A stretch of 64,000 nt of DNA from Leptonema illini DSM 21528. Lineage in GTDB: Bacteria > Spirochaetota > Leptospiria > Leptospirales > Leptonemataceae. This document shows positions 1 through 64,000 of the stretch, one piece after another. The notes beneath the pieces were generated by a model, which made no database searches, was not told the DNA's origin, and saw nothing but the letters and a program-made list of their open reading frames with translations. The stretch is taken from assembly GCF_000243335.1 (NCBI RefSeq), contig NZ_JH597773.1, positions 2,535,684-2,599,683 of the forward strand, read 5' to 3'. Position 1 is the stretch's first letter; each line of letters starts with the position of its first letter. The position numbers and the translations under genes were made by a program.

Positions 1-539
1 ACGGGCGCAAGAAGCTTCTTGAAGAGATGGAGCCTTTTCTCGGCGGCGGCGATATGATCCTCACCGTATCAAAAGATGATTTCAAGCCGGCGCCGCTTCC
101 CAATAAGTTCGAGGCCGGCACGCCGAACATCGCCGGAGTCGTCGCCTTTGCCGTCGCCCTCGAATATCTAAAGCAGGTGGGCCTCGAAAACATCCACGAG
201 CATGAGATGGCCCTTACCTCGTATGCGCTTGAAGAGATGAAGAAGGTGCCCGGAATCCGACTTTTTGGCACGGAGCATATGCAGGAGCGCGGAGGCGTGG
301 TCAGCTTTCTCATCGACGGCGTGCATCCGCATGATATCGGCTCTATACTCGACGAAGAGGGCATCGCCATCCGCGCCGGGCATCATTGCTGCGAACCGTT
401 CATGAAAAGAGAAGGGCTTCCCGGCACGGCACGGGCGAGCTTCTATCTCTATAACGGCCCCGAAGACGTCGATGCTCTCGTACTCGGCCTGAAAAAGGTG
501 GCCTCTATCTTTAAAGTCGCGACTCCGGCAGGCGTTTGA
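1..539 (+). CDS. sufS: Cysteine desulfurase SufS, C-terminal part (cut by window edge)
   Basis: PLP-dependent cysteine desulfurase that takes sulfur from cysteine for Fe-S cluster assembly. The reading frame is open from base 3 and the true start lies upstream. Visible family motifs are GRKKLLEEM followed by PFLGGGDMI, the KFEAGTPNIAG stretch, and RAGHHCCEPFM, whose first Cys after HH corresponds to the catalytic persulfide Cys of SufS. The gene ends 115 bp before sufU in the same direction, the usual SufS-SufU pairing. The SufS rather than IscS type is chosen from the HHC motif context and the neighbour. Confidence 0.95.
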   Translation, partial: GRKKLLEEMEPFLGGGDMILTVSKDDFKPAPLPNKFEAGTPNIAGVVAFAVALEYLKQVGLENIHEHEMALTSYALEEMKKVPGIRLFGTEHMQERGGVVSFLIDGVHPHDIGSILDEEGIAIRAGHHCCEPFMKREGLPGTARASFYLYNGPEDVDALVLGLKKVASIFKVATPAGV

Positions 540-654
540 AGTGAACAGGCGACGGTTCACGTGAGAAGCGTATCGCCACAACAGAAGAGAAAGAAGCTTT
601 ACGCGGCGGAGTGCGCGGTTTTGTTTAACCTGTATTTCAGGGGTCGAGGTTTTC

Positions 655-1083
655 ATGTCTCTCAGCGAAGATCTGTATAAAGATATCATCATCGAATACT
701 CGCAGAATCCAAAGCATTTCGGCGAGCCGGCCGGCTGTACGATTCACGAAGAAGGCGTGAACCGAAGCTGCGGCGACGAAGTGACGCTGCATCTGCAGAT
801 CGAAGACGGCATCATCAAAACGGTGGGCTTTACGGGTCAGGGCTGTTCGATTTCAACGGCCTCGGCCGAGATGCTCGCCACCGTCGTCGAAGGAAAGACG
901 CTCGAAGAGGCAAGAGACCTGATCGGTCGCTTCAAGGGTATGATTCTCGAAGAGAAAGATCCGCAGTTTTCGGACGATCTCGAAGATCTTGAAGCCCTGA
1001 AGGGCGTGGTGCGTTATCCGGTGCGCGTCAAATGCGCCACACTCTCCTGGAACACGCTGGAGCAGGCGATAGAGCAGCGATGA
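655..1083 (+). CDS. sufU: SufU-type Fe-S cluster scaffold/sulfur acceptor
   Basis: 142-residue NifU/IscU-fold protein that accepts sulfur from SufS. The metal-binding set is visible: Cys39 and Asp41 in SCGDE, Cys64 in GQGCSIS, Cys127 in VKCATLSW. The insertion between the second and third Cys (about residues 95-118) is typical of SufU compared with IscU. It lies downstream of sufS on the same strand and its stop overlaps the next start by 4 nt (ATGA), so all three genes are probably one transcript. Confidence 0.93.
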   Translation: MSLSEDLYKDIIIEYSQNPKHFGEPAGCTIHEEGVNRSCGDEVTLHLQIEDGIIKTVGFTGQGCSISTASAEMLATVVEGKTLEEARDLIGRFKGMILEEKDPQFSDDLEDLEALKGVVRYPVRVKCATLSWNTLEQAIEQR

Positions 1084-1595
1084 AAACGCGCGGCGGCTTT
1101 TTAAAAGCATGGCATCTGGCTCTGCGATCCGGAAGCGTCTGGCTGCTGATCGGCCTTCTCTTTACCGCATGCAGCTCTGGAAAGGAATTCCAGCGATTTG
1201 CGAAGACAGACGAAACGGGGCTATACATTCTCAGACCGAATTCTCCCATTCTCGCAATATACTCATTTGACGTTGATATCTATCGTTATCCGGGCCACTT
1301 CAGCCAGGGAGGCGAAACGCTGGCGAAAAGCGTTTCCCTGCATACGGGTGAGTATATTTATCTGAAGCTCACTCCGGGCTTCTATCTGATCCATCTGAAA
1401 GAGCAGGAAGGCCACAGGCACATCTTACATATAAGAAGCGGGCAGACATCGATTCGCTCCATTGAAATATTTAACCGGGAGCCGTTCTCTCGCGCCGATA
1501 TACGCATCATCGAACTGGACCGCGAACAGGCCGCAGGATTCTTGATTACCGAAGCCGGTCGAATGTACGCTCATACACAATCCGAAGATCAGTAA
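1080..1595 (+). CDS. Hypothetical lipoprotein
   Basis: 171 residues from the ATG at 1080, which overlaps the sufU stop by 4 nt; the longer open frame from 1032 lies inside sufU and is not preferred. A basic N-terminus, a hydrophobic stretch and LLFTACSS form a lipoprotein signal with the Cys near residue 30. The mature part looks mostly beta and contains TGEYIYLKLTPGFYLI, resembling DUF2846-type or carboxypeptidase-like beta-sandwich lipoproteins, but no family is certain. Its placement behind sufU looks positional rather than functional. Confidence 0.75.
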   Translation: MKTRGGFLKAWHLALRSGSVWLLIGLLFTACSSGKEFQRFAKTDETGLYILRPNSPILAIYSFDVDIYRYPGHFSQGGETLAKSVSLHTGEYIYLKLTPGFYLIHLKEQEGHRHILHIRSGQTSIRSIEIFNREPFSRADIRIIELDREQAAGFLITEAGRMYAHTQSEDQ

Positions 1596-1631
1596 GTGCT
1601 GAGAGTTCTTTAACGCTGGACAGTCAAACAA

Positions 1632-2504
1632 TCAATGAGATCTCTGCAACATCTCGCCCATAGCCGACAGAAAATCGGATACGATCGGCGAACGACCCAG
1701 GCCGGCCCAGGAAGCGTGAGATGCGCCTTTCGCAATAATCAAGCGTTTCGGTTCGGCCGCTTCGTCAAAGAGCTCTCTACCGAATGATACGGGCACGGTA
1801 TCGTCAGCATCCCCATGAATAACAAGCAAAGGAAGCGGCGCCAGCAAGCCTAACCTTCCGCTAACGGCATGCCTGTCTGATAGAATCAGATACGGTAAAA
1901 AGAATGCGGGCAGAAGGCAGCCTCTCATCTTAGATGCGCCGATCGAAGAATAAGAGCTGAACGTGCTATCCAGTACGAGCAGATCGGGCTGCCCGTATGA
2001 CGGGTCAGACTTCCAACGAATCAATCCGTTTGCGGCAAGGATGCCTCCGAGACTCTGGCCGTAGACGACGAACTTCATTCCCTTCCGGCGTGCGAAATCA
2101 TCGCCGGCTCGAAGCATCGCCAGAACATCGTCCTGAACGTCGCTGTGAGCAATCTCTCCATCTGATCTGCCAAATCCGCGATAATCAAACATCATCAGGT
2201 CGTAGCCGCGATCCGCCATCCAGGCAACGGAAATGAAGTGGCTGCTGATGTTCTCGGCATTCCCGTGAAAGAACAGCACGAGCGTATTCTTTGACGCTGA
2301 TAGGCCCGTCGCGCCGATATGAAAGCCATGCAGGGACGTTCCGTCCTTTGATTTAATCCAGATATCACGGGATGGAAATCCCATACGATCGGGATTGAAA
2401 TACTCCAGTCTCGTCGGATGATAGAAGAACGTCGTATTACAGCCAGCGAACAGACTAAAAATAATGAGAGTAAGAAACGAAATATTCGCGAGTTTCTTTA
2501 CCAT
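1632..2504 (-). CDS. Alpha/beta hydrolase lipoprotein
   Basis: Serine hydrolase of the YfhR/BEM46-like alpha/beta fold; substrate unknown. Numbered from an upstream Met at 2528, the motifs are the lipobox ending FAGC at Cys30, an oxyanion FFHGNAEN region, nucleophile Ser159 in GQSLGG, acid Asp240 in IHGDADDTVP and His271 in KGASHASW. The start at 2504 (MVKKLANIS) gives the best signal peptide; both starts overlap the end of the upstream DUF4105 gene by about 50-75 nt. A membrane-anchored periplasmic or outer-membrane location is likely. Confidence 0.85.
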   Translation of the reverse strand: MVKKLANISFLTLIIFSLFAGCNTTFFYHPTRLEYFNPDRMGFPSRDIWIKSKDGTSLHGFHIGATGLSASKNTLVLFFHGNAENISSHFISVAWMADRGYDLMMFDYRGFGRSDGEIAHSDVQDDVLAMLRAGDDFARRKGMKFVVYGQSLGGILAANGLIRWKSDPSYGQPDLLVLDSTFSSYSSIGASKMRGCLLPAFFLPYLILSDRHAVSGRLGLLAPLPLLVIHGDADDTVPVSFGRELFDEAAEPKRLIIAKGASHASWAGLGRSPIVSDFLSAMGEMLQRSH

Positions 2505-4449
2505 AGATTCCTTCCAATCGCAGCTCATGGTTTTTCATGGGAGTAAAGCCAAACCCCATCTGAATCTCGCAGCCGTTGCGAACGTTACCGGCGTAACAGT
2601 TTCCCTGCAGATGGCTGCGCATCGTCTGTGTGCCACCGACAAAGACGGCCGAGGCTCGCGGAATGATATAACTGGCCTTTCCGCTCTCAACCGTCGCGCC
2701 TCCGAGCAGTCCCGTCGCATAGCGAAAGCGCGAGCGGCTGTAAACGTTCCCCGTCGACAGACCGTACAGGACGTCAGCATAGGCAACCGGTCGGTATACC
2801 GTCTCTTCGCGAATGCCAAGCAGGAGCTCATGGGCAAGCGTTAGCTCCGGATGTCTGTCGCGCTCGACCGCCTCTTTTATCGTCTCGCTCTGCATGAAAA
2901 GCGCAGCATCCGAAGTCAATGCCGGCGATCTCTTAACGGTACGCGCTCGAACGGTGCGCATCCCCACATCGACCATATATGAGGGAGCAAGCGAGATGCC
3001 ATCGGCAGGCGAAAGCGAATACAGATACATCAGGCGCGCCGATTCAATACGCGGCTTCGCCTCCTGCGACGCTCGAACCCTCAAAGAGAAGACTTCGATC
3101 TCTGAAAAAGGCATATAGCCCGTATCGGCTGCGAGAAAATCCTGATAGATCGGACGAAATACAAAACGCGACGCAAGTCCGTCTCTGTCCTGCCCGATGC
3201 CCAGCCGCAGCAAAACCGGCGCATGGCCCTGATCCACACGAGTCGATTCCGGCTCATACTTTCTGTTATCCTCGAAAGAAGGCATCTGCGTTCTTTGCAG
3301 AAGAAGCTTGCGGTAATACTGACGGTCCTCGTCCGTCCAATCCCCCTGATCTTTTTTATAAAGCAGGGCTGCAAGTACGGTGTCATAGAGATATGTGTTC
3401 TTTTCCGTCGGCGGCAGCAGCGGTTCAAGCCGACTCTCGATGATTGCCATCACATAATCACGCTCCGACTCGGTGAGCTGCTTCATGCGCTGACGCAGAG
3501 CACTGCGAGCTGACGGTCGGTATCTCACTTCTCGAACAAGGCCTCGATTCACGAGAAGTTTAACCGTCTCGGACGGAATCACCCAGCCCCCGTACTCCGA
3601 ACTGAGCTCGGCCTCGGGGGCGGCAGCTTCCAGCAGCGTTAACAACTGATAAGAACAGTTTTCAGTGGCGAAGTAATAGCGAAAGGACGAGCGGCCGGCC
3701 AGCTCCCACAGATGCAACTGCAATAGATAAATCTGCCTGTCGGTTAAATTCAGCTCATACTCCCAGAGATCTCGATCTTCCATATCGTTGTATTCGCGCA
3801 CCTTCATGTGATAAGGAAGCAGCGAATAGTTTCCCTGGTATCCGCCGAGAAGGCCGTAAAGAGCGTACCGAAAGAAATCCAGATCGCCAGGGTTCGCCGC
3901 AAAATTGACGGCATAATCGAGCAGCTCTTCACGGTCTGCGCGATCCGTGTTGAATTTCATAAACGTATGCCCGTATATGGAAGCGGGCGCCGCCATATAA
4001 TAAGAGGCGAACATATAAGAGACCGATCGCGCGTTGAAATCGGCGCGATAGACGTCGAAATTGCGGCACGGAAGAGAGGGAAAATCGCCGTCAGTCAGGC
4101 CAAGACTGTCGCGAATAAACCGATAACGAGCCGGAAAGGCGCATCGAGGATGAGATTCGATATCCTCTCTGCGAATCGACGTAAGAGGAAGGAAGAAACC
4201 GTCGACGGTGGCGCTCAATTCTTCGGCAGGATCGGTTTTCCCTCGCGCCGATAGGAAAAACAGTTCTCCGTCAACCTCGCTTTCAAATCCGCTCCATGTC
4301 TTACGATAGTGCAGAAGAACATGCCAGTAAGGGTCTTCGTGGAGTTTTTTATCTATGGCCAGTCGCTTTATTTCAGCCGGATCCGCAGCCATGAGCGAAA
4401 CCGGAAAAATGCAAAAGAGTACAGTGATAACGATGAAGGCTCTGAACAT
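2455..4449 (-). CDS. DUF4105 (Lnb N-terminal-like) exported protein
   Basis: 664 residues with a Sec signal peptide (about residues 1-21, ending SLMAAD). The central part carries features of the DUF4105/Lnb N-terminal periplasmic domain: ASYYMAAPASIYGHTFMKFN with a conserved His, and later FATENCSYQLLTLLEAA with a conserved Cys. The C-terminal ~230 residues alternate short polar and hydrophobic segments and end in SYSHYF, compatible with a beta-barrel ending in an aromatic residue. Function is unknown; related proteins are envelope-located. A hairpin terminator of the upstream gene sits just before its start. Confidence 0.75.
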   Translation of the reverse strand: MFRAFIVITVLFCIFPVSLMAADPAEIKRLAIDKKLHEDPYWHVLLHYRKTWSGFESEVDGELFFLSARGKTDPAEELSATVDGFFLPLTSIRREDIESHPRCAFPARYRFIRDSLGLTDGDFPSLPCRNFDVYRADFNARSVSYMFASYYMAAPASIYGHTFMKFNTDRADREELLDYAVNFAANPGDLDFFRYALYGLLGGYQGNYSLLPYHMKVREYNDMEDRDLWEYELNLTDRQIYLLQLHLWELAGRSSFRYYFATENCSYQLLTLLEAAAPEAELSSEYGGWVIPSETVKLLVNRGLVREVRYRPSARSALRQRMKQLTESERDYVMAIIESRLEPLLPPTEKNTYLYDTVLAALLYKKDQGDWTDEDRQYYRKLLLQRTQMPSFEDNRKYEPESTRVDQGHAPVLLRLGIGQDRDGLASRFVFRPIYQDFLAADTGYMPFSEIEVFSLRVRASQEAKPRIESARLMYLYSLSPADGISLAPSYMVDVGMRTVRARTVKRSPALTSDAALFMQSETIKEAVERDRHPELTLAHELLLGIREETVYRPVAYADVLYGLSTGNVYSRSRFRYATGLLGGATVESGKASYIIPRASAVFVGGTQTMRSHLQGNCYAGNVRNGCEIQMGFGFTPMKNHELRLEGIYGKETREYFVSYSHYF

Positions 4450-4450
4450 A

Positions 4451-4485
4451 AAGAAGAAAAAAGCCGGCCGCCTGACGCGGCCGAC
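4451..4485 (-). terminator. Rho-independent terminator of the DUF3015 gene
   Basis: On the minus strand a 9-bp stem (GTCGGCCGC/GCGGCCGGC, one G-T pair) with a 5-nt loop is followed by TTTTTTCTTCTT. It lies 15 nt after the DUF3015 stop and directly before the DUF4105 start, so the two leftward genes are separated transcriptionally. Confidence 0.85.
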
Positions 4486-4500
4486 TTCCCGTTCTGCACA

Positions 4501-4980
4501 TTAAAGCGTGCAGGACTCGCCGACTTTTGCTTTTACTTCTTTCAGAAGAGAAGCCGGGGTGGCTTCAGGGCCGAAGAAGCGGCTGTAGTTCTCGCGAGAA
4601 ATACGGCCAAGCTCTGTGCTGGACTTGCAACCGAGCAGGTTGGAGAAAGCGTCGATCTTCTCGCCTTTTCCGGAAGCCATCTCTTTTTCGAGGCTTTCGA
4701 AGTTAACGGTTACGAAGATCTCCTGCTGCTTCTCACGGTAGGCAGCGCCGCCGGGAGTACAGTTCGACGTTCCAAGTGTGATGCCGATTGTCTGCATACC
4801 TGTTCCGTTTGTCGTAGCTGCGAAGATCTGAGTGATGTCGTTCTTCCAGACGCCAAGCATGGAACCGAGTCCACAACCGGCCATACCGTAAGAAGCGGCA
4901 GTCGTTTCTTTCGCAGGTGTTACAAACATAGCTGCACCTGCTACCAGAGCAGAAGCTACAAATAGATGTTTTTTCATCAA
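4501..4980 (-). CDS. DUF3015 family exported protein
   Basis: 159 residues with a signal peptide (MMKKHLFVASALVAGAAMF) and a mature part matching the DUF3015 pattern: YGMAGCGLGSM with an early Cys, a repeated threonine-rich FAATTNGTGMQTIGITLGTSNC segment and a C-terminal Cys. This family occurs in several Gram-negative lineages, has no known activity and is expected in the periplasm or outer membrane. A strong Shine-Dalgarno (CTGGAGG, minus strand) precedes the start, suggesting good expression. It has its own terminator. Confidence 0.85.
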   Translation of the reverse strand: MMKKHLFVASALVAGAAMFVTPAKETTAASYGMAGCGLGSMLGVWKNDITQIFAATTNGTGMQTIGITLGTSNCTPGGAAYREKQQEIFVTVNFESLEKEMASGKGEKIDAFSNLLGCKSSTELGRISRENYSRFFGPEATPASLLKEVKAKVGESCTL

Positions 4981-5106
4981 TCGTCCTCCAGAATTTCAAG
5001 TGCTCCTTGGAGCGAATTGAGCTTCAAGTGTTCCCGACAACCCGTCAAATCATTTTTCGGAATTTTTTTATGTATCTGCTTTTTGATATCTGACCATCAC
5101 AGGGGC

Positions 5107-6213
5107 CTACCGCGACACCAGGCGAGCCTGATTTATCAGGTATATGAGAAAAGCCCTGATGCGTGATTCCGGCACGGGCCATTGAAAATAATGGTCATTA
5201 CGAAAAGAGGCATAGGTAATCGTGCCCGGAATATACGCCTCGGAAAGCAGGATAATACCGTCACTTGGCCCCTGGGGAACCATCGCCAGATAAAAAGGGC
5301 GCGCGCGCGTCGTCACATGTCGAAAGAGAGGAACGCCAACTATATTAATCACGGTCATGCCTGATGGAATATCGACAGGCCCGGAAAGCGGGGCATCTTC
5401 GCCATGACGCATGGAACGCAATCCATCCCAGTCATAGCCTTTGCGCCAGAAATAGTAACGCGCTCGCCAGTAAGCGGAGGGGTTGTTCAAAATGTAATCG
5501 ACAAGCCGACTGCCGTTCAGGATGCCTCCCATATTAATCCAACCGCGAACGACGCGAAACCATGGCTGACGACCGCATTCGCGGATCGCCATCTTCATAT
5601 CGGAGCTTCCTTTGCTGGCCGAGGCGATAATCAAACCGCTCACCTTTTTGCTTTTTTGTATATTTTCGACGTATTCACATATGATATGACCGTTTTGCTG
5701 CACAGTACCCGTTTGCTCCGTAGGAATGATCGCTTCGGCCATTCCCAGTTCACGTGCAATGCTGCGCAGGCTCGCGCCTGTGGCATCCACCTCGCCTTTG
5801 TTGTCCTTGTAGAACATTCCCGGTGCGACGGCCAGAAGCAACCCTGCCCCGGACTGAGACCGCTTCTCAGAGTCCCTTCTTTCAATAGCTTTAATTTGAT
5901 TCAAGAACGAGCGATTACGAGGATCGGCAATCAATCGTTGATAAAAAAGGGCGGCCGCCTTATCCACATCCTTCGTGGTCTGAACAATGCCTTTGTAATC
6001 CTCACCTGTCAGGTCGCTAAATTTCAATTCAGGTCGATACCCACGGGCCCAGTCAAGGTATTCCTTTTCATCTTCGCAGAGATTAGGGATTTCGTACTCT
6101 TCGTCGAGGCAGGTTACGGACCGCGGTGGTGTTACTACCGCAGCCTGATCAGAATAACACGCAGCGACAGAAAGGAAAAAAGAAAGAAAAAAAATGAACT
6201 TTTGAGAAAGCAT
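5107..6213 (-). CDS. Alpha/beta-hydrolase-like lipoprotein, function unknown
   Basis: 368 residues with a lipoprotein signal (LSVAAC, Cys19). The middle has GLIIASASKGSSDMKMAI, which resembles a nucleophile-elbow region (G/A-x-S-x-G type), followed by WINMGGILNGSRL and, near the end, GTITYASFRNDHYFQWP, where the His could complete a triad. This suggests a divergent alpha/beta hydrolase, but no family could be named. Codon use is more A/T-rich than its neighbours. It stands alone between two small secreted proteins, divergent from the TRL-like gene. Confidence 0.65.
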   Translation of the reverse strand: MLSQKFIFFLSFFLSVAACYSDQAAVVTPPRSVTCLDEEYEIPNLCEDEKEYLDWARGYRPELKFSDLTGEDYKGIVQTTKDVDKAAALFYQRLIADPRNRSFLNQIKAIERRDSEKRSQSGAGLLLAVAPGMFYKDNKGEVDATGASLRSIARELGMAEAIIPTEQTGTVQQNGHIICEYVENIQKSKKVSGLIIASASKGSSDMKMAIRECGRQPWFRVVRGWINMGGILNGSRLVDYILNNPSAYWRARYYFWRKGYDWDGLRSMRHGEDAPLSGPVDIPSGMTVINIVGVPLFRHVTTRARPFYLAMVPQGPSDGIILLSEAYIPGTITYASFRNDHYFQWPVPESRIRAFLIYLINQARLVSR

Positions 6214-6290
6214 GCAGGATTATTTCTGCAAATCATATTTTCCGGTAAACAGAATTTCGCTTTACAAGTATTGCATGAGATTCACATTAT

Positions 6291-6312
6291 TATAATCAAA
6301 TTTTACAAGGAG
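6291..6312 (+). promoter_or_regulatory. Candidate -10 box and RBS of the TRL-like gene
   Basis: A consensus TATAAT at 6291-6296 is followed by a strong AAGGAG at 6307-6312, 9 nt before the ATG. The -10 lies very close to the RBS, so either the leader is very short or the box is fortuitous. No convincing -35 at 16-18 nt was found. Confidence 0.35.
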
Positions 6313-6321
6313 TTTCCATCT

Positions 6322-6687
6322 ATGATGAAAATCCGATTTGCAATGATGGCTGGAGCCGCAGCCATCGCACTTGCCAGTTGCGCAACTGGCCCGATCGATC
6401 CGCCGCTTGGCTCTGCTGCTATCTACAGCGGAACAAAGGCAAACCTTAACTGCTACGCTGGCGGTGAAGGTGGCTGTGCTGCTGAAAAAGACGGAAAGGT
6501 TGTCGGCACGAAAACAGGCGAGGCCTGCGCTTCAGCTGTTCTCGGTCTGATCCAAACTGGCGACATGAGCCTGAAAGCTGCTGCAGCTGACGGAAAGATC
6601 ACAGAAGTTACCTCTGTTGATTACAGCAACACTCAGGTCCTGGGTTCGATCTATCTTCAGAAATGTCTGATCGTTAACGGTAAGTAA
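6322..6687 (+). CDS. TRL-like family lipoprotein
   Basis: 121 residues. The signal peptide ends ALASCATG (Cys about residue 20). The mature protein fits the TRL-like family: PIDPPLGSAAIYSGTKA, then GTKTGEACASAVLGLIQTGDMSLKAAAADGKIT and a hydrophobic beta end. The start is fixed by AAGGAG upstream; the much longer frame open from 5404 is antisense to the neighbouring gene and is not used. Function unknown; related spirochaetal proteins are small abundant lipoproteins. A hairpin terminator follows. Confidence 0.88.
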   Translation: MMKIRFAMMAGAAAIALASCATGPIDPPLGSAAIYSGTKANLNCYAGGEGGCAAEKDGKVVGTKTGEACASAVLGLIQTGDMSLKAAAADGKITEVTSVDYSNTQVLGSIYLQKCLIVNGK

Positions 6688-6693
6688 TTTCCA

Positions 6694-6726
6694 GGCCACT
6701 ATCTTCACCGGTAGTGGCCGTTATTT
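6694..6726 (+). terminator. Terminator after the TRL-like gene
   Basis: Perfect 8-bp stem GGCCACTA/TAGTGGCC with a 10-nt loop, then GTTATTTC. It begins 7 nt after the TRL-like stop and ends where the leftward barrel gene ends, so it may act in both directions. Confidence 0.75.
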
Positions 6727-7857
6727 CAACTCCACTCTCCATACAATTCCCATCTCGAAGATCTGAAATTCTTCCCTGTAGACGCTGGTTCGCTCGGCAA
6801 GCAGGCGATTCAACATGAACCGCTCCAGATGAAAGACGCTTGTGCCCGTCCAGGCGGCACGCACTCCCTGACCATAGATACTCGTAGTGCCTGCCATATA
6901 TTGAAACCGTAGCAGCCATGCGCGGGAAAGGGCGTAATCAAATCCAATCCCTATACGATGTCCGTCAGTGCGGACAGGCCCGAGCTCAGAATAGAACTCC
7001 ATCTGTCCATTCGCATAGAACGTTTTACGTTCACTTTCCCATCTGCCATACGGAGAGTACTGATAGAGATACCGTGCCTGCAGTCCGATGCGAGTGCCCT
7101 CAAAGCGATACTCAAGCCCGACAAGACGCCCGGTGTGCAAGACATCGATGCGATCGTCGCTGCTCAAACCAGTTATCCCCTGGCTGATGCGCGCCCGATC
7201 AAGATGTGTATAAGCGCCCGTAAGATCATATCCGATAAGCAAAAAGAGAGAGGCCGACGTCAAGTGCGATGAATCGAAAAACGGATTGTAGCCGCCAACA
7301 AGCTGGCTGTTCCATCGTGAGTGACGCGCCTGAACGGCTTCACTTACGGCATTGATCACCCGACTCTGCCCTATGAGGCCTTTGTGATGCGAAACGGATC
7401 TCATTGTCTGACCATCAAGGGTGACAAGCCACGGGCCTTTCCTATACTGGATGGCCACTTTGAAAGATGCGGCGTTTGCAATGTGGTCTTCGTGAAGACC
7501 AGTCGGAGCGTGAATCAGCAATCCATCCAATCTATCGCCGTAAAGACGGTCCTCAACTCCGCTCTGATAGATGCCACCGCCTGCACCAGCAAACACCTGA
7601 AATTCTTCAACCGGATTCGATTCTGCAAGCAATTGCCCGCAACAAGCAAGAAACGGGAGAGCTGTGATCAGATACCGCTTGAGGCCGAAGCGGGGCCGCA
7701 GAAACCAGAGCGGATTAGATTTGATCGACAGGCTCCGAAAAACAGGCACAAATTCCCTTTTTTCTGCACCCTGAGTCTGGAAAATGTTTGACCGGCGACG
7801 ATTTTTGAATATTCTGACTGTAGCATTCAGCGCCGCAGGTGCTAATGTTTTTCGCAT
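6721..7857 (-). CDS. Probable outer-membrane beta-barrel protein
   Basis: About 378 residues. Alternating amphipathic strands with aromatic girdles run through the protein (for example TGLEYRFEGTRIGLQARYLYQYSP and AWLLRFQYMAGTTSIYGQG), ending in WRVELK, as expected of a small barrel. The only ATG with a good Shine-Dalgarno (AAGGAAG) is at 7857, but this puts a ~60-residue basic segment before the hydrophobic stretch LKRYLITALPFLACCGQLLAE, which looks like the real signal peptide. An internal non-ATG start is possible. It follows the giant lipoprotein gene by about 70 nt on the same strand. Confidence 0.7.
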   Translation of the reverse strand: MRKTLAPAALNATVRIFKNRRRSNIFQTQGAEKREFVPVFRSLSIKSNPLWFLRPRFGLKRYLITALPFLACCGQLLAESNPVEEFQVFAGAGGGIYQSGVEDRLYGDRLDGLLIHAPTGLHEDHIANAASFKVAIQYRKGPWLVTLDGQTMRSVSHHKGLIGQSRVINAVSEAVQARHSRWNSQLVGGYNPFFDSSHLTSASLFLLIGYDLTGAYTHLDRARISQGITGLSSDDRIDVLHTGRLVGLEYRFEGTRIGLQARYLYQYSPYGRWESERKTFYANGQMEFYSELGPVRTDGHRIGIGFDYALSRAWLLRFQYMAGTTSIYGQGVRAAWTGTSVFHLERFMLNRLLAERTSVYREEFQIFEMGIVWRVELK

Positions 7858-7871
7858 GAACACTCTTCCTT

Positions 7872-7900
7872 CCCCCGGTTCCCCCCCGGGGGTTTTTTTT
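7872..7900. other. C/G-rich inverted repeat with T8 tract
   Basis: CCCCCGG then TT then a C7G5 run, followed by eight T on the plus strand. As a plus-strand RNA it looks like an intrinsic terminator, but no rightward gene precedes it. On the minus strand it lies in the ~70-nt spacer between the giant lipoprotein gene and the barrel gene, as G-rich RNA just before the barrel RBS. Confidence 0.45.
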
Positions 7901-7927
7901 GCCCTTTTGACCTGGTCGGCATTACCT

Positions 7928-10900
7928 TCATCGTCCGCTTTTCTCTGAGAGCACGGGCTGTTCGATAAAGGCGGACGTAGCCGGTTTCAAGAACAGGTAT
8001 TCAGCACCCTCTCCTTCCTGTATCTGCTGACGGGCGTAATCAAAGCGCTGACGGGCCGAATTCGAAGGCAGGTCGGCTTTAATATATGCCCTGACAAAGC
8101 CGGGTACAAAGCCCAGGCTACCGGCGGGCATACGACCGATGACTCCAGAACCGTGTTGCAATACGCCTGGAGCGACGCCAAAGCCATAGAGAAGAGGCTG
8201 CCGACGTCCTGGAGTTAAATCTTGAACGGGTCGGCTCATCTCTTCATAGATAACCCAGACGCCGGCTCCAGAAACGGGCTCCCATCCTTCTTGCACAAGA
8301 ACGGTACCCGTCCTCTGACGATTCATGCGTTCAAGCTCGAGGTTGGTCCAGTCGACAAGCTGCTTTATTGTGCGGCGGTACAACTCATTCAACGGGTGGG
8401 CCGTCTGCTGCGTCTTCAGTCTGACCCTGAAGTCAGGTCGGAATCGACCATCATTACGTGTCGAATCAAGTAGCGATTCCGGATCGATGATCTGAACCTC
8501 GCTTCCCGACAGAGAAAGCGGAGCAAGAGCATGCACTCCTGTTAACCATCGATAATGCATTTTTTCGCCGGCAACGGGCAGCATGGCATCGTATTCGCCG
8601 GCAAGCGCAACCGCCGATTCGCGCCCCTGCGAATTCTGAAAGAACTCAAGCAGTCGACTTCGCAGCGAAACGGAGGTACCGGGCAGAGTCGTCATCGTGA
8701 TCCCGTCGGACGTTATACGCAACAGCCGGAAGACCGTTCCGCTATCATGAAGAACGGTCAGTTGTTGTTCGGACGGGATCCGTCTTATCAGCTCTTTTGC
8801 AACGGGCGGTATTTTCCAGTCTCTTCCCTGTTGCATCCTTTTCTGGGCGATCAGAAGATCAAAAAGAAGCTCCGCATCGCCGGCCTTCACCGCTTTCTCT
8901 TCAAGAAGATACAAACCCAGAAGCGAGTCCTCCGCAGAAAAGGCGGGTCTCTTAAGCGCATCTCTCATCGCCGGAAGCACGCTACTGTTAAGAGGCGACG
9001 CTACGACGGGGGCAACGCTGTTGAAAAGAGCCGCTCCGTACTCGGTCTGCATCGCATATTCCAGCTGCTTTTCCGGCGTTTTCCATCCAAGAGCAGTTAA
9101 CCAGAGAGTCGTAAACGCCTGCGTTTCTGCCAGGGAGGCCGGCACAGGACGCCCACCGGAAAGGGATGCATGCAGGTTTAAGAACTCTGCGGCAAGCGCA
9201 GGGCGGCGATCCAGCAGATACGCCTTTGCCGCAAGCAGCGCAAAAAGCGACGCTCGCCGCGTCGAATGCACCTTCGCTCCATCGATCATCTGGTGCAGGA
9301 TCGTTTTTACCTGATCATTGCCGTCGAAGGGGATGGAGTCCAGAGCCATACGCAGCTGAAGCAGCTGCTCGGTCTGCGATAGAAGCGAACAGGCCGATTC
9401 TCTATCGGACGTCTTATCGCGAAAAGGAACGAAATCCAACAACCTGGACGTATTCGGCGGTCCCTGAAGGCAGGTGAGGCTATCAAGGCCGGTGCGACCT
9501 TCTTCCATGCGCTGACGCATCTGTCGCAACAGAAGCCTTCTCTGTTCGAAAAGCGAGCGGCCGACGGAACCGGCCGTTCCATTCAGAAGATCTTCGACGT
9601 ATTTCCAGCGCCCCCTGTAAGCGCTGAGGATCAGATTGAGATCGGTGTCTTTTTCGGTAAGGTTCGACTTTTCAATCAGGGCTATGGCTTCATCGATACC
9701 TTCGCCTCGCAGAAGGGCCGATTCAAGAGCGATACGAGGGCGTAATCCGCTTTCGCGCTCGCCCTTCGTGATAAGAGAGCCGGCCAGATCGAAGCTTCCG
9801 TGTCGGTAGAGCAGTTGCACGCCCGCCTCGACGAGGCTGCGATCATTCTGAAATAGATCATACAGCTCGGCAGGCGTATTCACGACGCGTCCCGACGGTT
9901 CGGCCTGGTTGAGCCCGTTCAGATATTCAAGAACGACCTTCTCGGATTGCTTTCTCTCGCGCTGTTCGGGGAATTCTCGCAGACTCTCTTCATACACTTC
10001 AAGCGCCTTCTGATATCGACCGACTGTGGCAAGTCCGCCGATATAGGATCGGTAAAGGGCATACCGCTCCAGACGCTGTTTTTCAGCGGCAAGCAGCTCT
10101 TTGAAAAAAGTCTCGCCTTCGTCCGGTCGAACGAGGATTAAAGATCGAGCCAGATACACCCTGTTCTTCGCCCCGATCGATTGCTCTTCGGGTAACCCCT
10201 CAAGCAGGCTGTCTGCCAGTTCAAACTCCCGTAAAGCGGTCCTGCGATCGTCCTTCACAGAAGCCAGCCCGCGTCTCATTGCTTCACGATGGCTGGCCGT
10301 AAGATACTCCTGCAAGGCGGACCTTTCAAAGCCCTGCGTACCGAAGGCCAGCGAATCCTCTTTACCGAACAGGGACGGATCTGCGGGCGGATTCTTCCCG
10401 TGAATCAGGAAGATGCCGCCGCCGGTCGACCTGAATACCTCATAGCTGAAGATCATGCCCGCCCACCAGCGACGGAAGGCTTCACTGTCCTCTTCTGCAG
10501 TCGGAAGCAGTCCGTCGGATCCCGATGCGATCAGCGCAAAAGCGGCACGGCGATCCCGCGAGATCCAGTCCGCCGCCGAGAAAACCCTTCCCGAACGGCG
10601 CGCAAAAAAATGTGAAGCGGGCACATCGTCGATTCGAAGCACGTTATCATGGGCGGCCGGGCCTGTTGAGCGAATATTAAAGAACCGATACCCCTTCGCA
10701 ATATCGGACGCGCTTCGAATCATAACACTTGAGGAGTCGCTCATCGTCGTACGCAGGACGCGCTCCGGTCCGACGCGCTGTAGTGCGGCGGTCAGCATTC
10801 CGTTTGTAGCGCTGCGCCAGTCGGCAATTATCACTGTCGGAGCAACGGCCAGGCCACAAGAATCGACGTCAGACGATGCGGCCGCTATGCGCCCGAACAC

Positions 10901-13900
10901 ACGGATGCAATATCGGGACGATGGGGTGGAGAATAACCTCACGTACTGCTGTCGATCTTGCGACGACGGCAGGGCCGGCGGGCTTGCAACGATGAAATCC
11001 CGGAGCGACGGCTCAGAAAGAAGCATCTCCTTCTGCATGGCGTCAAGGCGCTTCCTTTCTTCCTGCCTCATTCTAACGACTTCGGTCGGATTTCGCCGCT
11101 GAAGCCGGAGTCGGGTTTCTTCGGCCAGCAGGCTACGCAGTTTCGAGCGGCTCTGTCTCAGAATGCGATGAATCTCGACGGAATCCCGCCGCGAAAAGTC
11201 GAGCGGATAACGATAAAATTCGATCTGCAATCCGTACAGGCGAGCCTGCTCCAGAAAGACGAGCGCCCTTTGCGGTCGCCCCAATCGAATCTCAAGCTCC
11301 GCCATTCGCTCAAAAAGCGGATGAATTCGTTCGGCAACGAGCGGCAGTATAAACGGAAACTCAACAAGCAGGGCATTCGCACTATTCAGATGTCGCAGGG
11401 CTTCGTCAAAGCGGCCGTCCATTGCGGCGACGTCGCCGCGAATTCTGAAATACTCGAATCGCTCGGGAATCGCGTGAAACTCGAACGTTTCCTCTTGAAT
11501 ACGCTCCAGCAACGGTTCGAAGTTCGTGCGATCTCCCTTTTCAATGAGCACCCTTGCCAGGTTTAACCGCGTTCGAATTCCGGCAAGCGTCGGGGCGCCC
11601 GCGTCTGCGGACGAGGCCTGATCCAGCCTTTCTTCGGCTATGAGCAGCATATTGCGATCGTCGGGTTTTCCCGCTCGCTTCATCTGCCGATGAAGATAAA
11701 AAGCCAGCAGACCTTCGATGGCCGAGAAATCCGATAGATCTCGCACCATCATCTTTTCCAGTACCGGATCATCGTGGCTTTCGGTGTATTCAAAATCGGG
11801 ATCTTCGGTTTCCCGCTGTCGAATGTAGGCGGATTTCAGGGCTTCCCGGTAACTCTGCCGAAAGGCGACGAGATCTTTCAGAGCCGATTGCATTCTACCG
11901 TTCAGAGCTGGATCGCCGTCCGTCGCTTCAAACTGCTGAAAGAGAACGATATACGAATTGCGAAAGTTACGGCGAAACGAATCGAGCATGCCGGCCGACA
12001 GAGCGGCATCGGACGCCGATCGATAATCCTCGAAGGCTTTATCATATTCTCTTTGATTCAGAGCGATCTCGGCCCTCTGGTTGAATGCATAGATCTGCCC
12101 TTCACTGCCGAGACGAACATCGCCATCCTGCTTGCTGAATACTTCGATACGGCGGGCAAGGATTTCCACCGCTCGATCTAGGTCGCCCTGACGCATGAAG
12201 TTGCGAAATCGAATTCCAAGCGAAAGCTCGAACTGTCGCAGCGGAGAGAATCCATACGGAGTACGTCCGTCGCCGATTACCGAAAAGTCTTCGCCGTATC
12301 CGAGCAGAAGGCCGAAGATGCGCCCGCCCACCGTCTGAGGTTGAAAGCGATCATCGTTGCGCGTTAACCCCTGCCTTTTCGAAGATTCTTCGGCCTCGCG
12401 AGCGGCGAGATCGGATCGATCGAAATCTTCAAGATCCTGAAAGGCGAGAGCTATATAGTTTTCGAGGCCGGCTCTATCCATTCCCTGAGCGGGAAACGGC
12501 TCACGACCATACAGGATCTGCAATGCATCAGAATAGGCCTGTATCGCCTCGCGGGCATTGCCGCCATCCTGATGAGCCAGTCCGCGAAGCGATTGGGCGA
12601 AGGCGAGCCTGTAACGGCTCTGAACGAGTTCTGCCTGTTTTCTCTCGCTTCTCGCTTTCAGGTATGCGTTATCAGGCTCAGAGAGCGATTTGTATCCGGC
12701 GCGATTGGCCGCTTCAAATTTCGGCCAGTAGTCGGATTGTCGCAGCTTATCGACGGCGAAGTCGAAGTCTCTGGCCGCAGACTCCGCCTGCCCCGAATAA
12801 AAGCGAGCACGGCCTCGATTGATATGAAACAGGATTCTCTGCATATCGTCTTCAAAGATAGCCGTTCTGCTGCGGGTGGAAAGCTTCTCGGCGCGATCAT
12901 ACGCCTCGGTTGCAGCCCTGTAATTCACAAGCTGAAAGTGGTTGTTACCGAGGTTTAACTGTAGAAGTGCCAGATCACGCTCACGTCCTCCGGTCTGCCT
13001 GACGCTCTGGTTGATCTTCTGGTTGATCTCTTCTATCGCGGCATTCAACATGTCGACGTTCTTCTCATAATAACGTCCGTTAAAGGTATTCTGGTATTCC
13101 GCCCGATAGAAAATACCGTCACGAACGCTGCTCGGTCGAACGCCCGTCAGAAAAATAAAGGCTCTGTCGATATAGCCCGGCTCAAGCAATATCTCGGATT
13201 GTTTGCGGCTATCTATGTACTGATAGAGCCAGGAAAGAAGCAGTGTCGCATCGACAAAACCCGGATCGACGTTCAGAATATAGAGAAGTCTGTATTCTGC
13301 CTGCTTTAAATCATCGAGGATAGCCTTCTTGCGCTCCGTCATCACAGCGGAGGGAATCTGCACTCCCTGTTTCAACAGAGAATCGTAGAACCGCTCCCGT
13401 TCTTCGGTTTTTCTTATCAGAAGATAGGCATGACCGTAAAGCAGAGAATGATCGAAATAACGACGACCGTCCTGCTCGGCAAAGTTATAGCCGAACAGGA
13501 TTTCGTTAAATATCTGAGCGTCAAACGGATCTTTCTCAAGAAAGAGCGATTGCACGGTATCACGACTGATGATCCGGCTGCGCTTTTCTTCCCATGTGAG
13601 ATTTCGCTTCAATCGCTCAATGGCAAGGTCGGTTTTCCAGCGATGATAATGCACGGACCACGTCTCATGCAATTCGTCGAAAAGCCCGGCCGTTCTGAAC
13701 TGCAAAAAGAGAATGTTAACCAGCGTCGCATTCGCATAGCTGACAAGATAGAATAGCTGACTGACTTCATGTCCCTCTTCAAGGGATATAGACGCCGCCT
13801 TGCCCTGCAAAAAAGGAGAGACGGAGCGACAGATCTTTGCGTAACGCTCGATATAGTCTTTATAACCGAGGTTGTTGATAAGCAATCCCGCCGCAGAATC

Positions 13901-16066
13901 CGAGGCGCAAAACTGAACGAGCATATTCCGGTCGACCATATCGAGCTGGATTCTCTCGCTGCCGACGGCCGTCTGTATCTCGCCGATCAAGAAAAAACGG
14001 TAGTCCAGTCGATCCTCGACGTCTTCGGCTATGGATTGCGCCGAGCGACGATACTGTTCGATATAAGAACGCGAAGCATCGATCAAACGAAGAAAGTCGG
14101 CCTCATCGACGTCAAGATTCCAATCTCGGTTATACGATTTCAAGAAACGCAGACGCGCATCCAGAGCAAGCTGCTGATTCTGCTCGATGTCATAAATGGC
14201 GGCAAGTAGCTTCCATCCGATAGTATATGCCACATTGCCGTCGCCGGTGAACTTCAAACCCTCCTGAATGCGGGACCGGGCATCATGATATCGCCTTGCG
14301 CGAAACAGCCTCTCTCCCTGCAATATATAATAAAGCCCTCGCAGAATCGGCTGAGACTCGTTCGTCGGATCAGGAATCATGTCTTCAGCGTTCCGGTTAA
14401 TCTCTTCGTAAACGACCTGAATAATACGCTGTCGCAGCGCCTGCTCCGTTTCAGGAGCTGAGAGCAATGAGCGAAAGCGATCCGGGACGCGACCGTTCAT
14501 GCGAATCTGCAGAGCGGCCTCGGTCAGCAGCGTATTATTGCGATTGATATAGCCCGGATCCTCGGCGTTCAGTTGCTGCACGGTGGAAAGAGCGACGGCG
14601 ATCATCCCGGTCCGAATTCTTGCCTGTACGAGACGCTCTCGCAAATAAGAAACGGCAAGCCGATGTCGAACTGGGTCGAGATCGGAAAGCCTTTTTGATC
14701 GAAGCGCAAGCTCGATAGCAGCGGCCGTTCCCGGACGAGCGATTCGAGCCGCTTCGCTGAAGGCATTCTGCTGCTCGGCCTTTCGAAGCTGCTCCGTGTA
14801 TCGGCTGCGATCCCCGCCGTCGGTAGATCCGCGCAAAAGATCGGTGAGCACGTCATATTCTACGAGAATGAATTCAGGCGATTCCGAGAAATACTGGATA
14901 ACGCTCTCCAGTGCAAGTTGCCGTCGGTCGCCCGAAAAAGTCTGCGCGAATTCATATTGGTCGAGGGCGTTTTTCTTGCGCGGAATCAGTCCATCGGGAC
15001 GCGAAAGAAAGATTCGCGATCGGCCGGCGTCGTTATCATAACCGGCATACAATATACCGCCGCCAAGATACGGCGATAGCGCGATATTGTAAACGGGCAT
15101 TGTGCTGTCGGTTACGTGCCGTACCGATCCGCTTTTCAGGGACATGCGATGCACAGCGCCACGATCGTTCAGATCAAGCCGACCATCGCCGTTCGTATCT
15201 TCGTCGATGGCAAGGAAAAGCAGCTCTTTTTCGTCCTGGGCGAGAATGGGCCTCAGCGCCATCCCTCCATTTCTGTAAACGATGCGCTGGCTTTTACCCG
15301 ATTCGAGAGAGATCAACAGGAAGCCTTCGGGTAACCCTCGGTCATCAAGAGCCGTAGCGGCAATGGTGCGAGCAGTTGCAGAAGGCTGGATTGCTCTTTC
15401 CGTAGAAAGAAGTACCGGCTTTCCTTCAGGGCGACCGCTTTCGTTCAGCTTCAGGCTCCACAGTCTGAAAACTGTTCGCTGACAGCGATCACTGGCATAG
15501 AATAGAGTTCTGCGATCGGCCGAGAAAACCGGATCAAGCTCGCCGGCATCGCCCGCACATCCGTCGCGGCTTTCGCTGAATTGCTCTGAGATATAATCCG
15601 AAACGCTGAAAGAAGAGGCGCTGTGATTCGGGATGGCGTTTCCACGCATCACATCGTATGCGATGCGCTCCGGGTTGATCTTCGTTAAAAGAATATCGCC
15701 AGAGGCGTCACGATCATAGCTCACATAGGCAAGATGCTGTCCGTCCTGACTGATCGCCGGGGAATTCTGAACCGCCTCCTGTTCCACAACGGGGACGTTA
15801 ACCGTAGTTCGAAGCTGCCTCATCCAGATATCGGGAGAGCCCTGAACGTCCGACACATAAAATAAATAGCCTGCAGCCGATACCGAGGGATCGGTGTTCA
15901 TTCCTCTTTGAATGATGATGGGAAAATGTCCGCCCGGATTCTTTTTAAAGAACGTATCAAGCAGATTCGGATAATCAAACGCCGGCGGCTCGGTGATCTT
16001 CGCCGAGGCGCAGGAAGAGAAAAGAGCCGAAACCAGAAAAAACAGGATTCCTTTATTGAGAGACAT
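7928..16066 (-). CDS. Giant lipoprotein with TolB/PD40-like propeller and TPR-like repeats (~2,710 aa)
   Basis: Lipoprotein signal FSSC near residues 17-20. Residues ~55-370 hold PD40/TolB-type blades: NSPAISQDGQHLAYVSYD, DPVFSADRRTLFYASDR, later LAQDEKELLFLAIDED and an EF-like DTNGDGRLDLND loop. From ~450 to ~1550 helical repeats look TPR-like (LALLQLNLGNNHFQLVNYRAATEAYDRAEKL; REYDKAFEDYRSASDAAL). A beta-rich stretch around 1,640-1,850 (AAFALIASGSDGLLP) faintly recalls CHAT-type domains but lacks a recognisable His/Cys pair, and TPR-like helices resume after it. GTG precedes ATG; ATG at 16066 is chosen because of the upstream AAGG. Likely anchored in the outer or inner membrane as a scaffold. 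Seven to ten nt separate it from the upstream lipoprotein gene, implying one operon. Confidence 0.8.
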   Translation of the reverse strand: MSLNKGILFFLVSALFSSCASAKITEPPAFDYPNLLDTFFKKNPGGHFPIIIQRGMNTDPSVSAAGYLFYVSDVQGSPDIWMRQLRTTVNVPVVEQEAVQNSPAISQDGQHLAYVSYDRDASGDILLTKINPERIAYDVMRGNAIPNHSASSFSVSDYISEQFSESRDGCAGDAGELDPVFSADRRTLFYASDRCQRTVFRLWSLKLNESGRPEGKPVLLSTERAIQPSATARTIAATALDDRGLPEGFLLISLESGKSQRIVYRNGGMALRPILAQDEKELLFLAIDEDTNGDGRLDLNDRGAVHRMSLKSGSVRHVTDSTMPVYNIALSPYLGGGILYAGYDNDAGRSRIFLSRPDGLIPRKKNALDQYEFAQTFSGDRRQLALESVIQYFSESPEFILVEYDVLTDLLRGSTDGGDRSRYTEQLRKAEQQNAFSEAARIARPGTAAAIELALRSKRLSDLDPVRHRLAVSYLRERLVQARIRTGMIAVALSTVQQLNAEDPGYINRNNTLLTEAALQIRMNGRVPDRFRSLLSAPETEQALRQRIIQVVYEEINRNAEDMIPDPTNESQPILRGLYYILQGERLFRARRYHDARSRIQEGLKFTGDGNVAYTIGWKLLAAIYDIEQNQQLALDARLRFLKSYNRDWNLDVDEADFLRLIDASRSYIEQYRRSAQSIAEDVEDRLDYRFFLIGEIQTAVGSERIQLDMVDRNMLVQFCASDSAAGLLINNLGYKDYIERYAKICRSVSPFLQGKAASISLEEGHEVSQLFYLVSYANATLVNILFLQFRTAGLFDELHETWSVHYHRWKTDLAIERLKRNLTWEEKRSRIISRDTVQSLFLEKDPFDAQIFNEILFGYNFAEQDGRRYFDHSLLYGHAYLLIRKTEERERFYDSLLKQGVQIPSAVMTERKKAILDDLKQAEYRLLYILNVDPGFVDATLLLSWLYQYIDSRKQSEILLEPGYIDRAFIFLTGVRPSSVRDGIFYRAEYQNTFNGRYYEKNVDMLNAAIEEINQKINQSVRQTGGRERDLALLQLNLGNNHFQLVNYRAATEAYDRAEKLSTRSRTAIFEDDMQRILFHINRGRARFYSGQAESAARDFDFAVDKLRQSDYWPKFEAANRAGYKSLSEPDNAYLKARSERKQAELVQSRYRLAFAQSLRGLAHQDGGNAREAIQAYSDALQILYGREPFPAQGMDRAGLENYIALAFQDLEDFDRSDLAAREAEESSKRQGLTRNDDRFQPQTVGGRIFGLLLGYGEDFSVIGDGRTPYGFSPLRQFELSLGIRFRNFMRQGDLDRAVEILARRIEVFSKQDGDVRLGSEGQIYAFNQRAEIALNQREYDKAFEDYRSASDAALSAGMLDSFRRNFRNSYIVLFQQFEATDGDPALNGRMQSALKDLVAFRQSYREALKSAYIRQRETEDPDFEYTESHDDPVLEKMMVRDLSDFSAIEGLLAFYLHRQMKRAGKPDDRNMLLIAEERLDQASSADAGAPTLAGIRTRLNLARVLIEKGDRTNFEPLLERIQEETFEFHAIPERFEYFRIRGDVAAMDGRFDEALRHLNSANALLVEFPFILPLVAERIHPLFERMAELEIRLGRPQRALVFLEQARLYGLQIEFYRYPLDFSRRDSVEIHRILRQSRSKLRSLLAEETRLRLQRRNPTEVVRMRQEERKRLDAMQKEMLLSEPSLRDFIVASPPALPSSQDRQQYVRLFSTPSSRYCIRVFGRIAAASSDVDSCGLAVAPTVIIADWRSATNGMLTAALQRVGPERVLRTTMSDSSSVMIRSASDIAKGYRFFNIRSTGPAAHDNVLRIDDVPASHFFARRSGRVFSAADWISRDRRAAFALIASGSDGLLPTAEEDSEAFRRWWAGMIFSYEVFRSTGGGIFLIHGKNPPADPSLFGKEDSLAFGTQGFERSALQEYLTASHREAMRRGLASVKDDRRTALREFELADSLLEGLPEEQSIGAKNRVYLARSLILVRPDEGETFFKELLAAEKQRLERYALYRSYIGGLATVGRYQKALEVYEESLREFPEQRERKQSEKVVLEYLNGLNQAEPSGRVVNTPAELYDLFQNDRSLVEAGVQLLYRHGSFDLAGSLITKGERESGLRPRIALESALLRGEGIDEAIALIEKSNLTEKDTDLNLILSAYRGRWKYVEDLLNGTAGSVGRSLFEQRRLLLRQMRQRMEEGRTGLDSLTCLQGPPNTSRLLDFVPFRDKTSDRESACSLLSQTEQLLQLRMALDSIPFDGNDQVKTILHQMIDGAKVHSTRRASLFALLAAKAYLLDRRPALAAEFLNLHASLSGGRPVPASLAETQAFTTLWLTALGWKTPEKQLEYAMQTEYGAALFNSVAPVVASPLNSSVLPAMRDALKRPAFSAEDSLLGLYLLEEKAVKAGDAELLFDLLIAQKRMQQGRDWKIPPVAKELIRRIPSEQQLTVLHDSGTVFRLLRITSDGITMTTLPGTSVSLRSRLLEFFQNSQGRESAVALAGEYDAMLPVAGEKMHYRWLTGVHALAPLSLSGSEVQIIDPESLLDSTRNDGRFRPDFRVRLKTQQTAHPLNELYRRTIKQLVDWTNLELERMNRQRTGTVLVQEGWEPVSGAGVWVIYEEMSRPVQDLTPGRRQPLLYGFGVAPGVLQHGSGVIGRMPAGSLGFVPGFVRAYIKADLPSNSARQRFDYARQQIQEGEGAEYLFLKPATSAFIEQPVLSEKSGR

Positions 16067-16076
16067 CACGACCGCC

Positions 16077-16724
16077 TTATAGAGAAGCCTTCTTCACGAT
16101 GCGTCCGCTTTCGTCGCGCACCCATTCGTTACGACCGGCGGCAAGAAAGAAGGAATGCCTGAAATCCTCGGCCTGGGTCTCGTTATTCTCAAGATAGTAT
16201 TTATAGATCTGCTTTCGCGCCCGATTTACTTCGGCGACGATGGCCTGCAGTCGAATCCTTTCTTCTCCATTCAGTCGTCGTCCAGCATCCTTTTCAGGAA
16301 CGAAGAAGACTTCTCCGTCCCGTCCCTCCCCGAGGAATTCCAGATAACGATATCGCAGCAGAATATCGTCGTAAAGAACAAGCATTCGGTATTCTGCGCG
16401 AACGTTCTCGGGCAGATGACTGACGGCCGAGGGCTGAGGCGGCAGATAGCTGGACGACGAAATCAACCACCCGTCTGGCAGCAGTTCTTTCTCTTCGCCG
16501 ATCAGCTGACGCTCGGCGGCCGTACGCTCAGGTGTCAGCGTTATCGGCGGCACGTCGACCTTTACGATCGCACATCGGTTGGCGACGTCTGCAAGCGGGT
16601 TCTCTTTAGGATCTGTTAACCTCTGATAGATCGTGCACTGGAGTAAAGACAGGCAGAGAATGATAGGAACATGCATCCGTGAGGCGCAGAATTGCAAGAA
16701 ATTAAGGATTGGTCTGTTTTTCAT
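16077..16724 (-). CDS. Hypothetical lipoprotein
   Basis: 215 residues. The hydrophobic segment VPIILCLSLLQC is a lipoprotein signal of the relaxed spirochaetal type (Gln before Cys30); a second in-frame Met at residue 17 would give a more normal signal length. The rest is charged and helical with no recognised domain. The start overlaps the AsmA-like stop by 4 nt (ATGA) and its stop lies 10 nt before the giant lipoprotein start, so translation of all three is probably coupled. Confidence 0.7.
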   Translation of the reverse strand: MKNRPILNFLQFCASRMHVPIILCLSLLQCTIYQRLTDPKENPLADVANRCAIVKVDVPPITLTPERTAAERQLIGEEKELLPDGWLISSSSYLPPQPSAVSHLPENVRAEYRMLVLYDDILLRYRYLEFLGEGRDGEVFFVPEKDAGRRLNGEERIRLQAIVAEVNRARKQIYKYYLENNETQAEDFRHSFFLAAGRNEWVRDESGRIVKKASL

Positions 16725-19700
16725 TGGAATTCTCCTGTTTCCTTACGGGTTCGTTCGAGGAACTCGGCCAGCGGGATTCTCTCCTGCCGGATCATCTCGT
16801 CGGCGGGCTTGACGAGCCTGGAGAACGATACGATTCCGGAACTGCGTACCTGTATCGTCGTATAGACAAGTCCGCCGCGAAGCTCTGCCGACATCGCCGG
16901 TATTTCGAGGGTGTTATTCACAAGCTTTGCCAGAATATCGGACGGCACCATGATACGCACGGCAAGACCTGTGAAGTCCTTGCTGATACGATAGACGGCA
17001 AGGCGAGCGTTTATGTTGCGAACGGCGTCGGCAAGGTTCGCACCTCGCACGTTAGCCGTCGCGCTGATAATGCCGTCATAAGAAGAATCGGCCTTTGGAA
17101 AGTACGGTTCGACGTTCAGGTCATGAACGGACAGATGAGCGCCATACTCCATAGAGGCCGGCTTCATATCGGCAACGTTAAAGAACAGATTCCGCAGTTC
17201 GATCGTTCCGTTTGAAACGTAGCCCGTACCGGAAGCCGTTCTGTACACGGGCGCCATCGTCTTCTCGCCCGCTTTCAAGGGTCTGTAGGTGCTGATACGA
17301 AGCAGGCGGCCTTCCAGAATATTGCGTTTGTATGTAAGGTTCGCCTCAAGCGCCGGTCGGGCCCCGCCGGCCGGCGCTCCGAGGAAGTAGAAGCCCTGAT
17401 CGACGACAAGGCCGTCAGGGCTCCGGTTTGACCATACCGATTTCAGGGTTAGATTCGGCCGATCGGGAAATCGATCGATGAGATCGGGATTGATCATCGT
17501 TTCATAACGAACGGGGATCATCTGATTTCGATGCACGAACGGAAGCGTGAAATTCAAATCTTCAATATTGTAGTATGTGCAACCCGCAGTCTTCTGCACA
17601 CAGGCCGTATTGCTGTAGATCAGGTTGAATCGTCGGATGTCGATATTGCCCGCAATCTGTTCCGGTCGGATCTGCGCGCTGATATCGACCGTTCCGTCAA
17701 GCCGGACGTTTTCATGCACGGGCAGCATTCCCTTTCGCGAAAGATTAAGGCGAAAGTCCAGATAGGGCTGCCTTGCTCCAGGCGGGCCGGTTAATGATCC
17801 CGTCAGATCGGCGTTAAGCGCTCCACGAAGTCCGTGCAGGTGAATTCGGCGAAAGCGAACGCCGTCCGGCGCCGTACTCATGTCGGCCTGTAGATTCAAT
17901 CCTTCTGCGCTGATTGACGGAAGAAGAAGGGCGGCGCTCGCCTGTATCACACCGCTCCCCTTTTCCATGTGTATCTGCGCGTTTCCGTCAAGGTGCGCTC
18001 CTTTTTCAAGATACGGTCGGATCACTTCCAGATCAGATCGCAGATTTCCTGGAAGCAGCGGATGCAATTTTTCATAGTCCACGTCAAGGCCCGACAGCCT
18101 TACCGTATAACTCTGGCCCCCGGCGAAAGTCAGCTCGCCTGCCGCGAGAAGCCGCAGCAATGACGCCCCCTTCATACTCGTTCCGGTCAGATCCGCTTTT
18201 CTGATGTCAAGACGCACTCCTCGCCCGGGGAAGACAAGGTCAAGATCGGTATTGAGCGCCACGTTCTGCACGCCGGACAGCGATCGATCGATCAGATAAC
18301 GCGCAGCATCAAGGCGCACCAGCCCGAGTACGGTGATGCGACTGAAATCTGTACCCGAGCGAGCGCGCAAACTTGCCGATCCCGTCGCCGTCAGATGCGG
18401 AGCCGTGAATTGACCGAGCGCAAAATTCTTGAGATCGAGATCAAGCACGATGCCCTGATCGGGATGCAGAGATCCCTTTCCACTCAGTGAGGCGCCGTTG
18501 TACCCGAGTTCGAGGCGATCGATGTAGGCTTCGCGAACGACTCCATATGCGAGGCTGTGATCGGCCGAGTAGCCTTCGGGGACTGGAAGCAGGCCGAGCG
18601 CATAAAGATCAACCGTTCCGCGCACGTCGATCTGCGCCGTCGGAACGCCGTGCACCGACTTTCCGGTACGCACGCGCACGTTACTGCCGCTTAACCCGAA
18701 GTGAGCGCTCAGTCGATCCAGACGACCGGTGATCAAAAGCGGATAAAGAGAAAGTCGTCCGCCTGTTTCGACGGCGTTATTGGTTAACCTCTGTATAAAA
18801 GGTCCGATGCGGTCGAGATCGATGCTCGACTCCTGCATGCGCACTTCCATGTGATGAAAGCCGCTTTCATCACGGCGAAAGTCCCCCGTAAGAGAAAGCC
18901 ACGTATCAGGCCCCGATTCAAGCCTGAATCTGCGAATCAGAAACCTCTCCTTCGCGGGATCGTACTGAATATCATGCTCCAGCCGCAATCCGAAGGGAAT
19001 ATCCATACCCGATCGTCTATGCGACAGATCACGCGCATCGATGCGCAGCCGTGAAAGAAAGGCCGTACCGTTTTCGAGCGTTTCACGATACAGCTTGAGC
19101 ATTAACGTCGGTCTTCCCTGAACGCTGTCGAACTCAGAATACTCAAACTGCACGGGACGGATCGGATTGAGGGCGAAGAACAACGAATCGAAAAGCTGTA
19201 GAGAATCGAGGTTAAGCGGAATGGTGTGAAAGGTCTTCGTCACAAAGCCGAGGTGCAGATCGACGTCCGAAAGATCCACCCGCCGCAGCCTCTCGCCTGA
19301 ATGGTCTTCAAGCAGAAAACGAAGCCCCTCGATGCGCACCGCGCCGTAAAGGCGCACAGGCAGATAGAGCTCGATCTCCGGCGGCCGCGGCGAAGATTCC
19401 TTCGACTTCTCGGTCTTCTTGCGTGGCCGATCGGATTTCAATGCATCGCTGTTCCAACGATCGTTGCGCTTGATCAAAGATACGGTAGGATTGCGCAGCC
19501 CGATCTCACGCACGCCGATCTGCCCGGCAAGGAAACCCGGCAGGAACCATTTCAGGCGCACCTGATCGGCGGCAAAGATAGAATCACCCGAGAGGCGGTC
19601 TTTCAAAACGACATCGTCAAAAACAAAGCCGAAGAAAAGAGAGCTGCTGCGCACATGTACCTTCAGCTCCGTCGACGCGGGCATCGCCGCGCTCAATATG

Positions 19701-19819
19701 GAAGAGACGACCGGCGCAGAAAAGAGGATCTGATATGCGAGAATCAGGACGAATACGACCGATATCCAGATTTTCAATCGCAGCGGCAAAGATCGAATTT
19801 TTCGTTGAAGGTCAGACAT
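16721..19819 (-). CDS. AsmA-like/DUF748-type envelope protein
   Basis: 1,032 residues with one N-terminal membrane segment (about 15-35: LRLKIWISVVFVLILAYQIL), then a long, almost all-beta periplasmic part. The start resembles AsmA-family proteins: SVVSSILSAAMP-like helix, a strand pattern VRSSSLFFGFVFDDVVL, FAADQVRLKW, and IGLRNPTVSLIKRNDRWN, the typical NPTV/W motif. The end NINARLAVYRISKDFTGLAVRIM resembles the AsmA C-terminal region. AsmA proteins (TamB, YhdP, YdbH) are thought to bridge the two membranes and pass lipids. Its ATG overlaps the MFS stop by 8 nt. Confidence 0.85.
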   Translation of the reverse strand: MSDLQRKIRSLPLRLKIWISVVFVLILAYQILFSAPVVSSILSAAMPASTELKVHVRSSSLFFGFVFDDVVLKDRLSGDSIFAADQVRLKWFLPGFLAGQIGVREIGLRNPTVSLIKRNDRWNSDALKSDRPRKKTEKSKESSPRPPEIELYLPVRLYGAVRIEGLRFLLEDHSGERLRRVDLSDVDLHLGFVTKTFHTIPLNLDSLQLFDSLFFALNPIRPVQFEYSEFDSVQGRPTLMLKLYRETLENGTAFLSRLRIDARDLSHRRSGMDIPFGLRLEHDIQYDPAKERFLIRRFRLESGPDTWLSLTGDFRRDESGFHHMEVRMQESSIDLDRIGPFIQRLTNNAVETGGRLSLYPLLITGRLDRLSAHFGLSGSNVRVRTGKSVHGVPTAQIDVRGTVDLYALGLLPVPEGYSADHSLAYGVVREAYIDRLELGYNGASLSGKGSLHPDQGIVLDLDLKNFALGQFTAPHLTATGSASLRARSGTDFSRITVLGLVRLDAARYLIDRSLSGVQNVALNTDLDLVFPGRGVRLDIRKADLTGTSMKGASLLRLLAAGELTFAGGQSYTVRLSGLDVDYEKLHPLLPGNLRSDLEVIRPYLEKGAHLDGNAQIHMEKGSGVIQASAALLLPSISAEGLNLQADMSTAPDGVRFRRIHLHGLRGALNADLTGSLTGPPGARQPYLDFRLNLSRKGMLPVHENVRLDGTVDISAQIRPEQIAGNIDIRRFNLIYSNTACVQKTAGCTYYNIEDLNFTLPFVHRNQMIPVRYETMINPDLIDRFPDRPNLTLKSVWSNRSPDGLVVDQGFYFLGAPAGGARPALEANLTYKRNILEGRLLRISTYRPLKAGEKTMAPVYRTASGTGYVSNGTIELRNLFFNVADMKPASMEYGAHLSVHDLNVEPYFPKADSSYDGIISATANVRGANLADAVRNINARLAVYRISKDFTGLAVRIMVPSDILAKLVNNTLEIPAMSAELRGGLVYTTIQVRSSGIVSFSRLVKPADEMIRQERIPLAEFLERTRKETGEFQ

Positions 19820-21101
19820 GAGCCGAATCCTCTTTTTTCATGCTGCGAGCGGGAAGCGATAAAAAAAGAAAAGAAAAAAACACGGCCAGATGCAGCAGAA
19901 GAGAAACGAAGAAGATACCGGCAAATCCGTGGTCGCTTTTTAACAGCAGGCCGGTCAGCAGATTGCCGATCGTCGCCCCGGCCGAGACGCTGACAACCAT
20001 GTAGATGCCCATGCCCGTGCCATAAAGATGCTCGGGAAAGTTACGCCGCAGCAGATAGACCGTGCCCATATAGTATCCTGTGAAATGTATGCCATGCAAA
20101 AGTTGCTGAAATAATATGAGGCCGGGAAGTCCGATCACCGCATCCAGGCCAAGAATAAGAAACCTGATCGCGCCGCTCATCACGGCAAGCAAGAAGAGAA
20201 AACGAACGCCGCGTCGACCGGCGATTCGATCGGCAAGGATCATCAGCGGAATCTCGACAAGAACGGCCAGTCCCCATCCGCCATAGACGTAAGACATGCC
20301 GCCGGCCTGACGTAAGTAACCGCCGAGATAATAGTCCACAACCTGATATGAGAAGTAGAACACGAACGATACGATAAAAAACGGTAAGAATCCTTCTTTC
20401 TTCAGAGCCGAAAAGGCATCGCGAAAGAAATACTCCGTATGCGAACGGCGGCGCTCCGGAACAAGATACGCGAACAGGGCCGTAACAAGCATGAATACCG
20501 AGCCCCACTGCCCTCCACGCCCGCCCTGTATCTCGGGCGCCGCATCGCTCAGCGCAAACATCTCGAGTAAAAGCATGCCGATCTGAATACAGAAAAATCC
20601 AAACGTGCCCGCCGAACGACTGACGCTGAAACCGCGAAAGCTCAGACTTTCCAGTGCGGCTATCGTCAGCAGCTGCGTATTCGCCGCGAAGAAGAACCGC
20701 GTCACCGCCGCCGAAACGATGCATCCCATAAGAGGTAAATCGGGCGAAAAAAGATGATACTGGAAGGGCGTCTGAAGCAGTAAGAAGGCGATGAGCGCCG
20801 AACGAATGCGTCGCGTTTTATCAGAGAACCATCCGGCGAAGAAGTATCCGAAAGGATACAACAGCTGCCCGGTAAAGAAAACATAACGCGCATCATCGCC
20901 GAAGCGATACAGCATATGCGGGCTGAGCGTCGTGAAATAAGAGCCATGCCCCAGGAAGAAGAAGAAATAAACGAGCGAGGCGGCGACAAGCGGACGAATC
21001 TCAGGCCATGGCGCAGAAAACAACGAGGCAAAGGGACCTATGCCTTTCTGCCGACTGTATGCGTTCCCGCCTGTATTTTTTGACTTTACAGTCAATCTCA
21101 T
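19812..21101 (-). CDS. MFS transporter (LacY/nucleoside-like branch)
   Basis: About 12 membrane segments. The segment after helix 2 has the MFS loop GWFSDKTRRIRSAL, and helix 7-8 the loop ILADRIAGRRGVRFLF. The sequence PPEIRPLVAASLVYFFFFLGHGSYFTTLSPHM-type opening is like MFS_1_like members. Substrate unknown. Several starts are possible; the Met at 21101 (MRLTVKSKN) is used because the longer frame runs into the divergent gene's start. It is the first gene of a leftward five-gene envelope block, so a lipid, sugar or other envelope precursor is a reasonable guess, but only that. Confidence 0.8.
   Translation of the reverse strand: MRLTVKSKNTGGNAYSRQKGIGPFASLFSAPWPEIRPLVAASLVYFFFFLGHGSYFTTLSPHMLYRFGDDARYVFFTGQLLYPFGYFFAGWFSDKTRRIRSALIAFLLLQTPFQYHLFSPDLPLMGCIVSAAVTRFFFAANTQLLTIAALESLSFRGFSVSRSAGTFGFFCIQIGMLLLEMFALSDAAPEIQGGRGGQWGSVFMLVTALFAYLVPERRRSHTEYFFRDAFSALKKEGFLPFFIVSFVFYFSYQVVDYYLGGYLRQAGGMSYVYGGWGLAVLVEIPLMILADRIAGRRGVRFLFLLAVMSGAIRFLILGLDAVIGLPGLILFQQLLHGIHFTGYYMGTVYLLRRNFPEHLYGTGMGIYMVVSVSAGATIGNLLTGLLLKSDHGFAGIFFVSLLLHLAVFFSFLFLSLPARSMKKEDSAHV
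21080..21095. promoter_or_regulatory. Perfect inverted repeat TTGACT-N4-AGTCAA
   Basis: A 6-4-6 perfect palindrome between the divergent MFS and nitronate monooxygenase starts. It falls inside the MFS frame if translation begins at 21101, and 59 bp before the monooxygenase ATG. It could be an operator for a dimeric regulator; no regulator can be assigned. Confidence 0.35.
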
Positions 21102-21153
21102 AAACCGGAGCCTGGACAGCAGAGCCATAGACGCCCGGGGAGTTTGCAGGACC

Positions 21154-22071
21154 ATGAAAATTCAAACAAAGATTACAGAAATGCTTGGCATCGATCTGCC
21201 GATCATCGGCGCTCCGATGTTCCTTGTGTCGATGCCCGACCTTGTCGTTGCCGTATCAGAGGCCGGCGGTATCGGATGCTTTCCTGCTCTGAACTACCGA
21301 ACGGTCGAGCAGCTGCGCGAAGGTCTTACCGAGATACGCTCCCGGACAAAAAAACCGATCGGAGTCAACCTCATACTCCATAAAGAACATAATCCTAACT
21401 GGGCCCGTCAGTTCGAGGTCTGCCTGGAATTCAAGGTGGAGCTGATTATCACATCGCTCGGATCGCCGCGCACCATCGTAAGCGAAGCGAAGGCAGCCGG
21501 ATCAAAGGTCTTCTGCGACGTGACGACGCTGAAGCATGCGCGTATCGTCGCCAAATCAGGCGCCGACGCTCTGATTGCCGTCTCGCATGGAGCCGGTGGC
21601 CATGCCGGTAGCGTAAGCCCATATGTCCTTATTCCGCAGCTTGTGGACGAGATCGGATTGCCCGTCATCGCCTCGGGTGCGATCAGCGACGGCCGGCAGA
21701 TGGCTGCCTCTTTATCGCTGGGAGCTCAGGCGGTTTATATGGGAACTCGCCTCATCGCCACGCCCGAGGCAAAGGCAGCCGAGGGATACAAGCAGATGAT
21801 CCTCGACTCCACTTACACCGACATCGTCTACACTCCCGAGATCAGCGGCATTCCGGCCAACTGGCTGAAGCAGAGCGTGGAACGTGCGAATATAGGCAAG
21901 CCCGGCACCATCGCAGGCGAGTCGCACACAGAAGAGGAATACAAGCGCTGGCGAGACATCTGGTCGGCAGGCCAGGGGGTCACACAGATTCAGCAAATCA
22001 CGCCGGCCGCCGACGTTGTGCGCGGCATGGCCGAGCAGTATCTGCAGATTGTAAACGCTCTGCCTCGATAA
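21154..22071 (+). CDS. Nitronate monooxygenase / 2-nitropropane dioxygenase family
   Basis: 305-residue FMN-dependent TIM-barrel enzyme. Motifs: N-terminal LPIIGAPMFLVSMPDLVVAVSEAGGIG, the SHGAGGHAG phosphate-binding loop with the His that serves as catalytic residue in many members, ASGAISDGRQMAASLSLGAQAVYMGTRLIAT. It oxidises alkyl nitronates in characterised members; others act on acyl substrates, and true substrate here is unknown. The ATG at 21154 is chosen over the longer frame because it starts exactly at the conserved N-terminus. Followed by a strong hairpin. Confidence 0.88.
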   Translation: MKIQTKITEMLGIDLPIIGAPMFLVSMPDLVVAVSEAGGIGCFPALNYRTVEQLREGLTEIRSRTKKPIGVNLILHKEHNPNWARQFEVCLEFKVELIITSLGSPRTIVSEAKAAGSKVFCDVTTLKHARIVAKSGADALIAVSHGAGGHAGSVSPYVLIPQLVDEIGLPVIASGAISDGRQMAASLSLGAQAVYMGTRLIATPEAKAAEGYKQMILDSTYTDIVYTPEISGIPANWLKQSVERANIGKPGTIAGESHTEEEYKRWRDIWSAGQGVTQIQQITPAADVVRGMAEQYLQIVNALPR

Positions 22072-22083
22072 AGATTGACAGAT

Positions 22084-22109
22084 CATCCCTGAGTGCTTTC
22101 TCAGGGATG
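22084..22109 (+). terminator. Hairpin after nitronate monooxygenase
   Basis: Perfect 10-bp stem CATCCCTGAG/CTCAGGGATG with a TGCTTT loop, starting 13 nt after the stop. The downstream tail (CTTCCGCC) is not U-rich, so termination may be Rho-assisted or the hairpin may protect the 3' end. Confidence 0.55.
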
Positions 22110-22213
22110 CTTCCGCCACCAATATAGATAAAAAAAGTGGAAGGCACCCGTTCGCCCGTCATATAGAAAAAGGTCGAACAAGCGCAACCTGAACAACGGC
22201 GCCGGAGTCAGTC

Positions 22214-25720
<3,507 letters not shown>

Positions 25721-25771
25721 GCGCTTAATCCCGAATCTGCAGCGCTGCCTGTGCCGCTTTTGCGCAGCGTC

Positions 25772-26578
25772 TCACAGATCCCTTTTTCTATACAGGTGCA
25801 GACCGATGAAGGCGGCCACACCGGCCTGTAAAAAGAGCACGATCGTGCCGACGATAACTCCCGTGTAACCAGAAAGCACCTTTGCATAGACGGCCGATGA
25901 ATGCGTCATCAGCGATTGCAGATTTCCCTGCATCAGCACGATCGATCGCATTGTATCAATGGGGTTTACAAGCGTCATAGAAAGAAGAACATTCTGCAAC
26001 GGAAAATCGCCGAAAAAGATCACCATCAACATCAGAAGCGAATCATAGAGCACATACAACACAAACCAGATTCCCATTGCGGCGGCGATCAAGAGCTCAA
26101 GACGCTCTGAAAGCTGCGAGAGCAGAAAGGATAACGCCAGGAAGACGGCGTTCAAAAGCAGGCCATAGGTCAGAATCAGGAAAAGCGAGCCGATGGCCTC
26201 GATGGAACTGGCGAGAATGAACGCCAGCAACAATCCGACGGCAAAACCAGGAAGAAGCCCCAGCAGCCGACCGACAAACTGCCCGGCATACAGAGTCGTG
26301 CGCGAAACGCCGAGAGCCAGGATCACCCGCTGAAACGAAAGCGAGCCATGAAAGGCCACCGTGCCATAAACGAGCAGAAAGAGCGGCACGAGCAGCAGCA
26401 CGAAATTCAGAAGCGAGGCGGCGACGTCTCCGCCTCCCGACGAGAGCGAAAGAAGAAAGAACGAGAAGCTGAAGATCAGAAGCGCATAGACGATCAACCA
26501 CCGACTGCGCAGAGCGTCGGCGAACTCAAAAAGAACGATGTTAGAAAAGGCGGATCTGCGCCTTGCAGACTCAAGCAT
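25772..26578 (-). CDS. nosY: NosY-type ABC transporter permease
   Basis: About 268 residues and six membrane helices, the ABC-2 permease partner of NosF in maturation of N2O reductase. The first helix RWLIVYALLIFSFSFFLLSLS follows IVLFEFADALRSR, a common start of NosY. The Met at 26578 gives an 8-nt overlap with the nosF stop (ATGCTTGA), more likely than the Met 10 codons upstream. Last gene of the leftward nos cluster. Confidence 0.88.
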   Translation of the reverse strand: MLESARRRSAFSNIVLFEFADALRSRWLIVYALLIFSFSFFLLSLSSGGGDVAASLLNFVLLLVPLFLLVYGTVAFHGSLSFQRVILALGVSRTTLYAGQFVGRLLGLLPGFAVGLLLAFILASSIEAIGSLFLILTYGLLLNAVFLALSFLLSQLSERLELLIAAAMGIWFVLYVLYDSLLMLMVIFFGDFPLQNVLLSMTLVNPIDTMRSIVLMQGNLQSLMTHSSAVYAKVLSGYTGVIVGTIVLFLQAGVAAFIGLHLYRKRDL

Positions 26579-27293
26579 ATTCGCGAATACCACTGAGAGC
26601 CTCCTCAAGATTTCTCGCGTTGCGAGCGTTTACGAACTCAGCCGGACTCTGCTGAACATGTACGGTGCCGTCTATTAATAGAATCATCATATCGGCCAGT
26701 TCTTCGATCTCAGAGAGCACATGCGAGGTGATAAGAACGAGCGAACCGGCGTCCCTTCGCTCACGAATGAGACGTTTAAGCGACGTTGCATGAAACGGAT
26801 CCAGTCCGGCAGAAGGCTCGTCGAGAATCAGGATTCTACGTTCATACAGAAAGGCCTGAAAGACGCTGAGCTTCTGCTTCATGCCACCGCTTAACTCTCT
26901 GAAACGCCGGTCATAGAAGGCATGAAGATCCATGCGCTTCATAAGATCGTCGAAATAGACGGGATCGGATTTCGAGAATCCCATAAGATACTCTACGATC
27001 TCTGATACGCGCAGATTATCGGGGAATGCGGGATTCTGCGGCATGTATCCGGTCGGAATGCGCGCCGGAATATCAAACGGAACCGGACGACCGTCGACCA
27101 GAAGCACCGATCCTTCGTCGGGTCTTACGAGTCCCATGAGTATCTTGATCAACGTCGTCTTTCCTGAACCGTTCGGCCCGAGCAGAGCGACGACCTGTCC
27201 CTTTTGCATGTCAATAGAAACGTCATGCAAAGCGGGGCGGGCCTTTTTTCTGTAGGTTTTGCTGATATTCTTCAGCGATAGAAATGATTCCAT
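26571..27293 (-). CDS. nosF: NosF-type ABC transporter ATPase
   Basis: 240 residues. Walker A GPNGSGKTT (about 39-47), Q-loop GYMPQNPAF, signature LSGGMKQKLSV, Walker B ILILDEPSAGLDP and H-loop LITSHVLSE are all present, so it should be an active ATPase. With NosY it is thought to supply sulfur or copper-site components to the periplasm for the CuZ centre of NosZ. Starts 2 nt after the nosD stop. Confidence 0.92.
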   Translation of the reverse strand: MESFLSLKNISKTYRKKARPALHDVSIDMQKGQVVALLGPNGSGKTTLIKILMGLVRPDEGSVLLVDGRPVPFDIPARIPTGYMPQNPAFPDNLRVSEIVEYLMGFSKSDPVYFDDLMKRMDLHAFYDRRFRELSGGMKQKLSVFQAFLYERRILILDEPSAGLDPFHATSLKRLIRERRDAGSLVLITSHVLSEIEELADMMILLIDGTVHVQQSPAEFVNARNARNLEEALSGIREYA

Positions 27294-27295
27294 TC

Positions 27296-28561
27296 TTATA
27301 AGCCGTCCTTGTCGCGCTGCGGGCGTCGCATGAGAGGGGTTTTATCTTTCAGCGTCGAGGGCGTTAACACCGGGAAGGCCTTTTCCATGATTTCAAGGAA
27401 ATTCAGCATTGACGATCCGGCAAGCAAAGACAGCTCCGGGTATTTGCTGACCCAGAAACTGAAGATCTGCACGGGCGAATGCGGAATATCTCCTTTACCG
27501 TCACGGTCAAGGTCAAACCCCTGATAGCGGTCCCAGTAGTTGCCGTCGTAGTCGTTTGTGTTATCCCGCGTATTGGTCGCCACATCGAACGTATTGCGAA
27601 AGAAGATATTTCCGTGAAACGTATTTTTCTGCGCGTTGCCGAACACCTCAAGGGCCCGTCCATTCTGAACGAAGAGATTCTCTTCCACCCTGTTGCGCGA
27701 AGAGTTATCGGCCAGCACGCCCGTCGTGTTGCGCGTGAGCGTATTTCTCTTCACGACACTGTCGGTTATGTCTTTCAAAAGCAATCCCTGCATACTCGGC
27801 CCCTGGCTGTCGTTAAATGCGTTACCCACAAGCTCAAGGTGTCGCGAATACATAAGAGCCGTTCCTGTCGCATTCTGATAAAACCGATTCCCTTCGATAT
27901 GCGAGCGATGACAGAACATGAAATGTAAACCGTAGCGAATGTTTGAGAGAGCGGAATTATCTTTAACCACGAGATTCTCTGAGAACTCAAAATAGATGCC
28001 GTCACGATGAGAGATGACCGTATTACCGAAAAGACTGTTGTTGCTGCTGTACCACAGATGGATGCCGTTTCCGCCGAGCACCTCGTCTTTCGCGTTACCA
28101 AGCGATACGTTCCGCTCGATCAAACACCTCTCGCTTCGTGCAAGATAGATGCCGTAGGTGGCGTTGCGAAGTACGTTAAAGCGCAATCTGCAATCATGCA
28201 CGGATTCACCGTGAATAGACGCAAACTCCTTCATATCGCTGACGCCTGGATTCTCGATGATCAGACCTTCGATCGTAATCCCGTCGGCCAGCATGTCGAT
28301 CACATGCCCCTTGCTCTCGCCATCAAGCGTCGCTCCGTTGATGCCTCTGAGAGTGATCGAACGATCGATCGCGAGCGTACCGACTTGATGCAGGCCGCCA
28401 TCGATCAAAACCGTATCGCCGTCACGCGATGCCGCTATGGCCTCACCCGGCGACGTAAACTCACAACCAGCGCAAACGCGAAGCTCGCGTCCCTGCGCTG
28501 CAAGAGGGCAGAGGCTCAAAAGAAAGAGCGTTCCTGACATCCATGTTGCAATCCTTTTCAC
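27296..28561 (-). CDS. nosD: NosD, periplasmic copper-processing beta-helix protein
   Basis: 421 residues with a Sec signal peptide ending CPLAAQG. The body is a right-handed beta-helix of CASH/PbH1 repeats (for example GIYLARSERCLIERNVSLGNA, GLHFMFCHRSHIEGNRFYQN), and GIHLWYSSNNSLFGN is a typical NosD turn. NosD is needed for CuZ maturation. The start codon is GTG (complement of 28559-28561) preceded by GGAGGGAG. About 96 nt separate it from nosL, with a hairpin in the gap. Confidence 0.92.
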   Translation of the reverse strand: MKRIATWMSGTLFLLSLCPLAAQGRELRVCAGCEFTSPGEAIAASRDGDTVLIDGGLHQVGTLAIDRSITLRGINGATLDGESKGHVIDMLADGITIEGLIIENPGVSDMKEFASIHGESVHDCRLRFNVLRNATYGIYLARSERCLIERNVSLGNAKDEVLGGNGIHLWYSSNNSLFGNTVISHRDGIYFEFSENLVVKDNSALSNIRYGLHFMFCHRSHIEGNRFYQNATGTALMYSRHLELVGNAFNDSQGPSMQGLLLKDITDSVVKRNTLTRNTTGVLADNSSRNRVEENLFVQNGRALEVFGNAQKNTFHGNIFFRNTFDVATNTRDNTNDYDGNYWDRYQGFDLDRDGKGDIPHSPVQIFSFWVSKYPELSLLAGSSMLNFLEIMEKAFPVLTPSTLKDKTPLMRRPQRDKDGL

Positions 28562-28585
28562 GGAATCTCCCTCCTCATTAAGAGC

Positions 28586-28618
28586 CGGTCCTGAAACCCA
28601 GGAAGGGCTTCAGGACCG
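28586..28618. terminator. 10-bp hairpin between nosL and nosD
   Basis: Perfect stem CGGTCCTGAA/TTCAGGACCG with a 13-nt loop, followed on the plus strand by ACGGTTTTT. In the nos direction no T-tract follows, so within the leftward nos transcript it may be a processing or stability element, while on the plus strand it could end antisense transcripts. Confidence 0.5.
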
Positions 28619-28656
28619 AGACGGTTTTTGGAGCAAAGCCCCTGTATATGCTCTAC

Positions 28657-29136
28657 TCAATGATTGCCGTGATCGTGCATGCTGCGCTTCCAATCATCGG
28701 CGACAGCCTTCAGTTCATCAGGCCGTAACTCGCGGCCGCCGTATTCGGCAATCGCCTTTGCAACCTGCTCCTCTGTTCCGTACGCGGCAAGATAGGCTCC
28801 CATCGGTGAGGCAAGACGCTCGGACTTAACATAGAGCGCCTTCTCGCGTTCGATGAACTGATCGGGCTGAGCGACGTTCTTCACATAGGCATGGGCGACC
28901 TTCTGGTCGGCGTTTTCGATGATCCAGGCTTCCATGCATTCGATGCTATCAAAGTGATATCGCTTTCCTTTTTCAGTGATCAGCTGCGCGTTAAAACGCA
29001 TATCGGCCACATCCATGCGACAGTGCGCGCATCGCTCCTGCCCCGGATTGACGACGATCGGCCCGTCCGGAGCACAGGAAACGGCGAATAGCAGTAAGAA
29101 TCCGATAGCAGCCGATCGGGCAGCATTGAGAATCAT
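28657..29136 (-). CDS. nosL: NosL, copper-binding lipoprotein
   Basis: 159 residues from the ATG at 29136, which overlaps the upstream stop by 4 nt; the longer frame is not used. Lipobox FAVSC, then the NosL copper motif ERCAHCRMDVADMRF (Cys-x2-Cys-x-Met) and HFDSIECMEAWI. NosL delivers Cu(I) to apo-NosZ. The C-terminus ends in a His-rich SMHDHGNH that may also bind metal. Confidence 0.93.
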   Translation of the reverse strand: MILNAARSAAIGFLLLFAVSCAPDGPIVVNPGQERCAHCRMDVADMRFNAQLITEKGKRYHFDSIECMEAWIIENADQKVAHAYVKNVAQPDQFIEREKALYVKSERLASPMGAYLAAYGTEEQVAKAIAEYGGRELRPDELKAVADDWKRSMHDHGNH

Positions 29137-29732
29137 GCGACCCCCTTTTTCTTCTCCGTATAAAGGATAAACACCAGGATACCGACCGCAACAAAAAGCA
29201 GAATCGCGCCGAAATGCGGAATACTGCATGCCTCGATATTCAGAAGCGTCTTACACCCGAGCAGCGGCGGCTGATAGGTCATACCGGGAACGATGATCGG
29301 AGCGTCGGGATTCAGGTTATGACCGTAGTTGTACTCCCATCTCCAGAAGTCATACAGACCGGCGATGGCGACAAGACCCAGATTGATAATTCCAAGAAGG
29401 ATCATATACGCTCTCGGCCAGAGGAACGTGACAAGAGCACCGAAGATCATATAGCCGAGCACATAGGGCATAAATGCCAGCTCGGGAATGGATTCTTCGA
29501 CGATCTCCGCCATACCGATATAGTGGTTCAACAGGTTGATGTTCTTTAAATCGTGCGGCGTGCCGCCCTGAATGGCATGTACGTAGATACTCATGCTCAA
29601 TCCCTCCGGATACTGCGGAGCGGTCAGGCTGATGTACCACAACGGAACAAAATATACGACGGCCATAAGCGCCGCGATGACGAGGATCAGATTGCGATGA
29701 AGAGGGCTTATCTTATTGTTGAGAAATTTCAT
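29133..29732 (-). CDS. NosB-like integral membrane protein
   Basis: About 199 residues, four predicted membrane helices (roughly LILVIAALMAVVYFVPLWYI; FMPYVLGYMIFGALVTFLW; MILLGIINLGLVAIAGLYDF; FGAILLFVAVGILVFIL) with a periplasmic loop containing WRWEYNYGHNLNPDAPI. Its position directly after nosZ matches nosB, the clade-II-specific membrane protein required for N2O respiration in Wolinella. The name is assigned from context and topology. The start MKFLNNK at 29732 has GGAGGTG upstream. It overlaps nosL by 4 nt. Confidence 0.7.
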   Translation of the reverse strand: MKFLNNKISPLHRNLILVIAALMAVVYFVPLWYISLTAPQYPEGLSMSIYVHAIQGGTPHDLKNINLLNHYIGMAEIVEESIPELAFMPYVLGYMIFGALVTFLWPRAYMILLGIINLGLVAIAGLYDFWRWEYNYGHNLNPDAPIIVPGMTYQPPLLGCKTLLNIEACSIPHFGAILLFVAVGILVFILYTEKKKGVA

Positions 29733-29758
29733 GACACACCTCCGGTGCATGAGAAAGA

Positions 29759-29778
29759 ACGGGGGCTTTCGCCCCCGT
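29759..29778 (-). terminator. Very stable GAAA-tetraloop hairpin between nosZ and the nosB-like gene
   Basis: On the minus strand ACGGGGGC-GAAA-GCCCCCGT is followed by TTCTTTCTC. The perfect 8-bp GC stem with a GNRA loop begins just after the nosZ stop. It could partly terminate transcription or protect the nosZ mRNA 3' end, giving more NosZ than maturation factors. Confidence 0.7.
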
Positions 29779-29783
29779 GAGAA

Positions 29784-31718
29784 TCAGCGAGAGACGCGGA
29801 TGTACTGCTGCATCTCCTGATGGAGCGCAGAACAGAAGTCCGTGCAATAGAATGGATATACGCCAGGCTGCTTCGGCTCATATTTCACCGTCAGCGTCTG
29901 ACCCGGCATGATCAGAATGTTCGGAAGCGGTGCGCCATAGATGGCGAAACCGTGAGGAATATCGAAGTCCTGCTCCAGGTTCGTTACGTGGAAGTAGGCG
30001 ACGTCACCGACGCGCAGGTCGACGATATCGGGCTTGAAGTGCGAGCGGATCGACGTCATGTAGACATGAACGACGTTACCCTGACGCACAACCTTCGCTT
30101 CTTTTTCGGATTTTGCAGCGTAAGGATGCTCGTTCTTTTCAAGCTCGAAAATCTGCTTCGTCTTATCTTTGATAAGAGCGGCAGGAATCATCTGCGCATA
30201 GTGAGGCTCACCCAGCGTCGGGAAGTCCAGCAGAAGCTCTGCTTTGCTGCCCGAGATGTCCCACAGCTGTGCGGACTGCACGAGCTCGGGGCCGGTAGGC
30301 AGATAGCGGTCCTTCGTGATCTTGTTCAGCGAAACCAGATACTTGCCGTAAGGTTTAGCCGAATCGCCGCCGACGATGCTCAGGTGACCGATCGAATACC
30401 ATGCGGGCATATTCTGAACGACTTCCCAGCTTCCGAGCTTCCATTTCACGACTTCGGACGTTACGAAGCAGGAGGTATAGGCGTAGCCTTTACCGTCAAA
30501 CTCCGTATGCAGAGGACCGAGGCAGGGCTTCTGCACTTCGCCGGCCAGAGTCGATTCATACTTCAGAACGGGAATTCCCATACGCTCATCGGTGAAGTTC
30601 GACTTATCTTCGATGGCCTTGATCATCTTAGAGTAGGAGTGAACCGGAATTACTGTCGCAAGCTTACCGCCACCGACGATGTATTCACCGGTCGGGTCGA
30701 CGTCGACGCCATGCGGACTTTTCGGAGTCGGCATGTAGAACATGATGCCCGGACAGTCGGTCGGATTCAGCATCTTCACGGTGGCGACCTTTTCGGACGT
30801 TGCCGGTTTGCTGTTATGACCGCGACGGTTGATTACGTGTGGTCCCGGAACGGTGCGCGCCTTGCCCTGATCGACGCAGGCCTCGGCCTTCTTCCAGTTG
30901 AAAGCGAGGATGAAGTCTTTGTCGTTCTTCGATGCTTCGATTTCGAGCATCTTGTGGGCCTGCTCGGTGTTATACGTGGTGAAGAAGCACCAATCGGTCG
31001 ACGGGCCTTTACCACAATGCGAGAGGTCGTAGTTATAACCCGGCACAAGAACCTGAGCCTTAACGCTCAGCGCACCGGTCTTCTTGTCGATGGCAACCAT
31101 CGTGATTGTTCCGTTGAATTCGCCTTTACCGTAGCTTTCTACGGGAATGTCGCGCTGCGGAATCGGAATAGAGAAACGCGTGGCGGCCATCGCATACTCC
31201 GTGTTCTCGGTTAAGAAAGGAGAGGCGTGGTTACCGGCGCTGTTCGGGATCTCGATGATCTCTTCGGTTTCGAACGTTTCGAGGCCGATTCGGGCGATAC
31301 GAGGGGTGTTATTACCGTTGATAAAGAGCCAGCGGCCGTCCTGTTCGCCTTTGGTCTGTGACGCCTGAAGGTGGTGGCTGTCATCCCACGGAAGAAACCC
31401 GTGCGACGTATTCAGCATCATCTTCGTTTCTTCGTCAAAACCGTAGCCGTTCTCAGTCCATACGGAGAACACCGGAATGACCTTGATCAGACGGCCCGAG
31501 GGAATGCCCTGAACGCCGACCTGTCCGTTAAAGCCGCCGGAGGTAAAGAGGTAAACCTCGTCTTTATCTCCCGGAGCGACATACACACGCTGTGCCGCAT
31601 CGCTGGCCAGCATCTCTTTTCCGCCCTTGCCGCCGCATGCTACGACGGAAAAGATGGCGGAAGCAAGTACCAGAACAGAGACTGCACCTGTTCTGAATAT
31701 TGTCCTGTCAGTCTTCAT
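29784..31718 (-). CDS. nosZ: Nitrous oxide reductase NosZ, clade II, Sec/lipoprotein-type signal
   Basis: 644-residue copper enzyme that reduces N2O to N2 in the periplasm. The N-terminus has no twin-arginine motif; it is a Sec signal ending FSVVACGG with Cys28 in lipobox position. CuZ-region motif DDSHH (His115, His116) followed by DGRWLFINGN. The C-terminal cupredoxin domain binds CuA: His589, Cys625, Cys629, His633 and Met636 (FYCTDFCSALHQEM). The non-Tat signal, together with a nosB-like gene and no nosR nearby, indicates clade II. It is second in the cluster after a c-type cytochrome. Confidence 0.96.
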   Translation of the reverse strand: MKTDRTIFRTGAVSVLVLASAIFSVVACGGKGGKEMLASDAAQRVYVAPGDKDEVYLFTSGGFNGQVGVQGIPSGRLIKVIPVFSVWTENGYGFDEETKMMLNTSHGFLPWDDSHHLQASQTKGEQDGRWLFINGNNTPRIARIGLETFETEEIIEIPNSAGNHASPFLTENTEYAMAATRFSIPIPQRDIPVESYGKGEFNGTITMVAIDKKTGALSVKAQVLVPGYNYDLSHCGKGPSTDWCFFTTYNTEQAHKMLEIEASKNDKDFILAFNWKKAEACVDQGKARTVPGPHVINRRGHNSKPATSEKVATVKMLNPTDCPGIMFYMPTPKSPHGVDVDPTGEYIVGGGKLATVIPVHSYSKMIKAIEDKSNFTDERMGIPVLKYESTLAGEVQKPCLGPLHTEFDGKGYAYTSCFVTSEVVKWKLGSWEVVQNMPAWYSIGHLSIVGGDSAKPYGKYLVSLNKITKDRYLPTGPELVQSAQLWDISGSKAELLLDFPTLGEPHYAQMIPAALIKDKTKQIFELEKNEHPYAAKSEKEAKVVRQGNVVHVYMTSIRSHFKPDIVDLRVGDVAYFHVTNLEQDFDIPHGFAIYGAPLPNILIMPGQTLTVKYEPKQPGVYPFYCTDFCSALHQEMQQYIRVSR

Positions 31719-31845
31719 TTTTTGTACTCTTGAACCCTTGATTTAAACCTTTAAAAAATCGGTTCGCGGTTCCTGTTATCCTGTCTGCTTTCTGTGTTTG
31801 TGGCTCCGGATCTCCTGCGAGCTCCGGAGCTTTCTAAAAATTTAT

Positions 31846-31880
31846 GTAAAGAGAACAAACACGGGGCTATTGCGCCCCGT
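31846..31880 (-). terminator. Hairpin at the end of the cytochrome c gene
   Basis: On the minus strand ACGGGGC-N6-GCCCCGT overlaps the stop codon and is followed by GTTTGTTCTCTTT. Likely a partial terminator between the cytochrome gene and nosZ. A further 8-bp repeat GCTCCGGA/TCCGGAGC lies at about 31803-31831. Confidence 0.55.
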
Positions 31881-32289
31881 CCACCTTGCGGAAGTATTCG
31901 AGAAGGGCTCTGGCCTCTTCTTCGCCTACGTTCTGATTCGTCATCTGAGCCATGTATTCACCAAGCAGCTCTTTCGCCGTCGGATCTTTCTGCGTCATCT
32001 CAACGGGGTTGATGATCATGTTCATAACCCATTCCGGAGAACGACGGGTCGTAACGCCTTTCATGGCCGGACCGACATACCGTTCATCGATCTTATGGCA
32101 GGCCGAACATTTGTCGTTAAAAAGCTTCTCGCCTTTCGCAGCCATAGCGGCGTCAAGGGCGCCGATCGTTACGGATTGCACCGGTCCAATTCCTTTGGAC
32201 GAAGCCGGCTCTTCTTTTTTTGCATCTTCAGCTGGCTTGCTGCACGCGGCAAGTGCAAGGACCGCGATAACCAGAACTGCTCTTTTCAT
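31867..32289 (-). CDS. Monohaem cytochrome c lipoprotein of the nos cluster
   Basis: 140 residues. Lipoprotein signal MKRAVLVIAVLALAACSK, haem motif CSACH in EKLFNDKCSACHKI, and a C-terminal Met ligand probably in EYMAQM. The ATG at 32289 has AGGAGATC upstream and a clear promoter 80-110 nt further up; the longer frame to 32466 would cover that promoter and is not used. As a membrane-tethered class I cytochrome it is the likely electron donor to NosZ. Confidence 0.9.
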   Translation of the reverse strand: MKRAVLVIAVLALAACSKPAEDAKKEEPASSKGIGPVQSVTIGALDAAMAAKGEKLFNDKCSACHKIDERYVGPAMKGVTTRRSPEWVMNMIINPVEMTQKDPTAKELLGEYMAQMTNQNVGEEEARALLEYFRKVDGAQ

Positions 32290-32371
32290 CTGGATCTCCT
32301 GTTTTTTTACAGCCGGCCTATGTTTCGCATGAACCGGACAGTTATTTAGTACTTTCAAGTCTTCAATGCTC

Positions 32372-32400
32372 ACTATATCACAAACCGCCGGCACCGTCAA
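32372..32400 (-). promoter_or_regulatory. Sigma-70-type promoter of the cytochrome c/nos transcript
   Basis: Minus strand TTGACG (32400-32395), 17-nt spacer, TATAGT (32377-32372), with a transcription start expected near 32365 and a ~75-nt leader before the cytochrome ATG. An AACCG-N8-CGGTT inverted repeat at 32413-32430 lies just upstream of the -35. Confidence 0.7.
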
Positions 32401-32593
32401 TCTTTTCCGCGAAACCGGATGTTTTCGGTTCGCATTTTCTTTTTGTTTCGACCCTGAACTTCGCATTGCATCGAACCCTGCGGGCCTCTCCTGAGCGGAA
32501 CTTAGAATCCATATCAGGAATTACCCAATACGAACACGGTTTGCGCAAGATGTAAACAAAATTACCGAAAAACAGGGCAGTTTTGCCGTTTCT

Positions 32594-32615
32594 TTCATCG
32601 AAATATTGCGATGAA
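32594..32615. promoter_or_regulatory. 22-nt near-perfect palindrome between cytochrome c and the OPA transporter
   Basis: TTCATCG and CGATGAA flank an AATATT centre, all on one dyad axis with a single mismatched pair. It lies 150 bp before the transporter start and ~195 bp upstream of the cytochrome -35. It does not match the FNR consensus TTGAT-N4-ATCAA. The rest of the 475-bp intergenic region shows no gene. Confidence 0.45.
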
Positions 32616-32764
32616 TACTCTCTTCCACGGGCCCCGTCGTTGCGATTCGATCTGCCTGTAGCGCTCTTTAAGTCTCTCTATATGAAGGAACGATAGCAGG
32701 CGAACTCAATACACCGTTCGAAAAACGAGATGCTTCTGAAAGAGGGCAGCGCGTATCTGGCTGC

Positions 32765-34087
32765 ATGACTCTGCTCCGCCGTATATTTGCGCCGGCACCG
32801 GCCATTCCGAGACTGCCTGATTCTGAGATTCCCTCTAAGTATCAACACTATCGCTGGCAGATCCTTGAATCTACGTTCATCGGTTATGCAGTCTATTACC
32901 TTGTGCGAAACAACCTGCCCGTAGTCGGCAAAGAGATGAGCGCCGAGCTTCATTATTCGTACGAGATGCTCGGTAACATCCTCGCGGCGACGGCGCTTTC
33001 TTACGGCCTCGGCAAGTTTGTGATGGGCATACTTTCAGATCGCAGCAACCCAAGGGTTTTCATGGCCTTCGGTCTTGCGCTCACCGCCATCATCAACGTT
33101 CTCTTCGGCGCCTCTTCTGATTATTCGCTGCAGATTGTTCTCTGGGCCGTGAACGGCTTCGTTCAGGGCATGGGCTGGCCGCCTTGCGGACGATCTCTCG
33201 GCCACTGGTTCTCTATTAAAGAGAGGGGCACCTATTTTGCCATCTGGAACATCGCCCATAATATCGGCGGTGGCCTTGTCGGTATGGTCGCCGCGCAGAG
33301 CGCTCTTTACTTCGGATGGCGATCGGCCTTCTATATTCCGGCGGCAATCGCCGCCGTCGGCGCCGTTTATCTGTTTCTTCGTCTGCGCGATACACCTCAA
33401 TCGGTGGGATTGCCTCCCATCGAGGACTTCAAGCCCGAGGATTACAAAGATGCGAAGGTCGATGAAGACGCGGAACGCGAACGTACGACCTATGAGCTGC
33501 TCTTCAAAGACGTTCTCTCGAATCCCGTGCTCTGGCTTTTCGCCTCGGCCAACTTTTTCGTATATATAGTGCGCTATGGCCTTCTCGACTGGGGGCCGAC
33601 TTATTTGAAGGCCGCGAAAGGCGCCTCCCTGAGTGACGGCGGCTGGTCGACGCTCATCTATGAATTCGCCGGCATCATCAGCACGCTTCTTATGGGATGG
33701 CTGTCGGATCGCCTGGGCGGTCGACGCGGCATGGTCAGCCTGCTCTGCCTTCTGCCCATATCGGGCTCTCTCGCCGGAATATACATGACGCCGCCGGGCT
33801 ATCTGTGGCTTGATCTGCTCTTCTTTTCGATTATCGGATTTTTTATTTATCCGCCCGTGATGCTGCTCGGTGTGGCCGGGCTTGATTTCACGTCGAAGAA
33901 GGCTGTCGGAACGGCGGCGGGTTTTATCGGCTTCTTCGGCTACGCCGGACGTACCTTCGAAGGCAAGATTCTCGGTATGCTTGCCGACGGTCCCGGCTGG
34001 AATGCCGTCCTTCTCTTTCTTGGCGGCAGCCTTCTCGGCGCGATTCTGCTTCTTCTTTTCACCTGGAATCTGAAGCCGAAACAGTGA
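32765..34087 (+). CDS. OPA-family MFS transporter (GlpT/UhpT-like)
   Basis: 440 residues and 12 membrane helices. The opening [22 protein letters not shown], the loop [14 protein letters not shown] and [36 protein letters not shown] are hallmarks of organophosphate:phosphate antiporters. Substrate is likely a sugar phosphate or glycerol-3-phosphate; UhpC-like sensor function is also possible because a histidine kinase follows, although on the opposite strand. Its last 29 bases overlap the end of the convergent kinase gene. Confidence 0.88.
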
Positions 34088-36119
34088 ACCGGGCAATCAC
34101 GTCGATCAGGGCCTGACGTCGCACCGGCTTGCTTATGTGCTCGTTCATGCCGGCGGCCAGACAGCGATTTCGCTCTTCGGTCATGGCATGTGCGGTTAAC
34201 GCGACAACGGGGCCTGCGTAGCCCAATCGCCGCAGTTCTTGTGTAGCGCGAAGCCCGTCCATCACCGGCATCTGCACGTCCATAAAGATGATGTCAAAGG
34301 GGGCGGCCTGAGCGGCAATCACGGCCTCCTGCCCGTTTGAGGCGAGCTCGACGGTGCACCCTGTCGATTCCAGCATGTGGCGGATCAATATCTGTAAATC
34401 GGGAGAGTCCTCGGCAAGCAACACACGAAGCGATTCCCGACCGTTCTCTGTACTCGAGCGGACATCGGTCGCCTCTGTGATTTCATGGATGCAGTGAGCG
34501 GCGGGAATGCGAAGCTGCACCGTAAACGTCGATCCGCGTCCCGGCTCGCTTTCGAGTTCGATATGCCCGCCCAGCGCCGCTGCCAGACGAGACGAGATGG
34601 CCAGGCCGAGACCCGTTCCTCCAAAGCTGCGACTGACCGTGCTATTCCCCTGCACAAAAGGTTGAAACAGCCTCTCGCGCTCCGGGCCCGATATTCCGGG
34701 GCCCGTATCACGGATCGTAAAACGCAGTTCGCAGCAGTCGTGCATTTCGGTCGAACTCATGGCAACGCTGACGTATCCGTGTTCGGTAAATTTAATCGCG
34801 TTCCCGATGAGGTTTACGAGAATCTGCCGCAATCGCAGCGGATCGGACTTTATCACCACCGGAGCGCCCGGATCAACGGCGACATGAAAGGCCAGGCCTT
34901 TTTGCTCGGCTCGCATCGAAAACAGCTCGGCCATTTCATTCATCATCTCTGAAAGATATATATCGACCGGCTCGACGGTTAACCTTCCCGACTCGATACG
35001 CGAGATATCGAGAATATCATCCAGAATTTGCAACAGATGTTCGCCGTTGCGACGGATGGTACGAACGTAGCTCCTTTTGGTAGATGGTTCGAGCGAATCC
35101 GACTCAAGCAGGTCGGCGTATCCAAGAATGGCCGACATCGGCGTGCGGATTTCATGGCTCATATTGGCAAGGAATTCGCTCTTTAACCGACTCGCCTCTT
35201 CGGAGCGCATCCGCTCCTGCATCAACTGATGCATGATGCGTCGTTTCTCTTCGATCACGGCCCCCAGCAACAGGGTCGAAAGGGCGGTAAAAAAAAGATA
35301 GGTATGCAGAAAGATAAGACTCTCATGAACGTCTTCACGCTGAAAGGGCCCGAATCCGCGAAGCGTGCTCCAGACCGAAAAAACGGCCGTGAGAAAGAGA
35401 GCGACCGAGGCGCCGCGCGATCCGAAGCGAACGGAAAGCCAGATCATGAAAGGAAAGAGCAGATAGATGAGCGGATAACCAGAAAGCTGGCCGAACGGAC
35501 CGATGAATACGACGTCCCCGACTGCGGCCAGTATGGCAAGCGAAAGCACCCATTCGGTCAGACGACGCCAGTCGAGACGCTGCGACGGCCTCTGTGAATA
35601 AACCAGCAGCAGAGGCAGAAGAAGCAGGATTCCCATGCCGTCGCCCACCCACCAGACGAGGGCGATGCTCAGCGCAGCCTCGGCCGGAGCGATTCCCGAA
35701 AACACAAGCGTCGCCGTTCCCCAGCAGGCGCTGATGATCGGCGCAATCGAGCCTCCCCAGAAGAGAATCGCCATCACGTCTCGCACGCGAGAGAGGTCAT
35801 GATGAATGCGAAAGCGATGGCCGAGAAAGTACCAGGCGACGACGATGGCAGCCGTTTTGCCGACGGCGATGGAGGCGGCCACGGCCGCCTGGTTCCCGTT
35901 CCAGAGGTTGACGATCAGTGCGCCGGCAAAGACGGCCGGCCAGTAACGAATCCCGAACAGAAGAAGGGCGGCCGTAGCAATTCCGGTCGGCGGCCAGACC
36001 AGGGTTACATTGGAATTCACGAACGAAAGCTGAAGCCCGAGTCGGCCGGTGACGGCATAGGCCAGGACAACGCCGACAAAAACCACGACGGGGTTTTTCC
36101 ATAGAACGCGCACAGTCAT
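34059..36119 (-). CDS. MASE1-type hybrid histidine kinase with receiver domain
   Basis: 686 residues. The N-terminal ~290 residues are a MASE1-like sensory membrane domain ([47 protein letters not shown] are typical). Then HisKA ([21 protein letters not shown]), HATPase ([30 protein letters not shown]) and a receiver ([11 protein letters not shown]; phospho-Asp in [19 protein letters not shown]). The signal is unknown and no separate response regulator is adjacent. Divergent from the peptide-binding lipoprotein gene 56 nt away. Confidence 0.92.
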
Positions 36120-36175
36120 ATCTTATCTTTTTAAAAGCAAGAGATCAGGTTGACATACCGGCCCGGGCAAACAGC

Positions 36176-37948
36176 ATGCGCGACATGATCTTTCGTGCCT
36201 TTATTCTTGTGACGCTCATTGCCGCGACTTTCCGATGCAGTTCTGATGTCGATGTGAGCCTGCCTCCGGTCGAAGAGACCCCGTATTCGGGAGAGCTCAT
36301 CGGCCCGCCCGATACGATGGCCGACTCGCAAGCCGTAAAAGGCGGCGTCTACAGCGTATGGGGGTCATCCTATCCGCGATCGCTGAACGCCTTTGTCGAT
36401 AATAACAGCACATCTTCTGACATCATGGGCCTGCAATTCGAATCCCTTGTCGTCATGGATTCGGCAAAAGAGGAGCCTATCGGCATACTGGCCGAGTCGT
36501 GGACCGTATCGCCCGATCGGCGTACCTTCACATTCAAGCTGCGGCCCGAGGCGCAGTGGAGCGACGGCCGCCCCATCACGTCAAAAGACTTCGTCTTCTA
36601 TTACGATACGATCATGAATCCGAAAAACCTGACGACGGTCTTTCGCATCGATCTGAGTCGCTTTGAAAGGCCCGAGGCGCCCGACGATCGCACGCTCATC
36701 ATGAAGGCAAAAGAGCCCCACTGGCGCAACTTCTGGGCCGTGGCGGGCATGACGGCGCTGCCCGCTCACGATCTCGAAGGCAAGGACTTCAACAGAGTCG
36801 ATACGTTCTCGGTCACAAGCGGCCCGTATCAGGTCGCAGAGAATAAGGTGAATCGATTCGTGCTGTTAAAACGTCAGCCGAACTGGTGGGGACGAAAGCT
36901 GCGTTATAACGCCGGCAAGTATAACTTCGACTACATTCGTTATCGTTTCATGGAAGATCGCGACAAGGCGCTTGAAACCTTTAAAGGCGGCATGTTCGAC
37001 GCCTATGCCATTTACACGGCGAAGATCTGGGCCCTGCAGACCGATTTCGATCAGGTGAAGAAGAACTGGATCATAAAACAGACCATTCATAACCGCGAGC
37101 CCCGCGGATTTCAGGGCTTTGCCATCAACCTGCGCCGCGAGAGGTTTCAGGATCTGCGCGTGCGTCAGGCGCTCGGGCTCTTGCTCAATCGTCAGACGAT
37201 GAACGAAAAGCTGATGTATGGCCAGTATATACTGCTCAATTCCTATTTCCCCGATCTCTATCCCGGATACGTGAATCCGGCACGGCCCGTGACGGCGTAT
37301 AACCCCGAGAAAGCGGCCGCCCTTTTCGCCGAGGCCGGTTATAAGGTCAACGCCCAGGGAAAACTCGAGAAAAACGGACAGGTGCTCAAGGTGAGCTTCC
37401 TGACGTCGATGACCGATCTGCGTCATCTCAATCTTTACGTTGAAGATCTGAAAAAGGTGGGCATCGACGCCAGTATCGAGCAGCTCAGCCAGTCCAGCAT
37501 TCGCGACCGTCTGAATAACTATGACTACGATCTTTACTGGATCAGCTGGGGTTCGGGCCGACTGAAAGATCCCGAAAGCGCCTATGACTCGAAGCAGGCC
37601 GATATTCAGGCCGGCAACAACCTGCCCGGCGTCAAAGACGCTAAGGTCGACGCCTTGATAGAATCGCTGAAACAGGAAACCAACTCCGACCGTCGCACGG
37701 CTCTCTTAAAGCAGCTCGATGATCGCCTTGTGGAGTTGCAGCCCTATATCCTTCTCTGGCAGAGCGATGCCACGCGCATCCTCTACTGGAACAAGTTCGG
37801 TCACCCCGAAAAGCCGTTCGGCCTCTATAACAGAGAAGATGCAATCCAGGTCTACTGGTGGTATGACGCCGATAAATCAAAGGCGCTTGAAGAAGCCATG
37901 AAAAACGGCACAGCCCTGCCCGCCGAACCCGCTGAGATCAGAGAGTAA
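36176..37948 (+). CDS. Peptide/nickel-type ABC substrate-binding lipoprotein (SBP_bac_5, YejA-like)
   Basis: 590 residues. The signal segment ends TFRCSS, an unusual lipobox with Arg before the Cys. The mature protein has the family order: GGVYSVWGSSYPRSLNAF, LAESWTVSPDRRTFTFKLRPEAQWSDGRPITSKDFVFYYD (the SBP_bac_5 signature), FSVTSGPYQVA, RVRQALGLLLNRQTM. It binds oligopeptides or similar ligands outside the inner membrane. Matching YejB/YejE-like permeases lie 12.5 kb downstream, so this may be their binding protein. A large hairpin follows the stop. Confidence 0.85.
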   Translation: MRDMIFRAFILVTLIAATFRCSSDVDVSLPPVEETPYSGELIGPPDTMADSQAVKGGVYSVWGSSYPRSLNAFVDNNSTSSDIMGLQFESLVVMDSAKEEPIGILAESWTVSPDRRTFTFKLRPEAQWSDGRPITSKDFVFYYDTIMNPKNLTTVFRIDLSRFERPEAPDDRTLIMKAKEPHWRNFWAVAGMTALPAHDLEGKDFNRVDTFSVTSGPYQVAENKVNRFVLLKRQPNWWGRKLRYNAGKYNFDYIRYRFMEDRDKALETFKGGMFDAYAIYTAKIWALQTDFDQVKKNWIIKQTIHNREPRGFQGFAINLRRERFQDLRVRQALGLLLNRQTMNEKLMYGQYILLNSYFPDLYPGYVNPARPVTAYNPEKAAALFAEAGYKVNAQGKLEKNGQVLKVSFLTSMTDLRHLNLYVEDLKKVGIDASIEQLSQSSIRDRLNNYDYDLYWISWGSGRLKDPESAYDSKQADIQAGNNLPGVKDAKVDALIESLKQETNSDRRTALLKQLDDRLVELQPYILLWQSDATRILYWNKFGHPEKPFGLYNREDAIQVYWWYDADKSKALEEAMKNGTALPAEPAEIRE

Positions 37949-37954
37949 CCCTCC

Positions 37955-37993
37955 CCTTCCTCAGTAAGAGCCCCAGGTTCTTACCGAGGAAGG
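37955..37993. terminator. Bidirectional hairpin terminator between convergent genes
   Basis: Stem CCTTCCTC/GAGGAAGG, one A-C mismatch, then GTAAGA/TCTTAC around a 9-nt loop. It sits between the rightward binding-protein gene (ends 37948) and the leftward membrane-protein gene (ends 38000). Confidence 0.75.
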
Positions 37994-37999
37994 CCCGAA

Positions 38000-38824
38000 T
38001 CAGTCTACCAGAACCGGATTTGACGTTGCAGGTGCGGCCATGCGAGCATGCGCCTTCAGGTCGGCGGAAAGCTTCATGCCGATCCAGAGCATCATCAAAG
38101 GAATCGTCGCCCATTTACCGATCAGTACGATTCCGCCCATGAAGACCATGAAGCCGACGATGATGAAGATATGCATGAGAAAGATACGCCCGTAAGGGCG
38201 GAACATGTACTCCATGGGGATGGTTTGCGCCATTCTACCGGTTGCCACATCGTGCTTGAAAAAACTGAATCCGTGACTCAGAACAAGAAAAAAGACGGCC
38301 GGAAAGATCGAACGCTTCGAAAACCAGTGTTCGGGCTGCAATCCCGTTCGCTCTACGACATAAAGAAAAAGGTTCAGCGGCAAGAACCCATCCCCTTCAA
38401 AAACGGAATTCATTCCATCCATCGAAACGTTATCCGAAAGCGGAGACGAGCCCTGCATGACGCTTTGTAAAAAGGTATCCAGCAGAGCGAGAAAGATGCC
38501 GTGCCCGAAGTTAAAACCGCCATAATGCACGGTAAAAAAGGCCGCCGAAAAGAGGGATAAGCCGAGCATGCCCCATCGCAAGGCGTCGTTCTCGCGCCGC
38601 ACCAGGCCCGACCCGAGAATACCAAGCAGCGTGAAAAAGCCGACGATCAGGCTTTCCAGCCAGTAGAGATACAGGATCTCAGATGGATTCCACCCTGCGA
38701 AGATCACGCCGAGAAGCGGAACGACGTTTGCAATAAGAAGCGCCACGCCCGTGACGCGCACATCGCGCGACGAGTGATACAGGGCCGGCGCAAGGGCCTG
38801 AAGCATACGGACAACAACAAACAT
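38000..38824 (-). CDS. DUF6498-like integral membrane protein
   Basis: About 274 residues from the Met at 38824 (MFVVVRMLQAL), six or more hydrophobic helices (VTGVALLIANVVPLLGVIF, YLYWLESLIVGFFTLLGI, LSLFSAAFFTVHYGGFNFGHG, FLMHIFIIVGFMVFMGG, and others). The YWLESLIVG and HYGGFNFGHG segments resemble DUF6498 proteins. No enzymatic role is known. An in-frame Met 11 codons upstream is possible. Confidence 0.65.
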   Translation of the reverse strand: MFVVVRMLQALAPALYHSSRDVRVTGVALLIANVVPLLGVIFAGWNPSEILYLYWLESLIVGFFTLLGILGSGLVRRENDALRWGMLGLSLFSAAFFTVHYGGFNFGHGIFLALLDTFLQSVMQGSSPLSDNVSMDGMNSVFEGDGFLPLNLFLYVVERTGLQPEHWFSKRSIFPAVFFLVLSHGFSFFKHDVATGRMAQTIPMEYMFRPYGRIFLMHIFIIVGFMVFMGGIVLIGKWATIPLMMLWIGMKLSADLKAHARMAAPATSNPVLVD

Positions 38825-38998
38825 AACGGCATTCTTGCCACGCTGCGACCGAGGCAAGCGGAATCAGAGCCGATCGATTCCTATAGAATCGACCATGTCG
38901 TGAGCTTGAAGAGGATAGACCGAAAAAAAAACCATACCAGGCTAAAGAAATGACTTGATAACGTCCCGGAATAACCGCAAAGTTACAAAGCAAAGAAA

Positions 38999-39017
38999 GC
39001 AGATTTCACTAATCTGC
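38999..39017. promoter_or_regulatory. Inverted repeat just before the PIN gene
   Basis: Perfect GCAGATT-N5-AATCTGC ending 9 nt before the PIN-domain ATG. It could be an operator bound by the toxin-antitoxin complex or an RNA hairpin masking the ribosome site; no clear Shine-Dalgarno is visible there. Confidence 0.5.
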
Positions 39018-39026
39018 CGAAACGAC

Positions 39027-39464
39027 ATGAAACTATACCTGGACAACTGCTGCTTCAACCGCCCCTTTGATGATCAGGAGCAGGTTCGAATCCGCCTTGA
39101 AGCAGAGGCAAAACTGGAAATCCAATCGAGAATAAAAAAAGGGCAGCTGATTCTTGCCTGGTCCTTCATGCTTGACTTTGAGAATAGCCAGAATGTTGAC
39201 GCCTTGAAAACGAAAGAGATAGCTCGCTGGGCCGATGTGGCACAGGACTTTTTTACTGGCTCAACAAAAACACTGGAGCTCTCCCTCGAAATTATGGGAT
39301 GCGGCATCAAGAAAAAGGACGCTGTCCATCTGGCTTGCGCCATCGAAAGCGAGTGTGATTATTTCCTGACGACCGATGATGGCATTCTCAAAAGGAAAGA
39401 TGCGATCAAACAAATTGTCATAATCAATCCCGTGGATTTTATTATTCTGACAGAGAGCAGCTGA
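39027..39464 (+). CDS. PIN-domain protein, probable VapC-like toxin
   Basis: 145 residues. PIN-type acidic residues are visible: Asp6 in MKLYLDNCCFNRP, a mid Glu/Asp near 50-52, Asp98 in KKKDAVHLACA, and Asp117-118 in FLTTDDGIL. YLDNCCFNRPFDDQ opens a known PIN subgroup. Such proteins are Mg2+-dependent ribonucleases. The ATG at 39027 begins the fold; the longer frame from 38955 is not conserved-looking. The next gene starts 2 nt after the stop. Both are visibly more A/T-rich than neighbours, suggesting horizontal gain. Confidence 0.82.
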   Translation: MKLYLDNCCFNRPFDDQEQVRIRLEAEAKLEIQSRIKKGQLILAWSFMLDFENSQNVDALKTKEIARWADVAQDFFTGSTKTLELSLEIMGCGIKKKDAVHLACAIESECDYFLTTDDGILKRKDAIKQIVIINPVDFIILTESS

Positions 39465-39466
39465 TA

Positions 39467-39679
39467 ATGAAAAGCGATCAACAGATACGAAAAGAAGGTT
39501 TCGATATCCTCTTTAAGAACATGGACAATGTGGAGGCAGAGAGGTTTATTGCGCTCATCAACAGGGAGAGATTTGATTATACGAAATGGCGACAGCCTCT
39601 TTTTGAAGACATGACACCTGAAGAGATCATTCAGAAAGGGCAACAGTATGCAAAAGACCTTCGAAAGATCAAGACATAA
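39467..39679 (+). CDS. Small partner of the PIN protein, candidate antitoxin
   Basis: 70 residues, charged and mostly helical. The pattern IRKEGFDILFKN, VEAERFIALINRERFDYTKWRQ and LFEDMTPEEIIQKGQQYAKD recurs in short proteins encoded beside PIN toxins in many bacteria. It has no recognisable DNA-binding motif. The 2-nt gap to the PIN gene implies coupled translation. Antitoxin function is inferred from position; here the toxin-like gene comes first, opposite to usual vapBC order. Confidence 0.7.
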   Translation: MKSDQQIRKEGFDILFKNMDNVEAERFIALINRERFDYTKWRQPLFEDMTPEEIIQKGQQYAKDLRKIKT

Positions 39680-39717
39680 CCTTCTGATCATGCGATTCAA
39701 CAACTAAGAGCCGGTTC

Positions 39718-39757
39718 CGTCTCACCCCCCCAAAACAACCGACGGGAGGGTGAGACG
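39718..39757. terminator. Hairpin after the PIN/partner pair
   Basis: Perfect 10-bp stem CGTCTCACCC/GGGTGAGACG with a 20-nt loop, between the convergent partner gene and the outer-membrane protein gene. The tail TGTTCT is only partly U-rich. Confidence 0.6.
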
Positions 39758-39804
39758 TGTTCTAACAGGGAAAACCATGTATCGAAAACCGAAAAACCCA
39801 TAGC

Positions 39805-41409
39805 CTAAAACACGATGCCGGCCTCGATTCCGATGCCGCGAATATACCCCTCGGCTTCAGGATACGGAGCCGGATTCTTCATCTTTTCGAGCAGAAAAGG
39901 CGTGAGGTCGGGCTGGCCGCCGCTTGCAAGCGTTAACGCCGCATTCATCTTCTCCAGGCCGTTACCCGTGCGCATCTCGGCCGACGAAATGGTCAGATGT
40001 TCCTGTCTCATGCGTGCGAAAAGGCGGACGCGAATATCGTAAATGGTGATCGCATACCCGGCCTCCAGATCAAGACGGCGGGCATTCATCTCGGAGTTGC
40101 CTCTCACATGCGACTCCGAGATCAGCGGCGTGCCGCTGACGTCGATGATGGCCTTCTCTTCATGCTTCAGGTAACCTCCGCCTTTGCCGGCCGAGGCGAT
40201 GATACGCACGTCCAGTGCATGAATATCAAGAAACGGATACACATAGCCGACACCCAGATGAAGATAACCCGTTCCCTCGCTGTATTCGGTCGACGAATTA
40301 CGAAGCTGAATGCCATGAGCAGGGAAGAGCGGATTGACCGTACTCGGGTCAAGGCTTCCCGTCGTGTCCGTCTGTCGCAGACCGTTTTTCGCCGCCATGT
40401 GCGACGCAGAGAGTCCGCCACCGATCAGAAGATGCAGATGATCGAGATAGTTCTGCGTGAACGGATAGAGCTTCCAGAGCAGATCGTATTCGGCCGAACG
40501 CAGTCGCGGCGTGTCTTTCAACTCTATCGAATCAACGTGACTTGTATAGGGAAGATTCGTCACTCCATCAAAGACGCTGCCGATCGAGTTCTCCTGACCG
40601 AACACATAGTACGGCGAACCGTTTGCATCAAGATAACCGAACGTATGCACCCATCCCGTTCTGCTACGATGTCTGTGTGTTTCATAGCGCAGCTCGCGAA
40701 ATGCGGTAAAGGGAAGCTGCACGGCTCCAGGATCAGATACGGCATTAAAGGAAAGCCCGCCCTTGATTATGCGATTTGCATCGCCTACATACGGCAGCCG
40801 ACTGCCGTTACGCAGCACGGCCGACTGCATGGTATAACGCCCCGTACGCACGGTGAGTACCGATGTTGTGATCTCGTTCTCTTCTTCGAGCTGCTCCGTC
40901 GATTGATCGACCGATGCCTTCGATTCCTCAAGCTTGCGGGATTCTTCGGCTGCTTTACGCTGTTCCTCTTCGAGCCGCTTCGCCTCTTCGATGGCCTTAT
41001 TCCTGGCCTCCGCCTCGGCCGCTTCAGCGGCAAGCCTCTCGGCCTTTTTCTTCTCTTCGGCAAGCCGCACGGCCTCCGCTTCGGCCTTCTTCTTTTCTTC
41101 TGCAAGCCGCTGGCTTTCGGCGCGTTGCCTTGCGATCTCTGCATCGCGGGCAAGACGCCGGTTTCTCTCTTCGGTCTGTTTTACCGGATCGCCATATTCG
41201 ATACGCAGGATCTGCCCCTTCGGTAAGACCTGCCGCCCGCCTTCGCTAACAAGTGAGATGGTCGTGGCGCTCTGCGCATCGATCCGCCCGATCAGCATGC
41301 GGCCATCGCGCATGTAGACCATGTCGGCAAGAAGAGATGCCGGCAGAAGAAACAGGACGCAGAGGGCCCAGATTATTGTCGCAGGGTGAACGGATCGATT
41401 ATAGCGCAT
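39805..41409 (-). CDS. Exported coiled-coil plus beta-barrel protein
   Basis: About 534 residues. The Met at 41409 gives a clean signal peptide ending LPASLLA. Residues ~20-70 form a small beta module (VYMRDGRMLIGRIDAQSATTISL), followed by ~110 residues of coiled coil rich in A, E, K (repeated LAEEKKKAE units, DNA repeats at about 41040-41110). The C-terminal ~330 residues look like outer-membrane strands (TGYLHLGVGYVYPFLDI, IGIEAGIVF at the end). Spirochaetes have such OMPs, with the coiled coil in the periplasm. Function unknown. Confidence 0.7.
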   Translation of the reverse strand: MRYNRSVHPATIIWALCVLFLLPASLLADMVYMRDGRMLIGRIDAQSATTISLVSEGGRQVLPKGQILRIEYGDPVKQTEERNRRLARDAEIARQRAESQRLAEEKKKAEAEAVRLAEEKKKAERLAAEAAEAEARNKAIEEAKRLEEEQRKAAEESRKLEESKASVDQSTEQLEEENEITTSVLTVRTGRYTMQSAVLRNGSRLPYVGDANRIIKGGLSFNAVSDPGAVQLPFTAFRELRYETHRHRSRTGWVHTFGYLDANGSPYYVFGQENSIGSVFDGVTNLPYTSHVDSIELKDTPRLRSAEYDLLWKLYPFTQNYLDHLHLLIGGGLSASHMAAKNGLRQTDTTGSLDPSTVNPLFPAHGIQLRNSSTEYSEGTGYLHLGVGYVYPFLDIHALDVRIIASAGKGGGYLKHEEKAIIDVSGTPLISESHVRGNSEMNARRLDLEAGYAITIYDIRVRLFARMRQEHLTISSAEMRTGNGLEKMNAALTLASGGQPDLTPFLLEKMKNPAPYPEAEGYIRGIGIEAGIVF

Positions 41410-41555
41410 GTTGCATTCTGAAATTCCGTCCAGAAAATGCCAGTGCTTTTTGAATTTTTTCGCCAGAACGCCCATGCCTTCTCGCCATCATTCTCAGGAA
41501 AGGATCTGTAAAATGAAATTGACGCTGCAAAAGAGAACAGTTTCCGTTCCACCCC

Positions 41556-42314
41556 ATGAAACGATTGTCTCTTCTCATCGCCGTGCTTTTTGCGATCTCG
41601 CTCTGCCAGTGCAAAAAAGACGACCCCGCCCCCGAAAAACGAACAGATGTTCTTTATACGGCATACGTTGATACGCCATCCGGGCTTCGCATGCGAACGC
41701 AGATCGGCGGAGAGGTGATCAGCACTCTTTCTGATACGGCGGAGCTGCTTGTTCTTGAAGAGGGCAAAGAAGAAACCATCGACGACCAGCCTGGAAAGTG
41801 GCTGCGCGTGGAGGCCGAAGGCAGCGAAGGCTGGGTCTTTGGCGGTTTTACCTCGGCCAACCGACCCGACGTGCAGACAAGCGGCCGGCTCATGGTACGC
41901 AACGTTCATATCGATGATCCACGCGTCCAACCGCATAACTCCATCACCGTATATCTGGCGCAGGGCGGAAAGTGGATGCCCTATTCCTCCATCTTTCCCG
42001 GCGACGGCAATGGATCCTTTGGTTATCCGTCGCATACCGTCTCGCTTGCCGATATCGACAATTCCGGAACGCCCGACATCATCGTCAGCGGAGACTGCTG
42101 CGGCAACGGATTTGTAAGTGTTGTTCTGTCGAATGCTGACGGATCTCTGAGCACAGGCACCTCTATCGAAGGCTGCGAGCAGGGAATGGCAGATCAGTGC
42201 AAGGGCATACCTCAGGTGCAGTCGACCGGCGCCTGCGATCAGACGATCATAAGCATGGGCGAAAGCAGATACGCCTACTCCTGTAATACCGGCACGTTTA
42301 TTGAGGCGCAATAG
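41556..42314 (+). CDS. SH3-domain lipoprotein
   Basis: 252 residues. Relaxed lipobox FAISLCQC (Cys19 or Cys17). Residues ~35-105 resemble a bacterial SH3 domain (GLRMRTQIGGEVISTL, then KWLRVEAEGSEGWVFGGFT). The rest is beta-rich and has a DIDNSGTPDIIVSGD segment like an FG-GAP/calcium-binding blade. Probably outer-membrane or surface exposed. Divergent from the coiled-coil/barrel gene about 145 nt away. Confidence 0.75.
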   Translation: MKRLSLLIAVLFAISLCQCKKDDPAPEKRTDVLYTAYVDTPSGLRMRTQIGGEVISTLSDTAELLVLEEGKEETIDDQPGKWLRVEAEGSEGWVFGGFTSANRPDVQTSGRLMVRNVHIDDPRVQPHNSITVYLAQGGKWMPYSSIFPGDGNGSFGYPSHTVSLADIDNSGTPDIIVSGDCCGNGFVSVVLSNADGSLSTGTSIEGCEQGMADQCKGIPQVQSTGACDQTIISMGESRYAYSCNTGTFIEAQ

Positions 42315-42360
42315 GCCATTCTCTGGAGCAGCAGCAAAAGCAATCCGGGGGGCCGGCCTT

Positions 42361-42783
42361 CTATTTCAGATCTTTCTTTAGAAAGATGCAGTCATACCCC
42401 TCCGGATAATCATGGATGCGGCCGAACTCCGAATATGCCAGCCGGGTATAAAAGGCCGGCGCCTGAAAGCCGAAACTGTAGCCGAAGATGACTGTGCATC
42501 GATGCTGTCTTGCCAGCTCTTCCACTCGCTCAAGCATCTGCGTGCCCAGGCCGGCCGAGCGGTGTTTCTCGTCGACATAGAGATACTGTAAGTTGCATCC
42601 GCGAAAGAAGATGTAGGCCATGAAGGCGGCGATCAGAGTATCGCCCTCTTTCAGAAGCCCTGCATAAAAAGCCGTCTCTTGCATATCTGCGCGGGCCAGC
42701 CGCGCCAGTCCAACTTCGTGCAGACGCCTCCAGAGGTCGGCGACCAGCTCTTCGTCGGGCGATGAGATGAGTTCGAACTTCAT
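42361..42783 (-). CDS. GNAT family acetyltransferase
   Basis: About 140 residues from the Met at 42783, where similarity to the fold begins (KFELISSPDEELVADLWRRLHE). The acetyl-CoA loop is AGLGTQMLERVEELARQH preceded by LQYLYVDEKHRSAG, and the C-terminal FYTRLAYSEFGRI is typical. Substrate unknown. A longer frame to 42870 exists without a clear RBS. Confidence 0.8.
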   Translation of the reverse strand: MKFELISSPDEELVADLWRRLHEVGLARLARADMQETAFYAGLLKEGDTLIAAFMAYIFFRGCNLQYLYVDEKHRSAGLGTQMLERVEELARQHRCTVIFGYSFGFQAPAFYTRLAYSEFGRIHDYPEGYDCIFLKKDLK

Positions 42784-42972
42784 AGCAAGAAGAAGCGGCA
42801 CATATAGCGGAACGGCGAACGTTCCTTTTCCTTCACTCAATCCCCCCTCTCTGGAACCTGCCATTTGCATCGATTCGATACATGAGCTTTTCTTCTTATA
42901 GATCTATGCGAATCACTCCATCAGAATACAGCCGCCCGCTCTGATACCGTCGCCTCGCCGCAGTCGCATGCT

Positions 42973-44343
42973 TCAACCTAAGCTCACATATTCCTCGATG
43001 TCAATCGCTTCAAGGAATTCCATATCGTGACTGATTACGATCAGAGCTCCTTTATAAGCAAGCAGGGCTCGCTCCAGCTCTTCCCGGGCGCGTTGATCGA
43101 GATCGTTCGTAGGCTCGTCGAAAAGCAGCAGGTCGGCCTTGCAGGCGAAGGCCATCGCAAGGGCCAGGCGCATGCGCTCGCCTCCGCTTAACGATGCGAT
43201 CGGGCGTCGCTGGATCTCACCCGGAAACCCGGATGCGGCAAGAAGCGTGCGGGCGTCAGGGCCTTGATAGTGAGCGGTAAAAAACTCTACGACGCTCTGC
43301 GAGAACGGCGCAAGCAGGCTCAGCTGCTGATCCAGTAAAAGCGGATGTCGCGCCTGACCGATGATCTCGCCCGAGGCGATATGACGGCCGAACAGGATCG
43401 CCCCGGCTAACGTCGACTTGCCCGAACCGCACGGACCGACGACGGCGATACGCGAGTCGGCCCGCACGGTGAACGAGAGGCTGCTCGCATTACCGCGACT
43501 TAACTGTAACTGCTGCACGGTGATCAGCGGCCTCGATGAGAGAGACGATCCCCCTTGCGGACGCAGATCAAGCGGCCTGCCCTGCGCCAGACGCCGCTCC
43601 TTTGCCTCAGCGGCGCTTGCCTCGGCCTCATGCAGAAGACGTTTATGATGCGTCTCAAGCCGGGCCTTCGTATGATCCGCTCTGTTGCGCTGCATATTCA
43701 CAAGCGACTTCGGATTCTTCTGCGTTCGGTTCACCGCCTCTGCGTGATTGCGACGCGAAACCTGACGGGCCACAGAGGTCTCAAGCCGGCGCTGCGCCGA
43801 AGCGGCCCGGCGATCGAGACGCTCCGCCTCGCGAAGACGGGCCTCGGCTTCAAGACGACGCTGCTCCTGATAGAGCTGCCATCCGCCTCCGTATTCTTCA
43901 AGGCGGCCGGCCTCCAGATGCGCGATACGGTCGGCCTCGCGAAGCAAACGACGATCATGACTGACGACAAGCAGCGCCCCCTTGAAGCGTCGTAGCAGGG
44001 CAAGCAGTCGCCGGAACGACGGCGTATCAAGATGGTTCGTCGGTTCATCAAGCAGTAGCAGATCGGGCTGTGCACGCATCAGCGCTTCGATCCGTTTCGC
44101 GCGTAACTCGCCGGCGCTGGCTTGCTCGAACGTCTGCATGTCCGATTCAAACGGATCAGAATCCGACTGAAATAGCAGCTCACAGTGCAGACCACGTCGC
44201 TGCGCCTCTTCTTTCAGAAGAGAGAGAAGCGTTGTTTTACCGGCGCCGTTCGGGCCGGTCAGGCAGATAAGCCGCCCTTCTACGAGAGACAGATGTAGAT
44301 TAGAAAAGAGCGCACCGGCGCTCAGGCTGGAAAATGAAATCAT
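42973..44343 (-). CDS. ABC-F family ATPase (short form)
   Basis: 456 residues, two ABC cassettes and no membrane segment. Cassette 1: GPNGAGKTT, a degenerate signature SAGE, LLLLDEPTNHLD. A long charged linker (~165-265) joins cassette 2: GPCGSGKST, LSGGERMRLAL, LLLFDEPTNDLD. It is shorter than the common 520-650 residues. ABC-F proteins act on the ribosome; some give resistance to drugs, others are housekeeping. A strong promoter and ~190-nt leader with an upstream ORF precede it, a layout seen for drug-inducible members. Confidence 0.85.
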   Translation of the reverse strand: MISFSSLSAGALFSNLHLSLVEGRLICLTGPNGAGKTTLLSLLKEEAQRRGLHCELLFQSDSDPFESDMQTFEQASAGELRAKRIEALMRAQPDLLLLDEPTNHLDTPSFRRLLALLRRFKGALLVVSHDRRLLREADRIAHLEAGRLEEYGGGWQLYQEQRRLEAEARLREAERLDRRAASAQRRLETSVARQVSRRNHAEAVNRTQKNPKSLVNMQRNRADHTKARLETHHKRLLHEAEASAAEAKERRLAQGRPLDLRPQGGSSLSSRPLITVQQLQLSRGNASSLSFTVRADSRIAVVGPCGSGKSTLAGAILFGRHIASGEIIGQARHPLLLDQQLSLLAPFSQSVVEFFTAHYQGPDARTLLAASGFPGEIQRRPIASLSGGERMRLALAMAFACKADLLLFDEPTNDLDQRAREELERALLAYKGALIVISHDMEFLEAIDIEEYVSLG

Positions 44344-44443
44344 GCAAAACCTCCGGATTCATTGCGAGCCAGCTTCGAAAAGAGGCTCTGAGACTTCTCG
44401 TGACGAACGACAGAGGCGCATGGAAGCGTACAATGACTTGCAT
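44300..44443 (-). CDS. Candidate leader ORF upstream of the ABC-F gene (47 codons)
   Basis: ATG at 44443, stop TAA at 44302-44300, overlapping the first 44 nt of the ABC-F gene in another frame. It begins MQVIVRFHAPLSF and includes RSLRASFRSWL. Its start codon lies in the loop of a perfect TGACTT-N6-AAGTCA hairpin (44434-44451). There is no strong Shine-Dalgarno, so translation is uncertain. Confidence 0.25.
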   Translation of the reverse strand: MQVIVRFHAPLSFVTRSLRASFRSWLAMNPEVLHDFIFQPERRCALF

Positions 44444-44536
44444 AAAAGTCAAAGGCGTTCCCACTCAGTCGTTCGCAGAAATCGGGATATAGAATCGTTC
44501 AGTTTCGCATAAAGGAGCCTTTGCGGGCTCACCCTG

Positions 44537-44564
44537 AGTATAGCCGACGGAAGTTCAAAGTCAA
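44537..44564 (-). promoter_or_regulatory. Sigma-70-type promoter of the ABC-F gene
   Basis: Minus strand TTGACT (44564-44559), 16-nt spacer, TATACT (44542-44537). Start of transcription expected near 44530, leaving a ~190-nt untranslated leader. Confidence 0.75.
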
Positions 44565-44699
44565 GGCATTTTACAGTTGCAGCCTCGACCGCTTCTCTGT
44601 AAGCTCGTAGCAGGCCTTTTGCCTTCTTGTGGGAGCTCCGCCCTTTTCATGCCTCCTGGCGGGCCCCCATTCGGGAAAAAACAAACGGAAGTTTTTTGT

Positions 44700-44729
44700 T
44701 TGACGAAATGCGGCATCGTGCGATAGCAC
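44700..44729 (+). promoter_or_regulatory. Candidate promoter of the FAD dehydrogenase operon
   Basis: TTGACG at 44700-44705 and, 18 nt later, TAGCAC at 44724-44729. The -10 is weak. The palindrome at 44735-44748 would cover the transcription start. Confidence 0.4.
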
Positions 44730-44734
44730 ATTAC

Positions 44735-44748
44735 AGACTGATCGGTCT
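44735..44748. promoter_or_regulatory. TetR-type operator-like palindrome
   Basis: AGACTGA/TCGGTCT: 7+7 bp with one T-G pair, of the ACxGAxCGGT-like style recognised by many TetR regulators. It lies 55 bp before the FAD dehydrogenase ATG, and a TetR gene lies in the same block downstream. Confidence 0.5.
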
Positions 44749-44802
44749 TTAAGTTTACGTTAACGGCAGGATCGACGGCAGAACAGAAAGAGAGGTTCCC
44801 AG

Positions 44803-46428
44803 ATGGGAGATGCGAAAGACAGAAGGTATCGAGCAGACGTCGTCATTGTCGGAGCAGGCCTTGCCGGGCTCGCAGCGGCGTCAGAGCTGCTGGATCAGAA
44901 CAAGAACGTTCTTATAATAGAGAGAGATCTTCCCGAACATCTCGGCGGCCTTGCAAAGCTTTCGTTCGGAGGCGTCTGCATGGTCGGCACGCCTTACCAG
45001 AAGAAGACCGGCATCGCCGATTCGGCAGAGTTAGCCATGACGGACTGGTTCCGATACGGCGAGATTCCCGAATCGGAGCACTGGCCGCGTCGCTGGGTGG
45101 AGAAATACGTCAACGAATCCGACAGGTGGATCTACTCGTATCTGAACGGTATCGGCGTGAAGTTTTTGCCCGTTGTGAACTGGCCGGAACGCGGCATGTT
45201 CGTGCGCGGCAATTCCGTGCCGCGGTGGCATATCGCCTGGGGCACGGGGTATGGCATCATCGAACAGGTGGTGAAGCATCTTTTCTCCCATCAAAACTCA
45301 AACAAGCTGCGCATCGAATACGGCCATCGCGTCGAAGAGCTGATCCGCGAGGCGGATGGCATCGGCTGCCGCGGAGCGCTCGAAAAAGACGTTCCAGACG
45401 CCGGCACAGCCTTCGTCGCCACAGGCGATGCATTGATCATCGCCGCCGGAGGCATCTGCGGAGGCGATCTTTCCTATCTACGAACAAAGTGGAGCGACGC
45501 TCCGAAGCGACTGCTAAACGGCTCGCACCGTTACGCGGACGGTACGGTACACGAGGCGGCCTCACGCTTTGGAGCGAATCTGACGCATCTTGAGAAGCAG
45601 TGGCACTATGCCGCCGGCATCGCCACAAAAGAGCCCATCGTTCCGCATCATGGATTGAGTCTTGTGCCTCCTCGCTCCGCCCTGTGGGTGAACGCACATG
45701 GCGACCGTATCGGGCCGCATCCGAACGTCGGTTATACGGACACGCATTATCTGGTGCAGAACATCCTGAAAGAACCGGGCAGCTTCTCGTATCAGGTGAT
45801 GAACTATAAGATCGCCATCAAAGAACTGGCCGTTTCGGGAAGCGAACACATGACGGCCTTTCGTAACAAGAGCAAGCTCGGCCTGATCAAAGGCCTGCTG
45901 TTCGGGAACAAAGCGCTTCTTGAAAGACTCAAACGCGAATCTGACGACGTCTTTATCGCCGGCTCGATAGAGGAGCTTGTTGCTTCTATCAATGCCGTCG
46001 AGAAAGAATATACGATGGATAAAGCGAAGCTGACGGGTGCGATCCGTCAATTCGACGCCGAGATCGAACGCGGAGAAAAATATATAGGAGACGAGCAGCT
46101 GCGGCGTATGTTGAATCATCGCACTTACAGGGGTGATCGCATGCGCATGAGCTGGATGCAGAAGATCGACGACGCGAAGGCGTATCCGCTTGTGGCCTTT
46201 CGCGAGAGCATCCTTTCGCGAAAAAGCCTGGGCGGCATTCAGACGGATCTTCAGAGCCGCGTGCTTGATAAGAGCGGCGAGCCGATTCCGGGGTTATACG
46301 CCGCCGGCGAGGCGGCCGGATACGGCGGAGGCGGCATCCACGGGATGCGATCCCTTGAAGGGACGTTCCTTGGAGGCTGCATCATTACAGGAAGAGTGGC
46401 CGGCAACACGGCAGGGGGAAGACAATGA
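44803..46428 (+). CDS. FAD-binding dehydrogenase (KstD/fumarate-reductase-like flavoprotein)
   Basis: 541 residues. Dinucleotide motif VVIVGAGLAGLAAASELL (about 14-31) and ER at strand end; HLGGLAKLSFGGVCMVGTP follows. The C-terminal FAD site is GLYAAGEAAGYGGGGIHGMRSLEGTFLGGCIITGRVAG. It resembles the mycobacterial Rv0785 group of FAD-binding dehydrogenases related to 3-ketosteroid dehydrogenases; the substrate is unknown. It overlaps the ThDP enzyme gene by 4 nt. Confidence 0.85.
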   Translation: MGDAKDRRYRADVVIVGAGLAGLAAASELLDQNKNVLIIERDLPEHLGGLAKLSFGGVCMVGTPYQKKTGIADSAELAMTDWFRYGEIPESEHWPRRWVEKYVNESDRWIYSYLNGIGVKFLPVVNWPERGMFVRGNSVPRWHIAWGTGYGIIEQVVKHLFSHQNSNKLRIEYGHRVEELIREADGIGCRGALEKDVPDAGTAFVATGDALIIAAGGICGGDLSYLRTKWSDAPKRLLNGSHRYADGTVHEAASRFGANLTHLEKQWHYAAGIATKEPIVPHHGLSLVPPRSALWVNAHGDRIGPHPNVGYTDTHYLVQNILKEPGSFSYQVMNYKIAIKELAVSGSEHMTAFRNKSKLGLIKGLLFGNKALLERLKRESDDVFIAGSIEELVASINAVEKEYTMDKAKLTGAIRQFDAEIERGEKYIGDEQLRRMLNHRTYRGDRMRMSWMQKIDDAKAYPLVAFRESILSRKSLGGIQTDLQSRVLDKSGEPIPGLYAAGEAAGYGGGGIHGMRSLEGTFLGGCIITGRVAGNTAGGRQ

Positions 46429-48182
46429 GCACGACGAAAATAAAAGGCGGCAACCTTACAGGCGCCTATCTTGCGCGTTATGCGCTCGAACAGCTTCCGG
46501 TGAAGCACGTATTCGGCATCCCGGGCGTTCATAATACGGAGCTGTACGACGAAATCAACAAATCCGAAAAGATCGAGCCGATCCTCGTCACGCATGAAGG
46601 CGGCGGTGCGTTTATGGCCGACGGCATCAGCCGCACCTCTGACGAGATCGGTACTCTCTTAATCGTGCCCGCCGCCGGAACGACGCATGCGATGAGCGGC
46701 ATCGGCGAGGCCTTCCTCGACGGCATTCCGATGCTTGTCATCTCGGGCGGCATCCGCAGCGATATTCCGGTTTCGTATCAGCTGCACGAACTTGATCTTC
46801 CGCGCCTGCTTTCGTCGATTACGAAGTTTGCAAAGCGCGTCGAGCGTCATGATCAGATCGTCCCGACGATCTTTGAGGCCTACCGGCATGCGGTTTCGGG
46901 CGAGCCCGGCCCCGTTTTCGTCGAGATTCCGGTGAACATACAGCTCTTTAAAGGCGAGGTCGCCGAGCTTCCCGTCTATCAGGATCTGCCGGCACAGCCC
47001 GCTCCGTCTGACGCCGACCTTGATCGCGCCGTAGACCTTCTTCTGAAGTCGAAACAGCCGGGGCTCTTTCTCGGATGGGGAGCGAAAGGCGCCCGTGAGG
47101 CGGCCATTCAGATCGCCGATCTGCTTGGAGCGCCCGTATCGACGACGCTACAGGGGTTAACCGTATTCCCGGCCGACCATCCGATGCATACGGGCATGGG
47201 ATTCGGAGCGCATTCGGTGCCGGCAGCCGAGAACGCCTTCGCCGACGTGGACTGCATGCTTGCCGTCGGTACGCGCTTCGCCGAGATTCCGACGGGAAGC
47301 TTCGGCGCGAAAGTGCCCGAGAATCTGATCCACGTCGACATCAACTCACAGGTCTTTCATCGCAACCATCGCGCGAAGGTAGCCCTGCACGGCGATTCAG
47401 CCATCGTACTGAACGCCCTGCTCGAACGCTTGAAAAAGGCGTCGGTTTCTTCGACAGATCGCCATGAGAAAAAGGCGGCACAGATCGCCCGCGATAAGGC
47501 CGCCTATTATAAAGAATGGGAGGCGCATCGTAACGAACGCGTGAATCCGTATCTGTTTTTTCGCGAGCTGAAAAGCAAGGCCGATAAAGACATGCTTATG
47601 GTCGTCGATGACGGCAACCATACGTTCTTGAGCGCCGAGCTCTTTCCGGTGACGCATCCGGTCGGATTCATCTCGCCCACCGACTTCAACTGTATGGGCT
47701 ACAGCGTCCCGGCCGCCATCGGCGCGAAGCTTGCCTCTCCGTCAAGACAGGTCGTTTCGATCGTAGGGGACGGAGCCTTCTTGATGACAGGACTTGAGAT
47801 CATCACCGCCTCTTCGCACGGACTGGGCGTCACCTATTTCGTCTTTTATGACGGAGAGCTTTCGCAGATCTCACAGGGACAGGAGATCCCCTACAACCGT
47901 AAAACATGCACTGTGCTCGGCAACATCCGCCTCAAGGGCATTGCCGACGCCACCGGCGCCGCCTATGTCGAACTGAACTCCAACGAAGAGATCGGATCAA
48001 AGATCGAAGAGGCGTTGCGCATCGCCGAAAGCGGTCGTCCCGTTATCGTCGACGTAAAGATCGACTACAGCAAACGTACGCGCTTTACAAAAGGCGTCGT
48101 TGGAACGGTTCTCAAGCGGTTCCCGATCGGCGATAAGTTCCGCTTTATCGGGCGAGCACTCTGGCGAAAACTGACAGGTTAA
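46425..48182 (+). CDS. Thiamine diphosphate-dependent enzyme, acetolactate synthase-like
   Basis: 585 residues with three ThDP domains: N-terminal PYR part with activating Glu58 in VTHEGGGAFMADG, central NAD/FAD-like domain (LFLGWGAKGAREAA), and C-terminal PP part with Asp449 in IVGDGAFLM and, 27 residues later, Asp476 in FYDGELSQI as Mg2+ ligands. It belongs to the broad ALS/decarboxylase group but is not clearly IlvB. It may act with the flavoenzyme on a ketoacid or acyl intermediate. It ends before a strong terminator. Confidence 0.85.
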   Translation: MSTTKIKGGNLTGAYLARYALEQLPVKHVFGIPGVHNTELYDEINKSEKIEPILVTHEGGGAFMADGISRTSDEIGTLLIVPAAGTTHAMSGIGEAFLDGIPMLVISGGIRSDIPVSYQLHELDLPRLLSSITKFAKRVERHDQIVPTIFEAYRHAVSGEPGPVFVEIPVNIQLFKGEVAELPVYQDLPAQPAPSDADLDRAVDLLLKSKQPGLFLGWGAKGAREAAIQIADLLGAPVSTTLQGLTVFPADHPMHTGMGFGAHSVPAAENAFADVDCMLAVGTRFAEIPTGSFGAKVPENLIHVDINSQVFHRNHRAKVALHGDSAIVLNALLERLKKASVSSTDRHEKKAAQIARDKAAYYKEWEAHRNERVNPYLFFRELKSKADKDMLMVVDDGNHTFLSAELFPVTHPVGFISPTDFNCMGYSVPAAIGAKLASPSRQVVSIVGDGAFLMTGLEIITASSHGLGVTYFVFYDGELSQISQGQEIPYNRKTCTVLGNIRLKGIADATGAAYVELNSNEEIGSKIEEALRIAESGRPVIVDVKIDYSKRTRFTKGVVGTVLKRFPIGDKFRFIGRALWRKLTG

Positions 48183-48229
48183 TCAGGGCAAGATAGCCTT
48201 GCATTCTCGACTCTCACAATCGAGCGAGC

Positions 48230-48268
48230 AAAGGCGGTCGGATTTTTTTCGGCCGCTTTCTTTTTTTT
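48230..48268 (+). terminator. Terminator after the FAD/ThDP operon
   Basis: Stem GCGGTCG/CGGCCGC (flanked by AAA/TTT) around a T-rich 9-nt loop, then a run of eight T at 48261-48268. A weaker CTCGA/TCGAG hairpin precedes it. This argues against the GTG at 48272 as start of the next gene. Confidence 0.85.
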
Positions 48269-48355
48269 CTGGTGCAATCCGCGTTCATAGATCAAGCTGA
48301 GAAAAAACGTGCTCGCAGCGAAAGCAAAGCACTTGAACGACACGGTGCGGACTTG

Positions 48356-48973
48356 ATGAAGACAGAGAAAAAGATACAGACATCTCGAACACAGGAAGAG
48401 CGCTCGCGCGAAATGAGAGCCCGTCTCATCGAAGCGACGCTCGTCTGCTTACAGAGGCATGGCTATCATGGCTCCTCGCTTTCCGTCATATTGAACGAGG
48501 CCGGCGTTTCCAGAGGCGCCTGGAGTCATCACTTTAAAAGCAAGAAGGATCTTGTGGCCGAGGCCGCCGAATCCATCTTGAAATACGCCATCCAGCGAGC
48601 ACAGGCCGCGGCCGACTCGTTGAAAAGCGGCGGGAACTTTCTGGTCATCCTTGATTTTATCTGGGAGAACTTTTACACAGGACGACATCGCGACGTCTGG
48701 CTGGAATTTAACAACGCGGCGCGCACCGACACGGAGCTTAAAGAACGGCTGCTGCCCATCCTCGAAAGCTTCCATACCTCTCTGGATCGCGTCTGGGCCG
48801 ATCATCTGAAGGGCACGGAGCAGGCCTCTGATGTGCGCACCCTGATGAACCTGACCATCTATCTGTTGCGCGGCATGGCCATCCAGTCCGTTTCGTATGA
48901 CAGGCCCGAATACTACGCCGATCTGCGACAGGCGTGGGCCCGGCTGATGGAAGCGCAGGTTCAGTGGAAGTAG
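48356..48973 (+). CDS. TetR/AcrR family regulator
   Basis: 205 residues from the ATG at 48356. N-terminal helix-turn-helix (RARLIEATLVCLQRHGYHGSSLSVILNEAGVSRGAWSHHFKSKKDLVAEA) is typical; the C-terminal helical part binds an unknown ligand. It lies between the FAD/ThDP operon and ldhA on the same strand, so it may control either. An open frame begins further up at a GTG beside the terminator but has no RBS. Confidence 0.88.
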   Translation: MKTEKKIQTSRTQEERSREMRARLIEATLVCLQRHGYHGSSLSVILNEAGVSRGAWSHHFKSKKDLVAEAAESILKYAIQRAQAAADSLKSGGNFLVILDFIWENFYTGRHRDVWLEFNNAARTDTELKERLLPILESFHTSLDRVWADHLKGTEQASDVRTLMNLTIYLLRGMAIQSVSYDRPEYYADLRQAWARLMEAQVQWK

Positions 48974-49038
48974 AGGCCTTTCGACAGGCTATCGGCAAGT
49001 TGGCCCCGACAGAACGCAGTAGAATGCAAGGAGATCGT

Positions 49039-50028
49039 ATGGCCGGTATCGCCTTTTTCAGCGCTCGCCCTTATGAGCGAACGTTCTTTGATCGAGAAAA
49101 CAGCGGGCATTCGCTTAACTATCTGGACGCTCCGCTTGACGAGAAGACGGCTCGGCTCGCCGCGGGTTCAAGCGTCGTCTGCGCCTTCGTGAACGATCAC
49201 CTTGATCGGCTAACGATGCAGATCCTGAAAGAAAACGGCATCGGACTCATCGCCCTGCGCTGTGCCGGCTTCAATAACGTCGACCTTAAAGCGGCGGCGG
49301 AGCTGGGCCTTCCCGTCGTCAGAGTGCCCGCCTACTCGCCGTACGCCGTCGCCGAACACACGCTTGCCCTGCTCCTCACGCTCTGTCGCAAAACGCATCG
49401 CGCCTTCAACAGGGTGCGCGAGGGCAACTTTTCCCTCGACGGCCTGATGGGATTCGACATCCACGGAAAGACGGTCGGCGTTCTCGGTACAGGCAAGATC
49501 GGAGCGATCTTCTCGCGCATCATGCTCGGTATGGGATGCCGCGTCCTCGCATACGACCTTCGCCCCGACACGGCGCTTGAACAGGCCGGCGTGCTCTATG
49601 TCGATATCGATCGACTGTTTGCCGAATCCGACATCATCTCGCTGCACACGCCTTTGCTTCCACAGACGCAGCACATCATCAACGCGACAACGCTTGCGAA
49701 GATGAAAAAAGGCGTCGTCATCCTCAATACAAGCCGCGGCGCCCTGCTTGATACGAAGGCCGTCGTTAGAGCTCTGAAGTCCGAACATATCGGCGGACTG
49801 GCCATCGACGTCTATGAACAGGAAGAAGGCCTCTTCTTTCAGGATCTGTCGGGCAGGATCTTACAGGATGATACGATCGCACGACTGCTGACGTTTCCGA
49901 ACGTGCTTGTGACGGCACATCAGGCCTTCTTCACCGACACGGCCATGCAGCAGATCGCTCAGACGACGCTTCGCAATATCGACGACTGGCAAGCCGGCAA
50001 GCCGCTGATCAATCTCGTACCTGGGTGA
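49039..50028 (+). CDS. ldhA: D-lactate dehydrogenase / 2-hydroxyacid dehydrogenase
   Basis: 329 residues, the same length as E. coli LdhA. AAGGAG at 49028-49033 fixes the start. NAD-binding GVLGTGKIGAIFS, and catalytic residues Arg in LNTSRGALLD, Glu in DVYEQEEG and His in VTAHQAFFT are all present; ALRCAGFNNVDLKAA and YSPYAVAEH match the D-LDH branch. It reduces pyruvate to D-lactate during fermentation. Confidence 0.9.
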   Translation: MAGIAFFSARPYERTFFDRENSGHSLNYLDAPLDEKTARLAAGSSVVCAFVNDHLDRLTMQILKENGIGLIALRCAGFNNVDLKAAAELGLPVVRVPAYSPYAVAEHTLALLLTLCRKTHRAFNRVREGNFSLDGLMGFDIHGKTVGVLGTGKIGAIFSRIMLGMGCRVLAYDLRPDTALEQAGVLYVDIDRLFAESDIISLHTPLLPQTQHIINATTLAKMKKGVVILNTSRGALLDTKAVVRALKSEHIGGLAIDVYEQEEGLFFQDLSGRILQDDTIARLLTFPNVLVTAHQAFFTDTAMQQIAQTTLRNIDDWQAGKPLINLVPG

Positions 50029-50487
50029 TGCTTCTCAATCAAGGGCGCAAGATATTGAACCGCTGAGGGCGCGGAGGACACAGAGCAGATAACAGTGAGT
50101 GCTGAGGGCACGAAGGAAGGCAGAGTAAGAGGCTTTGACCGCGAAAGACGCGAAGCTTAAATACTGGAGTTAAACGGACAACAAGTGTAGCGTAAAAATC
50201 CTCTGGCTTCAATCCATTCTCTGATTTTCTTTCGCGCTTTTGGCGTATTTTGCGGTCAATAAATTCTTTCTCTTCTCTCTTCCCCCGTACCTCAGTGGTT
50301 CAAACTCTTATGGCTTTCTTTGAGACGAAGATACAAAAAAAGGAAATAACCACAGAGGGCGCGGAGGGCACAGAGCAGATAACAGCGGGAGCTGAGGGCA
50401 CAGAGAATTCCGGAGAGAGGTCAGGATTGGTTCGGGCCCTGTGAGAAAGGCTTGCTCTGACTCGAAGCCTGCGTAAGCTCGTCCCGA
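50029..50487. repeat. Intergenic island with two direct repeats and an inverted pair
   Basis: No gene is credible in this 459-bp gap. Direct repeats at 50061-50110 and 50351-50400 match at 44 of 50 positions, both containing CACAGAGCAGATAACAG and GCTGAGGGCA, exactly 290 bp apart. Between them TTGACCGC (50135-50142) and GCGGTCAA (50252-50259) begin two oppositely oriented copies of a 'GACCGCaAAatACGC' type motif. Such short motifs resemble widespread intergenic repeat families of other bacteria. Confidence 0.8.
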
Positions 50488-51510
50488 ATGCAGGCCTACA
50501 TCGCCAGACGATTGCTGCTTATGATTCCGACGCTGTTCGGCATTACCGTCGTCTGTTTCGCGCTGATTCAGCTTGTTCCCGGCGGTCCTGTCGAGGAGTA
50601 CATTCAAAAGGTCCAGCAGGCGGCGGCGCAGAGCGGAGCCAACCCCGACCGGATACTCACCGAGCAGGAGATCGCGAACATCCGCGCCTACTTCGGTTTT
50701 GACAGACCCGTACATGAGCGTTATCTGATCTGGGTCGGGAACATCATGACCGGCGATTTCGGCGAATCCTACGTTTACCGTCGTCCGGTGCTTGAGGTCA
50801 TTCTCGAACGTATGCCCGTTTCGCTCTTCTTCGGGCTCACATCCTTTCTTCTTTCATATGCGATCTGTATTCCGCTTGGCATGAAGAAGGCGCTGAAACA
50901 CGGCTCGACGTTCGATTCCGTTTCCAGCTTCGTCATATTTGCCGGCTACGTTATGCCGGGTTATGCGCTCGGTATTCTGCTGATACTTTTCTTCGCCGGC
51001 GGTAGCTACTTCCAGTGGTTTCCACCAGGAGGCATCGTATCGGATCATTTCGAGCTTCTTCCTTGGCATGCGAAGGTCGGCGATTTTCTGCATCATATGA
51101 TCCTGCCCGTCATCTGTTACATGGCCTCTGAGTTCGCCTTTCTGACGATGCTCATGAAAAACAGCATGCTCGAAGAAACACAGAAGGAATACATGCGCAC
51201 GGCCATGTTGAAAGGCATGGACTTCGCCACCGCCGCGCGAAGACACGCTCTTCGCAACGCCCTGCTTCCGATAGCGACGCGACTCTCTGAAATCTTCACG
51301 CTGATGTTTGCCGGCGCTCTACTGATCGAGCGCGTCTTTGATATCGACGGCATGGGACTTCTCGTCTGGACGAGCATCGTCGGTCGCGACTATAACGTCG
51401 TTCTTGCGGTAATTTTCATCACGTCTCTGCTAACCATGCTGGGTCGGCTGTTTTCTGATCTTGTGTACACGTTGATCGATCCACGCATTCAGCTCGGAGA
51501 ATCGCGATGA
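50488..51510 (+). CDS. ABC transporter permease, YejB-like
   Basis: 340 residues, six membrane helices. Opening YIARRLLLMIPTLFGITVVCFALIQLVPGGPVEE is the standard DppB/YejB start, and KEYMRTAMLKGMDFATAARRHALRNALLP is the EAA loop that contacts the ATPase. The long insertion with RILTEQEIANIRAYFGFD is YejB-like. It partners the next gene; no ATPase gene follows. Overlaps the next gene by 4 nt. Confidence 0.88.
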   Translation: MQAYIARRLLLMIPTLFGITVVCFALIQLVPGGPVEEYIQKVQQAAAQSGANPDRILTEQEIANIRAYFGFDRPVHERYLIWVGNIMTGDFGESYVYRRPVLEVILERMPVSLFFGLTSFLLSYAICIPLGMKKALKHGSTFDSVSSFVIFAGYVMPGYALGILLILFFAGGSYFQWFPPGGIVSDHFELLPWHAKVGDFLHHMILPVICYMASEFAFLTMLMKNSMLEETQKEYMRTAMLKGMDFATAARRHALRNALLPIATRLSEIFTLMFAGALLIERVFDIDGMGLLVWTSIVGRDYNVVLAVIFITSLLTMLGRLFSDLVYTLIDPRIQLGESR

Positions 51511-52517
51511 GCGCGTTTCGTCGATTCATGAGCATACGCCGAAGCTTCGTATCTTTTATCGTGCTCTCTGTGCTTTTCGTACTCAGTCTGGGTTCGGAGG
51601 TCGTGGCCGGCAACCGTCCTCTTCTGCTTTCGTATAACGGAGAGCTGCACTTCCCTATCATTAAGTTCTATGCCGGCGAGCAATTCGGGCAACCTCAAAA
51701 AACCGAGGCCGACTATAGAATGCTGCGAGTCGACCCGGCCTTTCAGGAAAGAGGATGGGCGGTGTTTCCGCTCATTCCCTACTCGCCTCTTGAATCCGAT
51801 CTTGAAGAATCCGGAGCGCCGCCGCATCCTCCTTCATGGCGCCATCCTCTCGGAACGGACGGATCGGGGCGAGACGTCTTTGCGCGGTTGCTGTACGGCT
51901 TTCGTATTTGTATGCTTTTCTCGATCATTCTCACGGGCATTACGGGCGTAACAGGCATCGCCATGGGAGCGCTTCAAGGTTATGCAGGCGGCCGAACCGA
52001 TCTTCTGATCCAGAGATTTACCGAGATCTGGTCGGCGCTTCCCTTTCTCTACGTAGTGATTCTGCTCGGCTCGATCTTCGGCCAGAGCTTCTTTATGCTT
52101 CTTGCCGTACTCTCGCTTTTCTCGTGGATCGGTCTGTCGCTCTATATGCGGGCGGAGTTCTTCAAGATACGGAATATGACCTACATCAAGGCGGCCCGCG
52201 CCGTCGGTGTGAAGAACGCCGGCATTTTGTTCAGGCATATTCTGCCGAATGCGTTAACCCCGGCCATCACCATACTTCCGTTCACGCTGATCTCGGGTAT
52301 CGGCGCTCTTACCTCTCTCGACTTCCTCGGCTTCGGTATGCCGCCGCCGACTCCATCCTGGGGGGAGCTTCTCGATCAGGGGCTGAAGAATCGCCAGGCC
52401 CCCTGGATTGCGATCTCGACGGTGCTGTCTCTGTTCTTAACGCTACTGATGGCCACCTTTATCTCTGAAGGCATTCGTGAGGCCGTTGACCCGAAAGCGA
52501 AGAAGCGTAGTCCGTAG
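51507..52517 (+). CDS. ABC transporter permease, YejE-like
   Basis: 336 residues. The N-terminus has the YejE feature GNRPLLLSYNGELHFPIIKFY before PHPPSWRHPLGTDGSGRDVFARLLYGFR and the EAA loop MTYIKAARAVGVKNAGILFRHILPNAL. Together with the YejB-like protein it forms an oligopeptide importer channel; the binding protein at 36.2-37.9 kb is the best candidate partner, and the YejF ATPase must be outside the window. Confidence 0.9.
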   Translation: MSAFRRFMSIRRSFVSFIVLSVLFVLSLGSEVVAGNRPLLLSYNGELHFPIIKFYAGEQFGQPQKTEADYRMLRVDPAFQERGWAVFPLIPYSPLESDLEESGAPPHPPSWRHPLGTDGSGRDVFARLLYGFRICMLFSIILTGITGVTGIAMGALQGYAGGRTDLLIQRFTEIWSALPFLYVVILLGSIFGQSFFMLLAVLSLFSWIGLSLYMRAEFFKIRNMTYIKAARAVGVKNAGILFRHILPNALTPAITILPFTLISGIGALTSLDFLGFGMPPPTPSWGELLDQGLKNRQAPWIAISTVLSLFLTLLMATFISEGIREAVDPKAKKRSP

Positions 52518-52570
52518 CCCGGTCGATTGTAGAAAAAGCGACCGGAGCATATGACCTCTGAAGTTCAGCC

Positions 52571-52978
52571 TCAGTTCAGTCCTTTTTCCTTCATGAGGCC
52601 GACGTAGTCGCGATCGGTTTTCATGATATGATGCAGCAGCCAGCGCTTCAAGAAATCGAGAACCTCGTCGGTGCGTTCTGCATCGCCAAGCGTCGTATTT
52701 AGATAGAGAACACGCAACCTGTCAGAGAAGCCGTCGTGCACGCGGCGATGTTCGGCAAGGCCTTCGTATCCACAGCGTTCCATGTACTGCTCTTCGGTTT
52801 TGAAGTGGTAGTCGGTGTAATCAACGAGGTCTTCGATGATCTGCTCGAATTTGCGGGCAGCCGCTCCCGATGCTTTCAGATGAATGACTTCGTTCAAAAT
52901 ATCGACAAGTTTACGATGCTGTTCGTCGATTTCCTTTATACCGAGCTCGTAGCCGGACTCCCATTTTACAAGTTCCAT
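52571..52978 (-). CDS. Bacteriohemerythrin
   Basis: 135 residues, a stand-alone hemerythrin with a complete di-iron ligand set: His21 (DEQHRKL), His58 and Glu62 (HFKTEEQYM), His77 and His81 (HRRVH), His117 and Asp122 (HIMKTDRDY). It binds O2 and may supply or buffer oxygen, or sense it. It has its own promoter region on the minus strand with a structured element upstream. Confidence 0.95.
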   Translation of the reverse strand: MELVKWESGYELGIKEIDEQHRKLVDILNEVIHLKASGAAARKFEQIIEDLVDYTDYHFKTEEQYMERCGYEGLAEHRRVHDGFSDRLRVLYLNTTLGDAERTDEVLDFLKRWLLHHIMKTDRDYVGLMKEKGLN

Positions 52979-53019
52979 GCACTTCTCCCTGTCGCGTTAT
53001 TGATGAGTTTCAAGTAAAG

Positions 53020-53072
53020 GCCTGCTCTGAAACCGATGGTATGCATTGATCGGCCTCCGTAGCAGGCTTTTT
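53020..53072. other. Nested inverted repeats with T5 tail
   Basis: GCCTGCT (53020-53026) pairs with AGCAGGC (53061-53067), enclosing CCGAT/ATCGG (53033-53037/53049-53053), then TTTTT. It lies between the divergent hemerythrin and three-domain genes. It could be a terminator read rightward or a cruciform; the rest of the 190-bp gap shows nothing clear. Confidence 0.5.
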
Positions 53073-53168
53073 ATGTAAGGAGCCGTTATCAGGCCCTGGA
53101 TAATTCCAATCCTTTGACGACGCCTCTGCTGTCCATTTTTTCTTGTTCTCCACGCCGCCCGCTTTCAG

Positions 53169-55484
53169 ATGGGAGTGATGCGCTCTCTTCTCATCACCCA
53201 GTGTCTGCAACGCGACTTCGTCGAACCCATCAATCGTTATGATCCTCTGCCCAACCAGCTTCATGTGGGAGCGGCCGAATCGCTGCGGCTGCTCGGCGAG
53301 CGCCCTGACGAAGGTCCGCTGCGACGATTCATGCAGTGGGCCCTTGCAAACTCATCTATGCCGATCATTCATATCAGAGACTGGCATGATGCAGACGACG
53401 AGCAGCAGCGAGAGCATCTTTCTCAGTTCGGTCCTCACTGTCTCAAGAATACCCCCGGAGCGTCCTTTCTCTATGCCGCCGATATGGCTGCCGATCAACG
53501 GCATCTCATCGTTGACGCCTCTGGCCTGAACGACTTTTACAAGACCGATCTGGAATCGATGCTTGCTCCATACCGCGGCTCTGCGCTTCACATCGGCTTG
53601 ATCGGAGTCTGGACGGATGCAAAGATTCTCTTTCTCGCTTATGAGCTGACGACGCGATACCCCGAGTTTGAGATCGCCGTATGCGAGGCTTTGACGGCCA
53701 GCTCCTCACGCTCCATGCATTTTATCGCTCTCGAACAGATGCGAAGCACACTCGGCGTCTCGATCATCTCATCGATCGGCGACTTCTCTTCTTACCTCAC
53801 CGGCGAAACCGTCGACCTTCCCATTCCACGAAGCGCCCTTGTGAACACAGAGAAACTCAAATTCGAAGACGATTATACGCCGGCCGATGAAGATCGCGAT
53901 ATGCTTCTTTTTCTATTTCGAGATACACCCGAGGTGCATCTGAAGAAGCTGGCCGGAGGTTTTTCGGGCAATATGGTTCTTCGGGCACGCGTGCGCGATA
54001 TCTACGGGCATCGGCTACCGCCCTTTGTGGTTAAACTCGGTGAGCGATCGTTGATCGCAAAAGAGAAGGCCGCCTTCGAACGCATTCAGGAGGCCCTGGG
54101 TAACGCAGCGCCCTCTATCATCGATACGGTCGAATTAAAGGATCGAGGCGCAGTCAAATACCGCTACGCGGCCATGCAGGGCGAGCAGACGACGACGTTT
54201 AAGAAATTCTACGCATCGACGGATAACACCGACCGGATCGGCGAGGTGCTTGCAGCCGTATTCGACGATCGCCTCGGTCGATTTTATGAAGCGGCGGTCT
54301 CGGAGCCTCTCAATCTGCTTGATTATTATGATTTCCAACCGCGCTTCGCCGATGGCATACGAAAGCGCGTCAATGAGCTGCTGCCCGGCGCACCGGCCGA
54401 TACGATTGAGGTCATTCCCGGAAAGACGCTGCGACATCCTGCCCTGTTCTACGAGAAGGATCTGACCGAACTGCGCGGACATGATACGCGCGAACACTTT
54501 ACCGGATGGGTTCACGGAGATCTGAACGGAGCCAATATCGTTCTCGATTCGTCGCAGAACGTCTGGATCATCGACTTCTTTCACACGCATCGCGGGCACA
54601 TTCTTCGCGATCTTATAAAGCTCGAAAACGACCTTCTCTATATCTTTACTGAATTGAAAGATGAAGGAGAACTGAGGCAGGCCATCGCCCTCACCGATCA
54701 TCTCTTCTCGTATGAAGATGCGGCGGCCGTACCGGATGCGCTGCCCGGATTGCCTCCGGCCCTTGAAAAAGCCCAGCAGACGATCCGACATCTGCGATCC
54801 CGCTATGCCCGCCTCGTGCAGCATGATCGCGATCCATATCAGATGGATTGCGCCATGGCCCGGTATGCCATTCATACCCTTGCTTTTGATGAATCGTCCG
54901 TTTTTCAGAAGCGCTGGGCGTTGTACGCCGCCTCGCTCTTTTTGCAGCGCATACGCTATCGCCTGATTGAAACGCGAGGCCTGCGCGTCGATTTTCTCAA
55001 ACGAGAGACGTCGGCCTCTCTGATCGGCATCACATTGCTTCCCGGCCGTCGTGATCGTCAGCGCGATCTCGAACAGGATCTGTCACAATTAAAAGAACAG
55101 CGCATCGGTTCTGTGCTCTGTCTGCTCTCTGATAACGAATTTGAGTTATACGGGGTGCCTGATCTTCTTACAAGATATGCTGATTGCAGCTTCACGATTA
55201 TGCATGCGCCTGTTGTTGATCAGGCCATTCCCTCCTTTGAAGAGATGGATGCCATGCTTGCCTTTGTCGACTCATCGCTTGCCGAACAGCGACGCATTCT
55301 CGTGCACTGTGCCGGCGGTCTCGGTCGCTCGGGAACGGTCGCCGCATGCTATCTGACGACCCGTGACGGGCTGTCCGTCGATGAGGCCATCGACGTCGTG
55401 CGCGAATCTCGCTCTCCGCGCATGGTTGAGAACCGTCGCCAGGAGGACTTTGTGAGACAGTACACGGAACGATCAGCTCGCTGA
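53169..55484 (+). CDS. Three-domain protein: isochorismatase-like, APH-like kinase, CDKN3-like phosphatase
   Basis: 771 residues, no signal peptide. Residues 1-215 have an isochorismatase/cysteine-hydrolase layout (LLITQCLQRDFVEP; IIHIRDWHD; IGVWTDAKI), but the catalytic Asp is replaced near Gln11 and the Cys after TD is Lys, so this part looks inactive. Residues ~240-600 resemble an APH/choline-kinase fold: Lys289 (VVKLG), His449-Gly-Asp451, Asn456 (GANIVLD), Asp469 (IDF). Residues ~610-771 are a dual-specificity phosphatase of CDKN3 type with Asp684 (PVVDQAIPS) and Cys714/Arg720 in HCAGGLGRSG. The middle may match the 'ternary complex associated domain 9' group. No partner gene is adjacent; it overlaps the convergent SulP gene by 12 nt. 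Confidence 0.8.
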   Translation: MGVMRSLLITQCLQRDFVEPINRYDPLPNQLHVGAAESLRLLGERPDEGPLRRFMQWALANSSMPIIHIRDWHDADDEQQREHLSQFGPHCLKNTPGASFLYAADMAADQRHLIVDASGLNDFYKTDLESMLAPYRGSALHIGLIGVWTDAKILFLAYELTTRYPEFEIAVCEALTASSSRSMHFIALEQMRSTLGVSIISSIGDFSSYLTGETVDLPIPRSALVNTEKLKFEDDYTPADEDRDMLLFLFRDTPEVHLKKLAGGFSGNMVLRARVRDIYGHRLPPFVVKLGERSLIAKEKAAFERIQEALGNAAPSIIDTVELKDRGAVKYRYAAMQGEQTTTFKKFYASTDNTDRIGEVLAAVFDDRLGRFYEAAVSEPLNLLDYYDFQPRFADGIRKRVNELLPGAPADTIEVIPGKTLRHPALFYEKDLTELRGHDTREHFTGWVHGDLNGANIVLDSSQNVWIIDFFHTHRGHILRDLIKLENDLLYIFTELKDEGELRQAIALTDHLFSYEDAAAVPDALPGLPPALEKAQQTIRHLRSRYARLVQHDRDPYQMDCAMARYAIHTLAFDESSVFQKRWALYAASLFLQRIRYRLIETRGLRVDFLKRETSASLIGITLLPGRRDRQRDLEQDLSQLKEQRIGSVLCLLSDNEFELYGVPDLLTRYADCSFTIMHAPVVDQAIPSFEEMDAMLAFVDSSLAEQRRILVHCAGGLGRSGTVAACYLTTRDGLSVDEAIDVVRESRSPRMVENRRQEDFVRQYTERSAR

Positions 55485-57158
55485 TTCTTCGCTGATTGCC
55501 TGCTTGACGACATCACCCGCACGCCTCAGGGCGACATCGATATTCTCCGCTATGTTCTCTTCGCCCACCTGAGCGAGCAGGCCGGCCTTTTCAAGGGCGA
55601 AAAGCGGCTGTTTGTGCACGCCCGAAAGCAGAACATGGATGCCGTCACGACCGGAATCGTGTATAAATTTCTCAAGCATGTGGATGCCCGTCGCATCGAT
55701 GGCCGGCACGCGGCGCATTCGAATAATGCGCACAAGCGGCGGATCGGCGGCGATGCGAGCGGCGCTTGCGAAAAGGTTAGCTGTTCCGAAAAAGAAGGGC
55801 CCGTTGATCTCGTAGACCTCGGTGCGGGCCGGAACGGATTTATGCCTGATATCCATAGGATCGTCTGTGTTTTCGTGATCGTCATCTGACACAGAATCCT
55901 GCGATAAAACCCTGACCTGGCTAACCTGCGACATGCGACGAATAAAAAGAAGAACCGCAAGAACCAGGCCCACCTCGATGGCAAGCACAAGATCAAAGAC
56001 GACAGTAAGAAAGAACGTAGCAAGCAGCACGATGACGTCGCTCCGCGGACTTTTCAGGATACCCAGAAAGGTTCGCCATTCGCTCATATTATAGGCGACG
56101 ATGACAAGGATCGACGCGAGGACGGGCATCGGAATATGCTTTACATACGATCCGAAAAGCAGCATGATCGCCAGAAGCGTCGCCGCATGCACGATACCGG
56201 CGACCGGGCTCGTCGCTCCGTTCCTGATATTGGTCGCCGTTCGCGCGATCGCTCCGGTTGCGGGAATACCGCCGAAAAGCGGCGAGGCGATATTGGCAAT
56301 GCCCTGAGAGATCAGCTCGGCATCAGGATTGTGGCGGCTGCCCGTCATACCGTCGGCGACGACGGCTGAAAGGAGCGACTCAATCGCGCCCAGCATGGCG
56401 ATGGCAAATGCCGCCGGAAGCAGGCTGCGTACGGTACCAAGGTCGATCTCAAAGAAGGCCGGCGCCGGAATGTGTGAGGGAATCTCGCCGAATCGCGAAC
56501 CGATCGTGTCGACAGGAAGATCAAATTGAACCGTTATCAGGGTCGCTGCAAGAATGACGACGATGGAGCCCGGAATGCGATGCGTGATGCGCGGCCAGAC
56601 GGCCATCGTAATCGTGCACAGAAGAGCCATCACAAGCGAAACAGGGTCGATCGCGCCCGCCTGTTGCCAGTACACCTGCCACTGCCCGATGAAATCAGCC
56701 GGTAACGATACGACAGGAAGGCCCAGGAAATCGCGCATCTGCGACGAGAAGATGATCACGGCAATGCCGCTTGTGAATCCGACCGTGACGGGATGCGGAA
56801 TATAGCGGATCACCGAGCCAAGACGGGCGAAACCCATCATTAATAGCATGAGCCCCGCCAGAAACGTCGCCACAAGCAGGCCGCTCAGCCCGAACTCCTG
56901 TACGATGCCATAGACGATGACGACAAAGGCTCCCGTCGGCCCCCCGATCTGAACGCGGCTGCCTCCAAAGGCAGAGATCAAGAAACCGGCGACGACGGCC
57001 GTAATCAGGCCGCGTTCCGGCGAAACCCCCGAAGCGATCGCGAAGGCGATGGCAAGTGGCAGGGCGACGATACCGACGATCAACCCGGCGCTTATATCGC
57101 TGGCGAATCGACGCATCGAATACGTGCGCAGCGATCGAAGAAGCTCCGGCGTGAACAT
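55473..57158 (-). CDS. SulP family anion transporter with STAS domain
   Basis: 561 residues. SulP membrane domain of ~12-14 helices (DISAGLIVGIVALPLAIAFAIASGVSPERGL; GGSRVQIGGPTGAFVVIV; PHPVTVGFTSGIAVII) and a C-terminal STAS domain from ~430 (EVYEINGPFFFGTANLF, VPAIDATGIHMLE). Transports sulfate, bicarbonate or another anion; the substrate cannot be read from sequence. The adjacent SDR gene is on the same strand but separated by ~20 nt. Confidence 0.92.
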   Translation of the reverse strand: MFTPELLRSLRTYSMRRFASDISAGLIVGIVALPLAIAFAIASGVSPERGLITAVVAGFLISAFGGSRVQIGGPTGAFVVIVYGIVQEFGLSGLLVATFLAGLMLLMMGFARLGSVIRYIPHPVTVGFTSGIAVIIFSSQMRDFLGLPVVSLPADFIGQWQVYWQQAGAIDPVSLVMALLCTITMAVWPRITHRIPGSIVVILAATLITVQFDLPVDTIGSRFGEIPSHIPAPAFFEIDLGTVRSLLPAAFAIAMLGAIESLLSAVVADGMTGSRHNPDAELISQGIANIASPLFGGIPATGAIARTATNIRNGATSPVAGIVHAATLLAIMLLFGSYVKHIPMPVLASILVIVAYNMSEWRTFLGILKSPRSDVIVLLATFFLTVVFDLVLAIEVGLVLAVLLFIRRMSQVSQVRVLSQDSVSDDDHENTDDPMDIRHKSVPARTEVYEINGPFFFGTANLFASAARIAADPPLVRIIRMRRVPAIDATGIHMLEKFIHDSGRDGIHVLLSGVHKQPLFALEKAGLLAQVGEENIAENIDVALRRAGDVVKQAISEESAS

Positions 57159-57180
57159 AATAGTTATATTCTTTTATCTT

Positions 57181-58035
57181 CTATAAAACGCCAGAAGTTT
57201 TTTCAGAGACGCGAAATTTTTGCTGTCGCGCTAATCCGGTCCGAACGAGCATCGGACCAAGATAGGCATGCAGAGCAGGAAAGGCAGAACCGATTTTTGC
57301 AAGCCATCCGCGCAGCTTCGGAATATGCACTTCAACGGGACGACGCTTCAACACGTCTTGAACGATCAGCCGGGCCACGTCGTCTGCGCGAAGAAGAGCG
57401 GCCCCTGAAAAGATAAGAGCCGCCTCATCCAGATGTTTCGCGCCGTCGACCATCGGCGTATGGATACCGTCCGGACAGACGACGCTGACAGAAACGCCGT
57501 ATTCGCGAAGCTCACGAGCGGCGGCAAGAGAGGCCGAACGCACGGCAAACTTCGAGGCGCTGTACACCGACATGCCCGGAACCGGGCTGATGCCCGCAAG
57601 CGAGGCGACGTTGACGATATGGCCGTGCCGTCGCTCTTTCATAGAACGAGCGGCCACGCTCATACCATAGAGAGTTCCTTTCGTGTTCACGTCGATCTGC
57701 CGATCAATGCTTTCGGGTATCAGGTCGACGGTGTAGGCCGGCTCCAGCACTCCGGCGTTATTGATCAGAATATCGATCGGACCAAAATACCGTTCGCTGC
57801 TCTTCCAGACTGTCGACCATGCCGCCGAAGAACGCACGTCAAGAGCCAGAGGGCGAAGACGATCCTTTACAGATTCGCCTAACGCATCGGCAAGTTCGTT
57901 CACCGTCTGCCGCACGCTCGATACTTTCACATCAGTGGCGATAACACAGTAGCCGGTTTCTATCAGATGACGCAGAATCGATCGGCCGAGCCCTCCGCTC
58001 GCTCCGGTCAGAAGGCAAACCCGTTTTTCGTTCAT
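57181..58035 (-). CDS. Short-chain dehydrogenase/reductase
   Basis: About 284 residues from MNEKRV at 58035, directly before the Rossmann motif LLTGASGGLGRS. NNAG (ILINNAGVLEP), catalytic Ser in NVASLAG and Tyr-x3-Lys in YSASK are present. The C-terminal extension (HIPKLRGWLAKIGSAFPALHAYL) resembles membrane-associating SDRs acting on lipids or fatty alcohols. Substrate unknown. The longer frame to 58098 is less likely. Confidence 0.88.
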   Translation of the reverse strand: MNEKRVCLLTGASGGLGRSILRHLIETGYCVIATDVKVSSVRQTVNELADALGESVKDRLRPLALDVRSSAAWSTVWKSSERYFGPIDILINNAGVLEPAYTVDLIPESIDRQIDVNTKGTLYGMSVAARSMKERRHGHIVNVASLAGISPVPGMSVYSASKFAVRSASLAAARELREYGVSVSVVCPDGIHTPMVDGAKHLDEAALIFSGAALLRADDVARLIVQDVLKRRPVEVHIPKLRGWLAKIGSAFPALHAYLGPMLVRTGLARQQKFRVSEKTSGVL

Positions 58036-58139
58036 GATGTATATCAGAGGATGAGGGCCAGTAGGTGGCGAACAGAAATTGATCGACACGGGTAACATTT
58101 CTGGATGACGGGAAGCGCAGGCTCGCTATATTGCTGTCA

Positions 58140-59909
58140 ATGAAAAACGCAATCCAGGTTTCCAGAATGCGAGCCGGCCTTCTGGCCCTGTTCGTCGCCC
58201 TTCTTCTGCCTGCCTGTCGCGGGCCGCTGAGTCCCGAAATCACTGAAAACGATCTGAAGTACCATCTGGGTATCCTTTCTTCAGATGCGCTCGAAGGACG
58301 CATGACGGGCACTCCGGCCATGCAGCGCACGATGGACTATATTGAAAAGGCCTACAGAAAGGCCGGCCTGCATCCTTTCTTTCCCGATTACCGCATGCCC
58401 TTCACCTTTCGCGACGGAATGGAGGCACGCGGCGTCAATCGAATAACGATCGACGGCCAATCGATTACGACCGTTCCGCTTCCTTTTGCCGCACCCGGTC
58501 GCATCGAAAGCCGGCTTGTCGATGGAGGCTTCTGTCTTCCTGCGCATAAAGGCGTCGATGAGCTTGCCGCCATCGAAAACGAGAAAGGCGCGGGCTTTCT
58601 TGAAGGCAAGATCCTGATATGTCGGCGTCACGGCCCCGACGGAGAGCGAGGTGAACGCACCTATCGCAACCTGATCTCATTCCAGTCGAAATATGAGAAC
58701 GCGAAGCGCTTCAAACCGGCCGCCCTTCTCTTTCTCAAAGGGAAAGGCGACGAGCTGCGCACCGAGCAGCTGCGCGAAGAGGCCTCCTCTTCGGCGCCGC
58801 GAGCCGCCTTTACGTCAGAGGATGATATCGTTCTCGCCGCCGCGAAGCAAAACGCAGAGGCCGTCCTTGAAATCGACTTCGCCGCTCTGGAGCGCACGGG
58901 GTATAACCTCGGCGCTTCGCTGCGGCCCATCGCTCCGGGTCAGCGCATCATCTACCTTGGCGGTCACTATGATCATCTCGGCCACGGCCTGCCCGGATCG
59001 TCCATGGGGCCGATGGGCCCCATCTATAACGGAGCCGACGATAACGCCTCGGGCACGACACTTATACTCGAACTGGCCGCCGCGATGAAGGCGAAGCTCA
59101 ATGCCGATGCGGCATATCTGCCCGCCGACGTGAACGTCGTCTTTTTGAACTTTGACGCCGAAGAACGCGGGCTTTTCGGTTCATCACGCTTTGTAGAAAG
59201 CGCCGCCTTTGATCCGACGAGCACCATAGCGATGATCAACGTCGATATGGTCGGCCGCCTGCGCCAGAGCCGCGGACTTTTTATTCAGGGCATGGATACG
59301 GCCGATCCTTCGCTGAAGCGCATCGTCGAGGAGGCCTATGCCGCCTCGGTTCATGGGCTTTATAGCGATGAAGAGCGTCCCGAGGCGCGCTGGATGAAGG
59401 GCGGGCTCGGTCCGAGCGATCACGCTTCCTTCTATCGAAAGAAGGTCCCCGTCGTCTTTCTGTTCACCGGATCGCACGGCGAATACCATCGCCCCGAAGA
59501 CGATTATCCTCTTATAAACTTCAAGGGGCTGTATGCTCTGACGACTCTCAGCGAACAGATCATACGTCGCCTGGCCTTCGCGCCGCCGCCTGTATTCCAG
59601 CAGGTAAAAGAAGAGCCGAAACGCAACGACTTCGATTTTAAGGTGCGACTGGGCATCATTCCAGGGTCGTATGATACGGGAATGCCCGGCCTTCTTGTCG
59701 GAGGCGTCGTCGAAGGAGCGCCCATCGGCCGCACGGGCATCAAGGACGGCGACATCATCGTCGAGATCGGCACGCAGAAGATCCGCGATATTCACGATCT
59801 GATGCGCTTTCTCAACGATGCGCGCACCGGCATCAGCTACCCGGTGAAGTGGATTCGTAACGGCGTGACCATGGAGGCGCGCACGGAACTGATGTCGGTC
59901 GATGATTGA
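58140..59909 (+). CDS. M28 family metallopeptidase lipoprotein with C-terminal PDZ domain
   Basis: 589 residues. Lipoprotein signal ending LLLPACRG. The M28 zinc site is complete: GGHYDHLG (His, Asp), NGADDNASG (Asp), NFDAEERGLFGS (Glu-Glu), NVDMVGR (Asp) and TGSHGEYHRPEDDY (His). An insertion at ~120-230 looks like a PA domain. A PDZ domain at ~500-585 (GIIPGSYDTGMPGLLVGGVVEGAPI... KDGDIIVEIGTQKI) may bind substrate tails. Probably an outer-membrane aminopeptidase. The ATG at 58140 is used; Met at 58167 is also possible. Overlaps the next gene by 8 nt. Confidence 0.88.
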   Translation: MKNAIQVSRMRAGLLALFVALLLPACRGPLSPEITENDLKYHLGILSSDALEGRMTGTPAMQRTMDYIEKAYRKAGLHPFFPDYRMPFTFRDGMEARGVNRITIDGQSITTVPLPFAAPGRIESRLVDGGFCLPAHKGVDELAAIENEKGAGFLEGKILICRRHGPDGERGERTYRNLISFQSKYENAKRFKPAALLFLKGKGDELRTEQLREEASSSAPRAAFTSEDDIVLAAAKQNAEAVLEIDFAALERTGYNLGASLRPIAPGQRIIYLGGHYDHLGHGLPGSSMGPMGPIYNGADDNASGTTLILELAAAMKAKLNADAAYLPADVNVVFLNFDAEERGLFGSSRFVESAAFDPTSTIAMINVDMVGRLRQSRGLFIQGMDTADPSLKRIVEEAYAASVHGLYSDEERPEARWMKGGLGPSDHASFYRKKVPVVFLFTGSHGEYHRPEDDYPLINFKGLYALTTLSEQIIRRLAFAPPPVFQQVKEEPKRNDFDFKVRLGIIPGSYDTGMPGLLVGGVVEGAPIGRTGIKDGDIIVEIGTQKIRDIHDLMRFLNDARTGISYPVKWIRNGVTMEARTELMSVDD

Positions 59910-60327
59910 CGCTCTAATTACCGACTACGGCGGGCCCGGGCTCGCCGCAGTCTCCTTTCTTGCGGCCACGCTGCTGCCTTTCAGCTCTGAGGCCGCTCTG
60001 CTTCTTGCGCTTCATGCAGGATTGCCCGTCGTACAGGCCGTAACTTATGCGTCGGTCGGCAACGGCCTGGCCTGTCTTTTCAATTACTGGCTGGGCTATA
60101 AAGGCGGAGCGTTAGCCGCCGAAAAGATTCGAGCGTCGAAATCGGGCAACGCCGCCTGGTCTCTGCTGCATCGCTTCGGAGGGCTGACGCTTCTACTTTC
60201 GTGGCTGCCCGTCATCGGCGATCCGATCACCGTGCTGGCCGGATTCGCGCGCATCTCGCTTCGTCTGTTCGTTCCCGTCGTTCTCGCTCTGCGTGTGGGG
60301 CGTTACGTTCTGCTTGCCTCGCTCTGA
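59902..60327 (+). CDS. YqaA/DedA-like membrane protein
   Basis: 141 residues, about four hydrophobic segments. FLAATLLPFSSEAALLLALHAG, ASVGNGLACLFNYWLGYKGG and LLSWLPVIGDPITVLAGFARIS match YqaA (VTT/SNARE-associated) proteins. Likely a small integral membrane protein related to lipid scrambling or envelope homeostasis. ATGATTGA overlap with the M28 gene; its 3' end overlaps the convergent MFS gene by 25 nt. Confidence 0.82.
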   Translation: MIDALITDYGGPGLAAVSFLAATLLPFSSEAALLLALHAGLPVVQAVTYASVGNGLACLFNYWLGYKGGALAAEKIRASKSGNAAWSLLHRFGGLTLLLSWLPVIGDPITVLAGFARISLRLFVPVVLALRVGRYVLLASL

Positions 60328-61613
60328 GCCTGGCGAAGCGTGCCTGCTCCGACGGCGAACGATACGAGCAGCAGGGCGCCGATGACGATATACGTCACCG
60401 TTATACCGACCGATCCGTAGACGTATGATCCAAAGATCGGACCGACACCTCGCGCAAGCGATCCCATCGACCGAAAGCTGCCCATGGCTAACCCCTGTCT
60501 GTCCGCCGAGATCGACCGGCTGGCAAGGCCGGCCATCGCCGGTTGCAGAAGCGATGAGCCGATGGCGACGGGAGCAAGCGCAAGTAGCGACAGCGGCACC
60601 GACGGAGCGGAAAGCGCAAGTAGCGGCAGAGCGAAGGCGATCAGGATAACGCCGGCAACGATCATCCTCTGCTCTGAGATTATGCCCGACAGTCGCCTGA
60701 CAAGAACGCCCTGTCCCAGGGCGAGAAGCAGCCCCAGGTAAAAGAAGACAAGGCCGATCTGCGAAGGGATGAGCCCGAAGTCGATTTTATAGAAGAACGT
60801 TACCGTGAACTCAAACGAGGTGAACAGAAACATGAAGGCGAAGTTCAGCGCCAGCATGCGCCGGAAGGTCGGCTCTTTTAGCTCGGAAAGCACGCGAAAC
60901 GGATACTCGATGCGAAGCGGTCCCTTACTGCGCAGATGTTCCGGCAGCGTTTCTTGAAGAAAGAAATAGTTCAAGACGGCGCTCAGAAGCGAAAGAGCGA
61001 CCGATACAAAGGCGGCGGCCGAAAACGGATGATAGGCGAAGGGCAAACCGCTCAGATCAAGCTTTGACAGAGCTCCGCCAAGCGCCGGGCCGACGATAAA
61101 ACCGACGCCAAACGCCGCTCCGACCAGGCCCATGCTTTTTGTGCGCCCCTCTTCTGTCGAAAGGTCGGCCATCGCGGCGGTGGCGACTCCGAGATTGCCC
61201 GCCATCACTCCCGCCACGACGCGCGAGATCAGAAACAGGGTAAAGGTCGTCGAAAATCCCCAGAGCAGATAGGCAAAAGCAAGCCCGGAACTTGTCAGAA
61301 GCAGCACAGGTCGACGCCCGATACGGTCCGACAGGCGCCCCCAGAACGGCGATAGAAAGAACTGAAGCAGCGCATACACAGAGGCGAGGATGCCGCCCAG
61401 CAGAATAATCTCGCGCTCTTCGCCTGTTCCAATACCGGGCGCGAATTGCAGCAGCGTTTGAATCAGTGAAGGCAGATACGAATCGATCGCATGCGGAGTC
61501 GAATGAACGTAAAAAGCGAGTAGATCTGGAACAAGCGGAAAGATGAGCGTAAAACCCATCAGATCAAGTATCAAGATGAAAAGCAGCACTCCCACGCTGC
61601 TGCGGCGTTGCAT
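60303..61613 (-). CDS. MFS efflux transporter, TetA-like
   Basis: About 436 residues, 12 membrane helices. FILILDLMGFTLIFPLVPDLL opens like TetA/DHA1; the loop PFWGRLSDRIGRRPVLLL is MFS motif A, and motif C-like VGAAFGVGFIVGPALGGAL marks an antiporter. Drug or metabolite export. The ATG at 61613 has AAAAGGGG upstream. The 25-nt 3' overlap with the YqaA-like gene is tail to tail. Confidence 0.88.
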   Translation of the reverse strand: MQRRSSVGVLLFILILDLMGFTLIFPLVPDLLAFYVHSTPHAIDSYLPSLIQTLLQFAPGIGTGEEREIILLGGILASVYALLQFFLSPFWGRLSDRIGRRPVLLLTSSGLAFAYLLWGFSTTFTLFLISRVVAGVMAGNLGVATAAMADLSTEEGRTKSMGLVGAAFGVGFIVGPALGGALSKLDLSGLPFAYHPFSAAAFVSVALSLLSAVLNYFFLQETLPEHLRSKGPLRIEYPFRVLSELKEPTFRRMLALNFAFMFLFTSFEFTVTFFYKIDFGLIPSQIGLVFFYLGLLLALGQGVLVRRLSGIISEQRMIVAGVILIAFALPLLALSAPSVPLSLLALAPVAIGSSLLQPAMAGLASRSISADRQGLAMGSFRSMGSLARGVGPIFGSYVYGSVGITVTYIVIGALLLVSFAVGAGTLRQAQSEASRT

Positions 61614-61847
61614 TGCCCCTTTTTTCGGGCAACGATAGCACGTCAAGATTCACTGAGATCCCATCTCAAAATACGACGGCTCAACGCAGAGAATCACAGG
61701 CTCCCACGATCATATTTTTTTCCGGGATCACAGACCAGGCTTTTTCATCGACACTACGTCCTATCATCAAGCGGAAGTTGTGTACGCTCAGTCTGAAAAA
61801 AAGTTGCGGAACGATCGCTCGACAATTGTATAGTCCGGAGAGCTTGA

Positions 61848-62660
61848 ATGTTACGGTCATTTCAAAGTACCGATCTTGAAAAAGAGGACCAGGTTCTCGA
61901 AGTCGGGCGCGACTATATTCCCGACGGCGAGATGCTGCTGCGGAATACGATCTACGGCCTCTTTGACGCCGAAGGCGACGATCAGGATGCCTTTCTTTTA
62001 GCAGAAGGGGCCTTCTGGTCCATCGGCGAACTGATCAATAACGCCAATAAGGCGAATAACCGCTGGGCGCTGCTCGAAAGCGCTCTTGTGCAGCGTGTGA
62101 CAGCTGAAGATCCGTCGGCCGATCGCGAGGTCGTCGTCGAAGACGTACAATCGGCCATCGAGCATAACCAGGCCGACGTTCTTAAAAGGTACGGTCTCGA
62201 CAACATCGACCTGACAGCATCCATTCTCAAGCTGATCGAAAAGCATCGTACGAACTCGTTCGCATTATCCGAGCGCTTTCATAAAAAGATCACGCTTACG
62301 CTGCGCGTTCAGAAAAAAAGCGATCAGCGCATCCTCATCGTAAACGTGATCAACAATTCGCCGATTACCGTCATCGACCGCGAGCGCGTCGAGTATAACC
62401 TCGAACGAATTAAAGACGACCTCATTCGCGCCGGAGCGCATCCTTTTGAAGCGGCCGTCAACCTGTATGAGAAAAGCGCCGACCATGCAGGCGGCGGTTT
62501 TGGAGCGGGACTTCGAAGCATCATTCTTTTCTTGAAAGCAGGCTATGAACCCTTCGACGTTGATATCGTCTTCAGTCGCCTGATTCAGTACAGATCAGCC
62601 GTAAAAAGCACGATCTTCACGATTGAAATACCGATCCCCATACGCAAGAAGGCCAGATGA
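61848..62660 (+). CDS. Stand-alone HATPase (GHKL)-like protein
   Basis: 270 residues. GELINNANKANNR looks like the N box of histidine-kinase ATPases, VNVINNSPI and GGGFGAGLRSII like the other nucleotide loops, but no HisKA phospho-acceptor domain and no membrane segment are seen. It may be an anti-sigma-like kinase or an atypical kinase of a spirochaetal family. CCGGAG precedes the ATG. The ~200-bp upstream gap has no clear gene. Confidence 0.7.
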   Translation: MLRSFQSTDLEKEDQVLEVGRDYIPDGEMLLRNTIYGLFDAEGDDQDAFLLAEGAFWSIGELINNANKANNRWALLESALVQRVTAEDPSADREVVVEDVQSAIEHNQADVLKRYGLDNIDLTASILKLIEKHRTNSFALSERFHKKITLTLRVQKKSDQRILIVNVINNSPITVIDRERVEYNLERIKDDLIRAGAHPFEAAVNLYEKSADHAGGGFGAGLRSIILFLKAGYEPFDVDIVFSRLIQYRSAVKSTIFTIEIPIPIRKKAR

Positions 62661-62707
62661 AAGTCCTGCGTCGGCCCTCTGACTTGCCGCATTTGTCTGC
62701 CTGACGC

Positions 62708-63538
62708 CTACTGTGCCAGAGGAGCAGGCCTGCTCTGCCACTCCCATGCCGATCGAATCGTTCTAATACCGAGGATGCGGCTCTGATCCGATACCATGAC
62801 CGGACTGTACTGAAAACACTGCGGCAGATCCTGTGTTCCGCCATTCACATAAGGCAAATAGCTGTAAGACCGTTCCTGCGAGGCAGGTTTCGTCGCAGGC
62901 ATCGACACAGGCCTTAAATCCGTAAAGATCGTCAGCGCTGCTCGACCGGCATCCTGTCCTGTTGACGCTGAGAGTAAGGCGATTTCAATTCCCAGTCGAT
63001 TCGACTGGAGATCCTCCTGCGAGAAGGAAGACCCGGAAAGAAACATCGGCGGGAAGACATCGCCCTGCCTGAGTTCTACAAGATAGCCATGCGTCATCGC
63101 CAGATCACGCACAAGGTCGACGGCCGGCGGATCGGGCCGCTCTTCAAGATCGACTTTAATATCTGATACGGCAGTGAGTCCTGCTGCATGCGGACTGCGC
63201 AGACGCACGTAAAATGCCCGACCTCCGCTTGACTTCGCCTGCGAGAGCTTTAGGGTAACGACATGTTGAAGCTCGTCCGTCAAATTCAAAAATGCGCGAA
63301 CATGAGCGAGATCGACCACGCCGATCTTTTCGGTGAGCAGATAGCGCGGAGCATCGGGCTCGCCGCGTAGCCCCGCGAGGATCACCCATTGAAAGGCCAT
63401 GGGCAGCTCAGGTTCTTCTTTTTCAACAGGCGCAACCGGCGTCGAAATCTCGGACTGCTTGACGGCCGGAGTGGCACAGTTCAACGAGAGAAAAAGCGAC
63501 AGTCCAATGACTGCCGTCTTTACCGCGTCTGAAACCAT
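62708..63538 (-). CDS. Hypothetical lipoprotein
   Basis: About 276 residues from the Met at 63538 (MVSDAVKTAVIG), giving a signal ending LSLNCATP with the relaxed Asn before Cys. The body is mixed beta with no recognised domain. It follows the LeuA/CimA-family gene on the same strand by ~40 nt; an in-frame Met further upstream would overlap that gene. Confidence 0.65.
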   Translation of the reverse strand: MVSDAVKTAVIGLSLFLSLNCATPAVKQSEISTPVAPVEKEEPELPMAFQWVILAGLRGEPDAPRYLLTEKIGVVDLAHVRAFLNLTDELQHVVTLKLSQAKSSGGRAFYVRLRSPHAAGLTAVSDIKVDLEERPDPPAVDLVRDLAMTHGYLVELRQGDVFPPMFLSGSSFSQEDLQSNRLGIEIALLSASTGQDAGRAALTIFTDLRPVSMPATKPASQERSYSYLPYVNGGTQDLPQCFQYSPVMVSDQSRILGIRTIRSAWEWQSRPAPLAQ

Positions 63539-63576
63539 CAGCCTGCTTCTGTGAAAAGGTGCTATGCCTGCTCGCC

Positions 63577-64000
63577 TCAAACCGGCTTCCCTTGCTCCAC
63601 CGTCGACGTGCGCTTTGAATCGGTCGTCATACGATTCAGCATCTTCTCGGTCGCCTTTATGGCGGCGATCATCTGATCGCTATCGACGCCTACCGTGCGA
63701 AAGATCGAATGATCGGGCGTTACCCATGTGATGATCGTCTCGACAAGGGCGTCGGTCTGCCCTCCCGGAGGAATACGCAGTTCGTAATCTTTCAGTTCGG
63801 CCACGGATAACCCTGCCTCGGTTACGATGCGGCTTAAAGCCTTCATGAAGGCGTCGTAACCGCCGTCGCCCGTCGCCTCGGCCTGGTATTCTTTATCGGC
63901 GATACGCACCCGGATCGAAGCCGACGGAGCAGCGCCGATTCGCGTATGGATATCGGCGGCGATGACCGATACGGTGTGAGCTTGTGTGTCGCCTAACAGC
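63577..64000 (-). CDS. LeuA/CimA family synthase, C-terminal regulatory domain (cut by window edge)
   Basis: The frame stays open to the window edge. It reads TQAHTVSVIAADIHTRIG, ASIRVRIADKEYQAEATGDG, YDAFMKALSRI, DYELRIPPGGQTDALVETI and FRTVGVDSDQMIAAIKA, the pattern of the allosteric C-terminal domain of 2-isopropylmalate or citramalate synthases. The catalytic TIM barrel lies outside. Leptospires use citramalate synthase for isoleucine, so CimA is an alternative to LeuA; the fragment alone does not decide. Confidence 0.85.
   Translation of the reverse strand, partial: LLGDTQAHTVSVIAADIHTRIGAAPSASIRVRIADKEYQAEATGDGGYDAFMKALSRIVTEAGLSVAELKDYELRIPPGGQTDALVETIITWVTPDHSIFRTVGVDSDQMIAAIKATEKMLNRMTTDSKRTSTVEQGKPV

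Follow-up and report, generated by a model that had tools for sequence, protein, structure and literature searches.

Within a 64,000-nucleotide stretch of Leptonema illini DSM 21528 DNA (the window), three genes constitute the core of an envelope gene block, encoding an AsmA-like bridge protein, a small lipoprotein and a giant lipoprotein (Table 1). Judging from the sequences, the structure models and the analogy with E. coli, the trio is best read as probably a YdbH-like conduit with a previously unreported pseudo-separase partner at the outer membrane. We consider it rather likely that the three proteins assemble into a single complex across the envelope and that this complex carries lipid, most plausibly phospholipid, between the inner and outer membranes. 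The initial annotation had proposed a trans-envelope system not described in this form; an inner-membrane-anchored bridge encoded with lipoproteins supports the first part, and in the open-licence literature we found neither a published account of the combination nor, for the Leptospirales, a paper naming such a bridge.

Table 1. Genes of the block and domains of the giant lipoprotein (positions in the window)
Feature	Position	Strand	Evidence
MFS_1_like transporter	19812..21101 (alternative ATG 21155)	-	Pfam; overlaps AsmA-like gene by 8 nt
AsmA-like bridge protein, 1032 aa	16721..19819	-	NCBIfam NF047499, AF2 model
Small lipoprotein, 215 aa	16077..16724	-	Lipobox LLQC, DUF1318 family matches, hhalign
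Giant lipoprotein, 2713 aa	7928..16069 (GTG; alternative ATG 16066)	-	Pfam, alignment
Giant, TolB/PD40-type beta-propeller, ~residues 50-365	14975..15922	-	PD40 matches
Giant, putative first alpha/beta domain, CHAT-like, ~residues 1700-1920	10310..10972	-	Zixiibacteriota homolog CHAT match and model
Giant, predicted second CHAT/separase-fold domain, ~residues 2430-2705	7955..8782	-	Model and structure comparison
Barrel gene	6721..7857 or 7863	-	Weak DUF2490 match

Results

A conserved core of three genes

All five genes that had been grouped as a single unit are present on the minus strand, in the order MFS, AsmA-like, small lipoprotein, giant and barrel. The first two overlap by 8 nt and the second and third by 4 nt; the intervals between lipoprotein and giant (7-10 nt) and between giant and barrel (64-70 nt) vary with the start codon chosen. 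The assignments of the MFS gene (Pfam MFS_1_like, 2e-20) and of the AsmA-like gene (NCBIfam LIC_11026 family, 1.8e-117, with the AsmA superfamily reached through relatives of the window protein) are confirmed; the barrel gene exists, but its DUF2490 match is weak (2.9e-4, below cut-off). As a unit of five, the block does not hold up elsewhere. The MFS gene is accessory: it is attached to the trio in 11 of the 19 window-family genomes with a bridge gene, and is limited to some genera. The barrel was rejected as a fifth member: in none of the other loci examined does a counterpart lie next to the trio, and the four trio-bearing relatives with a homolog have it on contigs other than the trio's. 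On the proposal of one transcript for all five genes, promoter and terminator scans gave values little above background (14 against 10.0 +/- 2.8 and 29 against 20.0 +/- 4.2 in shuffled sequence), with no convincing minus-strand terminator in the giant-barrel interval.

The trio itself is kept across long distances. Bridge and small lipoprotein genes are adjacent in 19 of 19 window-family genomes having the bridge gene, with the giant next to the pair in 17 and a contig end in the other two; the three genes are also contiguous in further spirochaete families and in all five genomes with a giant among the 132 Zixiibacteriota genomes searched. In the neighbourhood clustering of 52 stretches, the three core families occurred in 50, 43 and 31 (+5), more than any other cluster. 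Short gaps recur in relatives, and the layout therefore goes beyond chance: over the 22 loci listed, the AsmA-like/lipoprotein distance ranged from -128 to 56 nt and the lipoprotein/giant distance from -139 to 3 nt, the overlaps being overstated because the longest open frame of each gene was used. The scattering among close relatives that would have told against the initial annotation is absent from the window's family but present in Leptospira-type families, whose genomes retain the three core genes at dispersed places, the partner genes of the LIC_11026 family member sitting elsewhere in the genome. An early impression that the Leptospiraceae had lost the lipoprotein and the giant was wrong, as profile searches located both elsewhere in those genomes. 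Bridge-lipoprotein pairs without an adjacent giant (L051, L055, L058, L062 and L091) and lipoprotein-giant pairs without a bridge gene (L092 and L093) also occur, and the trio is therefore not an obligate unit.

Among 392 Spirochaetota genomes, the AsmA-like protein was found in 115, the giant in 109 and the lipoprotein in 105, with all three in 103 (co-occurrence P-values ignore shared descent) and the AsmA-like match alone in seven. One family, f14, accounts for 27 of the 109 genomes with a giant and has a weak giant match (1e-27 to 1e-37) that may cover the propeller only; without these 27 genomes, all three core genes are present in 77 of the remaining 365. That the genes are ordinary neighbours with no joint function would fit the dispersal in Leptospira-type families and the unstable linkage of the MFS and barrel genes, but this explanation is already disfavoured by the contiguity of the trio in two phyla and by the presence of all three genes in 103 of the 117 genomes holding any one, and we regard it as the least probable of all those considered.

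The AsmA-like bridge protein

The bridge protein (P0004) is a member of the LIC_11026 family NF047499 (393.6 bits, cut-off 325), a family that carries no functional name. Its AF2 model (pLDDT 85) has a helix at residues 13-32, where a hydropathy peak (residues 10-39) supports an N-terminal membrane helix, followed by about 50 strands; about residues 867-1028, at the C-terminal end, turn up again as a conserved match of their own. Hydrophobic/polar alternation in 44 strands reached 2.40, against 1.55 +/- 0.17 after shuffling (highest of 2000 shuffles, 2.13). Model and sequence together thus predict an N-terminal inner-membrane helix and a long beta-groove with a hydrophobic face, as in the AsmA superfamily. 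By sequence, the assignment to this superfamily applies to the bridge family and not to the window protein alone: among 38 members, DUF748 matched 22 (best 5.1e-11), AsmA 12 (2.4e-8) and TamB one (7.1e-5), whereas P0004 by itself matched DUF748 at 0.0018, below cut-off. No further AsmA-type genes were found in the L. illini genome, which is weak evidence because even the window gene escaped the Pfam AsmA model.

Three Foldseek matches to the bridge model had E values of 0.001 or better, namely LPD-3, which is a bridge-like lipid-transfer protein, LptDEM and apolipoprotein B. These matches speak for a lipid bridge, whereas their query TM-scores of 0.10-0.13 count against it. In the PDB, VIA-align matched the model best to ushers and to barrels of the outer membrane (Z at most 11.9, at rmsd 15.8), which also counts against a lipid bridge; its list had no AsmA-family structures, whose absence there excludes nothing. 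Amphipathic strands occur in barrels as well, an observation that likewise counts against a lipid bridge.

Other AsmA-superfamily proteins offer two alternatives to a phospholipid conduit. The bridge might aid the insertion of outer-membrane proteins, with the giant TPR lipoprotein replacing TamA as its partner. Assembly factors such as BamB and BamD typically have propeller or TPR domains, which the giant has too. TamB belongs to the AsmA superfamily and takes part in assembling outer-membrane proteins (PMC12977461), and the single TamB match in the bridge family points the same way. Both TamA-TamB and the TamL-TamB of Bacteroidota, in which TamL is a lipoprotein (PMC12045153), combine a trans-envelope AsmA-superfamily protein with an outer-membrane partner, as the trio would. 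The outer-membrane partner of the trio differs from theirs in fold, and none of the genes noticed next to the trio codes for a TamA/Omp85 protein; P0004 scored 14.3 bits against a cut-off of 825 for the NCBIfam TamB equivalog, and the L. illini genome gave no TamB-family match in a search for the TamB C-terminal domain (PF04357). We judge this alternative improbable.

The main rival is an export function like that of GspN, in which the groove would shield the acyl chains of surface-bound lipoproteins and the giant would be cargo or a surface adaptor. In Acinetobacter, GspN, an AsmA-like protein of beta-taco fold belonging to type II secretion, is required for the delivery of lipoproteins to the surface (PMC12802150), and lipoproteins are involved as in the trio. 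Such a role would suit the two lipoprotein genes directly downstream of the bridge gene, the persistence of the lipoprotein-giant pair without a bridge gene at L092 and L093, and the paired cysteine columns of the giants (171/196 and 721/747, each in 15 of 34 members), which befit an exported protein. GspN, however, works with a type II secretion system, and no secretion genes were noticed beside the trio in the neighbourhoods scanned; on the GspN model for Leptospira (T2SS_GspN_Lepto), P0004 scored no better than chance (E 0.11; 11.9 bits, cut-off 50). LptD, which lies upstream of the bridge gene in L130, L156 and L157, indicates lipid, and the DUF1318/YdbL link set out below indicates the YdbH system. 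We consider GspN-like export unlikely, if less so than a role in protein assembly.

The small lipoprotein and the E. coli ydbH locus

The small lipoprotein has a lipobox (LLQC, read by eye), a motif PPITLT..TAAERQ.IGE at about residues 58-77 and a C-terminal DUF1318 (YdbL-type) domain at about residues 121-212. DUF1318 (PF07027) matched 21 of 27 family members (best 4e-13), and the window protein (P0003) alone fell below cut-off (0.0077); the family aligned with E. coli YdbL by hhalign at E 9e-8 over 85 columns.

In E. coli, the ydbH, ynbE and ydbL genes are clustered, so that there too an AsmA-superfamily bridge gene adjoins lipoprotein and DUF1318 genes, and the 4-nt overlap of ydbH and ynbE equals that of the bridge and lipoprotein genes in L. 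illini. The two loci differ in that the lipoprotein and the DUF1318 domain form one protein in L. illini and two, YnbE and YdbL, in E. coli, and in that the E. coli locus has no giant lipoprotein. YdbH has been proposed to transport phospholipid, and it acts together with a lipoprotein of the outer membrane (PMC11784454, PMC12977461, PMC8593681). Orthology by sequence was rejected both for the bridge with YdbH (hhalign probability 0.6%) and for the small lipoprotein with YnbE, with which the signal peptide alone aligns.

The giant lipoprotein

The propeller (PD40, 1.2e-10) and TPRs ascribed to the giant by the initial annotation are borne out, and PD40 was found in 15 of 18 family members; what had been missed is one or more C-terminal domains of CHAT/separase fold. 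The second of these resembles TPR-CHAT and separase structures in the model (Z 17.6; rmsd 3.8 over 276 residues and 4.4 over 307), and the first may be CHAT-like, with weaker support. Pfam CHAT matched two of five giants scanned, at 8.6e-49 in L130 and at 3.4e-5 in L110 (23.9 bits, cut-off 24), and none of the 18 giants of set A4, which includes that of the window. For the window giant, the assignment to CHAT comes from the multiple alignment and the model, because hhalign of set A4 against the giant of L130 reached no further than the N-terminal half. A PDB sequence search with the giant returned nothing at E 0.1.

Over the C-terminal region, loosely aligned in the 34 giants, Cys and His columns all stayed below 40%, and thus no catalytic His-Cys dyad is conserved there. 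Model and alignment therefore predict for the C-terminal end of the giant a separase/CHAT fold in which the catalytic residues are not conserved. With TPR-CHAT (Csx29/Craspase) and separase it would share helical repeats followed by such a fold; unlike them, it is a lipoprotein with a propeller and lacks the conserved Cys and His. The same structural likeness to Craspase TPR-CHAT and separase, together with a top Foldseek match to the transmembrane anti-sigma factor DdvA (7.4e-7), could instead mean that the giant senses envelope stress or is an active, caspase-like CHAT protease, and that it shares an operon with the bridge gene only incidentally. We rejected the active protease because the catalytic columns are not conserved, and the linkage to bridge and lipoprotein genes is kept in two phyla; this explanation as a whole is very improbable, only slightly less so than that of unrelated neighbours.

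Discussion

In the phospholipid conduit that we favour, an N-terminal helix would anchor the bridge in the inner membrane, and the protein would cross the periplasm as a groove whose strands, from model and sequence, present one hydrophobic face. Its C-terminal end would reach the outer membrane through the DUF1318 lipoprotein, which may merge the roles of E. coli YnbE and YdbL, and the giant, anchored in the outer membrane, would be a non-catalytic scaffold that places or gates the end of the bridge.

A connection between AsmA-like proteins and the delivery of phospholipid to the outer membrane is recent, and was made in E. coli (PMC8593681). The trio is a testable candidate, with named partners, for phospholipid transport to the outer membrane, and the poorly understood DUF1318 family is now tied to bridge proteins far beyond Proteobacteria. 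A fold can also be assigned to the end of a giant lipoprotein family present in 82 to 109 of 392 spirochaete genomes, the lower figure excluding and the upper including the weak f14 matches; a pseudo-separase within an envelope complex, if true, would be a new use of the separase fold. More tentatively, and with rather less confidence than we place in the complex itself, we propose that the trio represents a distinct class of intermembrane lipid conduit in Spirochaetota and some Zixiibacteriota. The AsmA-like bridge would there dock on a DUF1318 lipoprotein and on an outer-membrane lipoprotein of 2,500-2,700 residues, whose propeller, TPR solenoid and two dead separase/CHAT domains would serve as the receiving platform. 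For Leptospira and numerous other spirochaetes, such a conduit might be a main path by which phospholipid reaches the outer membrane.

The MFS protein, where present, could speculatively be a lineage-specific inner-membrane helper, possibly for lipid or lysolipid. Like the LptD genes, a DUF374 acyltransferase gene upstream of the MFS gene in L033 is a lipid-related neighbour that speaks for the lipid reading. The Pfam scan behind this covered a single ORF at the DUF374 place, that of L033, and a single STAS gene, that of L055, out of the equivalent places that also exist in L031, L034 and other f2 loci.

A three-gene core in the envelope block

In the window, genes for an MFS protein, the AsmA-like bridge, a small lipoprotein, a giant lipoprotein and a beta-barrel lie head to tail on the minus strand, and the gene calls reproduced the order and spacings of the initial annotation. 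Upstream of the MFS gene, the next gene is divergent and resembles nitronate monooxygenase (Pfam NMO, 4e-48). Counting the window's own, 44 of the 61 genomes gave a match to the AsmA-like protein; neighbourhoods were compared in 40 stretches of at most 20 kb, which cover 36 of the 43 matched relatives (all except G025, G037, G042, G044, G045, G046 and G047), annotated by single-sequence searches and then by profiles of the three proteins of the trio (bridge, small lipoprotein and giant). Within the window's family, the AsmA-like gene is present in 19 of 22 genomes, the three without a match (G004, G009 and G019) being only 76-78% complete. It is directly followed by the lipoprotein gene in all 19 (by partial or profile matches in G005, G007 and G008) and then by the giant in 17, the contigs of G007 and G008 ending there. 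The proposal that all five genes form one unit was not borne out: an MFS gene lies directly upstream of the bridge in 11 of the 19 genomes, is missing there in six (G003, G005, G008, G010, G011 and G018) and is undecidable at the contig ends of G012 and G015, and barrel homologs, which 7 of the 61 genomes have if the window's own is counted, adjoin the trio only in the window. Those of the trio-bearing relatives G001, G006, G013 and G016 are on other contigs.

Several further features were seen. Between the giant and the barrel, a GC-rich inverted repeat with a plus-strand T-run would terminate plus-strand transcripts, and no obvious plus-strand gene ends there. A predicted small lipoprotein of ~120 residues with a clear lipobox occupies the last part of a longer open frame that lies just past the barrel and converges on it. 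The window also carries a nitrous-oxide-reductase cluster, and the bridge and MFS genes of G020 are broken over several frames, with an NMO-MFS pair duplicated upstream.

Coordinates of features in the window and in related loci
Feature	Location	Strand	Remark
Inverted repeat and T-run	window 7872-7892	+	
Predicted lipoprotein frame	window 5404-6687	+	C-terminal part
Nitrous-oxide-reductase cluster	window 25772-31718	-	NosZ-type propeller, NosL, NosD, ABC transporter genes
Broken bridge and MFS genes	L047:12478-19901		G020
Lnb_N/DUF7843/DUF7840 gene	window 2455-4449	-	
Lnb_N/DUF7843/DUF7840 gene	L142:4818-6752	+	upstream of bridge
~505-residue protein	L050:8504-10027		follows bridge
~505-residue protein	L066:10973-12490		follows bridge; also in other loci

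Distribution of the trio

A lipoprotein-profile scan of named genome contigs gave 38 loci, mostly from Leptospirales but also from other Spirochaetota, together with one Zixiibacteriota contig (213 kb) carrying all three genes in order. The giant was found in 5 of 132 Zixiibacteriota genomes (1e-20), and in all five the bridge, lipoprotein and giant are contiguous (the bridge gene of locus L155 runs off its contig), which argues against contamination as the origin of the first match. Among 392 Spirochaetota genomes, the AsmA-like protein was matched in 115 (threshold 1e-10), the giant in 109 (N-terminal profile, 1e-20) and the lipoprotein in 105 (1e-6); all three occur in 103 and any one in 117. 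Giant matches are weak in the 27 genomes of family f14, where they may reflect the propeller alone; leaving these out, 77 of the remaining 365 genomes carry all three. Fisher tests of co-occurrence gave <1e-80, a statistic that ignores shared descent, and we regard a set of unrelated neighbouring genes as a less likely reading. Most genomes of the Leptospira-type families have all three genes, though at separate sites, as on a single contig of G032 (2.22 Mb for the AsmA-like gene, 1.29 Mb for the lipoprotein and 1.95 Mb for the giant); profile search gave no lipoprotein match in three such genomes (G039, G041 and G047). There, a conserved ~505-residue protein follows the bridge gene instead of the lipoprotein and giant, in some loci behind a GalT-like gene; it has no convincing Pfam match, no signal peptide by eye and no known family.

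Some copies in family f2 pair the bridge with the lipoprotein but have no giant beside them, and others pair the lipoprotein with the giant but lack a bridge. Duplications of the bridge-lipoprotein pair or the lipoprotein gene were seen there (L048/L058, L049/L051, L055/L059 and L067/L093), with the giant adjoining one copy only; the L051 copy without a giant adjoins a kinase/SpoIIE-type signalling gene, and a gene of similar size is found in L055. Clustering of genes across 52 stretches, which were picked around trio genes and are therefore informative only for comparison among neighbours, recovered the bridge from 50 stretches, the lipoprotein from 43, and the giant from 31 besides the five of Zixiibacteriota; a generic signalling domain came next (18), then MFS (10) and NMO (8).

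A possible role in phospholipid transport

The window bridge belongs to NCBIfam LIC_11026, which carries no functional name, and members of its family reach the Pfam models DUF748, AsmA and TamB. Its AlphaFold2 model (38 sequences, mean pLDDT 85, pTM 0.63) consists of a membrane helix followed by ~50 strands, and in VIA-align ushers and barrels rank first (Z 11.9 and less). Hydrophobic/polar alternation in 44 strands of at least eight residues is 2.40, against 1.55 +/- 0.17 in shuffles of the same strands; such alternation is what a lipid groove would need, and is common to outer-membrane barrels too. TAM-like assembly is a less likely role for such a protein.

In the lipoprotein family (27 sequences), the lipobox is followed by a conserved motif, PPITLT..TAAERQ.IGE, and the C-terminal domain is DUF1318 (matched in 21 of 27 members), the sole DUF1318 match in the Leptonema illini genome; E. 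coli YdbL aligns to it over 85 columns (9e-8). The E. coli gene order is ydbH, ynbE, then ydbL, so that a DUF1318 gene sits close to an AsmA-superfamily bridge gene there as it does in the trio. According to PMC8593681, PMC11784454 and PMC12977461, YdbH is an AsmA-like phospholipid-transport candidate and partner of the outer-membrane lipoprotein YnbE. The window bridge family has no detectable sequence similarity to YdbH, and the strongest clue to function is that this pairing recurs in such distant bacteria although the bridges share no detectable similarity. The trio is probably a phospholipid conduit, which is the most likely reading. The main rival, albeit an unlikely one, is a GspN-like route that carries lipoproteins to the surface, since an AsmA-like protein with such a role is reported from Acinetobacter (PMC12802150) and two lipoprotein genes come after the bridge. 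AsmA-superfamily bridges and DUF1318 are already known; for a bridge, DUF1318 protein and giant pseudo-separase lipoprotein together, their spread and their synteny, we found no published description in the open-licence literature.

Some neighbours, each in few genomes, hint at lipid or lipoprotein metabolism. A DUF374 (acyltransferase) gene overlaps the MFS gene by 4 nt upstream in L033, and in three Zixiibacteriota loci (L130, L156 and L157) the first long gene upstream of the bridge encodes LptD; no LptD gene takes this position in L154, and in L155 the contig ends. Five f2 stretches have a small gene ahead of the bridge, the sole copy scanned (L055) being a STAS domain. The distant spirochaete locus L142 has an Lnb_N-type gene upstream of the trio and the window has one 2.3 kb past the barrel, a recurrence that may be chance.

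The giant lipoprotein

The lipobox cysteine is present in 31 of 34 aligned giants; a TolB-type propeller (PD40) was found in 15 of the 18 members of alignment A4, and most giants also carry TPRs. Among five proteins scanned, Pfam CHAT matched the C-terminal part of the L130 giant in two stretches (8.6e-49) and one Spirochaetia homolog (3.4e-5); the window giant and the other 17 A4 members gave no CHAT match. A model of giant residues 1600-2713 (24 sequences, mean pLDDT 77) shows a helical solenoid between two alpha/beta domains, the second resembling Craspase TPR-CHAT (276 residues at rmsd 3.8) and human separase (307 residues at rmsd 4.4), both with Z 17.6; the anti-sigma factor DdvA and separase took the top Foldseek ranks. 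No column of the C-terminal region holds Cys or His in as many as 40% of the 34 giants, in an alignment loose enough to hide a shifted residue, and by eye the usual CHAT cysteine is kept in neither L130 domain. The giant thus seems to have kept the separase/CHAT fold and lost the protease site, and an active protease or sensor is a less likely reading. In the N-terminal half, the cysteine column pairs 171/196 and 721/747 each occur in 15 of the 34 members.

Follow-up and report, generated by a model that had tools for sequence, protein, structure and literature searches.

A spirochete fusion of an altered nicotinamidase domain, an APH-fold kinase and a KAP-like phosphatase, a candidate metabolite-controlled phosphorylation switch

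Leptonema illini (genome of 4,522,760 bases in 3 contigs) encodes a single polypeptide in which a nicotinamidase-fold domain with a replaced catalytic triad, an APH-fold kinase and a KAP/CDKN3-like phosphatase follow one another. Shared with 26 species besides L. illini, the same three-domain architecture is present in 27 of the 393 genomes of the phylum that were searched, including 24 of the 48 genomes of the class. The protein is compact and apparently transferable, combines kinase, phosphatase and putative sensor in one chain, and offers a good candidate for a phosphorylation switch that is self-contained and under metabolite control.

RESULTS

One gene encodes three domains in a single chain

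The gene lies in a 64,000-nt stretch of DNA that was analysed as a whole (the window), and opens with an ATG. Its features, in window coordinates, are the following.

53169..55484 (+), complete fusion gene, Isochorismatase-like / TCAD9-APH kinase / KAP-like phosphatase, 771 residues (ORF, Pfam, full-length homologs)
53178..53804 (+), domain 1, residues 4-212, nicotinamidase fold with triad replaced and metal ligands kept (Pfam, structure match, alignments)
53202..53204 (+), Cys12, at the triad Asp position, invariant in 26 homologs
53379..53387 (+), Asp71-Trp72-His73, nicotinamidase metal-ligand motif DxH (alignment; ligand roles from PMC3025910, PMC3581539)
53436..53438 (+), His90, third metal ligand, at the position of PncA His71 (alignment)
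53517..53519 (+), Ala117, at the triad Lys position, Ser in one homolog (alignment)
53622..53624 (+), Lys152, replacing the nucleophilic Cys, invariant (alignment)
53805..53933 (+), linker, residues 213-255, poorly conserved (3 of 43 columns invariant)
53934..54983 (+), domain 2, residues 256-605, TCAD9/APH-fold kinase (Pfam; Foldseek to APH(3') and APH(4))
54984..55481 (+), domain 3, residues 606-771, KAP/CDKN3-like dual-specificity phosphatase (Pfam; KAP structure match)

The initial annotation had proposed a 771-residue fusion of three domains, and Pfam places all three, in that order and with significant matches: Isochorismatase (residues 56-195, E 9.6e-10), TCAD9 (two stretches, one at residues 409-571, E 7.9e-84) with APH (residues 279-486, E 1.5e-6), and CDKN3 and DSPc (residues 611-765, E 3.9e-16). 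All three Pfam domains are present in five further members scanned; in the most diverged member scanned (locus L102 of genome G285), the Isochorismatase match falls under the Pfam cut-off. Full-length homologs are 45-52% identical to the L. illini protein and cover about residues 4-768. Because the homologs align from residue 4-5, the ATG at 53178 is an equally possible start. The predicted structure of the full chain has a pTM of 0.69.

The fusion gene stands alone in the window. Directly upstream is an ORF at 52571-52978 (-) that looks hemerythrin-like from HxxxE/H motifs picked out by eye, and downstream is a convergent ORF, overlapping by 12 bases, that reads as a probable SulP-type transporter. 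Across 21 fusion loci, no neighbour family common to more than 5 was found, and the recurrent families mostly represent genus-level synteny, for which reason the neighbourhood, or an operon, was rejected as a pointer to the substrate. The absence of conserved neighbours at the 21 loci suggests that control and effector parts are probably both contained in the fusion itself.

Domain 1 keeps the predicted nicotinamidase metal site and has a replaced triad

The model of domain 1 (AlphaFold2, mean pLDDT 82.8) superimposes on PncA of B. subtilis with Z 19.6 and an rmsd of 2.2 over 175 aligned residues, and domain 1, by this match and by Pfam, has the Isochorismatase superfamily fold. The nicotinamidases of B. 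subtilis and S. pneumoniae both align at Z 19.6 (rmsd 2.1-2.3, 174-180 aligned residues) and other superfamily members at Z 19.2 and below, a preference of the model for nicotinamidases that is consistent but narrow.

Column alignment with the phylum's own canonical members shows that the Asp-Lys-Cys catalytic triad is absent from domain 1. Specifically, Asp is replaced by Cys12, Lys by Ala117 and Cys by Lys152, so that not only the catalytic Asp and Cys, whose loss had been noted at the outset, but also the third triad residue is gone. The replacements are themselves conserved, with Cys12 and Lys152 invariant in 26 of 26 homologs and Ala117 in 25 (Ser in the other one), and the surrounding TQCLQxDF, GVWT(E/D)AK and SSSR motifs are almost fixed. 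In one homolog, domain 1 carries an in-frame insertion that falls between positions 133 and 139 (G033:C2:98581-98666).

Asp71, His73 and His90 are invariant in 26 sequences, occupy the metal-ligand motifs of the nicotinamidase subgroup, Asp-x-His and the His of (W/F)xxHC, and align with Asp52, His54 and His71, the metal ligands of PhPncA (PMC3025910); they are predicted to form a metal site. Phe17 and Phe87, invariant in an alignment of 22, match by motif the substrate-binding residues Phe13 and Trp68 of MtPncA (PMC3025910, PMC3581539). In the alignment of 22, mean pairwise identity is 61% for domain 1, 54% for the kinase and 45% for the phosphatase; that domain 1 is the most conserved of the three fits a selected binding site and not decay. 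The early suggestion of a dead hydrolase as a possible sensor is strengthened by the retained metal and aromatic pocket and by a triad fixed in another form, while the sensing itself is something we infer. Domain 1 would be a ligand-binding sensor of the nicotinamide/nicotinate type or, less likely, a remodelled enzyme.

The invariant Cys12 and Lys152 could instead constitute a new catalytic pair beside the metal, in which case domain 1 would be an enzyme and the chain might act in three steps on one metabolite, transforming, phosphorylating and dephosphorylating it. The fixation of residues 12, 117 and 152 and of the motifs around them agrees with such remodelling, as does a conservation of domain 1 above that of the intact phosphatase, but binding-only sites may be equally conserved, all three residues of the triad by which catalysis in the Isochorismatase fold is defined are lost, and the literature searched showed no earlier case of a Cys/Lys swap in it. 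We consider a three-step enzyme unlikely.

In eight genomes (Turneriella parva, G032, and G003, G005, G015, G026, G029, G041 and G045), no Isochorismatase-family match other than the fusion was obtained, and no separate nicotinamidase of this family was detected in them. A tie between the fusion and canonical PncA was rejected, since T. parva and several others carry the fusion only. Outside the fusion, domain 1 was found in none of 150 relatives (E<=1e-6), apart from two weak matches to distant ordinary members.

Kinase and phosphatase motifs are complete in every homolog

Domain 2 has the hallmarks of an APH/TCAD9 kinase, including the invariant Lys, the HGD...N motif and the metal Asp: a GG(F/Y)SGN loop, Lys289, Glu304, HGDLNG-x-N at 449-456 and Asp469. 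Lys289, Glu304, Asp451, Asn456 and Asp469 are invariant in 26 of 26 homologs; in the alignment of 22, H449-G450-D451 is invariant and the GG(F/Y)SGN loop shows small changes. The HGD and Asn residues first described are present, at 449-451 and 456, as is Asp469, but the metal motif is not of the DxD type, reading ID469FFHTH. The strongest family match is to TCAD9, with the middle of the model (about 170-264) unmatched, and Foldseek matches domain 2 to the aminoglycoside phosphotransferases APH(3') and APH(4) with E about 1e-6.

The structure closest to domain 3 is human KAP/CDKN3 (1fpz; Z 26.6, rmsd 1.6, 169 aligned residues, 27% identity). As in phosphatases of the DSP/KAP type, an HC(X5)R loop (713-720, including H713) is accompanied by a general acid, Asp684, and all 26 sequences carry the residues first singled out, Asp684, Cys714 and Arg720. 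Active-site motifs for both activities are complete in every homolog, which supports the pairing of a kinase with a phosphatase in one protein.

Related CDKN3-like domains occur in plasmid-encoded proteins annotated as ADP-ribosylglycohydrolase (matches H2, NZ_CP109792.1, and H4, NZ_CP020471.1), and domain 3 also matches the Pfam PTP-NADK family, contexts hinting at a wider tie of such phosphatases to NAD chemistry. In genome G043, a 73-residue open frame beside the fusion gene (G043:C82:24252-24404) is 51% identical to residues 713-763 and appears to duplicate part of the phosphatase end.

With both activities in one chain, the kinase might autophosphorylate the chain and the phosphatase reset it, so that the protein would work as a timer or memory switch and pass its signal to partners via domain 1. 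The intact motifs of both are in keeping with this, and KAP itself dephosphorylates a kinase (KAP-phosphoCDK2 complex, 1fq1; Z 25.7 to domain 3), but the resemblance to KAP is at the level of the fold, and the main linker (residues 213-255), in which only D242, L246 and L249 are invariant in the alignment, contains no invariant Ser, Thr or Tyr, so that a conserved phosphate acceptor beyond the folded domains is not obvious. Action in cis therefore seems to us quite unlikely.

The fusion is patchily distributed and may occasionally be transferred

Besides the members of the class, among them T. parva, three fusion-bearing genomes (G068, G187 and G285) fall in other families of the phylum. The distribution is patchy, yet it takes in half of the class and is mostly stable within genera. 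The tree of fusion homologs disagrees with family labels (f1 does not form a single clade) and groups G068 (35% G+C) with G022 (34% G+C) at a support of 0.955; the mismatch and this grouping suggest occasional transfer of the whole gene. In the plasmid and phage collections searched, the fusion was not found and only the phosphatase domain gave matches, and a scan of viral contigs for the fusion returned nothing.

Matches from Vibrio were rejected as relatives of the fusion, because the similarity, among the matches listed, is confined to the region of the kinase HGD motif; the contig scan that yielded them used single-sequence patterns and sampled phyla beyond Spirochaetota thinly. An ORF from these matches (L032) contains no fusion and reads as a possible Kdo-kinase-like protein.

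Elsewhere in the phylum, TCAD9 occurs in large AAA, TPR or nSTAND1-WD40 proteins (L095:3237-7829, L096:1-3888, L097:420-3158 and L099:1306-7410, the last with TCAD9 assigned by genome search), a setting that recalls, by analogy, ternary conflict systems (PMC10910872, PMC7159879). In those systems, Kaur et al. 2020 describe active APH kinases only as rare effectors (PMC7159879). The fusion could be a defence protein lying at the margin of the ternary systems that carry TCAD9, its pseudo-nicotinamidase sensing NAD breakdown under attack. Such a role would suit the strong TCAD9 match, the company of the other TCAD9 proteins, the patchy distribution and the one likely transfer between low-G+C genomes, but the best PADLOC match has an E of only 0.047, on which defence-system membership was rejected; furthermore, the finding of no neighbour family at more than 5 of 21 loci speaks, as far as family sharing shows, against fixed partners such as the MoxR AAA, vWA and VMAP genes of a vWA-MoxR-VMAP ternary system, and carriage by half of the class, mostly stably within genera, also speaks against it. 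We regard a defence function as improbable.

That the architecture stems from a merger in sequencing or assembly, or from three adjacent genes without relation to each other, is next to impossible, since domain order and spacing are the same in 27 independently assembled genomes including T. parva, the frames are open through all three domains, and the sole broken copy among the 27 (G019) is split by contig ends. The anticipated recurrence in further genomes was thus obtained, the parts were not seen as sequencing-merged neighbours, and no genuine split or stand-alone version of the fusion was found in the genomes searched.

DISCUSSION

A ligand-controlled kinase-phosphatase

We tentatively favour, as the leading reading, a stand-alone, cytosolic, ligand-controlled bifunctional kinase-phosphatase, a reading favoured by the fixed domain order in 27 genomes and the lack of a genuine split. 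The N-terminal domain would descend from a nicotinamidase, would have lost amide hydrolysis while retaining the metal and aromatic pocket, and would bind a pyridine carboxamide or carboxylate, or a similar small ligand; Lys152, at the former nucleophile site, could pair with a carboxylate. The APH-fold kinase would move phosphate from ATP onto a substrate, the KAP-like phosphatase at the C-terminal end would take it off, and ligand occupancy would tip the balance of the two, presumably allosterically. The output would be a phosphorylation level set by one polypeptide, following the logic of PFK-2/FBPase-2 or AceK.

Opposition of kinase and phosphatase on one substrate, the 'self-contained phospho-switch' of the initial annotation, is likewise something we infer, and, since APH-fold kinases often act on small molecules and KAP-like phosphatases on proteins, a shared substrate may fail. 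Rather doubtful is the most specific version, an as yet undescribed class of single-gene phospho-switch in bacteria in which the nicotinamidase pocket, its catalysis retired, responds to a metabolite of the vitamin B3 type, and with it to NAD turnover, and sets the kinase/phosphatase balance on one target. If the nicotinamide-site reading is true, phosphorylation in spirochetes would be coupled through the fusion to vitamin B3/NAD status, and the fusion would clearly exemplify the conversion of a metabolic enzyme into a sensor with its replacement residues fixed.

Comparison with known systems

The literature searched, covering TCAD9, isochorismatase-phosphatase fusions and isochorismatase pseudoenzymes, yielded no account of this protein or its function. 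Neither the three-domain architecture nor a nicotinamidase-like domain in which Cys and Lys stand as invariant replacements appears to have been described.

Domain 1 shares with PncA the fold, the Asp-x-His...His metal ligands, the aromatic residues Phe17 and Phe87 and the Gly ahead of the cis-peptide position; it differs from PncA in the three triad residues, in having Trp148 at the oxyanion/cis-peptide position and in being found only as part of the fusion. Domain 2 has the kinase lobes, Lys289, HGDxxxxN motif and Asp469 of TCAD9 (PF19974) and APH (PF01636) but, unlike the AAA, STAND-WD40 and TPR proteins that contain TCAD9, is part of a three-part fusion with no conserved partner genes nearby. 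Domain 3 has the fold, HC(X5)R loop, acid Asp684 and Gln758 in common with KAP/CDKN3 and with the archaeal-type DSPs TkPTP and SsoPTP but, unlike these, is joined to a kinase and a pseudo-nicotinamidase.

Bifunctional kinase-phosphatases with opposing activities under ligand control include PFK-2/FBPase-2, AceK and HPr kinase/phosphorylase. Opposing activities in one polypeptide and control by a ligand are, by analogy, proposed for the fusion as well; the fusion is built from a combination of domains unrelated to theirs. The concept of a bifunctional kinase-phosphatase is already known, whereas the combination of domains appears to be new.
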